Source of the DNA: Brooklawnia propionicigenes
GTDB lineage: Bacteria; Actinomycetota; Actinomycetes; Propionibacteriales; Propionibacteriaceae
Assembly: GCF_030297015.1 (NCBI RefSeq)
Contig: NZ_AP028056.1
Coordinates: 1,932,939 to 1,996,938 of the forward strand
Reading direction: 5' to 3'
DNA length: 64,000 nucleotides
In this document: in pieces, positions 1 through 64,000 of the stretch
Position numbering within the stretch: position 1 is the stretch's first letter
How the letters are laid out: each line of letters starts with the position of its first letter
Notes under the pieces: model-generated
Told to the model about the DNA's origin: nothing
The model's database searches: none
Seen by the model: the letters and a program-made list of their open reading frames with translations, nothing else
Position numbers and translations under genes: made by a program

Positions 1-119
1 AGAAGGCCATGCCCGCCCACAAGGTCGGACGCCTCTGGAAGTTCCAGGCCAGCGAGATCGACGACTGGGTGCGACGAGGTGGCGCTGCCGCCGACTCCGA
101 ACCCCTCCCACCAGGGTGA
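1..119 (+). CDS. Excisionase-type HTH DNA-binding protein, C-terminal end (partial)
   Basis: The window opens inside a reading frame (codons from base 3) that ends with TGA at 117-119. The visible 38 residues contain MPAHKVGRLWKF followed by EIDDWVRRG. This is the usual second half of the short excisionase/MerR-like helix-turn-helix proteins, in which the recognition helix is followed by a basic wing with a conserved Trp. The N-terminus lies before the window. It sits 88 bp upstream of the helicase gene in the same direction, so it may regulate the defence operon or be an island directionality factor; the sequence does not decide between these. Confidence 0.7.
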   Translation, partial: KAMPAHKVGRLWKFQASEIDDWVRRGGAAADSEPLPPG

Positions 120-207
120 GCACTTCGCTCGCCCGAGCCGTCGCTGACACTTTGTCGGTGGCACCCCATATCCTGATCCACTGCCCAAAACCGGAAGGAG
201 GCACCTC

Positions 208-3200
208 GTGACGGAAGCGACGACCGACGCGACGTTGACGCTCGCGACGCTGCGTGCGGGTCAGCGCCTCCGTGGCCTGGTGCCGGGGCAGACGGTCACG
301 CTGATCGCCATCGATCCCATCGACGCTGAGCTGTTCGAGGTCTTCTACCGCGACGACTCCGGTCGCAGCGGTGCCCGCGCGATCACTGATGCTGACGCGG
401 CGCGCTTCGAGATCGCGGGCGACTTCGACTCCGCCCCCGCGTACGACGCGGACCCGGATGAGTTTCGACTCGCAGCCGAGGCGCTGCGGATCAAGTACGC
501 GGCGCTGTACGACCCGATGGTTGCGGTCAACAGTTCGGACGTGGACCCGCTGCCGCACCAGATTCGCGCGGTCTACGAGGAACTCCTGCCACGCATCCCG
601 CTACGGTTCCTGCTCGCCGACGACCCCGGCGCTGGCAAGACGATCATGGCCGGCCTGTATCTGAAGGAACTGATCCTGCGCTCGGACTGCGAACGAGCGA
701 TCATCGTCGCTCCCGGCGGGCTCGTGGAGCAGTGGCGCGAGGAACTCAGTCAGAAGTTCGACCTGCGCTTCGAAATCTTCAGCCGCCAGATGGTCGATGA
801 CGCCCAGGGCCGCAACGTCTTCGCTGAGCACCCGTTCCTTATCGCCCGCATGGACCAGCTCTCCCGCAGCGAAGACCTGACCGAGCAACTCGGCGAGGTC
901 ACCTGGGATGTCGCCGTCGTTGACGAGGCCCACCGCATGTCGGCCCACTACTCCTCATGGGCGGGCGAAGTCGACGAGACCAGGCGCTTCAAACTCGGAC
1001 GGCTGCTGTCGGAGACCGCGCACAACTTCCTGCTGATGACCGCGACCCCGCACGCGGGCAAGGAAGAAGACTTCCAGCTGTTCATGTCGCTGCTGGATCG
1101 CGACCGCTTCGAGGGCCAGTACCGGCAAGGCGTACACCGCACCGACACCGACGGCCTGATGCGCCGCATGGTGAAGGAAGACCTGCTCACCTTCGAAGGC
1201 AAGCCGCTGTTCCCCGAACGCAAGGCCTACACCGTTGAGTACGAGCTGAGCCCGGCCGAGCGAGACCTCTATGAGCAAGTCACCGACTACGTCCGCACCG
1301 AGATGGGGCGTGCTGAGCGGATCGCCCAGGCCGGGGACAAGAAGCGCGGCAACAACGTCGGGTTCGCGCTCACCGTGCTGCAACGCCGACTCGCCTCCAG
1401 CCCCGAAGCGATCCTGCGATCCCTGGAACGACGCCAGCAGCGCCTCGACACGAAACTGCGCGAAATGCAGCGCATCACCGACGACGCACGCTTCAGCACC
1501 TCTATCGCCTCACACATCGACGAATGGACCACGGGCAAGACCACGCTCGATTTCGGAAGCGACGCACTACCTGCGTTTTCGGTCGACGACTTCGACGACT
1601 TCGACGAGGAAACGACCGACGAGGAACGCGCCCAGTTCGAGGAACAGGCAGACCAGGTTGTCGATCTCGCCACGGCCGCGCAGACAATCCCCGAGCTGCG
1701 GGCAGAGATCGCGATCCTCGAAGACCTCATCAAAGTAGCCCGGCGCGTCCGGCTGCAAGACGATGACAAGAAGTGGGTGCAGCTGCGCACCATCCTCGAC
1801 GAGCAGCTCCTGACCCACGACGGCTCCGGGGATGCGCGCAAGATCATCATCTTCACCGAGCACCGCGACACCCTTGACTACCTGCAAGCCAAGATCACCG
1901 CCCAGTTTGGGCGCGCCGATTCGGTCATCACCATCCACGGTGGCACCCGACGCGAAGACCGCAAGCTCGCCCGCGAACGCTTCACCCACAACCCCGACAC
2001 CGTGGTCCTGCTGGCCACGGACGCCGCCGGGGAAGGTCTGAACCTTCAACGTGCGCACCTGATGGTGAACTACGACCTGCCGTGGAACCCGAACCGCATC
2101 GAGCAGCGCTTCGGCCGCATCCACCGCATCGGCCAGCGCGAGGTCTGCCACCTGTGGAACATGGTCGCCAAAGACACCCGCGAAGGCGACGTGTTCACAC
2201 GGCTGCTGGCGAAGATCGACCAGATGTCAATCGCCTACAACGGCAACCTGTTCAACGTGCTCGGCGACGCCGACGCCTTCCAAGAGCGGTCGCTGCGTGA
2301 CCTGCTGATCGAGGCGATCCGCTACGGCGACCAGCCCCAGATCAAGGCCAAGCTCGACCGCATCATCGACGCCGGTGTCTCCCACGGCCTCGACGAGATG
2401 CTCGCCGAGCGCGCGCTCCACCCCGAGATGTTCTCTGCGCTCAACCTCGACGAGGTGCGGGCACGGATGGAGAAGGCCCGCGAGCGCCGACTCCAGCCTG
2501 GTTACATCGCCGCCTTCTTCCTCCCCGCGCTCACACGGCTCGGCGGGCGCATCCGCAAGCGCGAGAAGGGCCGCTACGAGATCACCCGCGTCCCGGCCCG
2601 CGTGATCGACGCGGCGCGTCGCCTCAACCGGTGGGCGCCCGTCGCTGAGCAGTACGAGCGCGTCACCTTCGAACTCTCACGGATGCACCCCGACGGTCTC
2701 GCCGATGCCTCCCTGATTGCACCTGGCCACCCGTTGCTGCATGCCGTCATCGAGGCAACCATTGATGACCTCGGCCCCACCCTCAAGCAGGGCACGGTGC
2801 TGGTTGATCGACGCTCCAAGCAGACCGATGCGCCGATGCTGATGTTCAGCGTTGAGCAGCGCATCGAGAATACGGTTGCCGATGCCGACACGGTCTCTCA
2901 TCACTTCGACTACCCGCTCCTCGAACAAGACGGCACCGTCACCGTCTCCGCCGCACCGCCGTACCTCGAATTCGACCGACCCGACTCGACCGAGGCCGAA
3001 GCCGTGGCTGAGATCGCGGGCAGCGACTGGGCGCGGCAGAACCACGAGAAGCTCGTACGCGCCTGGGCGTACCGCGAGGGTCTCCAGCCGCGCATGGACG
3101 AGATCAAGACCCGACTCGGCATCGAGACCGCGCGCACCCGGGCGCAGGTGAAGGATCGCCTGCTCGCCGAGATCAACCACTGGGATCGAGAACACAACCG

Positions 3201-3810
3201 CCTCGAAGCACTCGAACGCGGAGGCACCGTCGGCAGGCTCCGCGCCGAGACCGCACTCATACGTGCCCGACAGCTCGATGAACGCCTGAGCCACCGGCTC
3301 GAACAACTCGACGAGGCCACCAACCTTGTCGCCGTGCCCGCCGTCATCCGCGGCGCCGCACTCGTCGTCCCCAGTGCACTCCTCGCGACCGGTGCCGAGC
3401 CTGAAGCGCAGACCTTCGCACGTCAGACCGAGGAAGTCGAGCGTCGAGCCGTCGAAGCTGTGCTTGCTGCCGAGCGAGCACTCGGACGGGAACCGGTCGA
3501 GATGCCGCGCAACAACCCCGGCTACGACATCCAGTCCACCGACCAGAGCGGCCTCGTCCACTACATCGAGGTCAAGGGCCGCATCGAAGGCTCCGACACG
3601 TTCACCATAACCACGAACGAGATTACCTTCGCCCAGACCCAATGCGACCGTCACCGGCTCGCCCTGGTCGAGGTCTCGACCAGTGGTGCCGCCAACGACC
3701 AGTTGCGCTACGTGAGCGACGCCTTCACCCACCTTGAGCCATCCGCGACCACCCGCTCCTACAACGAGGTCTGGCGCGACTACTGGGAACGCGGAGGACC
3801 ACCGCGATGA
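208..3810 (+). CDS. SNF2-family helicase with C-terminal DUF3883 domain (Hma/DISARM DrmD-like)
   Basis: A 1200-residue SNF2 superfamily 2 ATPase. The GTG start at 208 has a good GGAAGGAG site at 193-200. Walker A is GAGKT at residues 141-145, the DEAH box is at 239-242, and helicase motif VI (EQRFGRIHRIGQ) begins at about 632. The last 100 residues (NNPGYDI at about 1102, IEVKGR at 1120-1125) look like a DUF3883 PD-(D/E)XK-related domain. Long helicases of this type occur in DISARM (DrmD) and in helicase-methylase-ATPase defence loci, where they are thought to translocate on or remodel invading DNA. Its stop overlaps the next start (ATGA). No DrmA, DrmB or DrmC is present, so I read the locus as Hma-like rather than DISARM. 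Family is certain; system name is inference. Confidence 0.88.
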   Translation: MTEATTDATLTLATLRAGQRLRGLVPGQTVTLIAIDPIDAELFEVFYRDDSGRSGARAITDADAARFEIAGDFDSAPAYDADPDEFRLAAEALRIKYAALYDPMVAVNSSDVDPLPHQIRAVYEELLPRIPLRFLLADDPGAGKTIMAGLYLKELILRSDCERAIIVAPGGLVEQWREELSQKFDLRFEIFSRQMVDDAQGRNVFAEHPFLIARMDQLSRSEDLTEQLGEVTWDVAVVDEAHRMSAHYSSWAGEVDETRRFKLGRLLSETAHNFLLMTATPHAGKEEDFQLFMSLLDRDRFEGQYRQGVHRTDTDGLMRRMVKEDLLTFEGKPLFPERKAYTVEYELSPAERDLYEQVTDYVRTEMGRAERIAQAGDKKRGNNVGFALTVLQRRLASSPEAILRSLERRQQRLDTKLREMQRITDDARFSTSIASHIDEWTTGKTTLDFGSDALPAFSVDDFDDFDEETTDEERAQFEEQADQVVDLATAAQTIPELRAEIAILEDLIKVARRVRLQDDDKKWVQLRTILDEQLLTHDGSGDARKIIIFTEHRDTLDYLQAKITAQFGRADSVITIHGGTRREDRKLARERFTHNPDTVVLLATDAAGEGLNLQRAHLMVNYDLPWNPNRIEQRFGRIHRIGQREVCHLWNMVAKDTREGDVFTRLLAKIDQMSIAYNGNLFNVLGDADAFQERSLRDLLIEAIRYGDQPQIKAKLDRIIDAGVSHGLDEMLAERALHPEMFSALNLDEVRARMEKARERRLQPGYIAAFFLPALTRLGGRIRKREKGRYEITRVPARVIDAARRLNRWAPVAEQYERVTFELSRMHPDGLADASLIAPGHPLLHAVIEATIDDLGPTLKQGTVLVDRRSKQTDAPMLMFSVEQRIENTVADADTVSHHFDYPLLEQDGTVTVSAAPPYLEFDRPDSTEAEAVAEIAGSDWARQNHEKLVRAWAYREGLQPRMDEIKTRLGIETARTRAQVKDRLLAEINHWDREHNRLEALERGGTVGRLRAETALIRARQLDERLSHRLEQLDEATNLVAVPAVIRGAALVVPSALLATGAEPEAQTFARQTEEVERRAVEAVLAAERALGREPVEMPRNNPGYDIQSTDQSGLVHYIEVKGRIEGSDTFTITTNEITFAQTQCDRHRLALVEVSTSGAANDQLRYVSDAFTHLEPSATTRSYNEVWRDYWERGGPPR

Positions 3811-6635
3811 CCCACACCACTGACAGCAACCAGCCCGACGCCAGCGAGAGAAGCACAGTGACCAACGCGCCCAAGAAGAAGCTCATCGAAGTAGGGCTGC
3901 CGCTCGAAGCGATCAATCGCGAGTCTTCTCGGGAGAAGTCGATCCGCCACGGCCACCCGTCAACACTGCACCTTTGGTGGTCGAGGAAGCCCTTGGCAAC
4001 GGCGCGAGCCGTCCTCCTGGCTCAGTTGGTGGACGACCCCTCATCGCGCGCTCACGAGTTCCCGACGGTTGAGCTGCAGGACGCTGAACGACGTCGGCTA
4101 CACGAGTTGATCGCGGAGCTCATCGTCTGGGAGAACTCGAACGACCCTGACCTATTGGCTCGTGCACGAGCCGAGATCAAGAAGAGCAACGGTGGTCAGA
4201 TGCCGCGACTTGCTGACCCTTTCGCGGGGGGTGGATCCATCCCTTTGGAAGCGCACCGGTTGGGGCTTGAGGCCTACGCGAGTGATCTGAACCCTGTCGC
4301 AGTGCTCCTCTGCAACGCGATGATCGATGTCCCGTCGCGCTTTGCCGCAACACCCCCAGTGTCGCCGACTGTTGAAGGTCAGACAACACCTTGGTCGGGC
4401 ACCGACGGTCTTGCTGCTGATGTTCGAGACTACGGGAAGTGGGTCAGTGACGAGGCGTTTCGTCGTATCGGCCACCATTTCCCTCGGGCTGTAGCTCCTG
4501 GCGGCACCGAACATACCGTGATCGCGTGGAAGTGGGCTCGCACAGTCAGGAGCCCTAACCCTGCGAACCCGATTGAGACTCCGCTCGTGAACTCCTGGTG
4601 GTTGAGTAAGCGAAAAGGGCGTGAAGCCTTTGTTTCACCATCCATCGAAAACGGTTCGATTACGTACACGGTCGTCCACGATCCAAGCGGGCCACCGTCT
4701 GATGGCACCGTCGGCCGGAAAGGTGGTGCCGTTGTCGGCGACGACACGCCTTTCAGCCTGAACTACGTTCGTGAAGAGGGACGCTCCGGGCGCATCGGGC
4801 AGCACATGATCGCGATTGTCGCAGAGGGACCTCGTGGGCGGTTGTACCTTTCGCCCTCAACGGCGCACATCGCCGCCGCCACAGTGGAACGTCCCGATGA
4901 TGTCCCGGAGGGTGAGATCGGCCACTACCCACGTGACATCAAGACTCAGACGTACGGAATGACTCGGTGGGCAGACCTCTTCACCAACCGACAACTCCTG
5001 ACCCTCACCACGTTCAGTGATCTCATTTCTGAAGTCCGCCAACGGGTGCTGTCAGATGCAGTCAGTGCAGGAATGGACAGTGGGAGATCGCTCGACGACG
5101 GTGGCTCCGGAGCAGAAGCCTATGCTGATGCAATAGCCACCTATCTGGCGCTCTCGCTCAGCCGCATGACGGATAGATACTCGAATCTTTGCAGTTGGGA
5201 CTCCAGTCGGGACAGCGCACGTAACGTCTTCGCACGTCAGGCCATCCCGATGATCTGGGACTTCGCCGAGGTCAACCCCTTCTCTGACTCGACAGGCAAC
5301 TTCCTGGGTCAGGTCGAGTGGGTCGCGAAGGTACTCGAAAGCCTGCCCACCGGCTCCGGTCCCGGGGTTGCTGAGCAACGGGACGCAGGTTCGGTGGACT
5401 ACCGGGGAGTCGCAGTTTCAACTGATCCGCCGTACTACGACTACATCGGATACTCTGACCTATCAGACTTCTTCTACGTCTGGCTTCGGCGATCCCTCCG
5501 AGATGTGCGACCGGAAGCCGTCAGGACGTTGCTGACGCCGAAGGCTGACGAGCTGGTCGCGAATCCTCATCGCCACAATGGCAAGGATGGCGCAGAGCAG
5601 TTCTTCATCGACGGATTCAACGATGTCTTCCGGAAGATGCGGCATACAGCCGCCTCGGACATCCCACTGACTGTGTACTACGCGTACAAGCAGCAAGATG
5701 CGGGGATCGACGGGCAGGTTTCAACGGGCTGGTACACCTTGCTCAGCGGACTGATCAGTACGGGTTGGGAAGTCACCGCAACATGGCCAATGCGCAGTGA
5801 GATGTCCAACCGTCCGCTGTCTCAGGAAAAGAACGCCCTCGCCTCATCGATTGTCTTGGCCTGCCGACCGCGCCCTGAAGACGCCCCTGCAACGACACGT
5901 CGCGCATTGGTTGCTGCTTTGAAGGCAGAGCTGCCGGAGGCACTTCGGCGGCTCATGCAGGGTGCGGTCGCTCCGGTCGACCTAGCTCAGGCGGCCATCG
6001 GACCAGGCATCGGGGTCTTCTCTCGGTATTCGCGCGTGCGCGAAGCTGACGGCTCCGACATGAGCGTGCGAGACGCACTCCTCCTAATCAACGCAACTCT
6101 GGACGAGGTGTTGGGCGAGCAGGAGTCAGACTTCGATCCAGACACTCGCTTCGCCGTGAAGTGGTATCGGCAGTACGGGTGGGGCCAGGAGAACTCGGGC
6201 ATCGCTGATCAGTTGGCACGCTCATCGGATACTTCAGTGGGCGCCTTGGAGCGCGGTGGCATCTTCGAAGCCAAGGGGGGCAAGGCTCACCTCCTCTCGC
6301 CGTCTCAGTTGGCGGGTCAGTGGGATGCAACAGTCGATGAACGAGTCAGCGTCTGGGAGGCGACCGTCCGCTTGGCCGCCGTGATGGCCAAGGACGGGGC
6401 CGACAAGGTGGCTGAGTTGTTGCCGTCGGTGCACACACGCGTGAACCTTGACGCAGTGAAGGAACTGGGCTTCCTGCTGTTCCACGAGGCCGAGAAGAAG
6501 AAGGACACGAAGGACGCCATCCTCTTCAACGGCTTGGTGAGCGCCTGGGGTGACGTGAACGAGCAGGCGCGCAAGTACGCCTCGACGCCACGCTCGTCAC
6601 AGCAGGCGTTCGACTTCGACGAGGACGAGGATTAG
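3807..6635 (+). CDS. DUF1156 adenine-specific DNA methyltransferase
   Basis: A 942-residue DUF1156-type N6-adenine methyltransferase. The N-terminal block (KKLIEVGLPLEAIN, then HLWWSRKPLATARAVL) is the DUF1156 signature. The SAM-binding loop DPFAGGGSIP starts at D137, and the catalytic motif DPPYYDY starts at D540. The order SAM loop then DPPY and the very long insert between them are normal for this family. The gene is translationally coupled to the helicase by an ATGA overlap and ends 3 bp before the DUF1016 gene. It probably marks self DNA for the neighbouring helicase, ATPase and nucleases. Its middle part (about 4.0-5.9 kb) reads visibly less GC-biased at third codon positions than the helicase, which may mean a separate transfer history; I did not compute this. 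Confidence 0.9.
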   Translation: MTHTTDSNQPDASERSTVTNAPKKKLIEVGLPLEAINRESSREKSIRHGHPSTLHLWWSRKPLATARAVLLAQLVDDPSSRAHEFPTVELQDAERRRLHELIAELIVWENSNDPDLLARARAEIKKSNGGQMPRLADPFAGGGSIPLEAHRLGLEAYASDLNPVAVLLCNAMIDVPSRFAATPPVSPTVEGQTTPWSGTDGLAADVRDYGKWVSDEAFRRIGHHFPRAVAPGGTEHTVIAWKWARTVRSPNPANPIETPLVNSWWLSKRKGREAFVSPSIENGSITYTVVHDPSGPPSDGTVGRKGGAVVGDDTPFSLNYVREEGRSGRIGQHMIAIVAEGPRGRLYLSPSTAHIAAATVERPDDVPEGEIGHYPRDIKTQTYGMTRWADLFTNRQLLTLTTFSDLISEVRQRVLSDAVSAGMDSGRSLDDGGSGAEAYADAIATYLALSLSRMTDRYSNLCSWDSSRDSARNVFARQAIPMIWDFAEVNPFSDSTGNFLGQVEWVAKVLESLPTGSGPGVAEQRDAGSVDYRGVAVSTDPPYYDYIGYSDLSDFFYVWLRRSLRDVRPEAVRTLLTPKADELVANPHRHNGKDGAEQFFIDGFNDVFRKMRHTAASDIPLTVYYAYKQQDAGIDGQVSTGWYTLLSGLISTGWEVTATWPMRSEMSNRPLSQEKNALASSIVLACRPRPEDAPATTRRALVAALKAELPEALRRLMQGAVAPVDLAQAAIGPGIGVFSRYSRVREADGSDMSVRDALLLINATLDEVLGEQESDFDPDTRFAVKWYRQYGWGQENSGIADQLARSSDTSVGALERGGIFEAKGGKAHLLSPSQLAGQWDATVDERVSVWEATVRLAAVMAKDGADKVAELLPSVHTRVNLDAVKELGFLLFHEAEKKKDTKDAILFNGLVSAWGDVNEQARKYASTPRSSQQAFDFDEDED

Positions 6636-6638
6636 GTC

Positions 6639-7757
6639 GTGCCTGGCAGTCGAGATCAAGCCCGGAGCGGTGGCGCAGCGGCGCGTCGCTCTGGCGCGGA
6701 CCTGACTCCGTTCCGGGCCATCGCGGAGTCGGTCAGCGCCGAGGGCGGCGAACTCGTAGAGCAGGTGTCGGCTCTGATCGACCAGGCGCAGGCGTTCGCG
6801 GCCGCGCAGGTGAACGCGACCTTGACGCTGCGGAACTGGTACATCGGTCGCTTGATCGATGTGGCCGTGCTGCGCGAAGGACGCGCCGGGCACGACCAGG
6901 AACTTGTTGCGTCGCTGGCGCAACAACTGACCTCACGGTACGGGCGAGGCTACGACCGAACGAACCTGTATCGGATGGTGCGATTCTCCCAGCAGTTCAC
7001 CGAGCCCGAACTTGTTGCGTCACTGGCGCAACAAGTCAGTTGGACCCACTTCCGCGAGCTGCTTCCGCTCGCAACCGACGACGCACGAGCCTTCTACGTG
7101 AAGGAGATCATCGACCGCCACCTCAGCGTCCGTGACCTGCGCCACGCCATCTCCCGCAAGGCGTTCGAGCGCCGTGAGATCGCGGACTCGCAGATTCCCG
7201 AGGGCTCGGCAGTCCCGTTGGATGCCTTCCGCGACCCGATGCTGCTGGACATGCTCGGGCTGGCCGACACCTTCTTGGAGCGCGACCTCGAAGCGGCTCT
7301 GCGCCACGACATGGAGTCGTTCCTGTTGGAGGTCGGTCGCGGGTGGGCGTTCGTCGAACGCCAGAAGCGCATGACCTTCGATGGAGACGACTACTACCTC
7401 GACTTGCTGTTCTACTCCCGTCCACTGCGTCGGCTGATCGCGGTGGAGTTGAAGGTCGGCAAGTTCAAGCCGAGCTACCAGGGGCAGATGAATTTCTACC
7501 TGAAGTGGCTGGATCGGCACGAACGCCAGGCAGACGAGAATCCGCCCATCGGCCTCATCCTGTGTACCGAGGCGAGCCGCGACCAGATCGAGCTGCTCGA
7601 ACTGCACAAGGACGGGATCGTGGTCGCCGAATACTGGACGACCCTGCCTCCGAAGGCGGAGCTCCAGGCCCGTATCCAAGCGGTCTACCGGGAGGCGCAG
7701 GAGCGGATCGCCCGCAGGCAGCTGACCGCAGCGGCGGAAGAAGACATTGATGAGTAG
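6639..7757 (+). CDS. DUF1016 (YhcG-like) PD-(D/E)XK nuclease family protein
   Basis: A 372-residue DUF1016 protein starting at GTG 6639. The N-terminal half carries the duplicated ELVASLAQQ helices typical of DUF1016_N, around residues 85-130. The C-terminal half has the PD-(D/E)XK core: D255 in YYLDLLFY, then E270-L-K272 in IAVELKVGKF, followed by YQGQMNFYL. Catalytic residues look intact, so a nuclease is plausible; the substrate is unknown. It sits between the methyltransferase and the ATPase, 3 bp and 61 bp away, on the same strand. In Hma-type loci such insertions between core genes have been described as embedded candidate defences. It may instead be an integral subunit. Confidence 0.85.
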   Translation: MPGSRDQARSGGAAARRSGADLTPFRAIAESVSAEGGELVEQVSALIDQAQAFAAAQVNATLTLRNWYIGRLIDVAVLREGRAGHDQELVASLAQQLTSRYGRGYDRTNLYRMVRFSQQFTEPELVASLAQQVSWTHFRELLPLATDDARAFYVKEIIDRHLSVRDLRHAISRKAFERREIADSQIPEGSAVPLDAFRDPMLLDMLGLADTFLERDLEAALRHDMESFLLEVGRGWAFVERQKRMTFDGDDYYLDLLFYSRPLRRLIAVELKVGKFKPSYQGQMNFYLKWLDRHERQADENPPIGLILCTEASRDQIELLELHKDGIVVAEYWTTLPPKAELQARIQAVYREAQERIARRQLTAAAEEDIDE

Positions 7758-7818
7758 GGATTGGCAGGCTCTGAACAGGGCCTCGTCGGCAGCAAGTAGT
7801 GGGTTCTAGGAGACAACG

Positions 7819-10800
7819 ATGGCGATGAACAACCGAGATCGAGTGGGCAAGGCGTTCGACCTGCTCTCCGAGGGGCTCCTGGATGAGGTCGATGAGGTGA
7901 TGACGCGGGCCTATAAGACTCCGGACTGGCCGGCCGCGTGGGCGAAGGACGACGCCCAGCGTCAGGGCGGTCCTCCGCGCACATATACGAAGCATGACGT
8001 GCAGGTACAGCTTCGCGCCATCACCGAGCAGGGCTATCACTTCAAGGACGTGCTCTCCCGTGCGCAGCAGGGCTTCGCGTCCGAGCTTCGAGAGACCCGG
8101 AACCTCTGGGCACACAACGAGCCCTTCAGCTCTGACGATGCGTCGCGGGCGCTGGACACGATTGAGCGTCTGCTGCACGCGGTCGGCGCGGTCGATTCCG
8201 CCGAGGACGTGCGGAAACTGCGCGTCGATCTGCAGCGCACAGTGTTTGAAGACCAGACCCGGAAGCAGGTCAAGCGCACGAAGGTGTCGCTCGAACCTGG
8301 CTCCGGGCTGCGTCCGTGGCGCGAGGTGATCCGGCCGCACGATGACGTGGCGCGCGGTGCGTTCACCGCGTCGGAGTTCGCGGCCGACCTGCACCTGGTG
8401 CACACCGGGCAGGCGACGAGCCCCGAGTACGGGGATCCGGTCGAGTTCTTCACTCGCACCTATCTCACCGAGGGCTTGCGTGACCTGCTGTCGCGCGCAC
8501 TTCGCCGCCTGAACGGCGAGGCAGGCGCCAGCCCAGTGGTGAACCTTCAGACCAACTTCGGCGGCGGCAAGACCCACTCGATGCTGGCGCTGTACCACCT
8601 GTTCAGCGGCACTCCGGTCAAGGACTTCCCTCAGGAACTCCAGGAACTCATCGCCGCGAACGGCAACCCCGACCTCGGCGCGCTCGATGTCCGACGGGTC
8701 GCCCTCGTCGGCACCTACCTGAAGGCCGGCTCGCCGATCATCAAGGATGACGGCACCGAGGTTCGCACGCTTTGGGGTGAACTGGCCTGGCAGCTCGGCG
8801 GGCGTGAAGCCTACGACCTGATCGCCGAGGACGACCGTGCCGGCACCAACCCCGGTGAGGCACTGCGCACCCTGATCGTGCGCTACTCGCCCTCGCTGAT
8901 CCTGATCGACGAATGGGTCGCCTACGCGCGCCAGCTCGTCACGGACAAGGAACTCCCGTCCGGTTCGTTCGAGACGCAGTTCACCTTCGCCCAGTCCCTG
9001 ACAGAGATCGTGCGTTCCGTTCCGGGCGTGATGCTCGTCGTGTCGATCCCGGCATCCGACACGGGCACCGAAGGACGTGGCAGCGACATCGAGATCGGTG
9101 GCGCGAACGGCCAGCTCGCGCTCGAACGCCTCCAGAACGTGATCCGCCGCGTCGCGGACCAGTGGCGGCCATCCAGCAAGGACGAGTCGTTCGAGATCGT
9201 GCGCCGCCGGCTGTTCCAGGCGCCGAACGCCGAAGGACTCACGACCATCTCGGCAGTGGCGCGCAGCTTCACGAATCTCTACCGGAACAACACCGCGCTG
9301 TTCCCTCGCGATGCAGCGTCGCCGAACGACGAGTACGAGAAGCGCATCCGCGCCTCCTACCCGCTGCACCCCGAGTTGCTCGATCGCCTGTATGAGGACT
9401 GGTCGACGCTGGAGCGGTTCCAGCGCACCCGCGGCGTGCTGAAGCTCGTCTCGTCGATCGTGCACGAGCTGTGGGCATCCAACGACACGTCGCCATTGAT
9501 CCTGCCCGGCAATGTGCCGCTGGATGCGACGACGGTGAACACGGACCTGACGCAGTACCTCGAAGACCAGTGGAAGCCGATCATCGACTCTGACATCGAC
9601 GGCCCCGGATCGACCGCGCAGCAGATCGACCTCGACCGACCGAACCTCGGCCAGCGGTTCGTCACCCAGCGCATCGCACGCACGATCTTCATGGGCGCGG
9701 CCCCCAGGATCAAGAGCAGCCGGAAGGGACTCGACAAGCAGTACCTCTGGCTCGGCACTGCAGTCCCTGGTGACACGCTCGGGAACTTCGGCAGCTCCGT
9801 CGAGCTTCTCGCGCAGCGCTCGACCTACTTCTACGAGGAGCAGGGCCACTACTGGTTCGACACCCAACCCTCGGTCACCAAGACCGCGAACGACTACGCC
9901 GAACGTCTCCGCGAGGATGTCGAGACGGTGTGGAACGAGATCACCCGCCGCCTTCAAGGAGAAGAACGGGTCCGCGGCGTATTCGATCGGGTGCACATCG
10001 CGCCGTCGTCCTCGGCCGACATCCCGGACCTTGAAAACACGCGCCTGGTCATCGGACACCCGCGTCACGCCCGACGCAAGCAGGACGGAGCCGACTCGGC
10101 TGCGCACGCCTGGGTCCGTGACGCTATCGAGAGCAAGGGCGCGAGCCAGCGCATCCACCGCAACACGCTGATCTTCCTGATGGCCGACAAGAGCGAGCTG
10201 GAGAGCCTCGAAGCCGCGACCCGCAGCTACCTCGGCTGGAAGCGCGTTCAGGCCACCAGCGACAGCCTCAACCTGTCGGCACAGCAGCGCAAGCAGACTG
10301 ACGACTGGGTCTCTCGGCTCGATCAGACCGTCTCCGACCGCATCCGCGACACTTTCGTGTGGGCGGTCTACCCTGAGCAGTTCGACCCGACCAAGCCGTT
10401 CGAGCTCGTCGCCGACAGAGTGCCCGACTCCGGCGGGCGCTCGCTGGCTGAGCGTGTCAGCGCCAAGCTTGGTCGGGAGGATCAGCTCGTCACCGACTTC
10501 GGTGCGCCGATTCTCGGCTCAACGCTGCACAACGAGCTCGGTGCTCTGTGGCGCGACTCCGGTGAGATCACCGTCGGTGAGTTGTGGGGTTACTTCACCC
10601 GCTACACGTATCTGCCCCGTCTCGTCCGACGCGAGGTGCTCGACAGTGCCATCGAACAGTCGCTCTCGGCAGTGCTCGTCGACAACGAGCGCTTTGCCAT
10701 CGCTTCGGGGAAAGATGCTGGCCGCTACCGTAGCCTGCTCGTGGCGCCGAACCCCAACACCAGGATTCAGGTCACCGACAGCACACTGCTCATCGAGACC

Positions 10801-11214
10801 GAGCGCGCCCAGAAGCAGGCCGATGCCGACCGGATCGCAGCTATACGTGAGGCTGCGATGAACGCCTCCACAACCGACGGCGACTCCGCTCCCGTCGGGC
10901 CGGTTGACTTCGTGTGGACGGGTAGTTCGTCTGCCGAGGGCGATGAGCCGTCCGAGGCCGAGTCTGCACTGGAGGCAGTCCTTGCCCGGTTCTTCGGATC
11001 GGTGAAGATCGACTCCGACCGTTACGCCCGCGACATCGGCAACGTGACCCGCGAGGTGATCGACCGACTCGCCGGTGCAGGCGCGCGACTCGACATCACC
11101 ATCGACATTCAGGCAACCAAGCCCGGGGGCTTCGATGAGTCCGAGGTCCGCACGATCGGCGAGAACGCCCGCGTCCTCAAGTTCGACCCCAGCTCCGGCT
11201 TCGAGAAGAGCTGA
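7819..11214 (+). CDS. DUF499 ATPase with N-terminal Swt1-type HEPN domain
   Basis: A 1131-residue AAA-like DUF499 ATPase starting at ATG 7819. The first 140 residues resemble a Swt1/HEPN module and contain an RNLWAH motif (R94-x4-H99), the sequence form of HEPN ribonuclease active sites. Walker A is FGGGKTH with K251; Walker B is LILIDEW with D364-E365. The C-terminal 150 residues are acidic and lower in complexity. DUF499 proteins recur beside DUF1156 methyltransferases and large SNF2 helicases, and this trio defines the system here. The gap of 61 bp before it is the largest in the operon, so an internal promoter is possible. Whether the HEPN site cleaves RNA is inference from the motif alone. 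Confidence 0.85.
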   Translation: MAMNNRDRVGKAFDLLSEGLLDEVDEVMTRAYKTPDWPAAWAKDDAQRQGGPPRTYTKHDVQVQLRAITEQGYHFKDVLSRAQQGFASELRETRNLWAHNEPFSSDDASRALDTIERLLHAVGAVDSAEDVRKLRVDLQRTVFEDQTRKQVKRTKVSLEPGSGLRPWREVIRPHDDVARGAFTASEFAADLHLVHTGQATSPEYGDPVEFFTRTYLTEGLRDLLSRALRRLNGEAGASPVVNLQTNFGGGKTHSMLALYHLFSGTPVKDFPQELQELIAANGNPDLGALDVRRVALVGTYLKAGSPIIKDDGTEVRTLWGELAWQLGGREAYDLIAEDDRAGTNPGEALRTLIVRYSPSLILIDEWVAYARQLVTDKELPSGSFETQFTFAQSLTEIVRSVPGVMLVVSIPASDTGTEGRGSDIEIGGANGQLALERLQNVIRRVADQWRPSSKDESFEIVRRRLFQAPNAEGLTTISAVARSFTNLYRNNTALFPRDAASPNDEYEKRIRASYPLHPELLDRLYEDWSTLERFQRTRGVLKLVSSIVHELWASNDTSPLILPGNVPLDATTVNTDLTQYLEDQWKPIIDSDIDGPGSTAQQIDLDRPNLGQRFVTQRIARTIFMGAAPRIKSSRKGLDKQYLWLGTAVPGDTLGNFGSSVELLAQRSTYFYEEQGHYWFDTQPSVTKTANDYAERLREDVETVWNEITRRLQGEERVRGVFDRVHIAPSSSADIPDLENTRLVIGHPRHARRKQDGADSAAHAWVRDAIESKGASQRIHRNTLIFLMADKSELESLEAATRSYLGWKRVQATSDSLNLSAQQRKQTDDWVSRLDQTVSDRIRDTFVWAVYPEQFDPTKPFELVADRVPDSGGRSLAERVSAKLGREDQLVTDFGAPILGSTLHNELGALWRDSGEITVGELWGYFTRYTYLPRLVRREVLDSAIEQSLSAVLVDNERFAIASGKDAGRYRSLLVAPNPNTRIQVTDSTLLIETERAQKQADADRIAAIREAAMNASTTDGDSAPVGPVDFVWTGSSSAEGDEPSEAESALEAVLARFFGSVKIDSDRYARDIGNVTREVIDRLAGAGARLDITIDIQATKPGGFDESEVRTIGENARVLKFDPSSGFEKS

Positions 11215-11222
11215 GGGTAGCG

Positions 11223-12614
11223 GTGGCTCGATTCGGAAACGATCAGACGAACATCGGTCGCCTCGATGTCCGCACGGTGGACGAAGGTGGTCGAGTTGAG
11301 GCCTTCTTCGTTCCGACCGAGCTACCACATGAAGAGTCGTCGGCACACCGGCGCTTGGCTGAAGGTGTGAAGCTCGTGGAGCTCGACGCTGCAACGGGCA
11401 TCCTGAAGATTCACCCCATCAACACACTCTCAAACCACAGCGAGTACCTTGGCCCGAAGTACGAGCAGGTGCAGACGCTTTCCCTGGAAACGTCGTTGCT
11501 GGATGAGTATTTCGAGGGCTCCGACTTGGAGTCAATCTTTGAGACGCTACCGCCCGGATTCGTCAAGGACTTCGCCTACGGCCTCGGGCTGCTCAAGGAC
11601 TGCAACCGGCTGATTCGGTTGATCGAGACCAACACTCCCTGCACAGAGATCATCTTCACTGACGGCAACAGCGCCGCAATCAACGGGACAGGGTTCCACC
11701 TCGGCCTATCGCGGTTCGCTGCGATCTGGGCCGAGATCGGTCGGATCAATGACCGGGGAAATCGTGCGGCGGGTCGAGTGAAGGACGTATTCGTACACAA
11801 CAACCTCGCCGCGACGCTTGGTCTCGCCAGCGCGGACTTCTCGCTTGGGCGACACCCGGACTCGCGCGTGATCGCGAAGGCCGCCGACGGGATCGAAGAA
11901 CTCAGTAGCGTTGAACGTGATGCTTTGGTCGAAGCGGTTGCGTCCGAGTCGGCAGCGATAGCAGCTGGATCACCCCAGAAGTTTCAGCAGCTCAAGCGAG
12001 ACATCGAGCTCGTCAGCCTTGACCGCCTCATCGAGGCGTACGCAGAGGCCTTGGAACAGGGCAAGGCCGAACCGTACTGGCAAGCCTTCTTCGATGACAA
12101 CGCCTTTGCGCTGCAACAGGTCTTCGGGGCCCCAATGGTAAGTGTGCGTTCTGGAGCGAACGTAGGCGGTCGGGGACTCTCTGGAAGCGGCGACAAGATC
12201 GCTGACTACCTGTTCAAGAACTCGCTCACGAACAACGTTGCTCTGGTGGAGATCAAGAAGCCGGCCACGCAGCTGCTGGAAGCGCGTGAGTACCGGCAGG
12301 GTGTATTCGGTCCATCGAAGGAGCTCAACGGCGCAGTCTCCCAGGTACTCGATCAGGCGTACAACCTGACGAAGAACCTCACCGGCCTGAAGGAAAGCTC
12401 GCGTCAATGGGACTTGGAGTCCTACGCGGTCTCCTGCTTCGTGGTTGCCGGACGGACACCATCGGCCAGCGATCCTGCAAGACAGAAGTCGTTCGAGTTG
12501 TATCGCGCGAACTCCCGCAGCGTGACGATCGTGACCTACGACGAGATTCTTGAGCGACTGAGACTGCTTCGCGACTTCCTTACGCCGGCCTCGCCCACAG
12601 CCGAGGAGGTCTGA
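11223..12614 (+). CDS. sduA: Shedu-like DUF4263 nuclease (SduA family)
   Basis: A 463-residue protein, GTG start 11223, 8 bp after the ATPase gene. The C-terminal third has the DUF4263 nuclease pattern: KIADYLFKN, then LVEIKKP with E343-x-K345, then YRQGVFGPSKELNGAVSQVL. This combination is characteristic of the single-gene Shedu defence nuclease SduA, in which a PD-(D/E)XK domain cuts DNA. The N-terminal 300 residues are unassigned and in Shedu proteins usually act as a sensor or regulator. It is co-directional and tightly packed, so it is probably co-transcribed with the Hma core. It could work alone or serve as the restriction arm of the locus. Confidence 0.82.
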   Translation: MARFGNDQTNIGRLDVRTVDEGGRVEAFFVPTELPHEESSAHRRLAEGVKLVELDAATGILKIHPINTLSNHSEYLGPKYEQVQTLSLETSLLDEYFEGSDLESIFETLPPGFVKDFAYGLGLLKDCNRLIRLIETNTPCTEIIFTDGNSAAINGTGFHLGLSRFAAIWAEIGRINDRGNRAAGRVKDVFVHNNLAATLGLASADFSLGRHPDSRVIAKAADGIEELSSVERDALVEAVASESAAIAAGSPQKFQQLKRDIELVSLDRLIEAYAEALEQGKAEPYWQAFFDDNAFALQQVFGAPMVSVRSGANVGGRGLSGSGDKIADYLFKNSLTNNVALVEIKKPATQLLEAREYRQGVFGPSKELNGAVSQVLDQAYNLTKNLTGLKESSRQWDLESYAVSCFVVAGRTPSASDPARQKSFELYRANSRSVTIVTYDEILERLRLLRDFLTPASPTAEEV

Positions 12615-12619
12615 TCGAG

Positions 12620-13684
12620 ATGGCACGCCCACCTGCATGGAGGCACACGCTTGACGAGGCCCGGCGACAGGCGCTTGTCGCGATCGACTTCTACAACCGT
12701 CCCGGTGATCGACGCAGCTTCAGTGACTTCATCGTCCACATCCACCTCGCGTGGCAGAACCTACTTCACGCTGACCGCATGCGCCGCAAGGCCGAGATTT
12801 TCTACCGCGAATCGGGCGGTCGACGCATCTTCAAGCGAAACCCGGATGGCTCCAAGAAGACCTGGGACCTGAGCCAGTGCCTGAAGCACGAGTTCAAGGA
12901 CAACGACCCGATCAGAGCAAACGTCGAGTTCTTTGTCGGACTGCGAAACCACGTCGAACACCGCTTCCAGGATTCTGTACTGGTGGCGACCGCAGCCGAA
13001 GCGCACGCTTGCATCATCAACTTCGAGGCAGAACTTGTGCGCCGGTTCGGCTCCCGCGAGACGCTGGGTTCAGAGCTGAAGTTCCCAGTCTTCGTGCAGT
13101 CGCTCAGCCCTTCGAGGTACGAGGAGCAACGCAATCTCCGGCGCGGACTGCCGGCGGCCGTCTCAAGCTTCATCACTGAGTTCCAAGTCGGCCTACCTGA
13201 CGAGGTGCGCAGTGACGAGCGATTCGCCTACCGCCTCCTGCTGCTTCCGATGAAGGGACCGAAGACGGAGGCGGACCTCGCGCTCAACTTCGTGCGACAA
13301 GAAGACCTCAGCGAGGAGGAACTTCAGGCGCTCCTCGGACAAGAAGGCAGTGTGATCGTTGCCGAGAAGTACCGCGAAGCAGTGCACGGCGATGAGATGC
13401 TGCCCAAGGCGGCTGCGGCTGCGGTGGAGAAGCGCATTCCGTTCAAGTTCGGGGTCAACGACTTCACCGCCATCCGGAAGGCATGGCAGATCGGCCCGGC
13501 CAAGAGCGGTGACAAGGAACAGTTGCCGAAGTCAGACGGCTACTGCGTCTACTCACCCGCGTTCAAGCAGTTCGTATACCGGCCGAAACTCGTCGACCGG
13601 ATAGTCGGAGCGGTCGATACTGCCGAGAAGTACCAAGCGCTACTTGGCCGCTCACCGACCATGAAGGCTTCGGACGGAACCTGA
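12620..13684 (+). CDS. DUF3644 family protein with HEPN-like RNxxxH motif
   Basis: A 354-residue protein starting 5 bp after the Shedu gene. The N-terminal half (FYNRPGDRRSFSDFIVHIHLAWQNLLHA...KRNPDGSKKTWDLSQCL) matches the DUF3644 pattern as I recall it. At residues 109-114 it has RNHVEH, a good HEPN active-site motif inside a predicted helix. The C-terminal part (about 270-345) looks like a small separate domain. It is the last gene of the operon; its 3' end overlaps the 3' end of the broken cytosine methyltransferase gene on the other strand by 33 bp. DUF3644 proteins are often found in restriction and defence loci but have no settled role. An RNase-type effector is a reasonable inference. 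Confidence 0.75.
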   Translation: MARPPAWRHTLDEARRQALVAIDFYNRPGDRRSFSDFIVHIHLAWQNLLHADRMRRKAEIFYRESGGRRIFKRNPDGSKKTWDLSQCLKHEFKDNDPIRANVEFFVGLRNHVEHRFQDSVLVATAAEAHACIINFEAELVRRFGSRETLGSELKFPVFVQSLSPSRYEEQRNLRRGLPAAVSSFITEFQVGLPDEVRSDERFAYRLLLLPMKGPKTEADLALNFVRQEDLSEEELQALLGQEGSVIVAEKYREAVHGDEMLPKAAAAAVEKRIPFKFGVNDFTAIRKAWQIGPAKSGDKEQLPKSDGYCVYSPAFKQFVYRPKLVDRIVGAVDTAEKYQALLGRSPTMKASDGT

Positions 13685-14028
13685 GCGGGCGCCCAGAAGA
13701 TCGAGTGCCTGCGCAGCCTGTAGTGGCAGGACTCCGTTCCCAAGCGCGGTGATCTGCTGGTTCGGGGTGAGGTCGTCGGTGCCAGTGGCCCAGCCCGCCG
13801 GTAAGCCCATCAGCCACTCCACGAATGCGGGTGCTGGACGTGGGCCGTTGGCATCGTTCAGGAGGGTTGGTGCTGGCGCGGGTCGTCCGGTGATGTGTTC
13901 CCAACGGGCGATGGCGTCAGCGTAGCGTCCCCAGCGTCGAACAGTCCGTCGATCAGCGACCACAGCGTCTCCGATTCGGCTCGCCTGCTCGGCGAGCCAG
14001 CCGGTCCGTGAAGTGCGAAGTCGATGAT

Positions 14029-14086
14029 CTGGTGTGTCGACAACGCTCGAATATGAGGCCGATCCGACGCTCGAAAACGAGGCCAC
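14029..14086. repeat. Left IS21 end: target duplication CTGGTG plus terminal inverted repeat
   Basis: CTGGTG at 14029-14034 is followed by the terminal repeat starting TGTCGACAACGCTCGAA at 14035. A second shared block (TCGAAAACGAGGCCAC) ends at 14086. Confidence 0.9.
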
Positions 14087-14100
14087 CGGTTTGTCGAGTC

Positions 14101-14901
14101 CTAGTCTGCCGCGTCTTGGGTTCTGATGCTGGGCAGGGTGTCGATCCCGCGGTTGCGTAGCCGGTAGCTGGCGCCCTTCAGGGTGAGGACGTCGGCGTGG
14201 TGGACGACCCTGTCGATCATCGCGGCGGCGACGGCCTGGTCGCCGAATACGCCGCCCCAGCCGCTGAAGGGCAAGTTGGACGTGAGGATGAGTGAGGCGT
14301 GTTCGTAGCGGCTGGGCACGAGCTGGAAGAACAGGTTCGCGGCGTCTTGCTCGAAGGGCAGGTAGCCGACCTCGTCGACGATGATCAGCCCGCAGCGCCG
14401 CAGCCGGGTGAGTTCCTGGGGTAGTCGTCCGGCGCGGTGGGCGTCGGTGAGTCGGGTGACCCACTCGGTCACGGTCGCGAACAGCACCCGGTGGCCGTGA
14501 TTCGCGGCCGCGATGCCAAGGCCGGTGGCCAGGTGGGTCTTCCCGGTGCCCGGCGGGCCGAGCAACACGACGTTGCGGGCTTCGGTGAGGAACCCGCCGG
14601 ATGCCAGCGCGGCGACCTGCTGGCGGACGGCAGGCTGGGCGTCCCAGTCGAACTCCTCGATTGTCTTGCGTGCGGCGAACCCGGCGGCGCGGATCCGCAG
14701 TTGGGCGCCGGATGCGTTGCGGGCGGCGACCTCGCGGTCGAGGATCGCGGCGAGGTACTCCTCGTGTGTCCAGCCGGCATCCCTGGCGTGGTCGGCCAAT
14801 CTCGCGGCGGCTTCGGTGATCCGGGGGGCCTTCAACGCTGATGCCAGGTAGGTGACCTGCTTGAGCGCCTCGGTCGCATCGGTCTTCGTCTTGCCCGCCA
14901 T
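14101..14901 (-). CDS. istB: IS21 transposition helper ATPase IstB
   Basis: A 266-residue AAA+ ATPase with Walker A LGPPGTGKTHLA and Walker B LIIVDEVGYLPF, followed by FFQLVPSRYEHASLILTSN, which is diagnostic for IstB. Its ATG (14901) shares one base with the istA stop (TGATG), the standard IS21 coupling. It ends 66 bp from the left IS end. It works with IstA to select targets and assemble the transposition complex. Confidence 0.95.
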   Translation of the reverse strand: MAGKTKTDATEALKQVTYLASALKAPRITEAAARLADHARDAGWTHEEYLAAILDREVAARNASGAQLRIRAAGFAARKTIEEFDWDAQPAVRQQVAALASGGFLTEARNVVLLGPPGTGKTHLATGLGIAAANHGHRVLFATVTEWVTRLTDAHRAGRLPQELTRLRRCGLIIVDEVGYLPFEQDAANLFFQLVPSRYEHASLILTSNLPFSGWGGVFGDQAVAAAMIDRVVHHADVLTLKGASYRLRNRGIDTLPSIRTQDAAD

Positions 14902-16130
14902 CAGGCCACTTCCTCGCCGTCGACAGTGCCGTCGACGAGGCCGAAGGCGCGGTCGTAGTCGGCCAGGTCCCGCACCAGCTCCGTGTGCGGATCTGGTGCC
15001 GGCCGGGGTCGCTGGAACTGCTCGCGCAGGACCTTCGCGGCCGCAACGTGGGCGGGGTCGGTGATCGTCATGCCGCGGGCCCAGACCCGGTCATGGGCAG
15101 CGACCAGGCGTCCCTCGTGGCGGACCTCGACGCGGGTCAGGTCGGCGGTGACATCGACGAACCGGCCGATCACGCCGGGGTCGACGGAGTAGTCGTTGCT
15201 GTCGATGCGGACGTAGTAGTCGCGTCCGAGCCGGACCCGGTTGACCCAGCCCACCGCCGGTGGCACCGGCGGCATCGGCAGCATCGCCGCCCGATCGGCG
15301 TCGAGCAGCTCGATCGGCCGTGCCTTGATCGTGCGCACGATCCGGGCGTTAGCGATGGTGAGCCACTCGCCGAACTGGGCGTCGAAGTCAGCCGGGGACT
15401 CGAACTCGCGGCCCGGCATGAAGGACGTCTCGAAGTAGCCGTTCCTGCGTTCCACCACACCCTTCGATTCAGGGTCGTTCGGCTTGAGTCGCTGCAACGT
15501 CGTGGCCAGCGTCCCGGTGAACGCACCCACGCCTTCGGCATGCCACTTCCCGCGGCCGATGCCTGACTCGTTGTCCCAGATCAGCCGCCGTGGAACCCGT
15601 CCGAGCAGCTGCAGCAGCATCCACATCCCCAGCAGCAGATCGGCCGTGGTCCGGGTCGGGATCATCCGCCCAACCATGAACCTGGAGTGCGCAGCGGTGA
15701 TCACCAGAACCGGCAGCAGCGTCCTGGTGCCGTCCTCGAGCGGGATCTTCTTCGGCGGGAACCACAGGTCGCACTGCGCCGCATCACCAGGCAGCCAGAT
15801 CAACCGGTCCGATGGGTCGACCGGCCGGTGATCAGGCCGCAGCCGTCGGACGTTGTCGCGGAACCAGCTGATCGATCCGGTCCAGCCGACCCGCTCGGCG
15901 ATCACCGTCGCCGGCATGTCCGGCGTCGTGACCAGCAACTGCCGCACCGCCGGCTCGAACGGCGTGAACGATGTCGACACCGCCGGCCGCTCGTACTTCG
16001 GCGGACCGTCCGAGGCCACCGCCCGCGCCACCGTCGACCGCCCAATGCCCAGGTCCCGCGCCACCTGCCGCTGCGGAACACCGTCCGCGACCAGCCGCCG
16101 GATCAAAGCCCAATCCTCCATAGAGATCAC
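14901..16130 (-). CDS. istA: IS21 transposase IstA
   Basis: A 409-residue DDE transposase. The N-terminus has an HTH (LVADGVPQRQVARDLGIGRSTVARAV), and the DDE core shows D in AAQCDLWF, D in RLIWDNESG and E in KGVVERRNGYFE. A C-terminal beta-barrel-like region follows (NDYSVDPGVIGRFV). The start is ATG 16130, or a second ATG three codons later. Length and order match the IS21 family, and no truncation is visible. Confidence 0.94.
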   Translation of the reverse strand: MISMEDWALIRRLVADGVPQRQVARDLGIGRSTVARAVASDGPPKYERPAVSTSFTPFEPAVRQLLVTTPDMPATVIAERVGWTGSISWFRDNVRRLRPDHRPVDPSDRLIWLPGDAAQCDLWFPPKKIPLEDGTRTLLPVLVITAAHSRFMVGRMIPTRTTADLLLGMWMLLQLLGRVPRRLIWDNESGIGRGKWHAEGVGAFTGTLATTLQRLKPNDPESKGVVERRNGYFETSFMPGREFESPADFDAQFGEWLTIANARIVRTIKARPIELLDADRAAMLPMPPVPPAVGWVNRVRLGRDYYVRIDSNDYSVDPGVIGRFVDVTADLTRVEVRHEGRLVAAHDRVWARGMTITDPAHVAAAKVLREQFQRPRPAPDPHTELVRDLADYDRAFGLVDGTVDGEEVA

Positions 16131-16147
16131 CCATCCAATCTGTCTGG

Positions 16148-16205
16148 GTGGCCTCGTTTTCGACCGTCACTATGGCCTCATTTTCAAGCGTCGTCGACAC
16201 TGGTG
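16148..16205. repeat. Right IS21 end: terminal inverted repeat plus target duplication CTGGTG
   Basis: Read inward from 16199 the sequence begins TGTCGACGACGCTTGAA and matches the left end with few mismatches across about 50 bp. CTGGTG at 16200-16205 is the second copy of the target duplication. Confidence 0.9.
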
Positions 16206-17143
16206 GGACAGTGCGATCGTCCCTCGCCGGGCTCGAACCTGGTCGAGGGTTTCCCCGCCGCGTGAGGAGTCGGTCGCCAGTGGGGTGCGGAACAGTGCGC
16301 CGGGCGACGGCGAAGATGCGGAAGCGTTGGTGAGGAGCGCCGACAAGGGAAGCCGGTAGGCCGATCCACCGTGCATCCAGCCGCAGGTCGGCCAGATCGC
16401 CGAGAACGGCGCCGAGAGCCCGTAGAAGGTCGAGCTGCGTTGTCTCCCAGATGCCACGGGTCGGATTCCACGCCGTGAAGGGTTGCGTCGTCTGGGGTTG
16501 CATCGCCGGGGTTGCGTTGTTCATGGTCGTCTCCTTTTGTGGCGTGCCGCGTGGCGGGTGAGGACAGCAGCCCGCGGACGTTCTCGATGACGACCCATTC
16601 AGGTTGAAGCGCGTCGATCGCTTCGGCCATGTGTGCCCACAGTCCCGAGCGCGTCCCTGGCGCGAGGCCGGCGCGCTTGCCGACCGTGGACACGTCCTGG
16701 CATGGAAACCCACCGATGAGAATGTCCACGGGCTCGACCAGGCTCCAGTCGATGGTCGTGATGTCGCCCAGGTTCGGGGCGTCGGGCCAGTGCCTGGCGA
16801 AGACGCGGGCGACGGGCTCGTTGAGTTCAGAGAACCACACCGTTCTGGCGTTGAAGACGTGCTCGACGGCGAGGTCGAGGCCGCCGTAGCCGCTGAACAG
16901 CGACCCGATCCTGAGTTGAGATCGCTGTTTGCGTTGAGTTCGTGCATGAAGAGCGCTCCGGCTGACAGTCGTCCCCGACATCCGGTGCCTCGTCGTGAAC
17001 CGATGCCGAGCTGGTCACCTGTCAGGTGCACGACTCCGACACGCATCCGATGACCGTCCACGCCGACCGGAGCCACCCCGCCCAGAACCCGCTGGCACCG
17101 TCACCGACGCCTCGTCCTCAGGCGTTTGCTCCGACCTCTTCCT

Positions 17144-17171
17144 GAGGCCACACGCGTCTTGCAGATCGAGG
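17144..17171 (+). repeat. 28-bp motif shared with 31032-31059, upstream of the relaxase
   Basis: The block starts GAGGCCACACGC and continues TCTTGCAGATCGAGG. It matches 25 of 28 bases of the segment at 31032-31059. Both copies lie in divergent intergenic regions of the island, here 73 bp upstream of the relaxase start. It could be an operator for an island regulator or part of an origin of transfer. Confidence 0.6.
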
Positions 17172-17243
17172 TTGTGCGGGCGTTGCCGCGGCAGAAGTCA
17201 CCGGGTGCGGGTGCTCACCTGCCCGGCAGGAGCGGAGGTGAGC

Positions 17244-20200
17244 ATGACGGTTTCGATGCGTGTGATGTCGGCGGGTGATGGCTACAAGTACCTGCTCAAG
17301 ACGGTTGCGGCAGCCGACGGCGACAGGCCGCTCTCGACGCCGCTCACTCGCTACTACATGGAGGAAGGAACCCCGCCCGGTCGCTGGCTCGGCGCAGGCG
17401 TAGCGGCCCTCGGCAAGGGCGAGATTCAGGTGGGTGACCGAGTATCGGCACACCAGCTCCAGCTACTGATGGGGACTGGCCATGATCCGATCACCGACCA
17501 ACCACTCGGTCGTGCCTTCCCGACCTACAAGAGCCAGGAAGCGCGGATCGAAGCGCGGATCGCAGACCTCGAGCCGACGATGACGCCTGGCGCCAAGGGC
17601 GAGGCCGTCGCGCAGATCGTTGCCGAGGAGACGGTCCGGAGCACACGCCGTGCGGTGGCCGGCTTCGACTTCACCTTCTCGATCCCGAAGCCCGCGTCGG
17701 TGCTGTGGGCGGTCGCCGATGCCGGGGTCCAATCGCTGATTGCCGAGGCGCATCATCGAGCGGTTGCGGAGGTGGTTGCGTTCATGGAGCGCGAGGTTGC
17801 AGCCACCCGCACGGGCGCAACCGCCGGGGACGGCGCGGTTGCACAGGTCGATGTCACCGGGCTGATCGCGACCGCGTTCGATCACTTCGACTCCCGCGCC
17901 GGCGACCCCCACCTCCACACGCACGTCGTCATCAGCAACAAGGCCAAGACCGTCCTCGATAGGAAGTGGCGCTCGCTCGACGGCAGACCGATGCACGCTG
18001 CCGTAGTGGCGCTCTCGGAACTTCACGAAGCCGTGTTCGCCGACCACATGACGCGCACCTTCGGGGTCTCCTGGGAGGCGCGCGAGATGGGTCGGGACCG
18101 GAACCCAGCATGGGCGATCACGGGAGTTCCGGAAGAGCTGGTCTCGGAGTTCTCTACCCGCGCCCGCCACATCGACGCCGAGAAGAACCGGCTCATCGCC
18201 GAGTACGTTGCCCAGCACGGACGCCAGCCATCGAACACGACGATCCTCAAACTGCGAGCCCAAGCCACACTCGCGACCCGCCCCGAGAAGCAGGTCCGAT
18301 CCCTTGCTGATCTCACCTCGGAGTGGCGGACCCGCGCGACGAAGACCTTGGGACGGGACGCGACGGCGTGGGCACGCGAAGTCACCGACAACAACAAGCC
18401 GCTGCTCCTGCGGGCCGACGACGTACCGCTCGACGTGATCGGTGAGTTGGGACGCTCGGTCGTCGAGGTGGTCGGTGAGAAGCGCTCGACCTGGCGACGA
18501 TGGAATCTCATGGCCGAGGCATCCCGGCAGACGATGGGCTGGCGGTTCGCCACAATGCAGGACCGGGAAGCCATCGTCGCGATGGTCGCCGACGCCGCCG
18601 AGCTCGTCTCGCTCCGTCTGACGCCACCTGAGCTCGCCACCTCGCCGGTCGTGTTCCGTCGGCCCGATGGCACCTCAGTGTTCCGGCCGAAGAGCTCGAC
18701 CGTGTTCACCTCCGAGTCGCAGCTCGCGGCCGAGGACAGACTCCTCGAACGCGCCGCCAACCTCAGCGCGCCGACTGTGCCGCTCACGACGGTCGAGAAG
18801 ATCACGCGCAACCCCGACGCGGATGGCCGGATGCTCGGCGACGACCAAGCCGACGCCCTGACCCGCATCGCGGTGTCAGGACGCCTCCTCGATGTTCTCG
18901 TCGGCCCCGCCGGGGCGGGCAAGACCACCGCCATGAACGCACTCCGCCGCGCATGGGAAGCCGAACACGGACCTGGTTCCGTCGTCGGCCTCGCACCATC
19001 AGCGGTCGCCGCCCAGATCCTCGCCGACGACCTCGGGATCACGACGGAGAACACAGCGAAGTGGTGGCAGAACCACCTGATCCACGGCACTACGTTCGAG
19101 GCGGGACAGCTCGTCATCATCGACGAAGCCTCCCTGGCCGGCGCCCTGTCGCTGGACCGCCTCACCCACCTCGCCCAAGTCGCGGGTGCGAAGGTGCTGC
19201 TGGTCGGCGACTACGCCCAACTGCAATCCGTGGACGCCGGGGGTGCGTTCGCAATGATCGCCGGAGACAGAGCCGACGCGCCTGAACTGGTCGACGTTCA
19301 CCGCTTCACCCATACCTGGGAGAAGACTGCCTCACTCGAACTGCGTCACGGACGCACCCAAGCCATCGACACCTACCTTGCTCACCAGCGCATCACCGAC
19401 GGTGACGCCGAGGCCATGACCGATGCGGCCTACAACGCATGGCGCGCTGACCGCGACGTGGGACTCGTGTCTGTGCTGATTGCCGAGACCCATGAAGATG
19501 TGACCGCGCTGAACGGTCGCGCCCGCGCCGATCTGATCCTCAACGAGACGCTGAACCCCGACCGTGAAGTCGAACTGCGCGACGGCACCGCCGCAGGCGT
19601 CGGCGACACCATCATCACGCGACTCAACAACCGCGACCTCCGCACCCTGGCCGGGCGGGACTGGGTGCGCAACGGCGACATCTGGACCGTCACCGCCGTC
19701 GGCGACGACGGGACCATCACCATCGCACGCGACTACGGGACCGGCACCACCGTCCGCGACGACGGAACCATCAGAGCTCGGAGGCGTGGACGCAGGTTCG
19801 GCGGCAGCATCCTCCTCCCAGCGGCGTACGTGGCCGAGCAGGTCGATCTCGGCTACGCGGTCACCGCCTACCGCGCCCAGGGCATCACGACCGACACTGC
19901 GCACGTACTGGTCGAACCGACATCGACGCGGGAGACCTTCTATGTCGCGATGACCCGAGGCCGGTACTCGAACCACGCCTACGTGACTCTCGACCGCGCC
20001 GACGACCATGCGCAGCCGCACCCCGGCGACGACCCGCATGCCACCGCGCGAAGCGTGCTCTACGGCGTTCTTCAGCACAGCGGGGCCGAACTCTCGGCGC
20101 ACGAGACCATCGTCGCCGAACAGGAACAGTGGGGCTCGATCGCCCAGCTCGCCGCCGAGTACGAGACCATCGCCGCCGCAGCCCAACACGACCGCTGGTC

Positions 20201-20852
20201 CACCCTCATCCGCGAATCTGGGCTCACCGACGAACAGGCCGAGAGCGCCATTGACTCTGATGCGTTCGGCCCGCTCACGGCTGAACTCCGCCGTGCTGAA
20301 GCCAACCATCACAACGTCGATGCCCTCCTGCCGCGCCTCGTCGCAGCGCGCGGATTCGATGACGCCGACGACATCGCCGCCGTCCTGCACTACCGGGTCG
20401 AGCGGGCCACCGGCCGCCCCGCAGGCTCGGGCCGGACCCGCAAGCCAACGCGACTTATCGCCGGCCTCATCCCACAGGCGCACGGCGTCATCGATGTTGA
20501 GATGCGAGCGGCTCTCGACGAGCGAGAGGAGCTCATCGCGGCACGCGCCGACGCCGTACTCGACGGCGCGCTGACCGAGAGCGCGCCGTGGACGAAGGCA
20601 ATCGGAACGCCGCCCGCCGACCGACGACGAGCCGCGACCTGGCGCAAGGCCGCCCGCGTGGTCGCCGCCTACCGCGACCGCTACCGCATCACCGACGACA
20701 CGCCCCTCGGAGCCCCACCCGAGTCGGCCGCCCAGAAGATCGACGCGGCACGAGCACGAACTGCTCTCGATCGAGTTCGTGGCTTCATCGCCGAGATGAG
20801 CGAAGCACCGCAGCATTCACAAGGACACTATGGCGTCGAGCGCTCACTGTGA
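17244..20852 (+). CDS. MobF-family conjugative relaxase/helicase (TraA/TrwC-like)
   Basis: A 1202-residue relaxase. I choose ATG 17244 because GGAGGTG lies just upstream at 17234-17240; upstream in-frame sequence is not protein-like. Candidate catalytic tyrosines are Y14 and Y16. The HUH metal site is GDPHLHTHV with H223, H225 and H227. The helicase domain has Walker A GPAGAGKTT (K560), VIIDEASLAG, and a UvrD-like C-terminal motif (YAVTAYRAQGITTD, ETFYVAMTRGR). The tail after about residue 930 is helical and charged. MobF relaxases nick oriT and pilot the strand through a type IV secretion system. No coupling protein or secretion genes are in the window, so the island is mobilisable at most, or those genes lie elsewhere. 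Confidence 0.93.
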   Translation: MTVSMRVMSAGDGYKYLLKTVAAADGDRPLSTPLTRYYMEEGTPPGRWLGAGVAALGKGEIQVGDRVSAHQLQLLMGTGHDPITDQPLGRAFPTYKSQEARIEARIADLEPTMTPGAKGEAVAQIVAEETVRSTRRAVAGFDFTFSIPKPASVLWAVADAGVQSLIAEAHHRAVAEVVAFMEREVAATRTGATAGDGAVAQVDVTGLIATAFDHFDSRAGDPHLHTHVVISNKAKTVLDRKWRSLDGRPMHAAVVALSELHEAVFADHMTRTFGVSWEAREMGRDRNPAWAITGVPEELVSEFSTRARHIDAEKNRLIAEYVAQHGRQPSNTTILKLRAQATLATRPEKQVRSLADLTSEWRTRATKTLGRDATAWAREVTDNNKPLLLRADDVPLDVIGELGRSVVEVVGEKRSTWRRWNLMAEASRQTMGWRFATMQDREAIVAMVADAAELVSLRLTPPELATSPVVFRRPDGTSVFRPKSSTVFTSESQLAAEDRLLERAANLSAPTVPLTTVEKITRNPDADGRMLGDDQADALTRIAVSGRLLDVLVGPAGAGKTTAMNALRRAWEAEHGPGSVVGLAPSAVAAQILADDLGITTENTAKWWQNHLIHGTTFEAGQLVIIDEASLAGALSLDRLTHLAQVAGAKVLLVGDYAQLQSVDAGGAFAMIAGDRADAPELVDVHRFTHTWEKTASLELRHGRTQAIDTYLAHQRITDGDAEAMTDAAYNAWRADRDVGLVSVLIAETHEDVTALNGRARADLILNETLNPDREVELRDGTAAGVGDTIITRLNNRDLRTLAGRDWVRNGDIWTVTAVGDDGTITIARDYGTGTTVRDDGTIRARRRGRRFGGSILLPAAYVAEQVDLGYAVTAYRAQGITTDTAHVLVEPTSTRETFYVAMTRGRYSNHAYVTLDRADDHAQPHPGDDPHATARSVLYGVLQHSGAELSAHETIVAEQEQWGSIAQLAAEYETIAAAAQHDRWSTLIRESGLTDEQAESAIDSDAFGPLTAELRRAEANHHNVDALLPRLVAARGFDDADDIAAVLHYRVERATGRPAGSGRTRKPTRLIAGLIPQAHGVIDVEMRAALDEREELIAARADAVLDGALTESAPWTKAIGTPPADRRRAATWRKAARVVAAYRDRYRITDDTPLGAPPESAAQKIDAARARTALDRVRGFIAEMSEAPQHSQGHYGVERSL

Positions 20853-20876
20853 AGCGCCTTGCTCCAGCTGCCGTAG

Positions 20877-22181
20877 TCAACATGCATCCGGGAGAAGTAC
20901 TTCTTCGATCACGCCTGCGCTTGCGGACGCACGTACACGAAGGGTAGGCACGTATCGTGCGCGGTGATCTTCACCGGTGACGGGATCGGAGTCATCCCAC
21001 TCGTGGACGACCACGCGCAGGGTGTTAGTAAGCCTCCCGATGAGCAGCGCAAGTGGGAACGGGCACCGCAACAGGAGGTGCACCTCGGCGTTGGAGTTGC
21101 CGTTCGACAGGGCACGAATGTGCGCGGCAACGTCGGCGGCGATCAGGCCTGCATAAGTGGGGTCGAGTAGCGTGCCGCTCGCGCTTGTGAGATGAAGCCA
21201 ACCCGCGAGGAACGGTTCGTGGGCCTCGATGTACCGAACGAAGGCGGTGTCGCTGCGTTGCGGCAGGAGATCGACATATACGGCTACGGAGGGCCGGCCG
21301 GTTGTGATCGCAGAACGACTTCGTCCCTCTGCTGCGATCTGTACTTGTGGTTGGGCGATGAACCGCGCTTCACCATCGCTCGCCCAGGTGGCACCCTGTT
21401 GGTCAATCACGTCCATGTATCCGATACGAGACGACGGCAAGGCTGCCCCGATTGTGAACGCCACGGAGAGATGAGCCCCTCCAGCGACGCGTAGGCGATG
21501 TGCCCCGGAACGAGTCACGGCATCGGGGAGGAGACCGATGGTGTCCTTGAGGTCTTGGAGCCCGCCGACGCTCGGAAGCCGCTCATGATCGGAGGGTCTG
21601 AGCCGGATATCCAGTTCGTCGCCGGTCCGGTCATACACCTGAGGCGTGTTTCGAGTCTGGAGGCTCAGGTGGAACGTCTTGTCAGTTACTTCGATTCGCT
21701 CGCGAAGAGACGCGATTCGGTGCCAGACGAAGCCACGGAGCAATGCAAGCAGACCGTTGCGTTCAGCGGGTTGCTGATCGACGCCGCTCAAGGTGCCGGG
21801 ACGAAGCTCTAGAAGACGGTCGGGAGCGTTGTAGTCTGTTCCGCCGCCTGCCGTCTTCACCGAGTTGGTGATGCCGAGTGCGAACACTTCGTGGTCGGCG
21901 TGTAGGTCGAGGAGTTGGGGGGCTTCCAGCGTCTTCACAACTCTGCTGTTCACCACGTCTGGTGTTGTCACGAGAACGCCGCCGGAGATGCCGGCCGCTA
22001 TCGCTTGCTTGAGTCGCGCCTCGGTATCGCCTGGTGGCAGATCGTCTCGGTCCCGCCAGACAGGGATGCCGGCGGCGCGGAAGAGCCAGGCGAGTTCCGC
22101 AGCAACATCCGTGCCATCGTTCTGGCGGTAGGAGATGAAGATAGGGTCTGCGGGATCAGGAGTGGCGGAATCGGATGTCAT
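20877..22181 (-). CDS. CBASS effector: TIR-SAVED fusion protein
   Basis: A 434-residue fusion. Residues 12-130 form a TIR domain (PIFISYRQNDG, IPVWRDRDDLPPGD, candidate catalytic Glu E54 in DTEARLK). From about residue 215 to the end is a SAVED domain (GGAHLSVAFTIGAALPSSRIG, and near the C-terminus VHLLLRCPFPLALLIG with VVVHEWDDSD). In studied TIR-SAVED proteins the cyclic nucleotide binds SAVED, the protein forms filaments, and TIR destroys NAD+. The start overlaps the JAB stop by ATGA, so it is the last gene of the CBASS operon. It converges on the relaxase gene 24 bp away. Confidence 0.9.
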   Translation of the reverse strand: MTSDSATPDPADPIFISYRQNDGTDVAAELAWLFRAAGIPVWRDRDDLPPGDTEARLKQAIAAGISGGVLVTTPDVVNSRVVKTLEAPQLLDLHADHEVFALGITNSVKTAGGGTDYNAPDRLLELRPGTLSGVDQQPAERNGLLALLRGFVWHRIASLRERIEVTDKTFHLSLQTRNTPQVYDRTGDELDIRLRPSDHERLPSVGGLQDLKDTIGLLPDAVTRSGAHRLRVAGGAHLSVAFTIGAALPSSRIGYMDVIDQQGATWASDGEARFIAQPQVQIAAEGRSRSAITTGRPSVAVYVDLLPQRSDTAFVRYIEAHEPFLAGWLHLTSASGTLLDPTYAGLIAADVAAHIRALSNGNSNAEVHLLLRCPFPLALLIGRLTNTLRVVVHEWDDSDPVTGEDHRARYVPTLRVRASASAGVIEEVLLPDAC

Positions 22182-22735
22182 GGCGTCTCCTTGTGTTCGT
22201 CGGGTATGGAGGCGGCGCGCTTCGCCGCGTCACTGGCATAGGGGCTGTCTCTAGCAGGCGCAGGAGGCAGCCTCTCGGGTACCACCGCCCAGATTCGGTC
22301 CCGTTGGATGAGCCAGGTTGCAGCGAGCACTCGTGCCGATGAATCGAACCCAGCGATGATGGCGACGAACCGATCAAACCCCAGGTCGGGGTCGCGCAGA
22401 TGGCGCATGTAGGACTGGAGATCGACCTCGCTCGGGGAGAGTGTTCCGGTCGGGTGGGTATGCCATTCGCCTATCCACTGGCTACGGTCCTCCAACCAGG
22501 CTGAGTCCGCGAGATGCCGGGCGTGGTCGAGGTCTCGCATAAAGGTGCGTTCGCCGCGGGTGGCGTTGGGTCCGGGTCCGCCGGCGTGTCGGATGCCGAT
22601 CCCATCAGTCGCGTCGTATCCGAGCAGGATGCCGCCAGTCTCGAACCCATCGATGGATCGCGAAGCTTCGCGCGCGATTGAGCTGAGCGCGACGTCAGTG
22701 ATCGTCACCGGAGGTACATCTCTTCGACCGGTCAT
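22178..22735 (-). CDS. cap3: CBASS JAB/MPN isopeptidase (Cap3-like)
   Basis: A 185-residue JAMM metalloprotease. I prefer ATG 22735, which overlaps the E1 stop as ATGA like the other junctions of this operon; an upstream GTG/ATG would overlap E1 by 55 bp. The JAMM motif is complete: E32 in FETGGILLG and H92-x-H94-x7-S102-x2-D105 in EWHTHPTGTLSPSEVD. Cap3 proteins remove the covalent bond that the E1/E2 machinery forms between the CD-NTase C-terminus and target proteins. Confidence 0.88.
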   Translation of the reverse strand: MTGRRDVPPVTITDVALSSIAREASRSIDGFETGGILLGYDATDGIGIRHAGGPGPNATRGERTFMRDLDHARHLADSAWLEDRSQWIGEWHTHPTGTLSPSEVDLQSYMRHLRDPDLGFDRFVAIIAGFDSSARVLAATWLIQRDRIWAVVPERLPPAPARDSPYASDAAKRAASIPDEHKETP

Positions 22736-24030
22736 CCTGGCGAGCAGGTCGGGCACGACGTGCGGGGTCTGGGGATGGACGACCACCGAACGTCGCCGGC
22801 TTGGCTGAGGTCGAACGGGGCTGCGAGGTCACCTGCTGGTCGGAGACCGATGATGGCGTGTTCGCCGGGAACCTGCTGGGTGTGGTCACCGTGAAGCGAT
22901 TCCAGCAACGTCGCGATGGCTACTTTCGCAGCGAACGTGCCGACGTATCGGAGATCAGGCGGCACAGCTGTCATTGGCTGATGGACGCGCCCGGTGCCGT
23001 AATCCAACTCCTGATCCGCCTCGGCGTCCATCGCACCCTGGTCTGCAAGCTGCTGCCGTAGACAGAGGAGACATCCGAACCGGGGAGTGGGACGCAGCCG
23101 GATGACCTCTCCAATCGAGCCATTGTCGAGCACACACGCCAAGATCGCCGCCTTTCGCGCGCGCCTGGAGAGGTGGCTGACGACGCGTCTGGGAGCAATA
23201 CCGTCTGCGGCACAGAGCACCAGATCGACGCGGTCGACGATGGGCCGGATGTAATGCGCCTCGGTAACCACGTCACGCCTGTGAGCCACCACTGTCTGCT
23301 GCGGCCAGTGCTGGGCGAGGTGGTCCTTCATAGCCGCTACCTTGAATCGCCCGACGCTTTCGGGTCCGAGAGCGTGGCGGAGCATGTTGTGCCAGAGGAA
23401 TCGGTCCGGGTCGACAAGCTCCACACGTCCGACTCCGTATCCTGCGAGCGCCTCTGCTGCTGCGCTCCCGATGCTGCCGCAGCCCACAACCATGACGCTA
23501 TTGGCGGCGAGCTGCTCGATCGGCCACTTGCCGGTCAACTGCGCCAGGCCAACAACGTGTGGCTCGATCTCGATAGGGAGCGGTTCCACACCGTCGCGTC
23601 GGACAGCCCATCCCGCAAACTCCGGAGCCCCGGCCTCCACCAGCTCTGGTGGAAGGTCGGGGTCGTGAGTGACAACCACGCCAAGGTTGTTGCCGGGGTC
23701 GGAGACGCCTGGCACCAACTTCCGAAAGTCCTTGAACCCGATAGAGATATCGGGGCGTCTGGACAAGAAGAGATGGTGAAGATGGGCGTCGTTAGAGACC
23801 ACTCTGATCCACTGAGCTGCATGCTGGGCGTCGCCCGAACGAAGCGCGGCGTACTCGCGCGGAACTTCGGCTGGAAGACGGATGTCTTTGCCGGTTTCCA
23901 CGGTCTGGACGACGTACATATCGTCTGCGGGAACGCGGCGGAGCACCAGCGATCCGCGCGAGAGGTCGGAGCCTGCGATCTTGGTGACCGCGTCTCGGGG
24001 CATCACGATGTAGGGATTACGGGGAGACAT
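22732..24030 (-). CDS. CBASS E1-like (ThiF) adenylating enzyme, separate from E2
   Basis: A 432-residue ThiF-type protein. I choose ATG 24030 (14-bp overlap with E2) over an upstream TTG. The adenylation domain starts at about residue 178 with VMVVGCGSIGSAAAEAL, then VELVDPDRFLWHNMLRH; a CLLCLRQQL pair and a C-terminal TSCPTCSPG pair could bind zinc or carry the catalytic cysteine. The N-terminal 170 residues are an unassigned domain. In most type II CBASS operons E1 and E2 are fused in Cap2; here they are two adjacent genes. It should activate the CD-NTase C-terminus as an adenylate and thioester. Confidence 0.86.
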   Translation of the reverse strand: MSPRNPYIVMPRDAVTKIAGSDLSRGSLVLRRVPADDMYVVQTVETGKDIRLPAEVPREYAALRSGDAQHAAQWIRVVSNDAHLHHLFLSRRPDISIGFKDFRKLVPGVSDPGNNLGVVVTHDPDLPPELVEAGAPEFAGWAVRRDGVEPLPIEIEPHVVGLAQLTGKWPIEQLAANSVMVVGCGSIGSAAAEALAGYGVGRVELVDPDRFLWHNMLRHALGPESVGRFKVAAMKDHLAQHWPQQTVVAHRRDVVTEAHYIRPIVDRVDLVLCAADGIAPRRVVSHLSRRARKAAILACVLDNGSIGEVIRLRPTPRFGCLLCLRQQLADQGAMDAEADQELDYGTGRVHQPMTAVPPDLRYVGTFAAKVAIATLLESLHGDHTQQVPGEHAIIGLRPAGDLAAPFDLSQAGDVRWSSIPRPRTSCPTCSPG

Positions 24031-24631
24031 CCGCGCCCCCAACCTCGTCCGGGTCCGGTGTTTCAGCTACTCGCTGAATCGCTCGATCAATCAGGTGGTC
24101 GTGCGATGGGTCAGAGACGATTCCATTGACCGACATTGCATCGATGACCCCAGCCTTCATGAGGGCGTACTCGATTCGCCACCCCGATGCCTTCGCCAGG
24201 AGCTCGGTGAGACTGGCCTCGGGCTGCCAGCCGCCATCACTCTGAAGCAGGCAGAGCGAGCCTCCCGGAGCTACATGCCATGCGGACTGTGTCTGCTCCC
24301 AGATCGACGGCTCCGGGTCGATGGAGTAGATCGTCGGCGGAACCATCGGGTGCGCTGCGGAGTAGACGACGAGCACCCTCAGTTCCTGGTTGCCAAGCAG
24401 CTCATCGAGAGCTTCGGGCCTCGGCCGCTCGAAGGGCCAGCGGGGGAGGACACCGATCCATCCGCCGTGCGTCAAGCCGTCATCCGCGGGACTCTGGAAT
24501 TCGAGCAACGGCGCGAAAGCCAGGACCTCATCTTGGTCGCGCGCCAGCCGCGCGGGTTCGCACTCAGTCCAGAGCACGGGGCTGAGCGCCGTGGTGCCCG
24601 CGTCGTGATCCGGTCCTGTTGCGCGAGTCAT
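24017..24631 (-). CDS. CBASS E2-like conjugating protein, separate gene
   Basis: A 204-residue E2-fold protein. The key region is WHVAPGGSLCLLQSDGGWQPE, with candidate catalytic Cys at C127, preceded by a Pro-rich HPMVPPTIYS strand-turn. This is the pattern of bacterial E2-like domains in Cap2. The start overlaps the CD-NTase stop (ATGA) and the end overlaps E1. It should take the CD-NTase thioester from E1 and transfer it to a target lysine. Confidence 0.8.
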   Translation of the reverse strand: MTRATGPDHDAGTTALSPVLWTECEPARLARDQDEVLAFAPLLEFQSPADDGLTHGGWIGVLPRWPFERPRPEALDELLGNQELRVLVVYSAAHPMVPPTIYSIDPEPSIWEQTQSAWHVAPGGSLCLLQSDGGWQPEASLTELLAKASGWRIEYALMKAGVIDAMSVNGIVSDPSHDHLIDRAIQRVAETPDPDEVGGADVSP

Positions 24632-25593
24632 CCCTGCGGAGTGTCCTTCACCGGCCGGGGCGCCGCGGGCACGACCGCGGGCGCCGGGATGCCAGTGGAG
24701 GCAGGAGGCTTCGGGAAATCATCCCCAAAGACCTCGCCCCAGTGCTTGATCGCAGCCGCAGAGTCGTTGTTCGCCTGCGCCTGGAACGCCTTGATGGCGT
24801 TGTCTCGGGCGGACCGTAGGGCGTCGGCGAACGCGTCGTAGTCGATGTCGGGCTGAATCGGTCCGCAGAGTCCAGCGGGATCGGCGACTTCGTTCCCGCC
24901 CTCGATGTGGTAGCAGGCACTGACGAAGAACTGCTTGATCGCAGCGGGCTGGTTGACGTCCGTCGGCAGGAAGTCGAGCGCGAGGACCTCCATGACGAGA
25001 GACTTGATCTTGGTGTCTTGCGCGGCAGCCCACCACTTGAGCATCCGAACAGTGCCGGCGAACTTGCTCCACTGCGCGTGTCGATCCGCCACTTCGGCGA
25101 TCAGGAACTCTGGGTCACAAGCGACCCAGTCTTCCGAAAGTGCTTCCGGAATAAGGAGCCGCCCATCGCGGCGCAGTGCAGGCATGGCATCAACCGTGAA
25201 CGCGTCAGGATCGTCGGGGTCATCCAGGAAGCACTTGACGGCATGGTTGCGCCACCGGGCCAGCCGGACGGCGTGGTCGTAGGTGCCGTTCGTCGCCCCG
25301 AGCAGCGCGTTGACACGCCCGCGCGTGTAATCGAGAGCATCCGCGGCGGAACTTCCCGGAGTTCCCCACTCAGGATGCTCCTCCTGATCGAAGACGACGA
25401 TCACATCGACGTCATGGATCGGGTCCTTGTGTGTCCCTCGCGCGAGCGATCCGGACGCGATGACTTCCTTCACGTCGACCTCGGCCCCGAAGGCACCCTT
25501 GAAGAGATCGCGTCGAGTGCGGGCTTCGCGGACTTGCGTGATGTCGGCGTTCACGACGTCCTGAAAGGTCTTGAAGGCGTCAGTCACGCTCAT
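24628..25593 (-). CDS. CBASS CD-NTase (cGAS/DncV-like nucleotidyltransferase)
   Basis: A 321-residue nucleotidyltransferase, first gene of the core CBASS operon after the 39-codon ORF. I choose ATG 25593, which has AGGAGAAC at good spacing; the frame extends upstream without coding character. The active site is intact: G48-S49 in IASGSLARGT, D61-x-D63 in HDVDVIVVFD, and D135 in FTVDAMPAL. The C-terminus is Pro/Ala-rich and ends KDTPQG, with a final glycine as needed for Cap2-type conjugation. It makes the cyclic oligonucleotide that activates TIR-SAVED; the exact product cannot be read from sequence. Confidence 0.92.
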   Translation of the reverse strand: MSVTDAFKTFQDVVNADITQVREARTRRDLFKGAFGAEVDVKEVIASGSLARGTHKDPIHDVDVIVVFDQEEHPEWGTPGSSAADALDYTRGRVNALLGATNGTYDHAVRLARWRNHAVKCFLDDPDDPDAFTVDAMPALRRDGRLLIPEALSEDWVACDPEFLIAEVADRHAQWSKFAGTVRMLKWWAAAQDTKIKSLVMEVLALDFLPTDVNQPAAIKQFFVSACYHIEGGNEVADPAGLCGPIQPDIDYDAFADALRSARDNAIKAFQAQANNDSAAAIKHWGEVFGDDFPKPPASTGIPAPAVVPAAPRPVKDTPQG

Positions 25594-25679
25594 AGTCGTT
25601 CTCCTGATTGGTTCGTCTGGTCGATCACCGTAGCCACTGCCACCGACATTGCTGTGCGGTGCGGAGCGCGGCACGGTGC

Positions 25680-25799
25680 CTACTTCTTCGTACTGCCCCT
25701 GCCGGTGCTCTCGTTAGTCGTGGTCTTCGGGTGACGCTTCACCGTGGACTGCTTCACGAACCGGCCCGTGACCGCGCTGCGTCCTCGCTTGCCTGCCAT
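25680..25799 (-). CDS. 39-residue basic protein preceding the CBASS operon
   Basis: ATG at 25799 follows a strong Shine-Dalgarno (GAGGAGGTGAGGAAC). The 39-residue product starts MAGKRGRSAVTGRFV, contains KQSTVKRHPKTTT, ends GSTKK and is rich in Lys, Arg and Thr. It ends 86 bp before the CD-NTase start on the same strand, so it would be the first gene of the CBASS transcript. I recall similar very short basic proteins in bacteria without known function. The ribosome site and placement support expression. It could be a leader peptide, a regulator or a small defence component. Confidence 0.6.
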   Translation of the reverse strand: MAGKRGRSAVTGRFVKQSTVKRHPKTTTNESTGRGSTKK

Positions 25800-25864
25800 G
25801 TTCCTCACCTCCTCTGTAGTTCGCGCTCGATGGCGTGTCTCCAGGTTGGAGCACGTCACGACTG

Positions 25865-25916
25865 TATCAGCAAAGCGGCATCAGGCGTGTTGAGACACGC
25901 CGTGTCGTATCAGCAA
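25865..25916. promoter_or_regulatory. Operator-like palindrome and direct repeats between CBASS and its XRE/ImmA pair
   Basis: A perfect inverted repeat with arms GGCGTGT (25884-25890) and ACACGCC (25895-25901) is flanked by two copies of TATCAGCAA (25865-25873 and 25908-25916). The site lies between the divergent small gene/CBASS operon and the XRE gene, as expected for binding by that XRE repressor. Binding is inferred. Confidence 0.6.
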
Positions 25917-25989
25917 CGAGTCAACGACGCGCTAGGCTTGCCCTCATGGAACGGAGACGGACAGTGGCGGCTAGCACGGCGAGTCCAGC

Positions 25990-26490
25990 ATGACAGGGAC
26001 CTCCGACACCGCCCCGGGCATGGAGCGGCTCGACCTCACACAATTAGGTGCGATGCTTCGCGAACGTCGCGGGAAGCTGTCGCTTCGTCAAGCGGCTGCC
26101 GAGGCTGGCGTCAGCTTTAGCACCTTCACTCGCATCGAGGCAGGCGCTCAGCCGGACCTGACCTCGTTCACCCTTCTGTGCGCGTGGCTCGGCGTGTCGC
26201 CCGGGCAGTTCTTCATGTCGACGGCGTTGCGCGAGGTGGCGCCAATCGATGAGGCGATCGCGCATCTTGCTTCCGATCCGCGCCTTGAACCGGATGCTGC
26301 ATCCAAGATCGCGGAAATGCTGCGCAGCATGTACGACGTCCTGGCCAAGGCGCCGGTGCAGCGCCAGGTGGTTGCTTGCCACCTCCGCGCCGCTTCGATG
26401 CTCCGGCCCGGGGTGCCCGAACGGCTCAACTCACTCTTGGGTGAGATGCACAGCAAGTTGGCCGCGCGCGTTTCGGCTGGGGAGCTGTGA
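25990..26490 (+). CDS. capH: XRE-family transcriptional regulator (CapH-like)
   Basis: A 166-residue protein with an HTH_3 domain at residues 16-75 (LGAMLRERRGKLSLRQAAAEAGVSFSTFTRIEAG) and a helical C-terminal part. It overlaps the next gene by GTGA and is divergent from the CBASS operon. In several CBASS systems an HTH repressor (CapH) paired with a zinc metallopeptidase (CapP) silences the operon until DNA damage. The arrangement here is the same; the symbol is by analogy. It could also regulate the island more broadly. Confidence 0.78.
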   Translation: MTGTSDTAPGMERLDLTQLGAMLRERRGKLSLRQAAAEAGVSFSTFTRIEAGAQPDLTSFTLLCAWLGVSPGQFFMSTALREVAPIDEAIAHLASDPRLEPDAASKIAEMLRSMYDVLAKAPVQRQVVACHLRAASMLRPGVPERLNSLLGEMHSKLAARVSAGEL

Positions 26491-27038
26491 CGCTACGTCG
26501 CGGGTTCAAGGCAGAGGCCGAACGCGAGGCCGCGCGGGTTCGGAAGGAACTTGGACTCGCCTCGCACGATCGCCTTGATCCGCGCGATCTCGCCAAACAC
26601 CTGAATGTGTCGATCGTTGATGCCGCAGACTTGGTGGACATCAGCGAGCTTGAAGAGCTGGAGCGACTGCAAGCGTTCGCCTTCTCCGCCGCGACCTTCG
26701 AGATCGAGGATCGCCGGATCGTTGTCGTTAGCCCGCTCCGGACTCCGGGTCGGCAGAACAGCGATATTGCGCACGAACTGGCGCACATCATGCTGAAACA
26801 CGACCTTGCTGAAATTCGTGAACTCAACGGGATGCCCTTCCGGACCTGCAAACCAGAGGAAGAGGAGGAGGCCACGGCCTTCGGGGGCACACTTCTTCTC
26901 CCGCGCCCACTGCTTCTCAGTGCAGCGCGTCGACGAACGCCCGTTGACCAAATTGCCAGCCAGTACGACGTGACGGTCGAGATGGCGCGCTTCCGTTACA
27001 ACACCACCGGTGTCGCCAAGCAGGCTGTGTCCCGATAG
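26487..27038 (+). CDS. capP: ImmA/IrrE-family metallopeptidase (CapP-like)
   Basis: A 183-residue protein, GTG start inside the XRE stop. The zinc site is H96-E97-L-A-H100 in SDIAHELAHIMLKHD, with the downstream E residues in EEEEATAFGGTLLLPRP forming the usual third ligand segment. The C-terminal helices (YDVTVEMARFRYNTTGV) are normal for ImmA/IrrE. The family cleaves the partner XRE repressor on a damage signal. With the upstream gene it probably controls the divergent CBASS operon. It converges on dprA with a 43-bp overlap. Confidence 0.84.
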   Translation: MTLRRGFKAEAEREAARVRKELGLASHDRLDPRDLAKHLNVSIVDAADLVDISELEELERLQAFAFSAATFEIEDRRIVVVSPLRTPGRQNSDIAHELAHIMLKHDLAEIRELNGMPFRTCKPEEEEEATAFGGTLLLPRPLLLSAARRRTPVDQIASQYDVTVEMARFRYNTTGVAKQAVSR

Positions 27039-28027
27039 GCGGGTCGAGAACGGTCCGCGGTTGGTTGCCGCTGTGAATCTCGGCGACCGATCGCTTGACC
27101 AGGATCAGGACGGTTCTTGTGCGCGACCAACGACTCGATATCGCCGGTGTCGGTGACCAGCCTCGCGAGGCCATCCTGAAGGAGGTGGTGTGGCCCAGCA
27201 CTCGTGGCGCTGGTCACGGGTCCTGGTACAGCTCCGACGGCGCGCCCGAGTTCGTGCGCGCGCCGGGCGACGGTCATTGATCCAGAGCGAGCGCCGGCCT
27301 CAACCACGAGGGTCGCTGCGGAGAGTGCAGCCATAACCCGCGCCCGAGCAATGAAGCGGTGGCGCGTCGGCACTGCGCCAGGTGGAACCTCGCTGAGCAC
27401 GAGGCCGAGGTCGGCCACCCGCTCAAGCAGTTCACGGTGACCCATCGGGTACATGCGGTCAACGCCGTTCGCCATGACCGCGATCGTGTCGCCACCGGAT
27501 GCCAGGGCCGCTCGATGGGCAGCACCTTCGATGCCGTACGCACCGCCGGCCACGATGATCCGCTCAGCGCTGGCGAGGTCGGAGGCAAGCTGCCCGGCCA
27601 CATGCTCGCCGTAAGAGGTCGAAGCCCTCGCGCCGGTGATCGTGACGAGATCGTTGAGCGGTCGCGCGAGGAACGATGCCGTGCCACGAGTCCAGAGGAC
27701 GTACGGCCGTCGGTCGCCAAGATCGTCGAGCGCGGAAGGCCATTCTTCGTCGCCGGGAATTAGCGTGCCGATACCGGCGCGCTCGGCTCCGACGAGGTTC
27801 TGTTCAAGTGTCCGAGCATCTGAGCGCTCGAACTGGGCACGCCACACCTGAGCGTCAACGGGGCTGAGGCCCGGCACCACCTCATCACCCTCGGCGAGTC
27901 GGAGCAACTCAAGCGCACCGAGCTCACCCAGGAGGCGACCGGTCACGGCATCGTCCGGTTCAACGAGCATCGACAGCACCATGCGCGCCGTGCGCTCGTC
28001 CTGGACTACCTGGCTCAGGTTCGTCAT
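26996..28027 (-). CDS. dprA: DprA/Smf-like DNA-processing protein
   Basis: A 343-residue DprA family protein. The Rossmann core shows TITGARASTSYGEHVAG, VAGGAYGIEGAAHRAAL, and the phosphate-binding end ARSGSMTVARRAHELGRAVGAVPG. A helical N-terminal domain precedes it (residues 1-100), and a basic tail of about 45 residues follows. Chromosomal DprA loads RecA on incoming single strands. An island copy next to CBASS and a relaxase suggests a role in protecting or processing transferred ssDNA, or in defence; this is inference. It lacks neighbouring com genes. Confidence 0.85.
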   Translation of the reverse strand: MTNLSQVVQDERTARMVLSMLVEPDDAVTGRLLGELGALELLRLAEGDEVVPGLSPVDAQVWRAQFERSDARTLEQNLVGAERAGIGTLIPGDEEWPSALDDLGDRRPYVLWTRGTASFLARPLNDLVTITGARASTSYGEHVAGQLASDLASAERIIVAGGAYGIEGAAHRAALASGGDTIAVMANGVDRMYPMGHRELLERVADLGLVLSEVPPGAVPTRHRFIARARVMAALSAATLVVEAGARSGSMTVARRAHELGRAVGAVPGPVTSATSAGPHHLLQDGLARLVTDTGDIESLVAHKNRPDPGQAIGRRDSQRQPTADRSRPAYRDTACLATPVVL

Positions 28028-28170
28028 CGTCGGGTCCTCTCACTCCTACACAGAGAGGTGCGCGCGGCGACGCGACGGCGAGGGTTCCATGAACGCCGCC
28101 CCCGGCGTACAGTGGATGGTGAGGCAGGTTCTCCTCATATTGCGGGTCCTCCGGGACGGCCTTCGGGCAC

Positions 28171-28210
28171 TCACACACGTTCTGCCTCCTCGACGGAGTA
28201 ACACGTGTGA
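28171..28210. repeat. Imperfect 40-bp inverted repeat before a small membrane-protein gene
   Basis: Outer arms TCACAC (28171-28176) and GTGTGA (28205-28210) pair, and inner arms CTCC (28186-28189) and GGAG (28195-28198) pair around a 5-nt loop. It ends 13 bp before the ATG at 28224. It may be an operator or an RNA hairpin controlling that gene. Confidence 0.4.
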
Positions 28211-28223
28211 CGAGAGGCCCGAC

Positions 28224-28595
28224 ATGTTCCGCCTTATCTGGACGCTCAGCGTTCGCACCCGCGACTACCTGCTCCGCTACATGCCGAGCAACCGACTGCT
28301 CGCTGCCATCCGCACACGTCGCGGACTCAAGTGGGGGATACCCGCGATGCTGGTCGCGCTTCCGTACATCCTGATCGCCAGCATCTGCTCTGGCTCGGCA
28401 GCCGACGGCGGCCCGGGCTGGCTGCACCTCATCGTGCTGTGGGCATGCTGGAACGCGCTCAAGTTCATCATCATGGGACCCGTGAGCGTCGCTCTGCTCA
28501 TCCGTGCGCGCCTGCACGAGGCTGCGGTCCGTCGTCACCAGCGCCATGACTCGCGCGTCGAGGCGAGCCTGCATGAGCCAGCCCTTCGTGTTTAG
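28224..28595 (+). CDS. Small membrane protein of unknown function
   Basis: A 123-residue protein from ATG 28224; in-frame upstream ATGs exist, but the intervening sequence holds a hairpin. Two hydrophobic segments are visible: GIPAMLVALPYILIASIC and LHLIVLWACWNALKFIIMGPVSVALLI. The basic N-terminus (LLRYMPSNRLLAAIRTRRGL) suggests a cytoplasmic start. Its 3' end overlaps the recombinase gene by 4 bp in convergent orientation. I recognise the family only as a recurrent small protein of actinobacterial mobile elements; no function can be assigned. Confidence 0.65.
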   Translation: MFRLIWTLSVRTRDYLLRYMPSNRLLAAIRTRRGLKWGIPAMLVALPYILIASICSGSAADGGPGWLHLIVLWACWNALKFIIMGPVSVALLIRARLHEAAVRRHQRHDSRVEASLHEPALRV

Positions 28596-30724
28596 GCCCA
28601 ACCGCCCACGGCAGTGGATGCCGTGATGCGAGAACCACAGCGCCCGCCAGGCCGGATCACGACGCCGTGCGAAGCGAGCGCTCGTCGGACAGCCTGAGGC
28701 CCCGCGCCAACCTTCGCCCCGACCTCTACCAGCGTCAACCCGCTGAGGTAGAGGTCGGCCGCTTCGTGGATGCGGGAAGGGTCGAACCGCCCGCGGCGGA
28801 TTGTCACCTCCCGCCGGGTGAGGTGAGTGGCGACCGTGCGGCGGTTCACGCCGAACACGGATGCCAGCTCCACGAGCGTTGCGCCCTCGCGGTACTGCGC
28901 CACCAGATCGTCGACCTGCTCCGTGCGAAGGAGGGTTTGAACCATCCCAAGTGATCGCACCACTCGCCCCCTTGAGTCGGAAACGGTAGGCTCAGAGGAG
29001 CGCTGGTCGTGGTCGTAGAAGCCCCGTGACCTGCGCAAAGACAAGGTTTTCAGGTGTGGGCAGGGGTTCTCAAACTCTCTACGGAGGTCCACCCAAAGTG
29101 TCTTACGGGAACACGCGACATCGGAAGATGGCGAGTGTTCCCGTTTGGCTTCCTTGCCTGCCGCGGCGCTCATCGCCTCGGTGACGATGGTGGCGAACGG
29201 CTCGGCGAGGCGTGGGCGTAGTTGCCCGTCGTCGGTGATCTCCAGGCGCGTGTAGAACGCCTGGTTCGCGAGCCTTCGGTTCCCGCCGTCGGAGTGCGCG
29301 TAGGCGCGGTGCGCGTCGGTGAGCAGTCGTAGCGAGTCGTGGAGGAACGCCCGTGCCCCGGAGTGGTGTTCGTCGTGCAGGGCGAGGCGTTGCTCGATGT
29401 CGGCGAGGCCCGCGCGGATGCGGTCTTGGTGCCGCTTCAACGTTGGCAGGTCGATGGCGTCGGCGAAGTGCGCCGCCAGGGCCTTGTCGCTCTCGGCTTC
29501 GAGTCTGGCGCGGTTGGCGGTGAGGTCAGCAAACTCCTGATCCCGCCCAGCGCTCTGCTCATCGAACGCGGCGTCGACTTCGGCGGCGAGGTGTCGGTAG
29601 TCGGCCTCGCTGATCGTGATGTCGCGGTATGAGTCCTCCACCAGCTGCTCAGCAACGTGGACGGGCACGGCGCGTCGGGTGCAGGTGGTCTTCTTCGCTG
29701 CGCGGCCGGAACAGATGAAGTAGGCGTAGGTCGTGCCGCGCGGGTTGGTGGCGAAGTCCAGCAGCATCCGCGACCCACAGGAGCCGCAGTGCAGCAGGCC
29801 TTTCAGGTGGTGGGCGTGCGTGACGTGCCGTGTCATCTTGGCGTTGCGGGCCTTCAGCAGCGATTGCACCTGGTCGAACAGCGCGGGTTCGATCAGTGGC
29901 TCGTGCGCGCCGGGGTGCAGGGCTCCCTTGTAGCGGACCACTCCGGCGTAGTACGGGTTCGTGAACAGCTTGTAGAGGGTGTTCTTCCCGAGCGGCTTCG
30001 GCGGGCGCTTCGGCGATGGCACGGTGGTCAGGCCTCGCGCGGTGAGGTCGCGCAGCAGCCCGGTGACCGAGGTCTCGCCCTTGGCGTAGGTCTCGAACGC
30101 CCACCGGATCAGCGGCGCACGTTCGGGATCGATCTCGACGGTGCGAATCTCACGGCCCTGGGCGTCGGTGCGGCGGACGTTGAGGTAGCCGACCGGGGCG
30201 CGCATCGGCGTGCCGCCCTGCACGAGCTTCTGCGTCAACCCTTTGGTGACTTCGGTGGCGAGGTTGCGGGAGTAGAACTCTGCGATGGACGACATGATCC
30301 CGTGGACGAGCATCCCGGAGGGCGTTTGGTCGATGGACTCGGTAGCCGACACGAGCGTCACCCCAGCGGCGAGCAGAGCCTCGTGAATCTTCACGTCATC
30401 GGAACGGTTGCGAGCGAGCCGGTCGAGCTTGTGCACGATGCAGAACGTCACCCTGGTGGCGGTGATGAACGAGAGCATGTCCTTGAGCCCGTCGCGATCC
30501 GCCGACCTGGCCGACTCTCCGGCGTCGATGAACTCGCGCACGACCTTCGCACCCAGTTCGTCGGCCTTCCTCGCGTTCGCCTCACGCTGCGCGGGGATGG
30601 AGAAGCCCTCGTCGGTGCCGCCGCGTTCGGCCTGCTCGCGGGTGGAGACACGGAGGTAGGACGCCGCGAGCAGTACAGGAGCGTCTGTCTCAACGATGAC
30701 GCCAGTAGTGATCGTGGTGCTCAT
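28592..30724 (-). CDS. Large serine recombinase with extra C-terminal HTH region
   Basis: A 710-residue serine recombinase. ATG 30724 follows AAGGAGG. The resolvase domain has catalytic S27 in SYLRVSTREQ, then KLDRLARNRSDDVKIHEALL and the family signature to about residue 165. A recombinase domain (GYLNVRR...TNPYYAGVVRY) and a zinc ribbon (LLHCGSCGSRML, with FICSGRA and CTRRAVP) follow, then a coiled coil. After the usual end near residue 530 the frame continues through about 180 residues with two HTH-like segments (LVELASVFGVNRRTVATHL and LTLVEVGAKVGAGPQAVRRAL). In the decayed copy further right the HTH is a separate gene, so this looks like a fusion or readthrough. It is the best candidate for the island integrase. 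Confidence 0.9.
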   Translation of the reverse strand: MSTTITTGVIVETDAPVLLAASYLRVSTREQAERGGTDEGFSIPAQREANARKADELGAKVVREFIDAGESARSADRDGLKDMLSFITATRVTFCIVHKLDRLARNRSDDVKIHEALLAAGVTLVSATESIDQTPSGMLVHGIMSSIAEFYSRNLATEVTKGLTQKLVQGGTPMRAPVGYLNVRRTDAQGREIRTVEIDPERAPLIRWAFETYAKGETSVTGLLRDLTARGLTTVPSPKRPPKPLGKNTLYKLFTNPYYAGVVRYKGALHPGAHEPLIEPALFDQVQSLLKARNAKMTRHVTHAHHLKGLLHCGSCGSRMLLDFATNPRGTTYAYFICSGRAAKKTTCTRRAVPVHVAEQLVEDSYRDITISEADYRHLAAEVDAAFDEQSAGRDQEFADLTANRARLEAESDKALAAHFADAIDLPTLKRHQDRIRAGLADIEQRLALHDEHHSGARAFLHDSLRLLTDAHRAYAHSDGGNRRLANQAFYTRLEITDDGQLRPRLAEPFATIVTEAMSAAAGKEAKREHSPSSDVACSRKTLWVDLRREFENPCPHLKTLSLRRSRGFYDHDQRSSEPTVSDSRGRVVRSLGMVQTLLRTEQVDDLVAQYREGATLVELASVFGVNRRTVATHLTRREVTIRRGRFDPSRIHEAADLYLSGLTLVEVGAKVGAGPQAVRRALASHGVVIRPGGRCGSRITASTAVGGWA

Positions 30725-31017
30725 GGTGGGCCTCCTTGCGGGAGCGATACTTGCTCTCGATTCTCTCGCGCACCCCTGACAGTCCGAAGGGCTGGAGGTG
30801 CCTCGGCGAACTCGTTGGGCAGCTGGAGCCCGTAGGGATCGGGTTCGCCAGCGACCCAGGCCCGGTGCCGCGCCTCGGCGATGCCGAGCACCCACTCGAT
30901 GAGCTTGCCCAGGTCAGCCTCATCCCGCCGCGTCACCCGCAGCCTCAGACTCCTCGCCTCACCAGCCATGACGAACAGGTGCACGCCCGCACGCACGATG
31001 TACGAACTCTGTTCCAA
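30721..31017 (-). CDS. Hypothetical 98-residue protein coupled to the serine recombinase
   Basis: A TTG start at 31017 with AGGA seven bases upstream; the stop overlaps the recombinase ATG (ATGA), so the two are translationally coupled. The product starts MEQSSYIVRAGVHLFVMAGE, has a basic middle (RLRVTRRDEADLGKLIEW) and ends Pro/Gly-rich. No known domain is recognised. Coupling suggests an accessory factor, for example a recombination directionality factor, but nothing in the sequence proves it. Confidence 0.6.
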   Translation of the reverse strand: MEQSSYIVRAGVHLFVMAGEARSLRLRVTRRDEADLGKLIEWVLGIAEARHRAWVAGEPDPYGLQLPNEFAEAPPALRTVRGARENREQVSLPQGGPP

Positions 31018-31031
31018 GATCGTTCCTCACA

Positions 31032-31059
31032 GAGGCGACACGCCTCTTGCAGATCAAGG
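31032..31059 (+). repeat. Second copy of the 28-bp island motif
   Basis: Starts GAGGCGACACGC and continues CTCTTGCAGATCAAGG; 25 of 28 bases match 17144-17171. GAGGC and GCCTC inside this copy form a short inverted repeat. It lies in the 85-bp divergent gap between the 98-residue gene and the zinc-ribbon gene. Confidence 0.6.
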
Positions 31060-31069
31060 ATCAGCCACT

Positions 31070-31093
31070 TACGTCGGTGACGAAACCGACGTA
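31070..31093. promoter_or_regulatory. 24-bp perfect-arm inverted repeat upstream of the zinc-ribbon gene
   Basis: Arms TACGTCGGT (31070-31078) and ACCGACGTA (31085-31093) are exact reverse complements around GACGAA. The site ends 9 bp before the ATG at 31103, so a bound protein would block initiation. It is a likely operator for an island or self-encoded regulator. Confidence 0.6.
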
Positions 31094-31102
31094 CCGTAGA
31101 AC

Positions 31103-31819
31103 ATGGCCCGCAAACGCTACGACCCCGACAAGGCGGAGTTCGACGCCCGCTACCAGCGCTGGCTCGCCGCGCTCGAATCCGGCGACGAAGCCGAACTCGT
31201 CGAAGCCACCGCGGCGATCCCCACACTGAACAGCCGAGTGCTCGACAGGTTCTTCGCCGTCGAGAGCGACGAGCTCGGAAGGCCTCGACAGAGGGCGATG
31301 GAGCAACGCCTGATCGTCCTCCTCAGCGAGCTTCGCCCCCACGAAACGGCCCGCATCCGTGAACTACACAAGGCCAGGCAACGGCGTCTCGACCGCACGA
31401 CCCGGATCGGACGGACCGTGGAACTGCCCACCAAGTGCGCTCGCTGCGGTAGCAAGCTCCGAGAGGTCAAGCCGACGGGTAGACCGCGTATCTACTGCTC
31501 CCCGGCCTGCCGCAAAGCCGCGTATGAAGACCGCCGAGCCCACCGCGACGGAGCCGTCAAGGTGCAGGTCGTCGAGCGACGCGTCACCGAGGTCAGAGAG
31601 CGCCGCATCGATGTGCCCCACCCGCGAATCGACTGCATCAAGTCGGTACTGGCCGACGACGACGCGATGATCCGAGTGATCTGGACACTCGCTGTCCTTG
31701 TGCAAGACCACAGCCGCAAGGAGTACGACCCGAGCCAACCGAAGTTCGAGAGGCTCCGCCAACACACCAAGAGTCTGTATGAAGCTCTCGAACATCGCAT
31801 GGGCAACGACCAGTCGTAG
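31103..31819 (+). CDS. Putative zinc-ribbon DNA-binding protein
   Basis: A 238-residue basic protein. Four cysteines, C112-x2-C115 and C132-x3-C136 (TKCARCGSKL...YCSPACRKAAYEDRRA), make a plausible zinc ribbon of the kind found in small mobile-element proteins. The N-terminal 100 residues are charged and helical (KAEFDARYQRWLAALESGDEAELVEATAAIP), and the C-terminus is also helical. A strong palindrome and the island 28-bp motif lie upstream. It is probably a DNA-binding regulator; the target is unknown. Confidence 0.6.
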   Translation: MARKRYDPDKAEFDARYQRWLAALESGDEAELVEATAAIPTLNSRVLDRFFAVESDELGRPRQRAMEQRLIVLLSELRPHETARIRELHKARQRRLDRTTRIGRTVELPTKCARCGSKLREVKPTGRPRIYCSPACRKAAYEDRRAHRDGAVKVQVVERRVTEVRERRIDVPHPRIDCIKSVLADDDAMIRVIWTLAVLVQDHSRKEYDPSQPKFERLRQHTKSLYEALEHRMGNDQS

Positions 31820-31903
31820 GACTGCTCGCATAGTCTGCGTGTTCCCCGTGGCGTCAGTGGCCCCAGATACCTGCGCGCTACCGAGGCGCCGCCTGGCATC
31901 CGC

Positions 31904-31947
31904 TTGACAACTGTGGATACAGTCGTATTCTAGATACAAGCGTATTC
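31904..31947 (+). promoter_or_regulatory. Promoter with two tandem TetR-type operators
   Basis: TTGACA at 31904-31909 and TATTCT at 31926-31931 form a sigma-70-like promoter with a 16-bp spacer. Two near-identical 15-mers, GATACAGTCGTATTC (31916-31930) and GATACAAGCGTATTC (31933-31947), overlap and follow the -10. Each has a partial dyad (GATAC/GTATTC). They are likely operators for the TetR regulator encoded downstream. Confidence 0.72.
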
Positions 31948-31959
31948 CGAAAGGGAGTC

Positions 31960-32748
31960 ATGCAGACCGAACTTGCACAGATTGAGGTATCCCCTCACGT
32001 CCGTCCCATGGCGACCTGGGAGGTGCGGCTGCCGTGGTTCTGTGCGATCGTCGTCGGCCTGGGAGGTGTCGTCCTGACCGCGTTTGGGACCGGCTTCAGC
32101 CAGGCTCGAGGACTCGACGAACCCACAGCCACCTATGCTCAGGCCGCCTTTGTCGGGGCGTCGGCACTGATCGGGTTGGTGATCATGTGGCGAACCCGGC
32201 CGACCCTCGCCGGGTATGGGTTTCGCCGCCCGCGAGCGATGGCGGACGCGCTGTGGGCGATTCCCTTGGCGGCCCTGCCGGTGATCCTCGTTGCCTCCGC
32301 GCCTATCGCCGTGGCGGCCAGCCAAGCACTCGCCTACGTGGTGCTCGCCATCGCAGTGAGCTTCAGCGAGGAGATCTGGTTCCGAGGATTGCTGCTCGCG
32401 TCGTTGCGGAGTCTCGGTCGGAGGCGGGCGGTCGTCGGGGCGTCTATGGTGTTTGGCACCTTGCACCTGACGAACCTCTTCGCTGGTGGTGAACCGACCT
32501 TTGTTGGGCTGCAGTTCGCGTTCGCGTGCCTGGTTGGGTTCGTCCTCGCCGAACTCGTGGAGGTGACGGGAAGCCTGTGGATCGGCATCGTGTGGCACAT
32601 CTTGTACGACGCTGTAGCGTTTAGCATCGGCGACTCGCTGAGTCGTGTGACGCTGGTCGCAGTAGCGGCCATGACGGCTGTGCTGGTCGGCTACGCCGTC
32701 TACCTCTGGCGTCGGCTGCCCAACGATACTCAGTTCGGGCAGGCCTGA
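31960..32748 (+). CDS. CPBP-family intramembrane metalloprotease
   Basis: A 262-residue polytopic membrane protein with about seven hydrophobic segments. The three CPBP/Abi motifs are present: E137-E138-x3-R142 in SEEIWFRG, H169 in FGTLHLTNLF, and H213 in IVWHILYDAV. An AAGGGAG site precedes the ATG. The tetR gene starts 3 bp after its stop, forming a two-gene operon under tandem operators. CPBP proteases in bacteria have roles in peptide maturation, immunity to bacteriocins and stress; the substrate here is unknown. Confidence 0.87.
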   Translation: MQTELAQIEVSPHVRPMATWEVRLPWFCAIVVGLGGVVLTAFGTGFSQARGLDEPTATYAQAAFVGASALIGLVIMWRTRPTLAGYGFRRPRAMADALWAIPLAALPVILVASAPIAVAASQALAYVVLAIAVSFSEEIWFRGLLLASLRSLGRRRAVVGASMVFGTLHLTNLFAGGEPTFVGLQFAFACLVGFVLAELVEVTGSLWIGIVWHILYDAVAFSIGDSLSRVTLVAVAAMTAVLVGYAVYLWRRLPNDTQFGQA

Positions 32749-32751
32749 GCC

Positions 32752-33363
32752 GTGGACCTCAGCCCGCGTCAGGCGGAGTTCGCTGATGCTGCCTTGCGCC
32801 TGGTGGCACGTGACGGGCTTTCGGCGGTCACCTTCCGCTCCTTGGCTGCGGAAGCGGGCATGTCGCTTGGTGCGGTGCAGAAAGCATTCCCCAGCAAGGA
32901 ACAACTGCTCCGTGCCATGTTCGGGCGGCTGCGCGAGACGGCTTCCCTGCCTGCTCTCGGCGAACCCGGGCGTCCTACTTTGCGCGACTGGTTCGTAGCG
33001 CTCATGGTGACAGTTCTGCCCCTGGACGCACCCCGCCGAGCGGCCGAGTTGCAGGGCGCGGCCTTCGTCGAACGGGCTCCGTTCGACGCGGAGATCGGGA
33101 TGGCGGTCGCGGCATCAGATCAGGAACTTCGAGCCGCATTCGCGTCGCTAGTACGCCGCGCCCAAGCAGAGGCCGAGGTTCCCGCGTCCATCGACCCGGA
33201 TGCCACGGCCTGGGCGGTGCTCGCCTTCATGCAGGGAATGGCAAGTCAGCTAACGTATGATCCGGTGGCCGAGGAAGCAGTTCGAGACCAGTGCCGATTG
33301 ATCGTCGACGCCCTGCTGCATGGGAGCCAGGCCGGCGAGCACGATGAACCTGCGTCGCCGTGA
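32752..33363 (+). CDS. TetR-family transcriptional regulator
   Basis: A 203-residue TetR protein with GTG start at 32752. The HTH is at residues 10-55 (AALRLVARDGLSAVTFRSLAAEAGMSLGAVQKAFPSKEQLL). The C-terminal helices form the ligand domain. It is co-transcribed with the CPBP protease and probably autoregulates through the repeats at 31916-31947. The inducer is unknown. Confidence 0.88.
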   Translation: MDLSPRQAEFADAALRLVARDGLSAVTFRSLAAEAGMSLGAVQKAFPSKEQLLRAMFGRLRETASLPALGEPGRPTLRDWFVALMVTVLPLDAPRRAAELQGAAFVERAPFDAEIGMAVAASDQELRAAFASLVRRAQAEAEVPASIDPDATAWAVLAFMQGMASQLTYDPVAEEAVRDQCRLIVDALLHGSQAGEHDEPASP

Positions 33364-33572
33364 CTCCGGCGGGATGCCCATGGCCCCTGCACCCACACCT
33401 TGCGGCGATCGCTGCGGGCCTGCTTGGCGTGCCTGGCGAGGACTGCCCACTCGGGCGACGAGCTCGGAGTTCCCGACCCTGGAGCGGGCTTCGCAGTAGG
33501 CTTGCTGTGTGTCCCCTTCAGTGACAAATCAGCGTCAGGCAGGGTGGCGTTGCCTGAGGGAGAACGACACCC
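33364..33572. other. 209-bp gap without a recognisable gene
   Basis: No convincing ORF or strong promoter is visible between tetR and the membrane-protein gene. Confidence 0.5.
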
Positions 33573-34322
33573 GTGGATGATCGGACTACCGCAGCGGGAA
33601 CGGGTGCAGAACATTGGCGCGGCGTTTTGCTCACCGGTGCCGGTGCTGCTGCCGGCTCGGTCGTCTTCATCGTTGTACAGATCGCCGTTTTCGCCTTGCA
33701 CCCGCCGCCGGCGTCGGTGGATGGCTTCTTCGTCCTCATGGATGAGAACCCGCTACTCGGCATGCTCAGCCTGGACCTGCTGCTCAGCGTGAACAACGTG
33801 CTCGTGGCCTTGGTCTATCTCGCACTGATAGTCGTGCTCTGGGATCGGGCGAGGTCGACCGCCGCGATCGCCGGGTTGCTCATGGTCCTCGGGATGGCGG
33901 CCTACCTCTCCTCAAACCCGGCCGTCGACATGCTGCTGCTCTCACAACAGCACGCAAGTGCCACTCCCGCCGATCAGCCAGCACTTGTGGCAGCCGGGGA
34001 GGTGCTGTTGGCGTCGTGGCGTGGGACCGCATTCCTGACGTACTACGTCTTGAACGGCATCGCCCTGCTACTCGTCGCCATTGCCCTGCTACGCACCAAG
34101 GCACTTGGGCGCGCCCTCGGATGGTGGGCGCTCGCATCCGGGGTGTTGATGCTCGTCCCATCGACCTTTGGGTTGATTGGGCTCGTGATGTCGGTCCTGT
34201 CGCTTCTGCCCTGGTGCGTCATGTGCGTGATCGCGGCCGCGCGTCTCCGCGCGCTGGCCGCAGGGGGGCTTGAGCCTTCCCAAGCCCACGGACTGTCGGC
34301 CTCCGGGAGTCCATTGCAGTAG
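33573..34322 (+). CDS. Multi-pass membrane protein (DUF4386-like)
   Basis: A 249-residue protein, GTG start 33573. Six hydrophobic segments are visible, among them GAGAAAGSVVFIVVQIAVFA, VLVALVYLALIVVLW, AIAGLLMVLGMAAYL, YVLNGIALLLVAIALL and a C-terminal pair. The motif VFALHPPPASVDGFFVLMDENP and overall length resemble DUF4386-type proteins. Function is unknown. It is separate from the tetR operon by 209 bp. Confidence 0.68.
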   Translation: MDDRTTAAGTGAEHWRGVLLTGAGAAAGSVVFIVVQIAVFALHPPPASVDGFFVLMDENPLLGMLSLDLLLSVNNVLVALVYLALIVVLWDRARSTAAIAGLLMVLGMAAYLSSNPAVDMLLLSQQHASATPADQPALVAAGEVLLASWRGTAFLTYYVLNGIALLLVAIALLRTKALGRALGWWALASGVLMLVPSTFGLIGLVMSVLSLLPWCVMCVIAAARLRALAAGGLEPSQAHGLSASGSPLQ

Positions 34323-34556
34323 GTTGAATTGGTGCTCGGCCCGCTTGTGGTAGCCCGGTGACCCACGCAAAGACCCGATGCGGTCCGCCGTCTTCGAGGC
34401 GACCTCCGACCGGAGGAACGGGGTACGAGTCGGCCAACCTGTCGTCGCTACCGCCCACCAGGTCAGCTGACACGATGCCGACTTCGCCTCCGGACCTTCG
34501 GCGTGATTGGGATCGCACCCTCGCGTCACCGCCACTGGACCGCGTCCCAATGAGCT

Positions 34557-34838
34557 TCAGGGTTGCCGCGTCTTCGCCCACACCGTGCCCCGGTGAACGC
34601 CGAACTGCTTTGCCAAGATGTTCACGCTGACACCGTTGGCGCGGGCTGTTCGCATAGCGTCCACTTCCTCCCCCGTCAGCGGTGTTCGAGTGCGTCTCCT
34701 TGGCTCTGCCGACGTGTCGATGAGCGGGTCATCCGGCTCACCAATGAACTCAGCGGCGCCACCAGACCCCTGATTCCACGTGGAAATCAGCTGCTCGACC
34801 CGCTGTCGCGTGTTCCCATAGTGGTCGATGGAGTCCAC
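34557..34838 (-). CDS. Small HTH protein following a decayed serine recombinase
   Basis: A 93-residue protein (starts MDSIDHYGNTRQRVEQL) with a C-terminal resolvase-type HTH: LTGEEVDAMRTARANGVSVNILAKQFGVHRGTVWAK. It lies 58 bp after the stop of the decayed recombinase on the same strand. An equivalent HTH is fused to the intact recombinase at 28592-30724. It may have been an accessory factor of the decayed recombinase; its current role is uncertain. Confidence 0.6.
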   Translation of the reverse strand: MDSIDHYGNTRQRVEQLISTWNQGSGGAAEFIGEPDDPLIDTSAEPRRRTRTPLTGEEVDAMRTARANGVSVNILAKQFGVHRGTVWAKTRQP

Positions 34839-35135
34839 CCAGTTGCTCTTATCAGAATTGCAGCCGACGCTTGCGGGGCCGTCCGAGAGGGCGGCCTCAG
34901 TCGTCTCCGAGCCTGCCTTGGTCGGTGATGCTTGCGAAGGGTTCGTTGAGTTCGGCGCGGATCTGGTCTGGGCTGAGGAAGATCCCGGTGAAGATGGCCC
35001 GGTTGAGCTGCTTTCGTACTGTCGTGGATGCGTTCGTGTAGGCGGTGTGTGCGTCTTGTAGCAGGTCGAGGGCGTCGCGGATGCGTTGTTCGACGTCGGC
35101 GCTGTCGGACTCCAGCTTCGCCTTCTCGCGGGCTA

Positions 35136-36150
35136 GGTCGTGTTACGTAAGTCGTTTGAGCCAGTCGTTGATTACTCCGATGTGGAGGGTGGCGGTGTAG
35201 CGGACAGCGAGTTTGTCGTAGCGGGTGGCGAAGGCTCGTTGGTGTTTGAGCTTGTTGATGCCACATTCGACCGCGTGGCGGTCCTTGTAGGTGGTTGGGT
35301 TGAACGCTGGCGGGCGACCGCCCCGGCGGCCACGGCGTCGGCGGTTGCGGGCCTGGTCGGCCGGGGTCGGGATGGTGGCTTTGATCCGATGATCACGTAG
35401 CCAAGCCCGGTTGGCCCGTGAGGAGTACGCCTTGTCGGCCAACACGCGATCGGGACGCCGGCGCGGTGCCCCGACCGGGTTGGCGACCTTGATCGCTTCC
35501 AGCACGGTGGTGAACTCCGGACTGTCGCCGGCTTGGCCGCCGGTGATGTGGAAGGCCAGCAGGCCACGGTCTTGGTCCACGGCCAGATGTGTCTTGGTGG
35601 ACCAGCCGCCCCGGGAACGACCGAACCCGTGATCGGCGGATTCTCCGGGAACCCGTTCGACCGAGTCACGTCGAGCACCAGCGGCGTGAACGTGCCCACG
35701 ACAGCTGGTGGAGTCCACCGAGACCTGCCATTTCACCTTGCCACGAGCCTGTGCAACGGCTCGCAGCGTGTCCTCGATGTGTTCCCACACCCCGCGGATC
35801 TGCCAGGTGGCGAACAACATGTAGATCCGTCCCCAGGGTCCGTACCGGTCGGGGACATCGCGCCATGGGCATCCCACTCTCGCTCGGTGACGTATCCCAT
35901 CGATCAGCTGCCGTAACGGCCATTTGCGTGGCCGTCCCCGTGCTGGGGGAGTTGGCAGCACGCTCTGGAGGAGCGCCCACTGAGCATCGGTGAGGTCATG
36001 ACGGCGGGCAACATCTACGATTGGCACGAGGACTCCCGGGGAAGTAGGAGTGACTAGATACCAATCCGTCTACCCCGGGAGCCCTCCCACCGTCAGGACC
36101 GACACGCCAGCCGCCACACCCTCGTCGGACACCACTTTCGAAACACGACC
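35136..36150 (-). mobile_element. IS5-family (IS427-like) element, copy A, 1015 bp
   Basis: Ends read GGTCGTGTTACGTAAGTCG and, on the other strand, GGTCGTGTTTCGAAAGTGG (16 of 19 matching). The flanks are CTA on the left and TAG on the right, consistent with a TA target duplication at a CTAG site, as known for the IS427 group. It lies inside the decayed recombinase. It differs from copy B (39090-40104) by one base that I could see. Confidence 0.92.
35143..36027 (-). CDS. IS5-family transposase, copy A
   Basis: A 294-residue single-ORF DDE transposase. N-terminal DUF4096-like region (RRHDLTDAQWALLQSVLPT, GIRHRARVGCPWRDVPDRYG), then D in VSVDSTSCRGH, D in PDRVLADKAYSSRANRAWLR, and E in RHAVECGINKLKHQRAFATRYDK. 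Intact. It carries Ser in VPGESADHGFG where copy B has Pro. Confidence 0.93.
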   Translation of the reverse strand: MPIVDVARRHDLTDAQWALLQSVLPTPPARGRPRKWPLRQLIDGIRHRARVGCPWRDVPDRYGPWGRIYMLFATWQIRGVWEHIEDTLRAVAQARGKVKWQVSVDSTSCRGHVHAAGARRDSVERVPGESADHGFGRSRGGWSTKTHLAVDQDRGLLAFHITGGQAGDSPEFTTVLEAIKVANPVGAPRRRPDRVLADKAYSSRANRAWLRDHRIKATIPTPADQARNRRRRGRRGGRPPAFNPTTYKDRHAVECGINKLKHQRAFATRYDKLAVRYTATLHIGVINDWLKRLT

Positions 36151-37485
36151 TAGCTCCGACAGGTCGGTCTTGAGGCGCCGTTGGCTGGTGAGGAAGAGGT
36201 CGCGGGGATGGCGTCGGCGTAGTGGGCGTCGAGGAGCTTGGTGTGGTTTGCCTCGATCGTTTTGGTCTTCTCGGCGATCTCTTCGAGTCGCTCGTTGTTG
36301 ACCGCCTGCTGCCGATGCGGGGTGGCCAGCACGATCTGTTCGGCGCGGTCACGCTGGTCTGAGTTCAGTTCGATCGAACCGCAGAGGTCTTCGACCAGTC
36401 GCTCGACGTTGGTGATCGGCAGGGCTTTGCGTTGGGGGCAGGTGGAGTCGCGGCGCCGGTGGCAGACGAAGTACTCGTAGACGTGGCCGTTTCGCAGTGG
36501 TCACCGCTTCGGCCTGTGGGGTTGCGCTGACCGGCGCGGGTGTTCTGGACGATCAGCCGCCTGCCGCATTCGAAGCAGAAGACCGTGCCTTTGAGCTAGT
36601 GGTCGTGGACACGGGAGCGTTCTCCGTTGCGCCGTGCGGTGAGGATGTCCTGCACGGTCGCCCAGGTCACCGGGTCGATCAGTGGCTTATGTCCTCCAGG
36701 ATGCTCGACGCGTTGAACACCACGACGCCCTTGTAGTAGGGGTCGCGCAGCAGACGGTGCAGCCCAGTCACGGTCAACGACCGGGCTGGCGTGGTCGGTC
36801 CCGGCCTGATCCTCAGCCCGCGGTCTTCCAGTTCAGCGGCCAGCCGGGTGACGCTCCACTCGCCGGTGGCATACTCGTCGAACGCCCAGATGACGTGCTC
36901 AGCTCGCTCAGTGTCGACAGTCACGGTGCGGACGTCACGTCGGTCGTTGAAGCGACGCTGGTTGAGATAGCCGAGCGGCGCCCGCTCCGGCGTGCCTCCC
37001 TGAATGGCCTTCTGTCGCATCCCCTTCATCACCTCGGTGGCGAGGTTCTGGGAGTAGAACTCCCCGATGGATGCCATGATCCCAGGCAGCAGCCTCCCGC
37101 TCGGTGTCGTGCTGATCGCCTCAGTGGTAGAGACCAGGTACGCACCCGCTCCCCGGATCGTCTTCGTGATCGCCGCATCATCGGCGCGATTCCGGGCGAG
37201 GCGGTCGATCTTGTGCACGATCACGAAGTCCACCGGTCGGTCCTGAATGTACTCGAGCATCCGCTGCAACTTGGGTCGCTCCAGCGATCCGCCGGAGCGG
37301 CCCCGTTCGACGAACTCGGCGACCGAGCGTGCCCATCTCCAGCGCTCGTCGACGGTTCGCTTCCCGCTGCGCGGGTATCGATAGACCTTCCGGCTCAGAG
37401 CCCCGTCGGGCTTGATCGAGGGTGGAGACGCGGACATAGGACACAGCCCGAAGCGGAGACAACGGGCTCTCTGTGGTTGTAGCAG

Positions 37486-38388
37486 TCATGCCCCAACGCT
37501 TCGGGGCGCAGACGCGCGCTGCGTGTGGGGCGGCGGTGGAGTGTCTCTGCGGCTGAACACGGGATCCAGGTAGGAGGCCACCAGCGCGAGCTGTTTGTCG
37601 AGGTCTGCTTCGCAGACCGCCTCCAGTCGTTCCTTGCGACGCCACGCCGCCCACTTGGCCTGGCCGATCTGCCCATAGCCGACCACGTGGGGTGCGACGG
37701 GTTCGAGGGTGACGCCGCGGTGACGGGCCACGGCCCGCGCCGAGCGGAGCAACTCGTCAGCATTGATACCCTGTCGGGCGAGTTGGACGATGTCGACGTA
37801 GTCGCGCCACCGAGTACTGGTGATCCCCCGCTCCAGGATCGTCACACCCTTCTCGGCGATCGTGGTCTCCGGCGCATAGCCGAGCAGCACGATCGGGTCA
37901 CCCAGGACACGGTCGATGCGCACCCGACGGGGAGCGGGCACAATCGGATCGCCGGTGGACACATCCCACGCGGCGACGCCCTTCCACGGCCCGATCGACA
38001 CGCCCACCCGAACCCGGAATCCCGGGTAGTCGGCTTGCTCGCGGATCTCCTGCACGCTGATCGAGTCGAGATCGAACACCGCCCCGTCATCGGTCTCGAC
38101 GGCAGCGATGTCGTGAACGACCGCGATGAGGTGATCGACGGTGACGTCTGCTCCGACGGCGTTCGCATCGGCGTCCTTGGTCGGGCGCCGCACGTCGTAG
38201 GCGGCCAGCAAGATCCCGCCCTTGAGCACGAAGTCCTCGGCATGGGCGGTCCGAGTGAGACGATCCAGGAACGACTCCAGCGTGTGCCGGATCAGATACT
38301 CCTGCGTCGGTGCACCCGTCCCAGTCTTCGCGGCGGCGGAGCGTGCTGCGGACTGGATGCGGCGGAACACCTCATCGCCGATGTTCAT
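37486..38388 (-). CDS. abiEii: AbiEii-type nucleotidyltransferase toxin (type IV toxin-antitoxin)
   Basis: A 300-residue protein. ATG 38388 overlaps the antitoxin stop (ATGA); an upstream extension lacks support. The nucleotidyltransferase motif is FVLKGGILLAAYD (G57-G58) followed by TKDADA (D72, D74), and ERGITSTRWRDYVDIVQL is a typical downstream AbiEii segment. Known relatives such as MenT add nucleotides to tRNA and stop growth, giving phage abortive infection. The stop overlaps the start of the decayed recombinase, so the three genes once formed one operon. Confidence 0.88.
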   Translation of the reverse strand: MNIGDEVFRRIQSAARSAAAKTGTGAPTQEYLIRHTLESFLDRLTRTAHAEDFVLKGGILLAAYDVRRPTKDADANAVGADVTVDHLIAVVHDIAAVETDDGAVFDLDSISVQEIREQADYPGFRVRVGVSIGPWKGVAAWDVSTGDPIVPAPRRVRIDRVLGDPIVLLGYAPETTIAEKGVTILERGITSTRWRDYVDIVQLARQGINADELLRSARAVARHRGVTLEPVAPHVVGYGQIGQAKWAAWRRKERLEAVCEADLDKQLALVASYLDPVFSRRDTPPPPHTQRASAPRSVGA

Positions 38389-38975
38389 GCCAGAGCTTCC
38401 AATGCCTGGAGGACGGGAGACTTCGCCCGAGGAAGCCGAGAGGCGATCTCCATCAGCCGGGCAGGTTTCCCGCCGCGGCGCAGCCACTCCTTCAACGCCT
38501 CCCGTGCCAACTCATACCCCACCTCACCACGCAGCCGAAACGCATCCACGATCGACCGCTCGGGCGAATAGATCCCGATCGACTGATCCGCACCTGGAAT
38601 CGAGATCTCCTCCCGGCCGATGTCAAACGTGGCCCGATCGAACTGATGCCACGCGATCGCACCAGTGCTCGCCGGCGTGCGCGACCCACGCGGGATCGCA
38701 ACATCCAGCGCGGCGGGGATCGCATCCGTCAGATCATGATGAGCGAGCGCCGACACCAAGCAGATCGTCGCATCCGGACGACGGGTCGCAGCCTCGATCC
38801 AGTCCCAATCCGCAGCCGGAGCATCCGTCGGCAAATAGATGCCGCGCGCGACCCGCTCCAGCCGCCCCTCACGCGCCGCACGGTACAGGCCGCTGCGAGA
38901 CAGACCGGCCCGCTCGGCCGTGCCCGGCCTCAACGTCGAAATCGCCGCCACCTCCTCCTCCGAGACAGAACGCAT
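38385..38975 (-). CDS. abiEi: AbiEi-type antitoxin / transcriptional autoregulator
   Basis: A 196-residue protein. The N-terminal winged-helix (EEVAAISTLRPGTAERAGLSRSGLYRAAREGRLERVARGIYLPT) and the C-terminal domain with SALAHHDLTDAIP and YSPERSIVDAFRLRGEVGYELAREALKEWL fit the AbiEi_4/AbiEi_1 antitoxin families. It is translationally coupled to AbiEii. No Shine-Dalgarno is visible and TATA-like sequence lies directly upstream, so the mRNA may be leaderless. It should repress its own promoter. Confidence 0.88.
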   Translation of the reverse strand: MRSVSEEEVAAISTLRPGTAERAGLSRSGLYRAAREGRLERVARGIYLPTDAPAADWDWIEAATRRPDATICLVSALAHHDLTDAIPAALDVAIPRGSRTPASTGAIAWHQFDRATFDIGREEISIPGADQSIGIYSPERSIVDAFRLRGEVGYELAREALKEWLRRGGKPARLMEIASRLPRAKSPVLQALEALA

Positions 38976-38989
38976 ACATATAAGTGTAT
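38974..38989. promoter_or_regulatory. Inverted repeat at the abiE start, likely AbiEi operator
   Basis: Arms ATACA (38974-38978) and TGTAT (38985-38989) surround TATAAG and overlap the start codon. AbiEi proteins autorepress through inverted repeats at their promoter. The AT-rich centre could also be the -10 element. Confidence 0.5.
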
Positions 38990-39089
38990 CTGATGACGAA
39001 CCGTGTCAGTTCGAGCGCTCACGCGACTCGGTGAAGGCCAGCAGGTCGTCTCACGGTCAGCTCCGAGCCTTCGAACTGTAATCTTGCTA

Positions 39090-40104
39090 GGTCGTGTTAC
39101 GTAAGTCGTTTGAGCCAGTCGTTGATTACTCCGATGTGGAGGGTGGCGGTGTAGCGGACAGCGAGTTTGTCGTAGCGGGTGGCGAAGGCTCGTTGGTGTT
39201 TGAGCTTGTTGATGCCACATTCGACCGCGTGGCGGTCCTTGTAGGTGGTTGGGTTGAACGCTGGCGGGCGACCGCCCCGGCGGCCACGGCGTCGGCGGTT
39301 GCGGGCCTGGTCGGCCGGGGTCGGGATGGTGGCTTTGATCCGATGATCACGTAGCCAAGCCCGGTTGGCCCGTGAGGAGTACGCCTTGTCGGCCAACACG
39401 CGATCGGGACGCCGGCGCGGTGCCCCGACCGGGTTGGCGACCTTGATCGCTTCCAGCACGGTGGTGAACTCCGGACTGTCGCCGGCTTGGCCGCCGGTGA
39501 TGTGGAAGGCCAGCAGGCCACGGTCTTGGTCCACGGCCAGATGTGTCTTGGTGGACCAGCCGCCCCGGGAACGACCGAACCCGTGATCGGCGGGTTCTCC
39601 GGGAACCCGTTCGACCGAGTCACGTCGAGCACCAGCGGCGTGAACGTGCCCACGACAGCTGGTGGAGTCCACCGAGACCTGCCATTTCACCTTGCCACGA
39701 GCCTGTGCAACGGCTCGCAGCGTGTCCTCGATGTGTTCCCACACCCCGCGGATCTGCCAGGTGGCGAACAACATGTAGATCCGTCCCCAGGGTCCGTACC
39801 GGTCGGGGACATCGCGCCATGGGCATCCCACTCTCGCTCGGTGACGTATCCCATCGATCAGCTGCCGTAACGGCCATTTGCGTGGCCGTCCCCGTGCTGG
39901 GGGAGTTGGCAGCACGCTCTGGAGGAGCGCCCACTGAGCATCGGTGAGGTCATGACGGCGGGCAACATCTACGATTGGCACGAGGACTCCCGGGGAAGTA
40001 GGAGTGACTAGATACCAATCCGTCTACCCCGGGAGCCCTCCCACCGTCAGGACCGACACGCCAGCCGCCACACCCTCGTCGGACACCACTTTCGAAACAC
40101 GACC
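39090..40104 (-). mobile_element. IS5-family (IS427-like) element, copy B, 1015 bp
   Basis: Same length, ends and orientation as copy A (35136-36150), with CTA and TAG flanks. It sits between abiE and the Wadjet operon. The two copies form direct repeats around 2.9 kb. Confidence 0.92.
39097..39981 (-). CDS. IS5-family transposase, copy B
   Basis: A 294-residue DDE transposase identical to copy A except Pro for Ser in VPGEPADHGFG. The motifs are intact, so either copy could be active. Confidence 0.93.
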   Translation of the reverse strand: MPIVDVARRHDLTDAQWALLQSVLPTPPARGRPRKWPLRQLIDGIRHRARVGCPWRDVPDRYGPWGRIYMLFATWQIRGVWEHIEDTLRAVAQARGKVKWQVSVDSTSCRGHVHAAGARRDSVERVPGEPADHGFGRSRGGWSTKTHLAVDQDRGLLAFHITGGQAGDSPEFTTVLEAIKVANPVGAPRRRPDRVLADKAYSSRANRAWLRDHRIKATIPTPADQARNRRRRGRRGGRPPAFNPTTYKDRHAVECGINKLKHQRAFATRYDKLAVRYTATLHIGVINDWLKRLT

Positions 40105-40469
40105 TAGACGGCTCCCGTTGCAGGCCTCATCGTGCACGCCCGTGTGTGACGGACACAGCACGGGCCCTCATACAGGACCGGTCGGCGATCCGCACTAGCC
40201 TCAATGGCCTCGGAGCCTCTGCCGAGTGCCGAAGCACTGGAACCCCGACAGCCTCAAACGACTGATCTCCGCAGCCTTCCTCCGTCCTGCCAGCAAAGAC
40301 GCCTGTGGACCATCTTGTCGGCTGGCGCACCCCCGCGTGGCTGGATCGACCTAACAGGCTCTCGCGGGGTAGACAGCGTCCACGCGACAGCACAGCAGCC
40401 CGAGTTCCCCCAACCTGTCAGCGGTTCAACGTCCGTCGAAGCGCGGCGCGTAGCATTAGGAACCATTGC
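40105..40469. other. 365-bp gap without a convincing gene
   Basis: Between IS copy B and the end of jetD. A 107-codon plus-strand ORF exists at 40204-40527, but it overlaps jetD antisense and shows no domain or ribosome site. It may be remnants of sequence displaced by the IS. Confidence 0.5.
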
Positions 40470-41528
40470 TCAACACCTGAGAAGCTCTGGACACCGAAGT
40501 AACAATGTCAGGCCGACCGATTCCTGAGGGATGCGAGTACGAGTCCTCAGGAGTTTCTCGACTCCGTCTTGAAGTTCCGCCGATACCCAAGCAAGGAGCT
40601 GTGCGTGGTGGGCGGGGGTGGCCTTGTTCGACGGATCCGGGCGCGGAACCCCATACTCCAGCGCCGCTCGGTACAAGCTCGTTGCGGGTATCAAGTGGCC
40701 GCCGGTGACCCGGTGGATCGTCGCGTCGGCGTCACAGGCGATCTGGAGTCCGGCCACGTCGAGGTCTCCGAAGTACAGAAAGCTTGCTGGAGCGGGGTCA
40801 AGCAGGAGCACGTGCTCGGCTGAGATGGGGAACTGGCGGCCGGCGCCCCACACCACATGCGTGTCGGGCCGGGTAGACGTCGGCAGCGTGAACAGCGCCT
40901 GGGTCAACGACTGGTAAGTGGCGCTGTTCTCGGCGACCAGCAGTTGGGTGGGTCCGGCGCCGTCGACATGAGTTGACGCGAACGGGAGCAGAGCCGGGGC
41001 GCACGCGAGAAGGTCGAGAGTGAGGGCGCCGGTGGTGAACAGTCGTGTGCTGCGCAGCTTGTCGAACCGCTTCTCGTCGCCTGTGATCTCCAGGGAGCGT
41101 TCTTGCATGGGAACTACTACAGGCGTCGGGTTTGCGGCCATCCACGAGGCGATGGCCGTGAGTAGGTCCTGCTCGTCAGGCCGCGTAGCTACCCGTGCAG
41201 CCGGTTCGAGCACGGACGGCCATACGCGCGGGCGTATCGGTGCGCGGTCCGGGGTTCGTTCTGCGGCCACCCTTGCAACCCAGCGCGGCAACTCGGGTAG
41301 CGCACGCGTGTCCAGCCCCGTCCGGCCCTTTGGCCAGGAGATTTCGAGCCGGTCTTGTAGTTCGGTGAGGCTGCTGTGCAGGCGCTGACGCGCCGAGGGA
41401 TCGGAGACGAAAGCCGGATCGTTCTGGATGGCGTGTTCACGCAGTGCGGCCAGAGGCACGCGCATGCGAGGGTAGGAGCCGATGAACGCCGATAGCTGCT
41501 CTGTCAGGTCGGTTCGTCCGTGACTCAT
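40470..41528 (-). CDS. jetD: Wadjet JetD, TOPRIM nuclease subunit
   Basis: A 352-residue protein, last gene of the Wadjet operon, start overlapping the JetC stop (ATGA). The N-terminal half is winged-helix/arm-like (DUF3322-type). The C-terminal TOPRIM region shows LLVAENSATYQSL (candidate acidic residue) and FLYFGDLDVAGLQIA at about residues 248-262, the DxD metal motif shared with topoisomerase VI. In Wadjet, JetD cuts circular plasmid DNA after the SMC complex has extruded a loop. Confidence 0.85.
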   Translation of the reverse strand: MSHGRTDLTEQLSAFIGSYPRMRVPLAALREHAIQNDPAFVSDPSARQRLHSSLTELQDRLEISWPKGRTGLDTRALPELPRWVARVAAERTPDRAPIRPRVWPSVLEPAARVATRPDEQDLLTAIASWMAANPTPVVVPMQERSLEITGDEKRFDKLRSTRLFTTGALTLDLLACAPALLPFASTHVDGAGPTQLLVAENSATYQSLTQALFTLPTSTRPDTHVVWGAGRQFPISAEHVLLLDPAPASFLYFGDLDVAGLQIACDADATIHRVTGGHLIPATSLYRAALEYGVPRPDPSNKATPAHHAQLLAWVSAELQDGVEKLLRTRTRIPQESVGLTLLLRCPELLRC

Positions 41529-44500
41529 TCCGGTCCTTCGGCGCTGCTCACGACATGCACGTGCGCCGCGCTGTCGGTATGCGCGACGCGAATGCCGTCG
41601 ACGTGACCGGTGTTCGGGTCGGTATCGGCTTGCGCCTGCACGATGTAGTGGCGGCTGCGGCTACCTCGACCGGTGCGGTTGTCGAGGCGTACGACGTTGG
41701 GGAAGCGTGACACCGCGTCGGGGTCTTTGACGCCGGTGGTGTAGATGAGCTGAACCTTGTGGTGGGCGGCCACTGCGCGTTGCAGTTTCACCAGCGACCC
41801 GTGCGAGGCGCGGCCGATGGGGTTGTCCAGTACGAGGACACCTCCGGCGCGATCCTTACGGCCGGAGTTCGCTGCGCGTAGGGCGGCGATGGTGCAGTAC
41901 AGGGCGACGCACACGGTCAGCTTCTCTCCTCCGGACCATTTTGAGAGGCGGGTGATGTCCTCTCGGGTGCCCGTCGTGTCCTCGGAGGGCTTGAGGACCT
42001 TGACGATGAATCCGCGTGGCCCGACCACCTCGTGGACTGCGTCTTTGAGTAGCGGCATCCCTTCGGGTTTGACGCCTTCGTTGATGCGGCGGTCGATGAC
42101 TCGGTTGACGTAGGTGCGCATGTCTGCGTCGCTGGGCGGGACGGTGAAGGTGATCCGCAGCATTTTCTGTCCCGCCCACGCTCCCAAGCTGGAGGGCAGC
42201 AGCGAGTATCGCTCGGCCTTGTGAAGCGTGTCGAACGTCGTTTTGACGAGATTGACCAGACTGGTCGCCACGATGTCCTGATCCCGAACGATTCCTGCGA
42301 GTTCATCGCTGATCGTGGTCGCCCGCAGCCGCAGGTTCTCCGCGAGCGCGGCGGCGCTGCGGGCAAGGATGTCCTCGTGGTCGTGAAGAAGACGGTCCTT
42401 CGCGGTGACGGTGACCGTCGGATACTGGGAGCCAGTCGTGCGGGCTCGACCGACGGCGTCCTTGAGCTTGTCTCGCGCTTCAGCCCAACGGGCGTTGGCC
42501 TCGTGAATCCGCGCCGCGGCTTCGTCTCGGTCCGCCTGCGCTTGGTCGGCAGAGTGCGGGTAGGGCGAGGCGTGCTGTGGGGGCTCGGTCCCTTCTGGCA
42601 GGTTGAGGTTGCTTCGCAGCACGGTGAACACTTGGCGCCGGTTCTCGCACGTCTGCTTCGAGGTACTAAGCCCGTCAATCGCCTGGTCAATCTCAATGCG
42701 GCGCGCCTGGGCGGCAGCGTTGCGCTGTTCCCAGTCGGCGAGAAGGGCGTCAGCTTCGGCGACTGTTGTCGGCTCTTGCGGCACCTCGTTGCGGCGGGGC
42801 ACATCACGGCGTCGTTCCCGGGCCTCGGTGTACCGCTGTTGTGCGGATGTCAGTGTGGCGTGCGCTTCGCCCTGAGCCTTGGCTGCAGCAGTCACTGCCT
42901 GCTGGGCGGCGTTGATCGCGTCTGCGCGACGTTGCGTGTCTTGACCTTCCGGGCTCGCGAGCAGGTCCTCGGCACGGATGCAGACCGCTGCGTCTAGCCG
43001 GTCCACCTGCTGCTGGATGTCGCTGACTCGTTCGGACAGCGTGCGCACTCGGTCGGCGTACACCGATGACGCGGTACGCACCTCGTAGGCGCGCTGCGCT
43101 TCACGCTGCCGTTGCCGCAGGATGTCCAGAGTCACCGACTGGCCAAGGTCCGGGTTGTTCGAGGCGGTGTAGCCGGCGTCGAGGTACTGGATCCGTGCCG
43201 CTTCGGTGCTCAGCGAGTCCGCCCGCTGGTCAGCGGCTTGCGCGCGGCCCCTTGCGTCCGCCACCTCACCGTCCTTGGACTGCGCGGCCAGGTTGGCTTG
43301 CTCGGCGTTGCCGTAGGCGGTGACGGCGTCCTGCTCCGCGGTTGCCAGATGCTCGCGCCATCCCGAGGCTTGCTCGGTACGGGCAGCGAGGTCGGCGATC
43401 CGGTCGAAGGCTCGTTCTATCGTGCTGTGTCGTGCTGTGAGTTCCTGCTCGCCTGTGCTGTCAGCAACTTCGTCCTTCTCAAGTTGAAACAGCTGCTCCT
43501 CCGCAGTGGTCTTGCGGGTGGCAAGCTCATCCAGTGTCGCGTCGTGGCTGGTCACTTCGCTTCGCAGCTGGGTGAGGTGGCCGTCGGGGCAGTCGGAGAG
43601 GAACCGGGTGAGCACGTCGAGTAGCGACCGGTCGGTATTGCGTTGCGATTCCAGGTCGGCGGCGAGCTTGGCGTACGCGCGTAGTTCGTCCTTGACGCGA
43701 ACGATTGTCTCGTCCGCGATGGTCTCGTTGACCATGCCTGGATGCAGGCCGGTCCAGGAGGCGACGTCCTCGTTAGGGTGAGGGACGGTGCTGGCCAATT
43801 GGGCGGCGGTCGAAGCGGTGTAAAGGCCGACCAGAGAACGGGTGTGCTTGTCCGCCGCGAGCAGGGCAGTTCGGGCCGCGTCGAGGTGATCGGTCGCGAC
43901 GACCACGCCGCAACCGAGCCGCGCGAGGTCTGGGGAGTCCAGCAGCGCGCGGCATTGGTCAGGCGGGTAGTTCGATCGCAGGTGGTGCCAACCGGTCTCG
44001 GCGGGAATGCCGGAGTTTGCAAGCAGCGTCGCGACGGCGATGGCGTCACTGCTGGACGGCAGGACCCCGGTCGTTTCCTGTTCGTGGACCAGGTCCTCGT
44101 CAGCGAAGTGATCTGCCCGGCCTCGGATGAGGTCGGCATCGGCACGTTCGATGTTCGCGTGCAACGCATGGGTGAGCTGGTCTCCCTCACTCCAGGGGTC
44201 CAACGGTGATTCGTCGGTCGCCTCGGCTAGTTCTCGAAGCCGGGAGTCGCTGGCGAGCCTGTCGGCACGCTCAGCGAAAGCGTCTATCGCGGCCATCACC
44301 CGGCCACGTTCGCCATCCACGCGGACGATGTCGGTGCTGATGGTGTGGGTTTCGCCGGTCAGCTCCGTACGGCGTGCTGGTCGCGCGGCACGACGGCCAC
44401 GGACCTGCGCCAACTCCGTGTCGACGGCGGCTGCTTCGGTCTGCAACGTTGTCTGGTGTACTGCCGGGGACACTCCGGCGGGTAGGAAACCGTCGGTCAC

Positions 44501-45994
44501 CGCCCGTTTGATGTCGCCGTCCAGCGTCTCGAGCTTTGAACGGGCCAACGTTGCGCGCTGGTCCGCCTCTCGTCCAAGGTTCCGCTGTTCCTTCTCATGC
44601 TTACGGAGTAGCTGCGCGTCACCAGCCAGGGCCTTGGCGGAGTCTCGTTCTCGGTTGGCTGTGTCGCGTTCGGTGCCGGCGACCGCGGCCAGGCGGGTCA
44701 GCAGCGTTGCTGCGTGGTCGTCGTGTGTACGGCGCAACGGCGCGATGTCTTCGTTTTCGGCGGCGGCGAGCTGCTGCGCCTGTGCCAAGGACTCCCGCAA
44801 GGAGGCCAGTTCCGCAAGCGGTGCGGTCGCAGCCCATGCCTGCGCGCGTAGCGAGGTATCGTGCGAGGTCTGTTCGGCGGTCTTGACGAGCCGCGTCGCT
44901 TCTTCGATCCGCAGGTGTGCCGCTCGTAGCGTGTAGAGGAAGACGGTGTCGTTGGCCACGGACCGGTCGGTGGCATTCGTTTCACGTTCATCAGTCCATG
45001 TGGTCAACCGGGTATCCAGCACACCCATCTCGGCGTCGAGCGCCCGCAAGGTGGCTTCGAACTGTCCGGCCAAGCCCATGGCGTAGGCGGAGGCAGTGTC
45101 GAACTCCTCCTCAGCGTTGCCGACATCGACCGCCCGATCATGGATGGTGGCAAGGACGTCGGCGGCAGCTAGACAGAAGTCCTGCTCTGTTTGCTTGGTC
45201 GGTTTCGACGCGACCAGCGTCGCGATTGCGGACACCCTTTCGGCGACGGCTCCGGCTTCGTCCGGGGCGACGGTGAGGTCGAGCAGGAAGTTCACGAACT
45301 CCCGTGCGGACGCGAACCTGAACAGGTCCTCCACGCCACCTTCGACGTGGTTCATCGTCTTCTGAGTACGGAACAAGTCCGGGTCGATACCCCGCGCGTT
45401 CAAGGTTGCAGCCCACTCGAACTGCCGCTCGGTGATCGCCAACTCGGCCTCACCACGGGCGCGGTCAGCGATCGCCCGCAGCTCAGCGAGGAACGCAGCC
45501 CGACGAAGGGGCTGTCCGTCGGAGTCCATGAACGGAATGGTGTCGGCGTCCAACACTCCAGGCACGCAGTAGAACGCGTAGTAGGAGGCGTTGAACCGGT
45601 CACGAGCGTTGTCACTGTCGACGGGTCGGCGCAAGTCCACCCATTCGTAGACTGCCCCGACAACCAGCGCGCCGCCCACGCCGGCCACGTCGCGGTCGCT
45701 GTTCACCGGCTGCCACACGGTCACTGTGTGCGACGTGTCTCCGGAGTCGACGTAGTCCGTGAGTGCGCGCTTGGCTTCTCGCCCCATGAAGTCGTACACG
45801 CGCGGCAGCAGCACGGCGTAGAACAACGACAGTAGGGAGGATTTCCCGCCGCCGTTGCGTAGCCAGATCACCGAATCCGACGGAGACGACAGCCCGTCAC
45901 CGTCTGGGGCAGTCATGTCCAGGGTCAGGTCACTGAACCGTGCGGAACGTTCCCCAACGGACTTGAGTCGGAACTGGGCGAGATGAAACGTCAT
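41525..45994 (-). CDS. jetC: Wadjet JetC, MukB-like SMC ATPase
   Basis: A 1489-residue SMC-like ATPase. The N-terminal head has Walker A LRNGGGKSS with K51. Two long coiled-coil arms rich in Ala, Glu and Arg fill about residues 260-1250. The C-terminal head has the ABC signature SKWSGGEKLTVC at about 1350 and Walker B GGVLVLDNP at about 1390. JetC extrudes DNA loops and senses small circular DNA. It is ATGA-coupled on both sides. The length close to MukB and the RNGGGKSS form may indicate a non-type-I Wadjet, but I cannot assign the type with confidence. Confidence 0.9.
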   Translation of the reverse strand: MTFHLAQFRLKSVGERSARFSDLTLDMTAPDGDGLSSPSDSVIWLRNGGGKSSLLSLFYAVLLPRVYDFMGREAKRALTDYVDSGDTSHTVTVWQPVNSDRDVAGVGGALVVGAVYEWVDLRRPVDSDNARDRFNASYYAFYCVPGVLDADTIPFMDSDGQPLRRAAFLAELRAIADRARGEAELAITERQFEWAATLNARGIDPDLFRTQKTMNHVEGGVEDLFRFASAREFVNFLLDLTVAPDEAGAVAERVSAIATLVASKPTKQTEQDFCLAAADVLATIHDRAVDVGNAEEEFDTASAYAMGLAGQFEATLRALDAEMGVLDTRLTTWTDERETNATDRSVANDTVFLYTLRAAHLRIEEATRLVKTAEQTSHDTSLRAQAWAATAPLAELASLRESLAQAQQLAAAENEDIAPLRRTHDDHAATLLTRLAAVAGTERDTANRERDSAKALAGDAQLLRKHEKEQRNLGREADQRATLARSKLETLDGDIKRAVTDGFLPAGVSPAVHQTTLQTEAAAVDTELAQVRGRRAARPARRTELTGETHTISTDIVRVDGERGRVMAAIDAFAERADRLASDSRLRELAEATDESPLDPWSEGDQLTHALHANIERADADLIRGRADHFADEDLVHEQETTGVLPSSSDAIAVATLLANSGIPAETGWHHLRSNYPPDQCRALLDSPDLARLGCGVVVATDHLDAARTALLAADKHTRSLVGLYTASTAAQLASTVPHPNEDVASWTGLHPGMVNETIADETIVRVKDELRAYAKLAADLESQRNTDRSLLDVLTRFLSDCPDGHLTQLRSEVTSHDATLDELATRKTTAEEQLFQLEKDEVADSTGEQELTARHSTIERAFDRIADLAARTEQASGWREHLATAEQDAVTAYGNAEQANLAAQSKDGEVADARGRAQAADQRADSLSTEAARIQYLDAGYTASNNPDLGQSVTLDILRQRQREAQRAYEVRTASSVYADRVRTLSERVSDIQQQVDRLDAAVCIRAEDLLASPEGQDTQRRADAINAAQQAVTAAAKAQGEAHATLTSAQQRYTEARERRRDVPRRNEVPQEPTTVAEADALLADWEQRNAAAQARRIEIDQAIDGLSTSKQTCENRRQVFTVLRSNLNLPEGTEPPQHASPYPHSADQAQADRDEAAARIHEANARWAEARDKLKDAVGRARTTGSQYPTVTVTAKDRLLHDHEDILARSAAALAENLRLRATTISDELAGIVRDQDIVATSLVNLVKTTFDTLHKAERYSLLPSSLGAWAGQKMLRITFTVPPSDADMRTYVNRVIDRRINEGVKPEGMPLLKDAVHEVVGPRGFIVKVLKPSEDTTGTREDITRLSKWSGGEKLTVCVALYCTIAALRAANSGRKDRAGGVLVLDNPIGRASHGSLVKLQRAVAAHHKVQLIYTTGVKDPDAVSRFPNVVRLDNRTGRGSRSRHYIVQAQADTDPNTGHVDGIRVAHTDSAAHVHVVSSAEGPE

Positions 45995-46803
45995 GCGGAC
46001 TGCTCCTGAGCGGAGGTGTTGGAGTCCTCGCGAACCGGGTCGCTGATCGCCGCGTCGTACACCAAGGTGCGGGACACGGAACGAGATTGATCAGCGAGTG
46101 TCTCGTAAGCGGTGTTGGCGGCCATGTCACGCACGTGTGTCCGGAACCGTTCGGTCAACGTCCACGTTACCGAGTTGGCGGTGCTGCTCGCGCTGTCCTC
46201 ACGTGCCATTCCTTGCTCGGTGAGCCAACCGAGACAAGCTCGTACCCAGTACAAGGTACAACCGTTTGTCAGGCGCCCGCTGCCGCGTCCTCGATCGCCA
46301 CGCATTGTCGGAGGCATGACAACGTAGTAACGCCACGCTTCGTCGAGCCCGTCGTCCGGGATCGGCTCTCCCAACGCGTCGTGCTGCCGAAACTGCTCAC
46401 ACGTCTCGCGTAGCCACTGCTCGAACTCAAGGTCATTCACGCGACGAACCCGGTCGTCGTCGAGTTCGGCCGGGGTAGGGAACGCGAACGCGGCGACAGC
46501 GGCGAGCACGAGCCCAGCAATGAGCCGGTGCTCCCGTTTGCCGGTGAACGGCAGGTCGCTGTACTTGAACGCGAACGGCGAGTCTGGGAGGACGCCGATG
46601 ATAAGTCCGTGGGCAGAGTCCGACAAGACGTCGGTGCCCAGTCCATGCAGCACGGCGTCAGTCGCATCCTTGAACTCGACTTCGCTGCGGTACCGGCTAA
46701 GAACCCGCCGGTACTCCGGCTTGTTGCCGGGGCGGGCCGTCGGCTGAACCGCGAAGCCGATGAGAGTTCCGATATCGACGTGATCGTCGGCGGTCAGTGC
46801 CAT
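45991..46803 (-). CDS. jetB: Wadjet JetB, MukE/kite-like subunit
   Basis: A 270-residue protein between JetA and JetC, overlapping JetA by 10 bp and JetC by ATGA. Winged-helix-like segments (HRLIAGLVLAAVAAFAFPTP, ACLGWLTEQGMARED) and size fit the kite subunit (MukE analogue) that bridges kleisin and SMC. The assignment rests mainly on position and size in a jetABCD operon. Confidence 0.8.
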   Translation of the reverse strand: MALTADDHVDIGTLIGFAVQPTARPGNKPEYRRVLSRYRSEVEFKDATDAVLHGLGTDVLSDSAHGLIIGVLPDSPFAFKYSDLPFTGKREHRLIAGLVLAAVAAFAFPTPAELDDDRVRRVNDLEFEQWLRETCEQFRQHDALGEPIPDDGLDEAWRYYVVMPPTMRGDRGRGSGRLTNGCTLYWVRACLGWLTEQGMAREDSASSTANSVTWTLTERFRTHVRDMAANTAYETLADQSRSVSRTLVYDAAISDPVREDSNTSAQEQSA

Positions 46804-48434
46804 CCCGCACCTCCAGCCCTTGGTGGTGAACCTTCAGCGAAGTGGCGCAGATGCTCAGGCAGAGCACGAGTCGGCGGCGGGTCGGCCATTTCCAGCGCGT
46901 CCGCGAACGGGGCGAGGATCAAGTCATCACCGGTCCAGCCTGGCAACTCCAGCACGACGCCGTCGCTGTCCACGGCCGCGCGTGCACCGAGCACCGCCGA
47001 CGCTAGGTCTTGGCGTGCTGCTTCTCCCGGCTCGATGTCTTCGGGGGCATAGCACCACAGCGCAGCTAGGGTCACGACTTCAGCGACTGTGAATGGGTTG
47101 GTGCCGTCGTCGGCAGCACCCTGGTTGAAACACTCAACTATGGCGGTCGACAGGCGAGCGGGAAGATCCACCGTCTGGACAGCTCGTGCAGCCGCGGCGA
47201 CCGCGTACGGGCTGATGAGTGGTAGCTCAGGCGGGTCGAGATCTTCCTCGTCGTCGAGATCCGCGTCGGGTTCCTCACTGTCGCGAATGGTGAGCAGATC
47301 GGTGACGACACGATGTAGGCGCGGCAGCCTGGGCGCGACCGGGCCGGATACATCCGTGATCCACTGGAACGTGACGGTCAAGGCGTCGTCCGAGCCCGTT
47401 ACGAGCAGGGGATGGAGTACCTCGCTGGGCAGGTCGGGCAGATATCCCAGCGGTGGAGGCCGGAACACCTGTCGGTTCTGCTCGTCGAGGAACACCTCAC
47501 GCGCGCCGATGACGCGGCGATGCAGTGCCTCATGACGGCGCTGGCACTCGCCGAGAATGCTTGCAATCCGTGCGGCGGACTCCGCAACTTCGGAATCCCC
47601 GGCCTCTAGGGACTCCGACACCTTCGCGCGGAGCCGATGCTCCGAATCCAACCGTGACTCGATGTGGTCGCGAGACTCGTCCAACCGCTGCGGCACAGTC
47701 GTGGCCCACTCACCAAGGACTGTCCGAACGTCCCGGCGTGTCTCGCGAATCAGCCGGTCCAAGTCGTCAGCCAAACGAACCGACAGCAGCCGGGCTCGTA
47801 CCGCAGCCCGCTCGGCCGCGTCGAAGGCACCGCGGGCGAGCTGTCGTTCTAGCAGGATCTCATTGGCGACCTGCTCATCCTCAACATCGAACTCAAGACC
47901 CCCAATCAACGCGATGATGGCATCACGCGTTGCGTTGAGCACGATCTCGCCTCTGGCTGAGTCCTCGCGCTCCAGGAGCAGTCGGAACCGCACCTCCCGT
48001 TGCCGATGGCCGCCTGCGTCCGTGGCGTAGTCACTGATTCGGTACGCAAACTCCGCCTCCCGGTTCGACCGATTGAGCAGACTGTCGACGGTATAGGCAG
48101 CGACCTTGCGATGTTCTGATGTCGGACGGGCGGGGGCGGCTCGACTGGCGAGAGCCGTCAATGCAGTCGTTACCTGTTCGTAGGTGGCTTCCTCTTCGAA
48201 TCCCTGGTTGGCGATGATCGTGTCGATCGCGGCTAGCGCGAACGATGGAATGTCATACACCTGCCCGGGCCAGTCCTGCCGATCCGCGTTGAATGCCGCC
48301 TCCGAGAGAGGTCGGGACCGAAGAAGCGCAGCAACTCGGGCGGGGAACGATGCATCCGAAACGGCTGGTACCGCAAGTCCAGGCGGGACGTCCCGAGACG
48401 CGCCAAGACGTTCCTGGCTCTCCGGCGCGGTCAT
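46794..48434 (-). CDS. jetA: Wadjet JetA, MukF-like kleisin
   Basis: A 546-residue protein. ATG 48434 is chosen because GGGAGGTA lies 6 bases upstream; an ATG 30 bp earlier lacks such a site. The N-terminal half is winged-helix and helical (AAYTVDSLLNRSNREAEFAYRI, REVRFRLLLEREDS), the middle is long helices, and after 370 comes an acidic linker (DSEEPDADLDDEEDLDPPE) and a compact C-terminus (FTVAEVVTLAALWCYAPEDIEP). This fits the MukF-like kleisin. It is the first gene of the operon, and Wadjet excludes plasmids. Confidence 0.83.
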   Translation of the reverse strand: MTAPESQERLGASRDVPPGLAVPAVSDASFPARVAALLRSRPLSEAAFNADRQDWPGQVYDIPSFALAAIDTIIANQGFEEEATYEQVTTALTALASRAAPARPTSEHRKVAAYTVDSLLNRSNREAEFAYRISDYATDAGGHRQREVRFRLLLEREDSARGEIVLNATRDAIIALIGGLEFDVEDEQVANEILLERQLARGAFDAAERAAVRARLLSVRLADDLDRLIRETRRDVRTVLGEWATTVPQRLDESRDHIESRLDSEHRLRAKVSESLEAGDSEVAESAARIASILGECQRRHEALHRRVIGAREVFLDEQNRQVFRPPPLGYLPDLPSEVLHPLLVTGSDDALTVTFQWITDVSGPVAPRLPRLHRVVTDLLTIRDSEEPDADLDDEEDLDPPELPLISPYAVAAAARAVQTVDLPARLSTAIVECFNQGAADDGTNPFTVAEVVTLAALWCYAPEDIEPGEAARQDLASAVLGARAAVDSDGVVLELPGWTGDDLILAPFADALEMADPPPTRALPEHLRHFAEGSPPRAGGAGWH

Positions 48435-48562
48435 TGCATCTACCTCCCAGCTCACGTATGGCAAACACTAGGACGTCACGACGACAGTTCTCGACCCTCG
48501 TGGCAGTGTGGTCGATCTTGCTTGGGGACTCCCCGCGCGGCCCCGTACGAACCACACGCTCA

Positions 48563-48748
48563 ATGTCCTGTACAGGAGGTGCCTCGGAACCATCGGTGTT
48601 GTCACACCTCGAGGAAACCGAGTGGGACCCAGACAGCTATGCGGTGGGACTCGTGCGGTTGCGGGACGAGTTGCATGAGGCAACCCGAGCGCTCGCCGCG
48701 GCCCGTCGCGGCACCAAGGTTCTCGTCCCAGGCGCCAAGGCTTTCTAA
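48563..48748 (+). CDS. Possible 61-residue hypothetical protein
   Basis: ATG 48563 to TAA 48748. The product is helical and charged (LEETEWDPDSYAVGLVRLRDELHEATRALAAARRG). No ribosome site is obvious and no domain is recognised. It may be the 3' remnant of a longer gene, since the frame is open upstream to 48293 antisense to jetA. Confidence 0.3.
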   Translation: MSCTGGASEPSVLSHLEETEWDPDSYAVGLVRLRDELHEATRALAAARRGTKVLVPGAKAF

Positions 48749-48828
48749 CAGTGACGACTGAGGCGACTATCAGGGACCTCCGGCATTGCCGATCCCGCGC
48801 GGTATCGTGCACCGAGAGGGTAACGCCG

Positions 48829-49165
48829 TGAGCGTGTCAACTGAAGTCGAACTGGCTGAGTTGGCGACGAGCATCTTCGGGGAGGCGTTCGTCGCCTGCT
48901 TCATCGGGGATCGCGCACAACGTCCAGGAACCAGCAGCACAGCGATGTGGACATCTTCAACCTGATTCGAACCGGTGCGCTGATATCCGCCCAGCGCGCA
49001 CTCGCGGAGAGCCTGCGCAACTCGGTCCTGCGGAAGGGTCTGGTCATCTCGCGCTTCCTTACCCCCTGCGTCCACCCATACCAGAACGTTCGAACCCCGC
49101 CCCGACTGTCGCGGATGGCTCGCCCGCTGTCGTCGAACTCGCCGAGCCTCCGGCTCGTATGCTGA
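48829..49165 (+). pseudogene. Probable frameshifted minimal nucleotidyltransferase remnant
   Basis: From GTG 48829 the frame reads ELATSIFGEAFVACFIGDRAQ, then loses sense near 48915-48935. The next frame reads QQHSDVDIFNLIRTGALISAQRALAESLRNSVLRKGL. Together these resemble the G-S-x-A-x-G...SDxD motif of MNT-type nucleotidyltransferases, with the glycine-serine already degraded to GD. It lies between the Wadjet operon and chromosomal genes and is best read as debris at the island edge. Confidence 0.4.
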
Positions 49166-49169
49166 CGTC

Positions 49170-49559
49170 ATGGACGACTGGAAGCCTGCCGCGTATCCGT
49201 CGTTGAGTCCCTACCTGATCTGCCAGGACGCCGAAGGGCTCATCGCCTTCCTCGAGGCTGCCTTCGGTGGCTCGCTGGAGCGGAGGTTCGACCGACCGGA
49301 CGGGTCGCTGAAGCACGCCGAGGTCAGGATCGATGACAGCATCGTGATGATCGGCGGCGGGGCGAGCGATATCCCGAGCGCTCCCGCACATCTCCATCTC
49401 TATGTCGAGGATGCGGTCGCGACCTTCGATCGGGCGATCGCGGCCGGGGCATCGGTCGTCCGCGAGCCCGAGAAGGCGGGCGACGACGATCTGCGTGGCG
49501 GGGTTGAGGACCCTTGGGGGACCACATGGTGGATCGCCACGCAGCAGCCTCAGAGCTGA
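49170..49559 (+). CDS. VOC (glyoxalase/PhnB-like) family protein
   Basis: A 129-residue vicinal-oxygen-chelate protein with two beta-alpha-beta-beta-beta halves: YPSLSPYLICQDAEGLIAFLEAAFGG...LKHAEVRIDDSIVMIGGG and APAHLHLYVEDAVATFDRAIAAGA...DDLRGGVEDPWGTTWWIAT. This is the PhnB/YdfE-like subgroup. Substrate unknown. It is the first clearly ordinary chromosomal gene after the island. Confidence 0.85.
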   Translation: MDDWKPAAYPSLSPYLICQDAEGLIAFLEAAFGGSLERRFDRPDGSLKHAEVRIDDSIVMIGGGASDIPSAPAHLHLYVEDAVATFDRAIAAGASVVREPEKAGDDDLRGGVEDPWGTTWWIATQQPQS

Positions 49560-49687
49560 CCGGTGCGGCTGGAACCCAGATCGTCCGGCCCCCACGAGAC
49601 GAGCAGGCTGCCTGAACGCAATGCGCAGCACCCGACCCTGAGCACGTCGCCGCGCGATTCGTTTGCCGGCTCTGACAAGATGAGCGC

Positions 49688-50485
49688 ATGCATCGAACCG
49701 TTGGCGCGTCCCTGGGCATCGAGGTTCGTGTGCCGAGCGATCTGGTCCTGTCCGTCGCCGTCGCAACATCCCCCGGCTTGGTGGTGACTCAGACGCTGGA
49801 CACAGCACTCGATGGCCGGCACGTGCCGGCCGAGGAGATCCTGGATTTGCACGGTACGCGGTTGCATCGGATCCGGGCGGAGGCCGGCCGCTTGACCGTC
49901 CGGTATGAGGCCACGATGCGTGGGCGTTCCGCGCCGGATACCGCGGAGTCGTGCGACGTCATCCGCTACCTGCGGCCGAGCCGGTACTGCGAGTCCGACA
50001 CTCTCGCGGCAACCGCCGCGGCGGAGTTCGGCGGCGTGGACGGGATCGCGTTGCTCGATGCAGTGAGCTCGTGGGTGGGAACCCGGCTGGCCTATGTCCC
50101 CGGCTCCAGCCTGCCGACCGACGGGGCGGTGCGCACGCTACTGATGCGCCAGGGCGTGTGCCGGGATTTCGCGCACCTGTGCATCGCATTGCTGCGCGCT
50201 CGCGGAGTGCCGGCGCGACTCGTCTCCGTCTACGCCCCGGGTCTGGATCCCATGGACTTTCACGCCGTGTGTGAGGCCTATGTCGGCGGACGCTGGTGCG
50301 TGGTGGACAGCACTGCCCTGGCGCCCCGCTCCTCGTTGGTGAGGATCGCCACGGGCCGCGACGCGGCCGATGCCGCGTTCCTGTCGACGATCTACGGGTG
50401 GGCCGAGCTAACCGACGTGGAGGTGACAGCCACCGTCGACACTCTGCCGTCCGATGATCTGACCCACGTGGTGCAGCTGGGCTGA
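49688..50485 (+). CDS. Transglutaminase-like domain protein
   Basis: A 265-residue protein. The N-terminal half is the beta-rich region typical of bacterial transglutaminase-like proteins. The catalytic triad is complete: C158 in QGVCRDFAHLCIALLRARGVPAR, H192 in DFHAVCEAYV, and D207 in CVVDSTAL. The family includes cysteine proteases and amidases; the substrate is unknown. No signal peptide, so probably cytoplasmic. It ends 101 bp before the MFS gene. Confidence 0.88.
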   Translation: MHRTVGASLGIEVRVPSDLVLSVAVATSPGLVVTQTLDTALDGRHVPAEEILDLHGTRLHRIRAEAGRLTVRYEATMRGRSAPDTAESCDVIRYLRPSRYCESDTLAATAAAEFGGVDGIALLDAVSSWVGTRLAYVPGSSLPTDGAVRTLLMRQGVCRDFAHLCIALLRARGVPARLVSVYAPGLDPMDFHAVCEAYVGGRWCVVDSTALAPRSSLVRIATGRDAADAAFLSTIYGWAELTDVEVTATVDTLPSDDLTHVVQLG

Positions 50486-50586
50486 GCGCCGCGACTCGGG
50501 GTATGGGGGTATGCAGACAGTGAGAGCCGCAGGCCTGGATCTCGCGAACTCGAGCGCGCCATCGTCCTGGCGGACACGGTGCTCAC

Positions 50587-51846
50587 ATGCGCGGTAGACG
50601 GCTGTGGGCTCTGGCCCCCGCCTTCGCGCTGTTGGCATGCGCGAGCGTGATGCGGGCCCCGGTAGTGGTTATTCCTCCGCTGCTCGGACAGATCTCGGCC
50701 GACTTTCAGCTCAATCCGGTGCAGGCCGGCGTGCTTGTCGGCCTTCCCGTGCTGTGCTTCGGCGTCCTGACCCCGATCGCCTCGGTGTTGCTGCGGCTTA
50801 CGGGAATCAACCACGCCACCATCTATTGCCTGCTGGGTGTCGTGGCCGGCTCGCTGGTGCGCTCGTTCGGGGCGCAGCCAGGGCTCTACCTGGGCTCATT
50901 GATTCTGGGCGCGGGATTGGCGATCGGGAACCTGTCGATTCCGATGCTCATCGGGCGAGATTTCCAGCGCCGGACGGCCTTGTTGACCGGTGCGTATACG
51001 TCGACGGTCAATATCGTCGTTGCGCTCGTCACCGCCGCGGCCGCGCCGGTGGCCTTGGTCGTCGGATGGCGATGGTCCGCGGCCGGAAGCGGGGTCGTGC
51101 TCGGATTGGTCGCACTGGTTGCGTGGGTCGCCGTCTACCCGCCGGGGGATCCCGGAGCACGGGCCGGCATACGGCGGCGCGCAGGGCTATCCCCGGTCCA
51201 GCCGGCATCGCCTATCGCGGCTGGCCTTGAGCGTCGGCAGATCGGACGATGGCGCGTCGTCTGGTTGTTCGTGGCAGCATTCGTTTGCCACATCCTCGCC
51301 TACAACGTAGTGACGGCGTGGCTGCCGACGGCGCTGGCCGAGATGCGGCACATGAGCGTGGTAGGCGCGGGCCTCGGGTCCAGCCTCTTCCAGGCGGCCG
51401 GCATCGCGGGTCCGTTCCTGGTGCCGATCCTGATGAGTGCCCTCGGCTGGTCGCAGCTTCGCACGATGGCCGCCGTGTGTGTCTGCTGGATCACTTTGCC
51501 GATCGGTTTGATCGCGGTTCCCGGATGGTGGCCGGTGTGGAGCCTCGTCGGCGGCCTGGCGCAGGGCGCATTCTTCACGGTTCTCTTCGTGGTGGTCATC
51601 CAGCGGGCACGCGACGTTGACGAGAACCGGCGGATCACCGCGTTGATTCAGACCATTGGGTACACCGTGGCGGCGACTGGGCCGGTCGCCGCGGGTTGGA
51701 TCCACTCGCGCGTGCCGGGGTGGACGATGACGTTCGTGGCCGTCTTCCTCGTGCTCGTGGCCATGAGCGTGTGCGCTCTTCTCGCCGTCGCGGACTCCTC
51801 GCAGCCTCCCGAAGGCAAGCACACCGTCTCGGACCGCGACGACTGA
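50587..51846 (+). CDS. MFS transporter, CynX/NimT-like
   Basis: A 419-residue protein with about twelve hydrophobic segments and a long cytoplasmic loop (residues about 190-215) between the two halves. The N-terminal sequence MRAPVVVIPPLLGQISADFQLNPVQAGVLVGLPVLCFG is typical of the CynX/NimT (cyanate/2-nitroimidazole) branch. The substrate is not predictable. The next gene is an isochorismatase-type hydrolase 83 bp downstream, so the pair could act on one compound. Confidence 0.86.
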   Translation: MRGRRLWALAPAFALLACASVMRAPVVVIPPLLGQISADFQLNPVQAGVLVGLPVLCFGVLTPIASVLLRLTGINHATIYCLLGVVAGSLVRSFGAQPGLYLGSLILGAGLAIGNLSIPMLIGRDFQRRTALLTGAYTSTVNIVVALVTAAAAPVALVVGWRWSAAGSGVVLGLVALVAWVAVYPPGDPGARAGIRRRAGLSPVQPASPIAAGLERRQIGRWRVVWLFVAAFVCHILAYNVVTAWLPTALAEMRHMSVVGAGLGSSLFQAAGIAGPFLVPILMSALGWSQLRTMAAVCVCWITLPIGLIAVPGWWPVWSLVGGLAQGAFFTVLFVVVIQRARDVDENRRITALIQTIGYTVAATGPVAAGWIHSRVPGWTMTFVAVFLVLVAMSVCALLAVADSSQPPEGKHTVSDRDD

Positions 51847-51929
51847 GTGCTCATGGTCGAGACCGACGACGTGTCGGCCAACAGAACGAGCCATCCAGAA
51901 GGCGGCCGCTGCGGCTCTACCATGAAAAG

Positions 51930-52574
51930 GTGTGTGACTATACTGCTCCGCATTTCGCTCGTTCGGCGTTGCTGATCATTGACGTACAGAACGATTTCAT
52001 CGACGGAGCAATGCCGGTTCCTGGCACGCAACGGCTGCTTGCTCGTCTGGCCGAGCTTGCCGGCGGGTTTCGTGCTGCTGGGCGTCCCATCGCGCACGTG
52101 ATCCGGCTCTATCAGCCGGGCAGCTCGGATGTGGACGCGATACGTCGTGCCAGCATCGAAGCGGGAGCAGGTGTGGTCGCACCGGGAAGTCCTGGCGCCG
52201 ACATCCCGGCGATCCTTCTTCCCGGGCACCGGGGGATCACCCTTGATCCCGACAGGCTCCTGTGTGGTCAACCGCAGCAGCTTTCTGCCCGCGAGGCGGT
52301 CGTATACAAGCCGCGGTGGAGCGCGTTCTATCGAACCGGACTCGAGACTTGGCTGCACTCTCACGAGGTCGACACGGTGGTGGTCGCCGGCTGCAACCTT
52401 CCCAACTGCCCGCGGGCCACGCTGTTCGACGCCAGCGAACGCGATCTTCGTGCGGTGCTCGTGACCGATGCCGTGTCGCAATCCACCCCGGAACGTCTCG
52501 CCGACTTCCGACTGATCGGGGTCAACCTCCTCACTGCCGAGCAAGTCGTCGCAGCGCTGATGGCAGAGGCTTGA
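51930..52574 (+). CDS. Isochorismatase-family cysteine hydrolase
   Basis: A 214-residue protein starting at GTG 51930 (a purine-rich AAAAGG is adjacent; the frame is open further upstream, so the start is uncertain). The catalytic triad is visible: D18 in LLIIDVQNDFIDG, K in AVVYKPRWSAFYRTGLETWL, and C in VVVAGCNLPNCPRATLFDASERD. The family includes nicotinamidases, N-carbamoylsarcosine amidases and isochorismatases. No specific substrate can be named. Confidence 0.85.
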   Translation: MCDYTAPHFARSALLIIDVQNDFIDGAMPVPGTQRLLARLAELAGGFRAAGRPIAHVIRLYQPGSSDVDAIRRASIEAGAGVVAPGSPGADIPAILLPGHRGITLDPDRLLCGQPQQLSAREAVVYKPRWSAFYRTGLETWLHSHEVDTVVVAGCNLPNCPRATLFDASERDLRAVLVTDAVSQSTPERLADFRLIGVNLLTAEQVVAALMAEA

Positions 52575-52749
52575 TCGGTTGCCTTAGGCGCGCAGAGCCC
52601 GGGAGACGGACGAATGCGGCATCACGTGGCTTCTGGCGGCGCGAAAGTCGATTCACGGGGACCGTGCGCAAGCGGTCGATCAGGATCCGAACCACAAGGA
52701 ACCTGAACCGCTGCGGGCCAAAATCAGCATGGGGGCTATACTCCAGCCA

Positions 52750-52841
52750 GTGCCACGGGAACCCGGGAAGCCGGGTTGAGAGGAGGGCGTACCGCCCTCG
52801 ACCGTCGAACCTGAACCGGACCATACCGGCGTAGGAAGGCT
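52750..52841 (+). ncRNA. TPP riboswitch (thi-box)
   Basis: The conserved thi-box parts are in order: CCACGGGAACCC (52753-52764), GTTGAGAGG (52775-52783), a GGGCGTACCGCCC helix, GAACCTGAACCGGACC (52807-52822) and ATACCGGCGTAGGAAGG (52823-52839). GCC and GGC at the ends can close P1. It precedes ykoE by about 48 bp. It should bind thiamine pyrophosphate and turn off the transport operon. Confidence 0.93.
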
Positions 52842-52847
52842 CCCGCT

Positions 52848-52878
52848 CTTTCCCGGGCACTCGCAGTGCACGGGAAAG
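52848..52878 (+). promoter_or_regulatory. Expression platform hairpin that covers the ykoE ribosome site
   Basis: CTTTCCCG (52848-52855) pairs with CGGGAAAG (52871-52878), and inside GCACT (52857-52861) pairs with AGTGC (52865-52869). The 3' arm overlaps the GGAAAGGA Shine-Dalgarno of ykoE (ATG 52889). There is no U-run, so control is probably at translation. Confidence 0.72.
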
Positions 52879-52888
52879 GAACAGAGAC

Positions 52889-53494
52889 ATGAGCGAATCC
52901 AACGGTCGCCTGCAGTGGCGCGTCGTTGACATGGTGACCGCCGCGATCCTGGGGGTGGCCTGCGGAGTCATCTTCCTGGTATGGAATCAGGTCGGGGGCG
53001 CGGCATACGCCGTCATCGACGCAGCCACGCCGGGATTTGGCGGGCTGGTCGCTGGGATCTGGCTGCTCGGGGGCGTCCTGGGCGGACTGGTGATCCGCAA
53101 GCCGGGTGCCGCGGTCTTCGTCGAGGTCCTCGCTGCCGTGGTGTCGATGGCATTGGGTTCCCAGTGGGGCATCTCGACGGTCTACTCGGGCCTCGTCCAG
53201 GGGCTGGGTGCGGAACTCGTCTTCCTGATCTTCGGCTACCGAAAGTTCAACCTGCCCGTCGCCATGCTGGCCGGAGCCGGCGCGGGCGTGGCCGCATGGG
53301 TGTTCGAAGGTTTCTTCGGCAGTTCCCCGAACTTCGCCAAGACCTTGACCTTCAATCTCATCTACTTGTCCACGATGATCGTCACCGGTCTGGTCCTGGC
53401 GGGCCTGGTCGGCTGGCTGCTGGTGCGCGGGCTCGCCCAGACCGGCGCCCTCGACCGGTTCGCTGCGGGACGCGAGATCCGCGGCCGGGTTTGA
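52889..53494 (+). CDS. ykoE: YkoE, substrate-binding (S) component of thiamine-type ECF transporter
   Basis: A 201-residue membrane protein with about six hydrophobic segments. VVDMVTAAILGVACGVIFLVWN at the N-terminus and the internal GISTVYSGLVQGLGAELVF are typical of YkoE. It follows a TPP riboswitch, which supports thiamine or its pyrimidine precursor as substrate. The S component binds the vitamin and delivers it to the EcfT/EcfA module encoded by the next gene. Its stop overlaps a possible TTG start of that gene. Confidence 0.92.
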   Translation: MSESNGRLQWRVVDMVTAAILGVACGVIFLVWNQVGGAAYAVIDAATPGFGGLVAGIWLLGGVLGGLVIRKPGAAVFVEVLAAVVSMALGSQWGISTVYSGLVQGLGAELVFLIFGYRKFNLPVAMLAGAGAGVAAWVFEGFFGSSPNFAKTLTFNLIYLSTMIVTGLVLAGLVGWLLVRGLAQTGALDRFAAGREIRGRV

Positions 53495-53571
53495 ACAGAC
53501 CCAGCACAGAGGTCGCCGTCGCGTCCGCCTCGTCGTCCGTTCCCGACCACAATCCCGACAGGATTCCAGCC

Positions 53572-56043
53572 GTGACCCTCCACTCGCCTCGTCTGCCCGA
53601 GGTCCGCGCCGTTCCCGGCGTACGGGTGCGCGCGCGTGGGTGGGGATGGCGGCATGCCGGACGCCGGGCGTGGGCTTTGCGCGACGTGAACCTCGACATC
53701 GCGCCGGGCGAGCGGGTACTGGTGCTCGGCGCCTCGGGTGCGGGCAAGTCCACGCTGATGGGTGGGCTCGCCGGCTTGCTGGGCGGCGAGGACGAGGGCG
53801 AGTCCCTGGGCGAACTCACACTCGACGACCGCCTCCCGCACGCCGCACGCGAGCGTGTCGGACTGGTCATGCAGGACCCGGAGGCCCAGGTGGTGATGGC
53901 TCGCCTGGGGGACGATGTCGCTTTCGGCTGCGAGAACCTCGGCGTCCCCCGCGAGGAGATCTGGGTCCGGGTGCGAGACGCGCTGGATGCCGTGGGCCTG
54001 CACTTGCCACTGGACCATCCCACCTCCAAGCTCTCCGGCGGGCAGAAGCAGCGCCTGGCGTTGGCCAGCGTCCTGGCCATGCGTCCGGGTCTGCTGCTGC
54101 TCGACGAACCGACCGCCAATCTCGACCCGCACGGAGTCGACGAAGTGCGTGCAGCCGCCGAGCGTGTGCTGGAGCGCACCGGAGCCACCCTGGTCGTCGT
54201 CGAGCACCGTGTGGACGTGTGGGCAGACCTGGTGGACCGCTGCGTCGTGATCCTCGACGGCACCATCGCCGCCGACGGCCCACTGGACGAGGTGCTGCGC
54301 GACCAGGGCGGGCAGCTGCGCGCCGCCGGCATCTGGTTGCCCGGCGACGATGTCGCCGTGGTCAAGGAGGCCCACGCCCGGATGACCACGCAGCCGGCCG
54401 CAGCCGGTCCGACGGCCGCTGGCTCTGACGCGGTGGTGCTCTCGGGGCGCGACCTGACCATCGGGTACGAGCAGAGCCGGCCGGTCCGGGCGGGGATCGA
54501 CATCGATATTCCCCGCGGCGCGTCCACCTGCATCGTCGGGGACAACGGTCTCGGCAAGTCCACCCTGGCCCTCACCCTGGTCGGCCTGCTGCCTCAGCTC
54601 GCAGGGCAGGTCCGCGTGGCGGAAGACCTGGCCCCGGCTCCCGGGCGCACCGACCCCCATGCCTGGTCGTCCCGCGAGTTGCTCGGGCGCATCTCCATGG
54701 TGTTCCAGGAGCCCGAATACCAGTTCGTGTCGCGTACGGTACGTGAAGAACTGGAGCTCGGTCCCCGCGCCGCGGGCACCCCGGCGGAGGAGACGGCCAC
54801 CCAGGTGGACCGGTTCTTGCGCCTTCTTGCCCTGGACGACGTGGCCCTCGCCAACCCCATGACGCTGTCGGGTGGGGAGAAGCGGCGGCTGTCCGTGGCG
54901 ACCGCCCTGATCTGCGCGCCCGAGGTGGTCGTGCTGGACGAGCCGACCTTCGGGCAGGACCGTACGACGTGGCTGGAACTCGTCGGCATCTTGCGCGACG
55001 CCGTAACCCGCGGCACCACGATCGTCTCCATCACCCACGACCGCTCCTTCGTGGCGGCCATGGACGGCCACGTCATCGACCTCGCCGACCTCGGGTGGGA
55101 CCCCCGCACCCGTAGGGCCGCGGGCGACGATCCTCCGGTGCACCCAGTGTCCGCAGCCGATGATCCGGCGCCCTCGGGTCGCGTCGCCGATGATCCAGTG
55201 CAACCCTCGGGCTTCGTGCCGCGGACAGCTTCGTCCACACCGGATGCCCCGGGTGCTGCGCGGTCACGATGGCAGGCCGCCTTGCGCGGGGAGTTGCTTC
55301 AGCGAGTCAATCCGGTGGTGCAGTTCCTCGGGCTGGTCGCGATGACGACGCCGCTGATGATCTCCATCGATGTGCTCTCCGCCTCGATCGCCTTGGTCCT
55401 GGAACTCCTGTTGCTTCCACTGGTCGGTATCAGCCCACGTCAGGTGGCACTACGGATGGTCCCGCTGTTCGTGGGTGCGCCCTTGGCAGCGCTCTCGATG
55501 CTGTTGTACGCCTCCCCTGGTGGGCAGGTGTACTGGCAGTTCGGGCCGGCGATCATCTCGGAGAACTCCGTGACGCTGTCGGTGGCAATCCTCGTCCGTG
55601 TGCTGGCACTGGGTCTGCCGGCCATCGCGGTGCTCTCCCGCATCGACCCCACCGATATGGCCGATGGGCTGTCCCAGGTGCTGCATCTGCCCGCCCGTCC
55701 GGTGCTCGCCTCCCTGGCGGGGGTTCGCATGGCGGGTCTCATGGTGGGGGATTGGCAGGCCCTGCGCCGGGCGAGGCGGGTCCGGGGCATCGGAGACGGA
55801 AACCGTGTCGCCGCCTTCATCGCAGGCGCGTTCGCCCTGCTGGTGCTGGCACTGCGCCGGTCGGCGAAACTGTCCCTGACCATGGAAGCCCGCGGCTTCG
55901 GTGCGGAGATGCCACGAACCTGGGCCCGGCCCTCACACGTGGGGGTGGCGGACCTGGTCATGATGATGATCTGTGTGGCCGTCCCCGTCCTGGCGTTGGG
56001 CGCCGCCGTGCACTGGGGCGTCTTCCAGCCCCTGGGGCGCTGA
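53572..56043 (+). CDS. ykoDC: Fused ECF transporter energy module (EcfA-EcfA-EcfT; YkoD-YkoC)
   Basis: About 823 residues, GTG 53572 chosen; a TTG at 53491 overlapping the ykoE stop is an alternative. Two ABC ATPase domains: Walker A GASGAGKST (K59), LSGGQKQRL and LLLLDEPTANLD; then GDNGLGKST (K329), LSGGEKRRL and VVLDEPTFGQD. After a Pro/Asp-rich linker (about 520-560) comes an EcfT membrane domain with several hydrophobic helices and coupling motif segments (RVLALGLPAIAVLSRIDPTDM, ARRVRGIG). In Bacillus YkoD and YkoC are separate proteins; the one-polypeptide form is known in Actinobacteria. It powers YkoE-mediated uptake. Confidence 0.92.
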   Translation: MTLHSPRLPEVRAVPGVRVRARGWGWRHAGRRAWALRDVNLDIAPGERVLVLGASGAGKSTLMGGLAGLLGGEDEGESLGELTLDDRLPHAARERVGLVMQDPEAQVVMARLGDDVAFGCENLGVPREEIWVRVRDALDAVGLHLPLDHPTSKLSGGQKQRLALASVLAMRPGLLLLDEPTANLDPHGVDEVRAAAERVLERTGATLVVVEHRVDVWADLVDRCVVILDGTIAADGPLDEVLRDQGGQLRAAGIWLPGDDVAVVKEAHARMTTQPAAAGPTAAGSDAVVLSGRDLTIGYEQSRPVRAGIDIDIPRGASTCIVGDNGLGKSTLALTLVGLLPQLAGQVRVAEDLAPAPGRTDPHAWSSRELLGRISMVFQEPEYQFVSRTVREELELGPRAAGTPAEETATQVDRFLRLLALDDVALANPMTLSGGEKRRLSVATALICAPEVVVLDEPTFGQDRTTWLELVGILRDAVTRGTTIVSITHDRSFVAAMDGHVIDLADLGWDPRTRRAAGDDPPVHPVSAADDPAPSGRVADDPVQPSGFVPRTASSTPDAPGAARSRWQAALRGELLQRVNPVVQFLGLVAMTTPLMISIDVLSASIALVLELLLLPLVGISPRQVALRMVPLFVGAPLAALSMLLYASPGGQVYWQFGPAIISENSVTLSVAILVRVLALGLPAIAVLSRIDPTDMADGLSQVLHLPARPVLASLAGVRMAGLMVGDWQALRRARRVRGIGDGNRVAAFIAGAFALLVLALRRSAKLSLTMEARGFGAEMPRTWARPSHVGVADLVMMMICVAVPVLALGAAVHWGVFQPLGR

Positions 56044-56044
56044 G

Positions 56045-56665
56045 GTGCGCCCCGTTGTGCGCTGGCACGAGGACGATGCCCTGCCGCCGTACCTCGTCCA
56101 CCGGGTGATGCAGATCTGTCACCGGTGGAAGGACTGCCACCCTTCCACCGCGGCGGCTGCGGTCGATGGCCGAACCCGGTGGAATGCGCCGGTGATCGTG
56201 ATCGACGGACGCTCGGGCTCCGGCAAGACCTCCCTGGCACATCAGCTGGCCGCCGCGCTGCAAGCACAGGATCCATCGGATGTGCAGGTGCTGCACCTCG
56301 ACTCCTGGTACCCGGGTTGGGACGGACTCGAGGAGGGGACGCGGATCACCGAGCAGCTGCTGACCGGCGCGCGAGGGTCATGGACTCAGTGGGATTGGGT
56401 GCGCAACCGACCGGGCCGCACGGTGAGCTTGATACCTGGCCGGGCGCTGGTGGTGGAGGGTGCCGGCGCGCTCACCGGGTCTACGGCGGCTGTCTCCGAC
56501 CTCAGGATCTGGGTGGACGCCGACCCCCGGCAGCGCTACCGGCGTGCCATGGACCGCGATGGGGACTCTTACCGGCCCTGGTGGCAGATGTGGTCCCGGC
56601 AGGAGGAACGCCATCTCGCCCGTCACCGTCCGGACCTGTTGGCAGATCTGGTGGTGTGGACCTGA
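56045..56665 (+). CDS. P-loop kinase, uridine-kinase-like, in the thiamine operon
   Basis: A 206-residue protein, GTG 56045, two bases after the transporter stop. Walker A is VIVIDGRSGSGKTSLA (K61), then VQVLHLDSWYPGWDGLEEG and a late RALVVEGAGALT strand with RYRRAMDRDGDSYRPWW, matching the uridine kinase-like fold. Its place behind a TPP-riboswitch-controlled transporter suggests a kinase for a thiamine precursor or thiamine itself, but the sequence group does not define the substrate. Confidence 0.8.
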   Translation: MRPVVRWHEDDALPPYLVHRVMQICHRWKDCHPSTAAAAVDGRTRWNAPVIVIDGRSGSGKTSLAHQLAAALQAQDPSDVQVLHLDSWYPGWDGLEEGTRITEQLLTGARGSWTQWDWVRNRPGRTVSLIPGRALVVEGAGALTGSTAAVSDLRIWVDADPRQRYRRAMDRDGDSYRPWWQMWSRQEERHLARHRPDLLADLVVWT

Positions 56666-56695
56666 GTGGCGTTCCGCCAGGCCAGGACGTGGTGC

Positions 56696-57007
56696 TTACT
56701 TGAATGCGTCCAGCTTGCCGAAGTGCTCGGCGAGCAGGTAGTAGACGACGAGACGGTTCTTGCGGCTGACGCCCTTCAGCTTCGCGCCGACGGCAGCGAT
56801 GCCCTCATCCAGGGACTCGTCGTCGGGCAGGCCCAGCTTCTTGACGAGGAAGTTCGCCTTCACTCGTTCCAGCTCCCCGGGATCGCCGAATGCGACAACG
56901 GCAGAATCCGGCTGACTCAGCACGAGACGGTAGGTGTTAGCCATCGCCTTGACTGCGTCCTCGTCCACAGTCTTGGTGTATTTCTTGAGATCTTCGACGT
57001 AGTCCAT
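56696..57007 (-). CDS. DUF2853 family protein
   Basis: A 103-residue protein (MDYVEDLKKYTKTVDEDAVKAMANTYRLVLS...LVVYYLLAEHFGKL) with the DUF2853 pattern: all-helical, small, acidic. A good site (GAAGGAGTCC) precedes the ATG. Function unknown. It converges on the kinase gene 30 bp away. Confidence 0.87.
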   Translation of the reverse strand: MDYVEDLKKYTKTVDEDAVKAMANTYRLVLSQPDSAVVAFGDPGELERVKANFLVKKLGLPDDESLDEGIAAVGAKLKGVSRKNRLVVYYLLAEHFGKLDAFK

Positions 57008-57227
57008 CGGGACTCCTTCTCTCGAGGGCGGGATGCCGCGACGTCCATGCCGGGCCAGTGATCCGCCATGTCAATCATGGAACAAGAGGGTGCCGTGCGG
57101 TGCCTGTCAGACCGGTCGCTCGTCGCACTTGCGATCGAACCGGTTCACGCGCTGCTTGCACCGCGCGCCTGTGACCTCGCGGGGCGAAGTCGTTGGACGA
57201 CCCCGCACCGAGCCGAGGCGATTCGGA

Positions 57228-58715
57228 TCAGGCCGTGGTGGCCGTCGGGAGTTCGCCGTGGTGTGCCAGGACCTGGCAGGCGAACCAGAGATCATGGCGC
57301 ACCGAATGATCCACCGACCCCAGGCCGAGCAACTCGCAGATCCGCCGCATGCGACGGCTCACCGTGTGGCGATGAACGCCGAGTGCGGCCGCCGCGACAT
57401 CGAGGGATCCGTCTGCATCCAGCCAGGCGGCAAGCGTAGTCAGCAGCTCTTCGTTGCCCGGATCGACAATCGGGCCGAGCTTCGTGCGGGCGAAGGCCTC
57501 TGCCTCCTGACGCGGCAGCAGGTCTACCAGATTCACCCCGGCGTCGTGGCGCAACAGGTCACCCAGAGCCAGCCTCCTGGCCTCGCCCAGTTCTCGCCAA
57601 CTGCACGGCGGCGCCCATCCCATCCGTAGCCCGTCTTCGTCGATCTGTGCTGCAAGCCTGGCCTGCATGGGCGGTCGGGTGACGATCCACAAGCGACCGT
57701 CGAGTTGCCCCCAGGCCGCCGGAATGTCGGCAAGACGCAGGGCATCGAGTTGGGCTTCGGTGCCCTCCACGCAACCCAGTTGAACGGGGTCGTGGGGCGT
57801 CTTCGGCCACACACTCTTTCCGGCGCGTTGAACCAGATCGGCATTGCCGGCGAGGGCTTCGGCGATCAGACTGGAGCGCATCTCGCTGAGCGCCGTCTCC
57901 AGGCGTCCCGTCAAGGACAGGAAGATGCCCAGCAGGTTCGAGGCGAGCAGGCAGGTGGAGATGGCCAAGGGATCAAGATCCCCTGGTGTGCCCGCCACCA
58001 AGAAGCCCCGCATCTGGTCCTCGCTGCCGGTGATCGTGTGCACACACAGATGCGCGCGTTCGTCATCGGCGAAGCTCACCGTCTTGCCGCTGGCCATGTG
58101 CTGACGCACGGCTTGGGCTGCTCGACTCAGCTGGTCGGTGTGGGTGTGCACCACCATGCGCCCGTTGTGATCGACCAGAACGGCCCATCCACCGATGGTC
58201 TGCGCTGTGCTGCTCACCACGGACTGCGCAACATTCGGACGTCCCGCCGCCGCGATGAGCCGACGCTGGGCGGTATTGGTGCGACGCAGATAGGCATGCT
58301 CGGCGTCCGAACGGGACTTCGAGACCGCCTTGATGACAGCTGAGAACGGCAGTTCCCAGGGGATCTCGAAGACCGGCAGGCCGTAGCGATGTGCCGACCG
58401 CAGGAGTTCATCAGGAACCTGGTCGTGCCGATCGCCGACACCAAAACCGAGGGCGACGACAGAACTGTCACACAATCTCTGAACATACTGCCGGTAGACC
58501 TCCGCAAGTTCTTCCGCGCTGGTCTCATCGGGACGCGGCAGCCTGGAGCCCGTGGTCATGAGCACTTCACCGGGCTCGGTAAACAGGGTCGAATCGATGA
58601 GCTCACTCTGGTGAACCCAGTGAATCTGAGCGTCCAAGGCGTTGTCGGATCCCTCGAAGCGCAGCAGCAATCCCAGCGAACGGATACCGAGGAGTTCTCG
58701 CACGGTGACAGCCAT
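57228..58715 (-). CDS. PucR-family transcriptional regulator
   Basis: A 495-residue regulator. The N-terminal PucR purine-catabolism-type domain (residues 1-125: VRELLGIRSLGLLL...IHWVHQSELIDSTLFTEPGEVLMTTGSRL) is followed by a linker, a GGDEF-like degenerate domain and a C-terminal HTH_30 at about 430-475 (DGSLDVAAAALGVHRHTVSRRMRRI). It is divergent from the catabolic operon starting at 58881, with 165 bp between, and so probably activates that operon on an amino-acid or amine signal. Confidence 0.92.
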   Translation of the reverse strand: MAVTVRELLGIRSLGLLLRFEGSDNALDAQIHWVHQSELIDSTLFTEPGEVLMTTGSRLPRPDETSAEELAEVYRQYVQRLCDSSVVALGFGVGDRHDQVPDELLRSAHRYGLPVFEIPWELPFSAVIKAVSKSRSDAEHAYLRRTNTAQRRLIAAAGRPNVAQSVVSSTAQTIGGWAVLVDHNGRMVVHTHTDQLSRAAQAVRQHMASGKTVSFADDERAHLCVHTITGSEDQMRGFLVAGTPGDLDPLAISTCLLASNLLGIFLSLTGRLETALSEMRSSLIAEALAGNADLVQRAGKSVWPKTPHDPVQLGCVEGTEAQLDALRLADIPAAWGQLDGRLWIVTRPPMQARLAAQIDEDGLRMGWAPPCSWRELGEARRLALGDLLRHDAGVNLVDLLPRQEAEAFARTKLGPIVDPGNEELLTTLAAWLDADGSLDVAAAALGVHRHTVSRRMRRICELLGLGSVDHSVRHDLWFACQVLAHHGELPTATTA

Positions 58716-58880
58716 GGGTGAACCTTAGCCACCCGGTACCTGAAGGCCCACAATCTCACAAATCTGATACCGGACGTACCAGCCATCGGCCCGGACTGCG
58801 CCCTTACAGTTTGTGTCAACAGAATTTGGGACCGGCGCCGCTCCCTCGACTCGAAGGTTGAACCAGAAGGAGCGCGGCAG

Positions 58881-60173
58881 ATGATCACCTACGCGGACTA
58901 TGAGACCTACCTGAGCCCCGCGCTGTACAAGACAACCGACCTCATGATCGATCGCGGCGCGGGCAGTTACATCTGGGACACCAGCGGTCGTCGCTACCTC
59001 GACTGGGTGCAGGGCATCGCGGTCAACGCTTTGGGACATTGCCATCCCAGAGTGGTCGAGGCCATCAAGGCGCAGGTTGAGAAGCTGCTGACCGCCTCAT
59101 TCAACATGGTCAACTACGAAAGCACCCTGCTATGGGCGGAGCGGATCGCCGAGCTGGCACCTGGGGAACTGTCCACCACCTTCTTCAGCAACGGTGGCGC
59201 CGAGGCCACCGACGGAGCGCTCAAGCTGGCGAAGGCATACACCGGACGGCCTGCAATCATCGCCTTCAAGGGTTCATTCCACGGTCGGACGATCGCCGCG
59301 ACCTCGGTGACCGCCTCCAACTCCAAGTACCGCAAGGGCTACGACCCGCTGATGTCGGGCATCGATTTCATCCCCTATCCCTCGGCCAGCCAAGCCCCGG
59401 CCGGCTTCACCCCCGACGAGATCACCGACTATGCGTTGGGTCAGCTCGACGATCTGTTCTCCTACATCCGCGATCCGGGTTCGGTGGCCGCCATCCTCAT
59501 GGAGCCGGTCCAGGGCGAAGGCGGCTACGTCGTCCCGCCGACCCGCTTCGTCAAGACGCTCCGCGAGATCTGTGATGAGCAGGGCATCTTGCTCATCTTC
59601 GATGAAATCCAGGCTGGCTACGGACGCACCGGCAAATTCTTCGCCAGCGAGAACCTCGATGTGGTGCCCGACATCATGACGATCGGTAAGGCCATGGCTG
59701 GGGGGCTGGCAGCCAGCGGTGTTGTGTCCACCCACGAGATCATGCAGGCCTGGGGTCCGGGACGCCACGGCGGCACCTTCGGCGGCAACCCGGTCGTCGC
59801 ATCAGCCGGGCTCGCCGTGCTCGACGAGTTCAAGGAGGCGAAGGTGCTCGACAACGTCAATGCTGTCGGTGACCATCTGGCCGCCCGCCTCGAAGAGATC
59901 AAGGAGCGTTACCCCATCGTCACCGACGCCCGAGGGCTCGGCCTCATGCGCGCCATCGAACTCAACCACGTCGATGGACGACCAGGAGGCGACCTACTCG
60001 AACAGGTCCGGCGAGGTTGTCTCGACAACGGGCTGCTCACGCTGTCGTGTGGTGTTCGAGGCAACGGCTTGCGCTTCGCTACGCCCCTCAACACCACGAC
60101 CGATCTCATCGACGAAGGTCTTGCGATCCTTGAAGGTGTTCTGACCGATGTGAACGAAAAGGAAGTGAACTGA
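58881..60173 (+). CDS. Class III PLP-dependent aminotransferase (GabT/ArgD-like)
   Basis: A 430-residue enzyme. The PLP lysine is K270 in PDIMTIGKAMAGGL. Other class III signatures are FFSNGGAEATDGALKLA, FKGSFHGRTIAAT, ILMEPVQGEGGYVVPP and LIFDEIQAGYGRTGKFFA. The family transfers omega- or alpha-amino groups of GABA, ornithine and similar compounds. It starts the operon and shares TGATG with the next gene. The carbonyl product may be reduced by the downstream dehydrogenases. The exact substrate is not clear. Confidence 0.9.
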   Translation: MITYADYETYLSPALYKTTDLMIDRGAGSYIWDTSGRRYLDWVQGIAVNALGHCHPRVVEAIKAQVEKLLTASFNMVNYESTLLWAERIAELAPGELSTTFFSNGGAEATDGALKLAKAYTGRPAIIAFKGSFHGRTIAATSVTASNSKYRKGYDPLMSGIDFIPYPSASQAPAGFTPDEITDYALGQLDDLFSYIRDPGSVAAILMEPVQGEGGYVVPPTRFVKTLREICDEQGILLIFDEIQAGYGRTGKFFASENLDVVPDIMTIGKAMAGGLAASGVVSTHEIMQAWGPGRHGGTFGGNPVVASAGLAVLDEFKEAKVLDNVNAVGDHLAARLEEIKERYPIVTDARGLGLMRAIELNHVDGRPGGDLLEQVRRGCLDNGLLTLSCGVRGNGLRFATPLNTTTDLIDEGLAILEGVLTDVNEKEVN

Positions 60174-61162
60174 TGCCGGCTCGAGTTGTCTACTTCAACA
60201 TCGATGGTGGTTTGGACTACGAGAACCAGTTGTTGGCCGAGTGGGGTGTTGCCGACAAGATCGAGTTGGTCGGTGTCACCACCCCTGACAACGCCGAAGA
60301 CACTTTCGTCGAAGCTGTGGCAGATGCAGACGGAGTCCTCGTGGAGTACTTCGAGGTCACCCGCGCCGTAATGGAACGGCTGCCGAAGTTGAAGGTCATC
60401 AGCCTGCAGGCGATCGGCGTGTCCAACGTTGACCTCGATGCGGCAACCGACCTCGGCATCGGGGTGACCAACACTCCAGGCTTCTGCTCCGAAGACGTCG
60501 CCCTGCACACCGTCGGGATGATCATCGATCTTGTTCGCAAGATCAGTTTCCTCGATCGCAGCGTGCGCGCCGGGCACTGGAACCCTATGCTCGGCGGGCT
60601 CCCGACTCGGGTGTCCGGCAAGACCATCGGACTCGTCTTCTTCGGCAGCATCCCCAAGCTCATGGTGCCGATCCTCCAGGCCATCGGCCTACGGGTCATC
60701 GTGTACGCTCCAACCAAGTCCGCTGAGTACCTCGAAGAGTATGGAGTCGAGAAGGTCGACAGTCTCGACGAGTTGCTGGCTACCTCCGACATCGTGTCCT
60801 TGCACACTCCACTATTGCCCGAGACCAGGCATCTCATCGGCAAGCGCGAACTGGAGCTCATGAAACCGACGGCATTTCTCATCAACACCGCGCGAGGGTC
60901 CGTGGTCGACGAACCGGCTCTCGTCGAAGCATTGACGACAGGTCAGATTGCCGGTGCCGGGGTCGACGTTATCGAGGATGAGGACACCGAGACGTCCGAC
61001 CTCTTCTCACTGGAGAACGTTCTCATTACCCCGCACGCTGCTTTCATCTCCGAGGAATCTCTTGCCGATGGACGTCGGATCGCGCTGCAGCAACTCGTCC
61101 AGCGCCTGGTCTTCAATGAAGCACCGGAGAATCTCGTCAACATGGGTACCGGGACGAGGTGA
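60173..61162 (+). CDS. D-2-hydroxyacid dehydrogenase family protein with altered nucleotide loop
   Basis: A 329-residue protein. Catalytic residues are present: R in INTARGSVVDEPAL, E in DVIEDEDTE and H in LITPHAAFISEES. The NAD loop, normally GxGxxG, reads IGLVFFGSIPKLM, so the first glycine is Phe and the third is Pro. Proline at the third site occurs in some CtBP-like relatives as I recall; the Phe is odd. It lies between the aminotransferase and the alcohol dehydrogenase in one operon and could reduce a 2-oxoacid. Reduced or changed cofactor binding is possible. Confidence 0.85.
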   Translation: MPARVVYFNIDGGLDYENQLLAEWGVADKIELVGVTTPDNAEDTFVEAVADADGVLVEYFEVTRAVMERLPKLKVISLQAIGVSNVDLDAATDLGIGVTNTPGFCSEDVALHTVGMIIDLVRKISFLDRSVRAGHWNPMLGGLPTRVSGKTIGLVFFGSIPKLMVPILQAIGLRVIVYAPTKSAEYLEEYGVEKVDSLDELLATSDIVSLHTPLLPETRHLIGKRELELMKPTAFLINTARGSVVDEPALVEALTTGQIAGAGVDVIEDEDTETSDLFSLENVLITPHAAFISEESLADGRRIALQQLVQRLVFNEAPENLVNMGTGTR

Positions 61163-61168
61163 ACTGAA

Positions 61169-62233
61169 ATGCGTGCGGTGGTCTTTCACGGCCCTTATCA
61201 GGTCTCGGTCGAAACGGTTCCCGACCCAGGCATTGAAGACCCCGGCGACGCCATTGTGCAGGTCGAGGCCGCAGCCGTATGTGGCTCGGATCTGTGGACC
61301 TACCGGGGTCAGGCCGCCGTCGCACCAGGGTCACGGATCGGCCACGAGTTTCTGGGTCGAGTCATCGAGACGGGATCCGAGGTCACAGGGCTAGATATTG
61401 GTGATTGGGTGGTCGCACCCTTCCGCTACTCCGATGGAGAATGCTCCTTCTGTCGCGAAGGGCTTAGCTCCTCATGTCTGGACGGTGGCTTCTGGAGCCG
61501 CGAGGTCGTCGATGCCGGCCAGGGCGAACTGGTACGAGTGCCGCACGCATCGGCCACGCTAGTCAAACTGAGTTCCGACGGCTCGGCGCCGCCGATCGAG
61601 CGCATCCCGGACCTGCTTGCTTTGGCCGATGTCATGCCCACCGGATTGCACGGTGTCCGCAATGCGGGTGTTCAGACTGGCGACACGGTCGTCATTGTCG
61701 GAGACGGAGCGGTCGGCCAATGCGCAATCATCGCCGCCCGGATGATCGGTGCCGGTCGAATTATCGTGCTGGGCGGGGCGCATCCCGATCGCGAAGAAAT
61801 GGCACGGGCCAACGGTGCCGACGCGTTTCTGTCAGTGCGCGGCGATGACGCGGTAGCTGCGGTGCGCGAATTGACCTCCGATGAGTTGGCCAAACGAGTC
61901 GTGGAATGTGTCGGTTCGAGCGGATCATTCGATACGGCATTATCCCTGGTCAGGCCTGGCGGCACCGTCGGATATGTCGGCCTCCCACATGGAGTGAACG
62001 TGGACCTGGCGAGATTGTTCAGAGGTAATATTTCGATCTCAGGTGGAATGTGTCCGGCCCGCGACTACCTGCCCGAGCTGCTTCCACTGGTAGATTCTGG
62101 CGAATTGCGTCCAGGTGTGGTCTTCAGCTATTTCGGCACCCTCGAAAATGCGCCTGAGGCGTATCGTCAAATGGATCGTCGCGAGACAGTGAAGGCGCTT
62201 CTGCGCCCAGGCAATCCTGTTACTTCAAGGTAA
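61169..62233 (+). CDS. Zinc-dependent alcohol dehydrogenase (MDR family)
   Basis: A 354-residue medium-chain dehydrogenase. Catalytic zinc site: AAVCGSDLWTYRG (Cys) and GSRIGHEFLGRVIE (His-Glu). The structural zinc loop is DGECSFCREGLSSSC, where the usual first Cys is Asp; this occurs in an actinobacterial subgroup. The cofactor loop is VVIVGDGAVGQCAIIAA. It is co-directional, 6 bp after the dehydrogenase. It likely oxidises or reduces an alcohol/aldehyde in the same amino-compound pathway. Confidence 0.9.
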   Translation: MRAVVFHGPYQVSVETVPDPGIEDPGDAIVQVEAAAVCGSDLWTYRGQAAVAPGSRIGHEFLGRVIETGSEVTGLDIGDWVVAPFRYSDGECSFCREGLSSSCLDGGFWSREVVDAGQGELVRVPHASATLVKLSSDGSAPPIERIPDLLALADVMPTGLHGVRNAGVQTGDTVVIVGDGAVGQCAIIAARMIGAGRIIVLGGAHPDREEMARANGADAFLSVRGDDAVAAVRELTSDELAKRVVECVGSSGSFDTALSLVRPGGTVGYVGLPHGVNVDLARLFRGNISISGGMCPARDYLPELLPLVDSGELRPGVVFSYFGTLENAPEAYRQMDRRETVKALLRPGNPVTSR

Positions 62234-62289
62234 CCTGAACGATACCAGGCTAATCCCTCTCGTAAAACTCGTGAAACACTCCTCGCGTA

Positions 62290-62303
62290 TGCTCTAGAGC
62301 ATT
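62290..62303. promoter_or_regulatory. Perfect 14-bp palindrome before the ABC permease genes
   Basis: ATGCTCTAGAGCAT is self-complementary and lies 8 bp upstream of the permease start at 62312. It could be an operator, for example for PucR or an AsnC/GntR-type regulator. Confidence 0.4.
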
Positions 62304-62311
62304 ACGGAGGT

Positions 62312-62992
62312 ATGACGCAACTTACCTCTGACAAACCGGCAGAGGAGGTATCCGTGGGGGGATCCGCGCCAATAATCCTGGCCATTCCATACACCTTAAT
62401 GGTGACCGTCGGCGCTTTCCTTATCGGTTTCGTCATCGCTATTCCGCTCATGTTCATGCGGGGTTCAAAGTTCGTTCCATTCAGGCTCGTGGCGCAGGGC
62501 TTCATCGATATTGCGCGGGGCATCCCTCCCATTGTGTGGCTGTTTTTCATCTACTTCGGCCTTCCGGGAATCGGGGTTCTTCTCGATCCGCTCGAAGCGG
62601 CAATCATCGGGCTCGGCATCATCTCTGCCGGATACTTGGCCGAGATCTTCAGAGGCGGTCTGGTGGCAGTCCACAAGGGGCAGTTCGAGGCGTCGCACGC
62701 GCTTGGACTTGGGGGTTGGACGATGTTCACGAAGGTCATCGCCCCGCAGGCTCTGCGGGCGATGCTCCCCGGACTGGCTACCTACTTCATCGGTCTGGTG
62801 AAGGATTCTTCAATCGCTTCCGTGATCGGTGTGACAGAAATGGTTTTTGCGGCCAGCACCTATGCGCGCAGGTCGCCGGAGGGAATTCTTCTCTTCTTCA
62901 TCGCAGCCATCGTCTACATGGCATTGTCGATACCGATGGGTCTTGCCGCCCGCGGCATGGAAGCTCGCATGCGTAAGGCGGGCGCACGATGA
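62312..62992 (+). CDS. Polar amino-acid ABC transporter permease
   Basis: A 226-residue permease with about five hydrophobic segments and the HisM/GlnP motif EIFRGGLVAVHKGQFEASHALGLGG, which contacts the ATPase. FIDIARGIPPIVWLFFIYFGLP is typical of the family. ACGGAGG precedes the ATG. The stop overlaps the second permease (ATGA), so a heterodimeric channel is expected. Confidence 0.92.
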   Translation: MTQLTSDKPAEEVSVGGSAPIILAIPYTLMVTVGAFLIGFVIAIPLMFMRGSKFVPFRLVAQGFIDIARGIPPIVWLFFIYFGLPGIGVLLDPLEAAIIGLGIISAGYLAEIFRGGLVAVHKGQFEASHALGLGGWTMFTKVIAPQALRAMLPGLATYFIGLVKDSSIASVIGVTEMVFAASTYARRSPEGILLFFIAAIVYMALSIPMGLAARGMEARMRKAGAR

Positions 62993-63645
62993 CCAACATG
63001 TTTCAGTTCTGGGCGGGCATCTTCCCCAAGCTATTTGGTGGGTTGATCGTCTCGCTTGAGCTCACCGCGCTCAGTCTCCTTATTGGTCTACCTCTCGGGC
63101 TCCTCCTGGCACTCGGGGTCAGTTCCCGGTTCAAGCCGCTGAGCTGGCTATCCATCGCCCTAGTGGAGATCGGGCGCGGTGCACCCGCTCTGGTGGTGCT
63201 CTACGTCGTCTATTTCGGCTTGCCGGCACTGCATTGGTCACCGACCGCGTTTCTGTGTGCGGTCATCGGACTTACCTACACGACAGCGGCCTATGCCGGC
63301 GAGTACCTGCGCGGCGGGCTGAGATCAGTCAATGCCGGCACCATCGAGGCGGGCCAGGCACTCGCCTTGACGAATGCGGACCTCCTCCGTTTCGTCATCA
63401 TTCCCCAAGGGCTGCGGGTCGCAATTCCTTCGCTCATGGGGCTCGCGATCCAGATTTTCCAGGCCACCTCGCTCACCTACTCGATAACGGTGAGCGAATT
63501 GACCGCAAATGCGTACAGCATCAGCAATCAGACCTTCCGGGCCCTCGAGACGTTTGCCCTAGCAGGACTCATGTACGCAGCCATCACCATCCCTGCAAGT
63601 TGGGTGACCCGACAGGTTGAGCGACGTATGTCGCTCGGTCAATGA
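62989..63645 (+). CDS. Polar amino-acid ABC transporter permease, second subunit
   Basis: A 218-residue permease paralogous to the preceding one. Motifs: LVEIGRGAPALVVLYVVYFGLPAL and the coupling loop YLRGGLRSVNAGTIEAGQALALTNADLL. It pairs with the upstream permease and the binding lipoprotein downstream. The ATP-binding subunit is not in the window and may follow it. Confidence 0.92.
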   Translation: MTNMFQFWAGIFPKLFGGLIVSLELTALSLLIGLPLGLLLALGVSSRFKPLSWLSIALVEIGRGAPALVVLYVVYFGLPALHWSPTAFLCAVIGLTYTTAAYAGEYLRGGLRSVNAGTIEAGQALALTNADLLRFVIIPQGLRVAIPSLMGLAIQIFQATSLTYSITVSELTANAYSISNQTFRALETFALAGLMYAAITIPASWVTRQVERRMSLGQ

Positions 63646-63681
63646 CGGTCATCCGCACTACACCACTAGAGGAGTCGAATC

Positions 63682-64000
63682 ATGTCGATGCGCCTTTCGA
63701 AGGGCTTGACGGTCGCCGCCGCGGTGACCGGACTGCTGCTTGCCGGCTGTTCCAGCGGTAGCTCCGGCGAGTCCAGTTCCACCGTCGCGGCCGACTGCAC
63801 ACCCGCGAATGTCTTCACCACCATCAAAGATGGCACTCTCACCATTGCGGCACCCGAGTTTCCCCCGTTCTCTTCGCTGGCAGGGGGAACTGCGGCCGGC
63901 GTAGATGTGGACATCATTACCGCCATCGCCGAAATGGAATGCCTGACGCCTGAATACGTGCAGGTGGATTACAGCGGCGCGGTTCCGGCCGTCCAGTCCG
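63682..64000 (+). CDS. Amino-acid ABC transporter substrate-binding lipoprotein (partial)
   Basis: ATG 63682 with GAGGAG upstream. The first residues form a lipoprotein signal (MSMRLSKGLTVAAAVTGLLL, lipobox LLAGC) and a Ser-rich linker. Then KDGTLTIAAPEFPPFSSLAG...GVDVDIITAIAEMECLTPEYV is the start of a type 2 periplasmic-binding (SBP_bac_3) domain. The gene runs off the window end at 64000. It should bind the compound imported by the two permeases. Confidence 0.92.
   Translation, partial: MSMRLSKGLTVAAAVTGLLLAGCSSGSSGESSSTVAADCTPANVFTTIKDGTLTIAAPEFPPFSSLAGGTAAGVDVDIITAIAEMECLTPEYVQVDYSGAVPAVQS

Follow-up and report, generated by a model that had tools for sequence, protein, structure and literature searches.

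Described systems

The closest described counterparts of the sequence considered here, which occurs twice in a 64,000-nucleotide stretch of Brooklawnia propionicigenes DNA (the window), are the oriT regions served by TrwC of R388 and TraI of F. The relaxase encoded beside one copy belongs to the same family and has the HUH motif (PMC4176350, PMC5422253). As in R388 and F, there is one site per element, close to the relaxase gene; the site is a short stretch, specific in sequence and intolerant of all but a few changes, and in many relatives an inverted repeat adjoins it. The present site differs from R388 and F in its sequence, in an invariant block of about 20 bp and in having no stable hairpin at the copy next to the relaxase gene (copy A); inverted repeats are also lacking at some HUH nic sites (PMC4176350).

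A second comparison is with the MGI/iOriT islands, such as MGIVflInd1 and SGI1, which resemble the element carrying the other copy (copy B) in having their own integrase, cargo, a helper-like oriT site and no relaxase or T4SS genes (PMC5704250, PMC11389934). Unlike those islands, the elements described here are actinobacterial and very small (5.7 and 7.6 kb), have a serine rather than a tyrosine integrase, target several kinds of tRNA 3' end and have a proposed MobF helper; in addition, sister elements carry two inverted sites.

The element carrying copy A resembles actinobacterial T4SS-type ICEs with a MOBF relaxase, as these are described in the relevant passages of PMC3218068, in its relaxase family, VirD4-type coupling protein, Prim-Pol and chromosomal integration. 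Those passages give no oriT sequence, and they called serine-recombinase integration into tRNA genes rare in 2011. Streptococcal IMEs that reside in an ICE oriT offer a further parallel, since in several relatives of the present locus cargo lies directly beside the predicted oriT; according to the relevant part of that source, however, the streptococcal IMEs bring their own relaxase and integrate into nic, whereas here the motif is whole and the adjoining inserts are varied (PMC7563843). Relaxase-less IMEs were listed for Firmicutes and Proteobacteria only in a 2017 review, with one IME known in Actinobacteria (PMC5704250), and a paper on an oriT database mentions, in its main text, none from Actinobacteria or of MobF type (PMC11701681). 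In the open-licence literature, no oriT for actinobacterial MobF relaxases was found, a prior description elsewhere being possible, and the core string of the motif occurred in unrelated papers only. On the best reading, the actinobacterial MobF group with this oriT/nic region is undescribed.

A repeat shared by two mobile elements

The two 28-bp copies, 17144-17171 (GAGGCCACACGCGTCTTGCAGATCGAGG) and 31032-31059 (GAGGCGACACGCCTCTTGCAGATCAAGG), lie in the same orientation, are identical at 25/28 positions and have in common an exact 11-bp core, TCTTGCAGATC. That core alone is unremarkable, 26/100 shuffles yielding at least two matches at up to one mismatch; the whole motif is far from chance, and the repeat picked out in a sequence-only reading of the window is real. 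Within the 21 bp that define the motif (consensus CACGCNTCTTGCAGATCRAGG), copy B agrees with copy A at 20/21 core positions, with a change at the R position, plus the N position. Both copies are indeed in divergent intergenic regions, copy A between genes for a C5-methyltransferase (minus strand) and the relaxase (plus strand), copy B between a 98-aa ORF (minus strand) and a zinc-ribbon ORF (plus strand). They had also been placed on one shared island, which does not hold: a mobile-element boundary at 29093/29094 separates them. The features on the copy A side are as follows.

16184-16981, minus strand: C5-cytosine methyltransferase-like ORF, divergent from the relaxase gene; conserved to the left of the site in many relatives
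17151-17171, plus strand as written: copy A, 21 bp, CACGCGTCTTGCAGATCGAGG; predicted oriT/nic region of the ICE
17244-20852, plus strand: MobF (TrwC-like) relaxase-helicase, 1202 aa, HUH motif HLHTHVV
29063-29093, plus strand: right end of the ICE (att side), ending TCCACC; doubles as the left junction of the small element

Copy A belongs to an ICE of about 76 kb that starts at a tRNA-Ala gene (C1:1885671-1885745) and ends at 29093 of the window; three related ICEs match the window up to about 29093, then differ from it and from each other. At its tRNA-Ala end the ICE has a serine integrase, 51% identical to the recombinase near copy B, and it encodes a VirD4/TraG-type coupling protein, the part of a T4SS that was recognised, together with a Prim-Pol protein. 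A search at up to three mismatches found copy A to be the sole motif copy in the ICE. The protein of 17244-20852 matches Pfam TrwC (E=4e-86), scores above the cut-off of NCBIfam MobF and has PDB matches to TraI/TrwC.

A TIR-SAVED protein and a JAB-domain protein encoded beside the relaxase (20877-22786) are likely an anti-phage defence pair carried by the ICE. A probable defence gene cluster (208-13684 of the window; also L004:17069-18001) comprises a helicase with a NO VEIN domain, a DUF1156 methylase and DUF499, Shedu-like and DUF3644 genes. The start of this cluster is 92% identical to the sequence adjoining the sister island at 1447 kb.

Distribution of the motif

A scan of GTDB genomes for the exact motif found the 21-bp consensus in at least 120 stretches, with a chance expectation of about 1 by our estimate. 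The matches listed come from actinobacteria of many families, except for one metagenome bin labelled Spirochaetia. In the window's family the motif, at up to two mismatches, occurs in 55/199 genomes, and a reversed-pattern control was nearly empty across the same 199. Phage records gave partial, chance-level matches only. Plasmid records were nearly devoid of the exact motif, with one near-exact copy, from Micrococcus luteus, and otherwise partial matches. The 21 bp are near-invariant, in part because the search pattern fixed the motif, while the left and right flanks vary freely.

Most further copies in the genus have one of two contexts: a MobF relaxase gene just downstream, or a position between the gene for a 98-aa protein (sm98) with its serine recombinase and a zinc-ribbon-like (ZnR) or TetR gene. 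Over half of the distinct sites (75/147) lie 30-200 bp upstream of a relaxase N-terminus; 16 of the 147 adjoin sm98 or the recombinase and 8 are upstream of TetR. A methyltransferase is the sole classed neighbour in 7/147, a second type of ZnR in 6/147 and a partial relaxase in 1/147, and 34/147 fall outside all the context classes used. Across genomes, the motif is neither scattered at random sites nor absent from related islands, the two outcomes named beforehand as speaking against it.

Association with MobF relaxases

Among the 39 relaxases of the window's family that are at least 73% identical to the window's and have a complete N-terminus, 38 have the motif upstream on the same strand, relaxase and motif places having been paired by hand. 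It lies within about 100 bp in 32, is displaced 1.2-3.4 kb upstream behind inserted cargo in 6 and is absent in 1; these hand tallies depend on the two-mismatch limit of the family scan. The relaxase without a nearby site is G017:C129, 83% identical to the window's. Other DNA likewise separates site from relaxase at five further loci (L024, L032, L045, L092 and L130), as in the displaced family cases. At 50-69% relaxase identity, variant sites such as CACACGTCTTTCTGTAGAGG and CACACGTCTGGCACCAGGGTGCC stand at the equivalent place, and two sequenced plasmids have a relaxase-associated variant there, CACCGTTTGCAGAACGAGG. A scan for the TTTC variant returned 13 places and 0 control matches, of which 11 were at or upstream of same-family relaxases and 2 elsewhere. 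The window's genome encodes a second MobF relaxase, 53% identical (G000:C1:1243997-1245115; L236, L275), with a site of the CACACGTCTGGCACCAGGGTGCC type.

In a tree of 78 relaxase domains, 1 change suffices for the exact site type and 1 likewise for the TTTC type, and 0/500 shuffles were as low; site labels were set by hand for rows with a displaced exact site and for five variants missed by the script. Site type tracks the relaxase tree, but the argument is weakened because site and relaxase gene are adjacent, so that co-inheritance of neighbours alone would make site type follow the tree.

The association with relaxases and the clade-tracking site types support well one suggestion of the sequence-only reading, that the repeat is an oriT. 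The motif is probably the oriT/nic-region recognition sequence of an actinobacterial clade of MobF (TrwC/TraI-like) relaxases, copy A being carried by an ICE and copy B by an element without a relaxase.

The main rival, which we consider unlikely, is that the motif is an operator, at which a regulator of the ICE or the host would control the relaxase gene and the promoters of the small-element integrase and regulator, thereby coordinating excision with transfer. SetCD and AcaCD coordinate in this way the excision of islands mobilized by SXT and IncC elements. The positions suit an operator: the motif stands 57-124 bp upstream of the start codons of relaxase, ZnR and TetR genes, facing the same way in each case, and 33-52 bp from where sm98 begins, facing the opposite way, and copies A and B are both in divergent promoter regions. 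A transfer regulon would, however, need several copies, one per regulated operon, whereas the whole ICE has a single one; and although the site is mostly close to the promoter, it is 1.2-3.4 kb away at 6/39 relaxases, being retained where 1-4 kb of cargo intervenes before the relaxase gene. Site type moreover follows relaxase clade, and the ZnR and TetR genes have adjoining palindromes of their own. The common operator, likewise proposed from the sequence, accordingly fits worse than an oriT, given one copy per relaxase-bearing ICE, kept at a distance from the gene, and the separate ZnR and TetR palindromes.

Flanking hairpins and the strand assignment

Flanks were compared with mononucleotide shuffles. 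On the relaxase side the best stems exceed those of the shuffles in length (z 9.2, 63 distinct flanks), an excess that need not all be oriT structure, as the right-hand flank set includes probable regulator operators; on the other side stems are not longer than shuffled (z 0.3, 94 flanks). Hairpins directly adjoin the conserved TGCA at three divergent relaxase loci and have z of -4.9, -1.6 and -2.4 when folded as DNA. DNA folding gave no stable hairpin adjoining copy A, so that the inverted repeat of the R388 nic site has no counterpart there. These hairpins fit an R388-like layout of inverted repeat, sequence-specific stretch and nick, in which case the nick would be on the bottom strand and the relaxase gene would be transferred last; because of the missing hairpin at copy A, the strand assignment is of low confidence. 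At copy B, the adjoining palindrome (31070-31093) is a candidate for either a bottom-strand hairpin or a ZnR operator.

Three other structural candidates were rejected. A hairpin within the motif loses its stems when the bases vary, the pyrimidine richness of the left flank is slight only, and a promoter reading finds no conserved -10 box downstream of the motif. A separate inverted repeat, GCTCACCT...AGGTGAGC (17213-17243), directly precedes the relaxase start codon and covers the likely ribosome-binding site; similar repeats are present in relatives.

The small element carrying copy B

Directly beyond the right end of the ICE is a small integrative element; such tandem accretion of IMEs and ICEs is well known. 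Its features, including the recombinase ORF that crosses its left boundary, are the following.

29094-34839, no strand: relaxase-less integrative element, 5.7 kb; attL CCACC ends at 29093, attR CCACC at 34839
29107 and 34808: inverted arms of the element, GGGAACACGC and GCGTGTTCCC, respectively
28592-30895, minus strand: large serine recombinase ORF (Pfam Resolvase and Recombinase)
30721-31017, minus strand: sm98, 98-aa ORF, conserved between recombinase and motif
31039-31059, plus strand: copy B, 21 bp, CACGCCTCTTGCAGATCAAGG; predicted oriT of the small element
31070-31093, no strand: palindrome TACGTCGGTGACGAAACCGACGTA, adjoining copy B and conserved upstream of ZnR genes
31103-31819, plus strand: zinc-ribbon-like protein ZnR, 238 aa; a TetR gene instead in sister elements
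31960-32748, plus strand: CAAX-protease-like cargo protein (Pfam)
32752-33363, plus strand: TetR-family regulator (Pfam)

The element's own part of the recombinase ORF is approximately residues 1-605, the remainder being ICE sequence read through the junction (homology break at 29093). The left end of the element also occurs in other genomes, where it comes after the CCACC that closes tRNA-Lys, tRNA-Val and several tRNA-Ala genes at the 3' end. When the element's ORFs were scanned with Pfam, no relaxase or T4SS genes were recognised, and ZnR and sm98 match no family among the Pfam and NCBIfam profiles. Close homologues of the recombinase have the motif within some 400 bp in about 21 of 24 cases (paired by hand). 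The motif points away from the recombinase, and most of these cases have no clade relaxase nearby. Because this integrase-plus-site module recurs at many tRNA genes, usually far from a clade relaxase, the small element looks like a mobilizable island, and would seem to use the ICE relaxase in trans. The link between transfer and recombination genes that had been read from the repeat is real, but more likely joins two elements, a relaxase-bearing ICE and a relaxase-less element with its own integrase.

In the proposed pathway, copy A would serve as the oriT of the ICE at the tRNA-Ala gene, whose relaxase is encoded at 17244-20852. The 5.7-kb element was inserted at the right att site of the ICE by its own serine integrase. 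The ICE relaxase would nick copy B on the excised small element, the nicked strand would pass through the T4SS of the ICE, and in the recipient the element's integrase would insert it at a tRNA 3' end.

It is quite improbable that only copy A is an oriT and that copy B is a decayed or accidental one on an element no longer moved by conjugation. Many small elements are found in genomes without a same-clade relaxase and some recombinase copies have stop codons, as decay would have it; yet the 21 bp are no less exactly preserved in copy B and its relatives than in the relaxase-linked copies, and this conservation spans many genera and many tRNA genes, which decay would not give.

A role as a recombination target, whether as the serine recombinase's att or resolution site or as a place where transposons prefer to insert, is hardly credible. 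Left and right flanks do combine freely at the motif edges, and a tyrosine-recombinase transposon adjoins the site in L092, with the same end type beside the site in L024, L120 and L149. The att sites of the recombinase are nevertheless elsewhere, at 29093 and 34839, the boundaries of the element to which copy B is internal, leaving the earlier suggestion of a recombinase site unsupported. Most motif copies, furthermore, accompany relaxases and have no close homologue of this recombinase in the neighbourhood, and the motif stays whole beside insertions; insertion next to an oriT is compatible with the oriT reading.

In unrelated genomes (L092, L024, L120, L149), the transposon-like end GAATCAAC[T/G]CAGAGTTGAC is no more than about 15 bp away from the motif, and by our reading of the ORFs at L092:2083-5868, those resembling a tyrosine-recombinase transposon lie between site and relaxase. 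A transposon-like element may target the oriT region.

Two other delimitations were rejected. The block CTGCGTGTTCCC at 31835 is not the right end of the element, which is at 34839, because the sequence common to sister islands at different tRNA genes runs on well past the block; and the element boundary at 29093 disposes of two oriTs of one element bounding a 13.9-kb unit. Farther right in the window are a serine recombinase remnant (36575-37448), about 65% identical in nucleotides to 28592-30895 and situated between two IS5-like element copies, and a probable Wadjet system (40470-48464), in which a JetD-like ORF adjoins an ORF of 1489 aa, with other large same-strand ORFs besides.

Sister elements and dual sites

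The window's genome has two extra motif copies, at C1:1439668 (plus strand) and 1440398 (minus strand), an inverted pair that flanks a TetR gene and adjoins a related serine recombinase; this sister element at 1439 kb carries a restriction-modification set. Elements of the TetR type have two such inward-facing sites around the TetR gene. In L286 one site is of the exact type and the other of the TTTC type, and in L112 one is exact and the second a TGGC-like variant, these two being the only examples of mixed pairs. The site type in L286 changes while the adjoining TetR palindrome stays, for which a relaxase-specificity cassette is an easier explanation than the regulator's operator, a further point against the operator.

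Other inverted motif pairs were seen in L010, L153 and L161, about 100 bp apart with related sequence between them; in G007 and G054 these pairs stand some 2.4-2.7 kb away from a recombinase that is 60% identical to the window's.

A broader suggestion, offered tentatively, is that actinobacteria may host widespread small relaxase-less islands, each with a serine integrase, a regulator and oriT copies some 20 bp long, for which MobF ICEs serve as helpers, and that the dual oriTs of the TetR type can differ in relaxase-clade specificity. If so, one island could use two kinds of helper.

Implications

MobF relaxases are well represented in Actinobacteria, yet a description of their oriT was not found in the open-licence literature. 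The 20-bp signature and its clade variants would allow such oriTs to be found in any genome, and would match each mobile island to the ICE that could move it, while the natural site variants would make relaxase specificity testable. The finding also points to relaxase-less islands in Actinobacteria, including one that carries a restriction-modification set; for this phylum the 2017 review had a single IME and none without a relaxase (PMC5704250).
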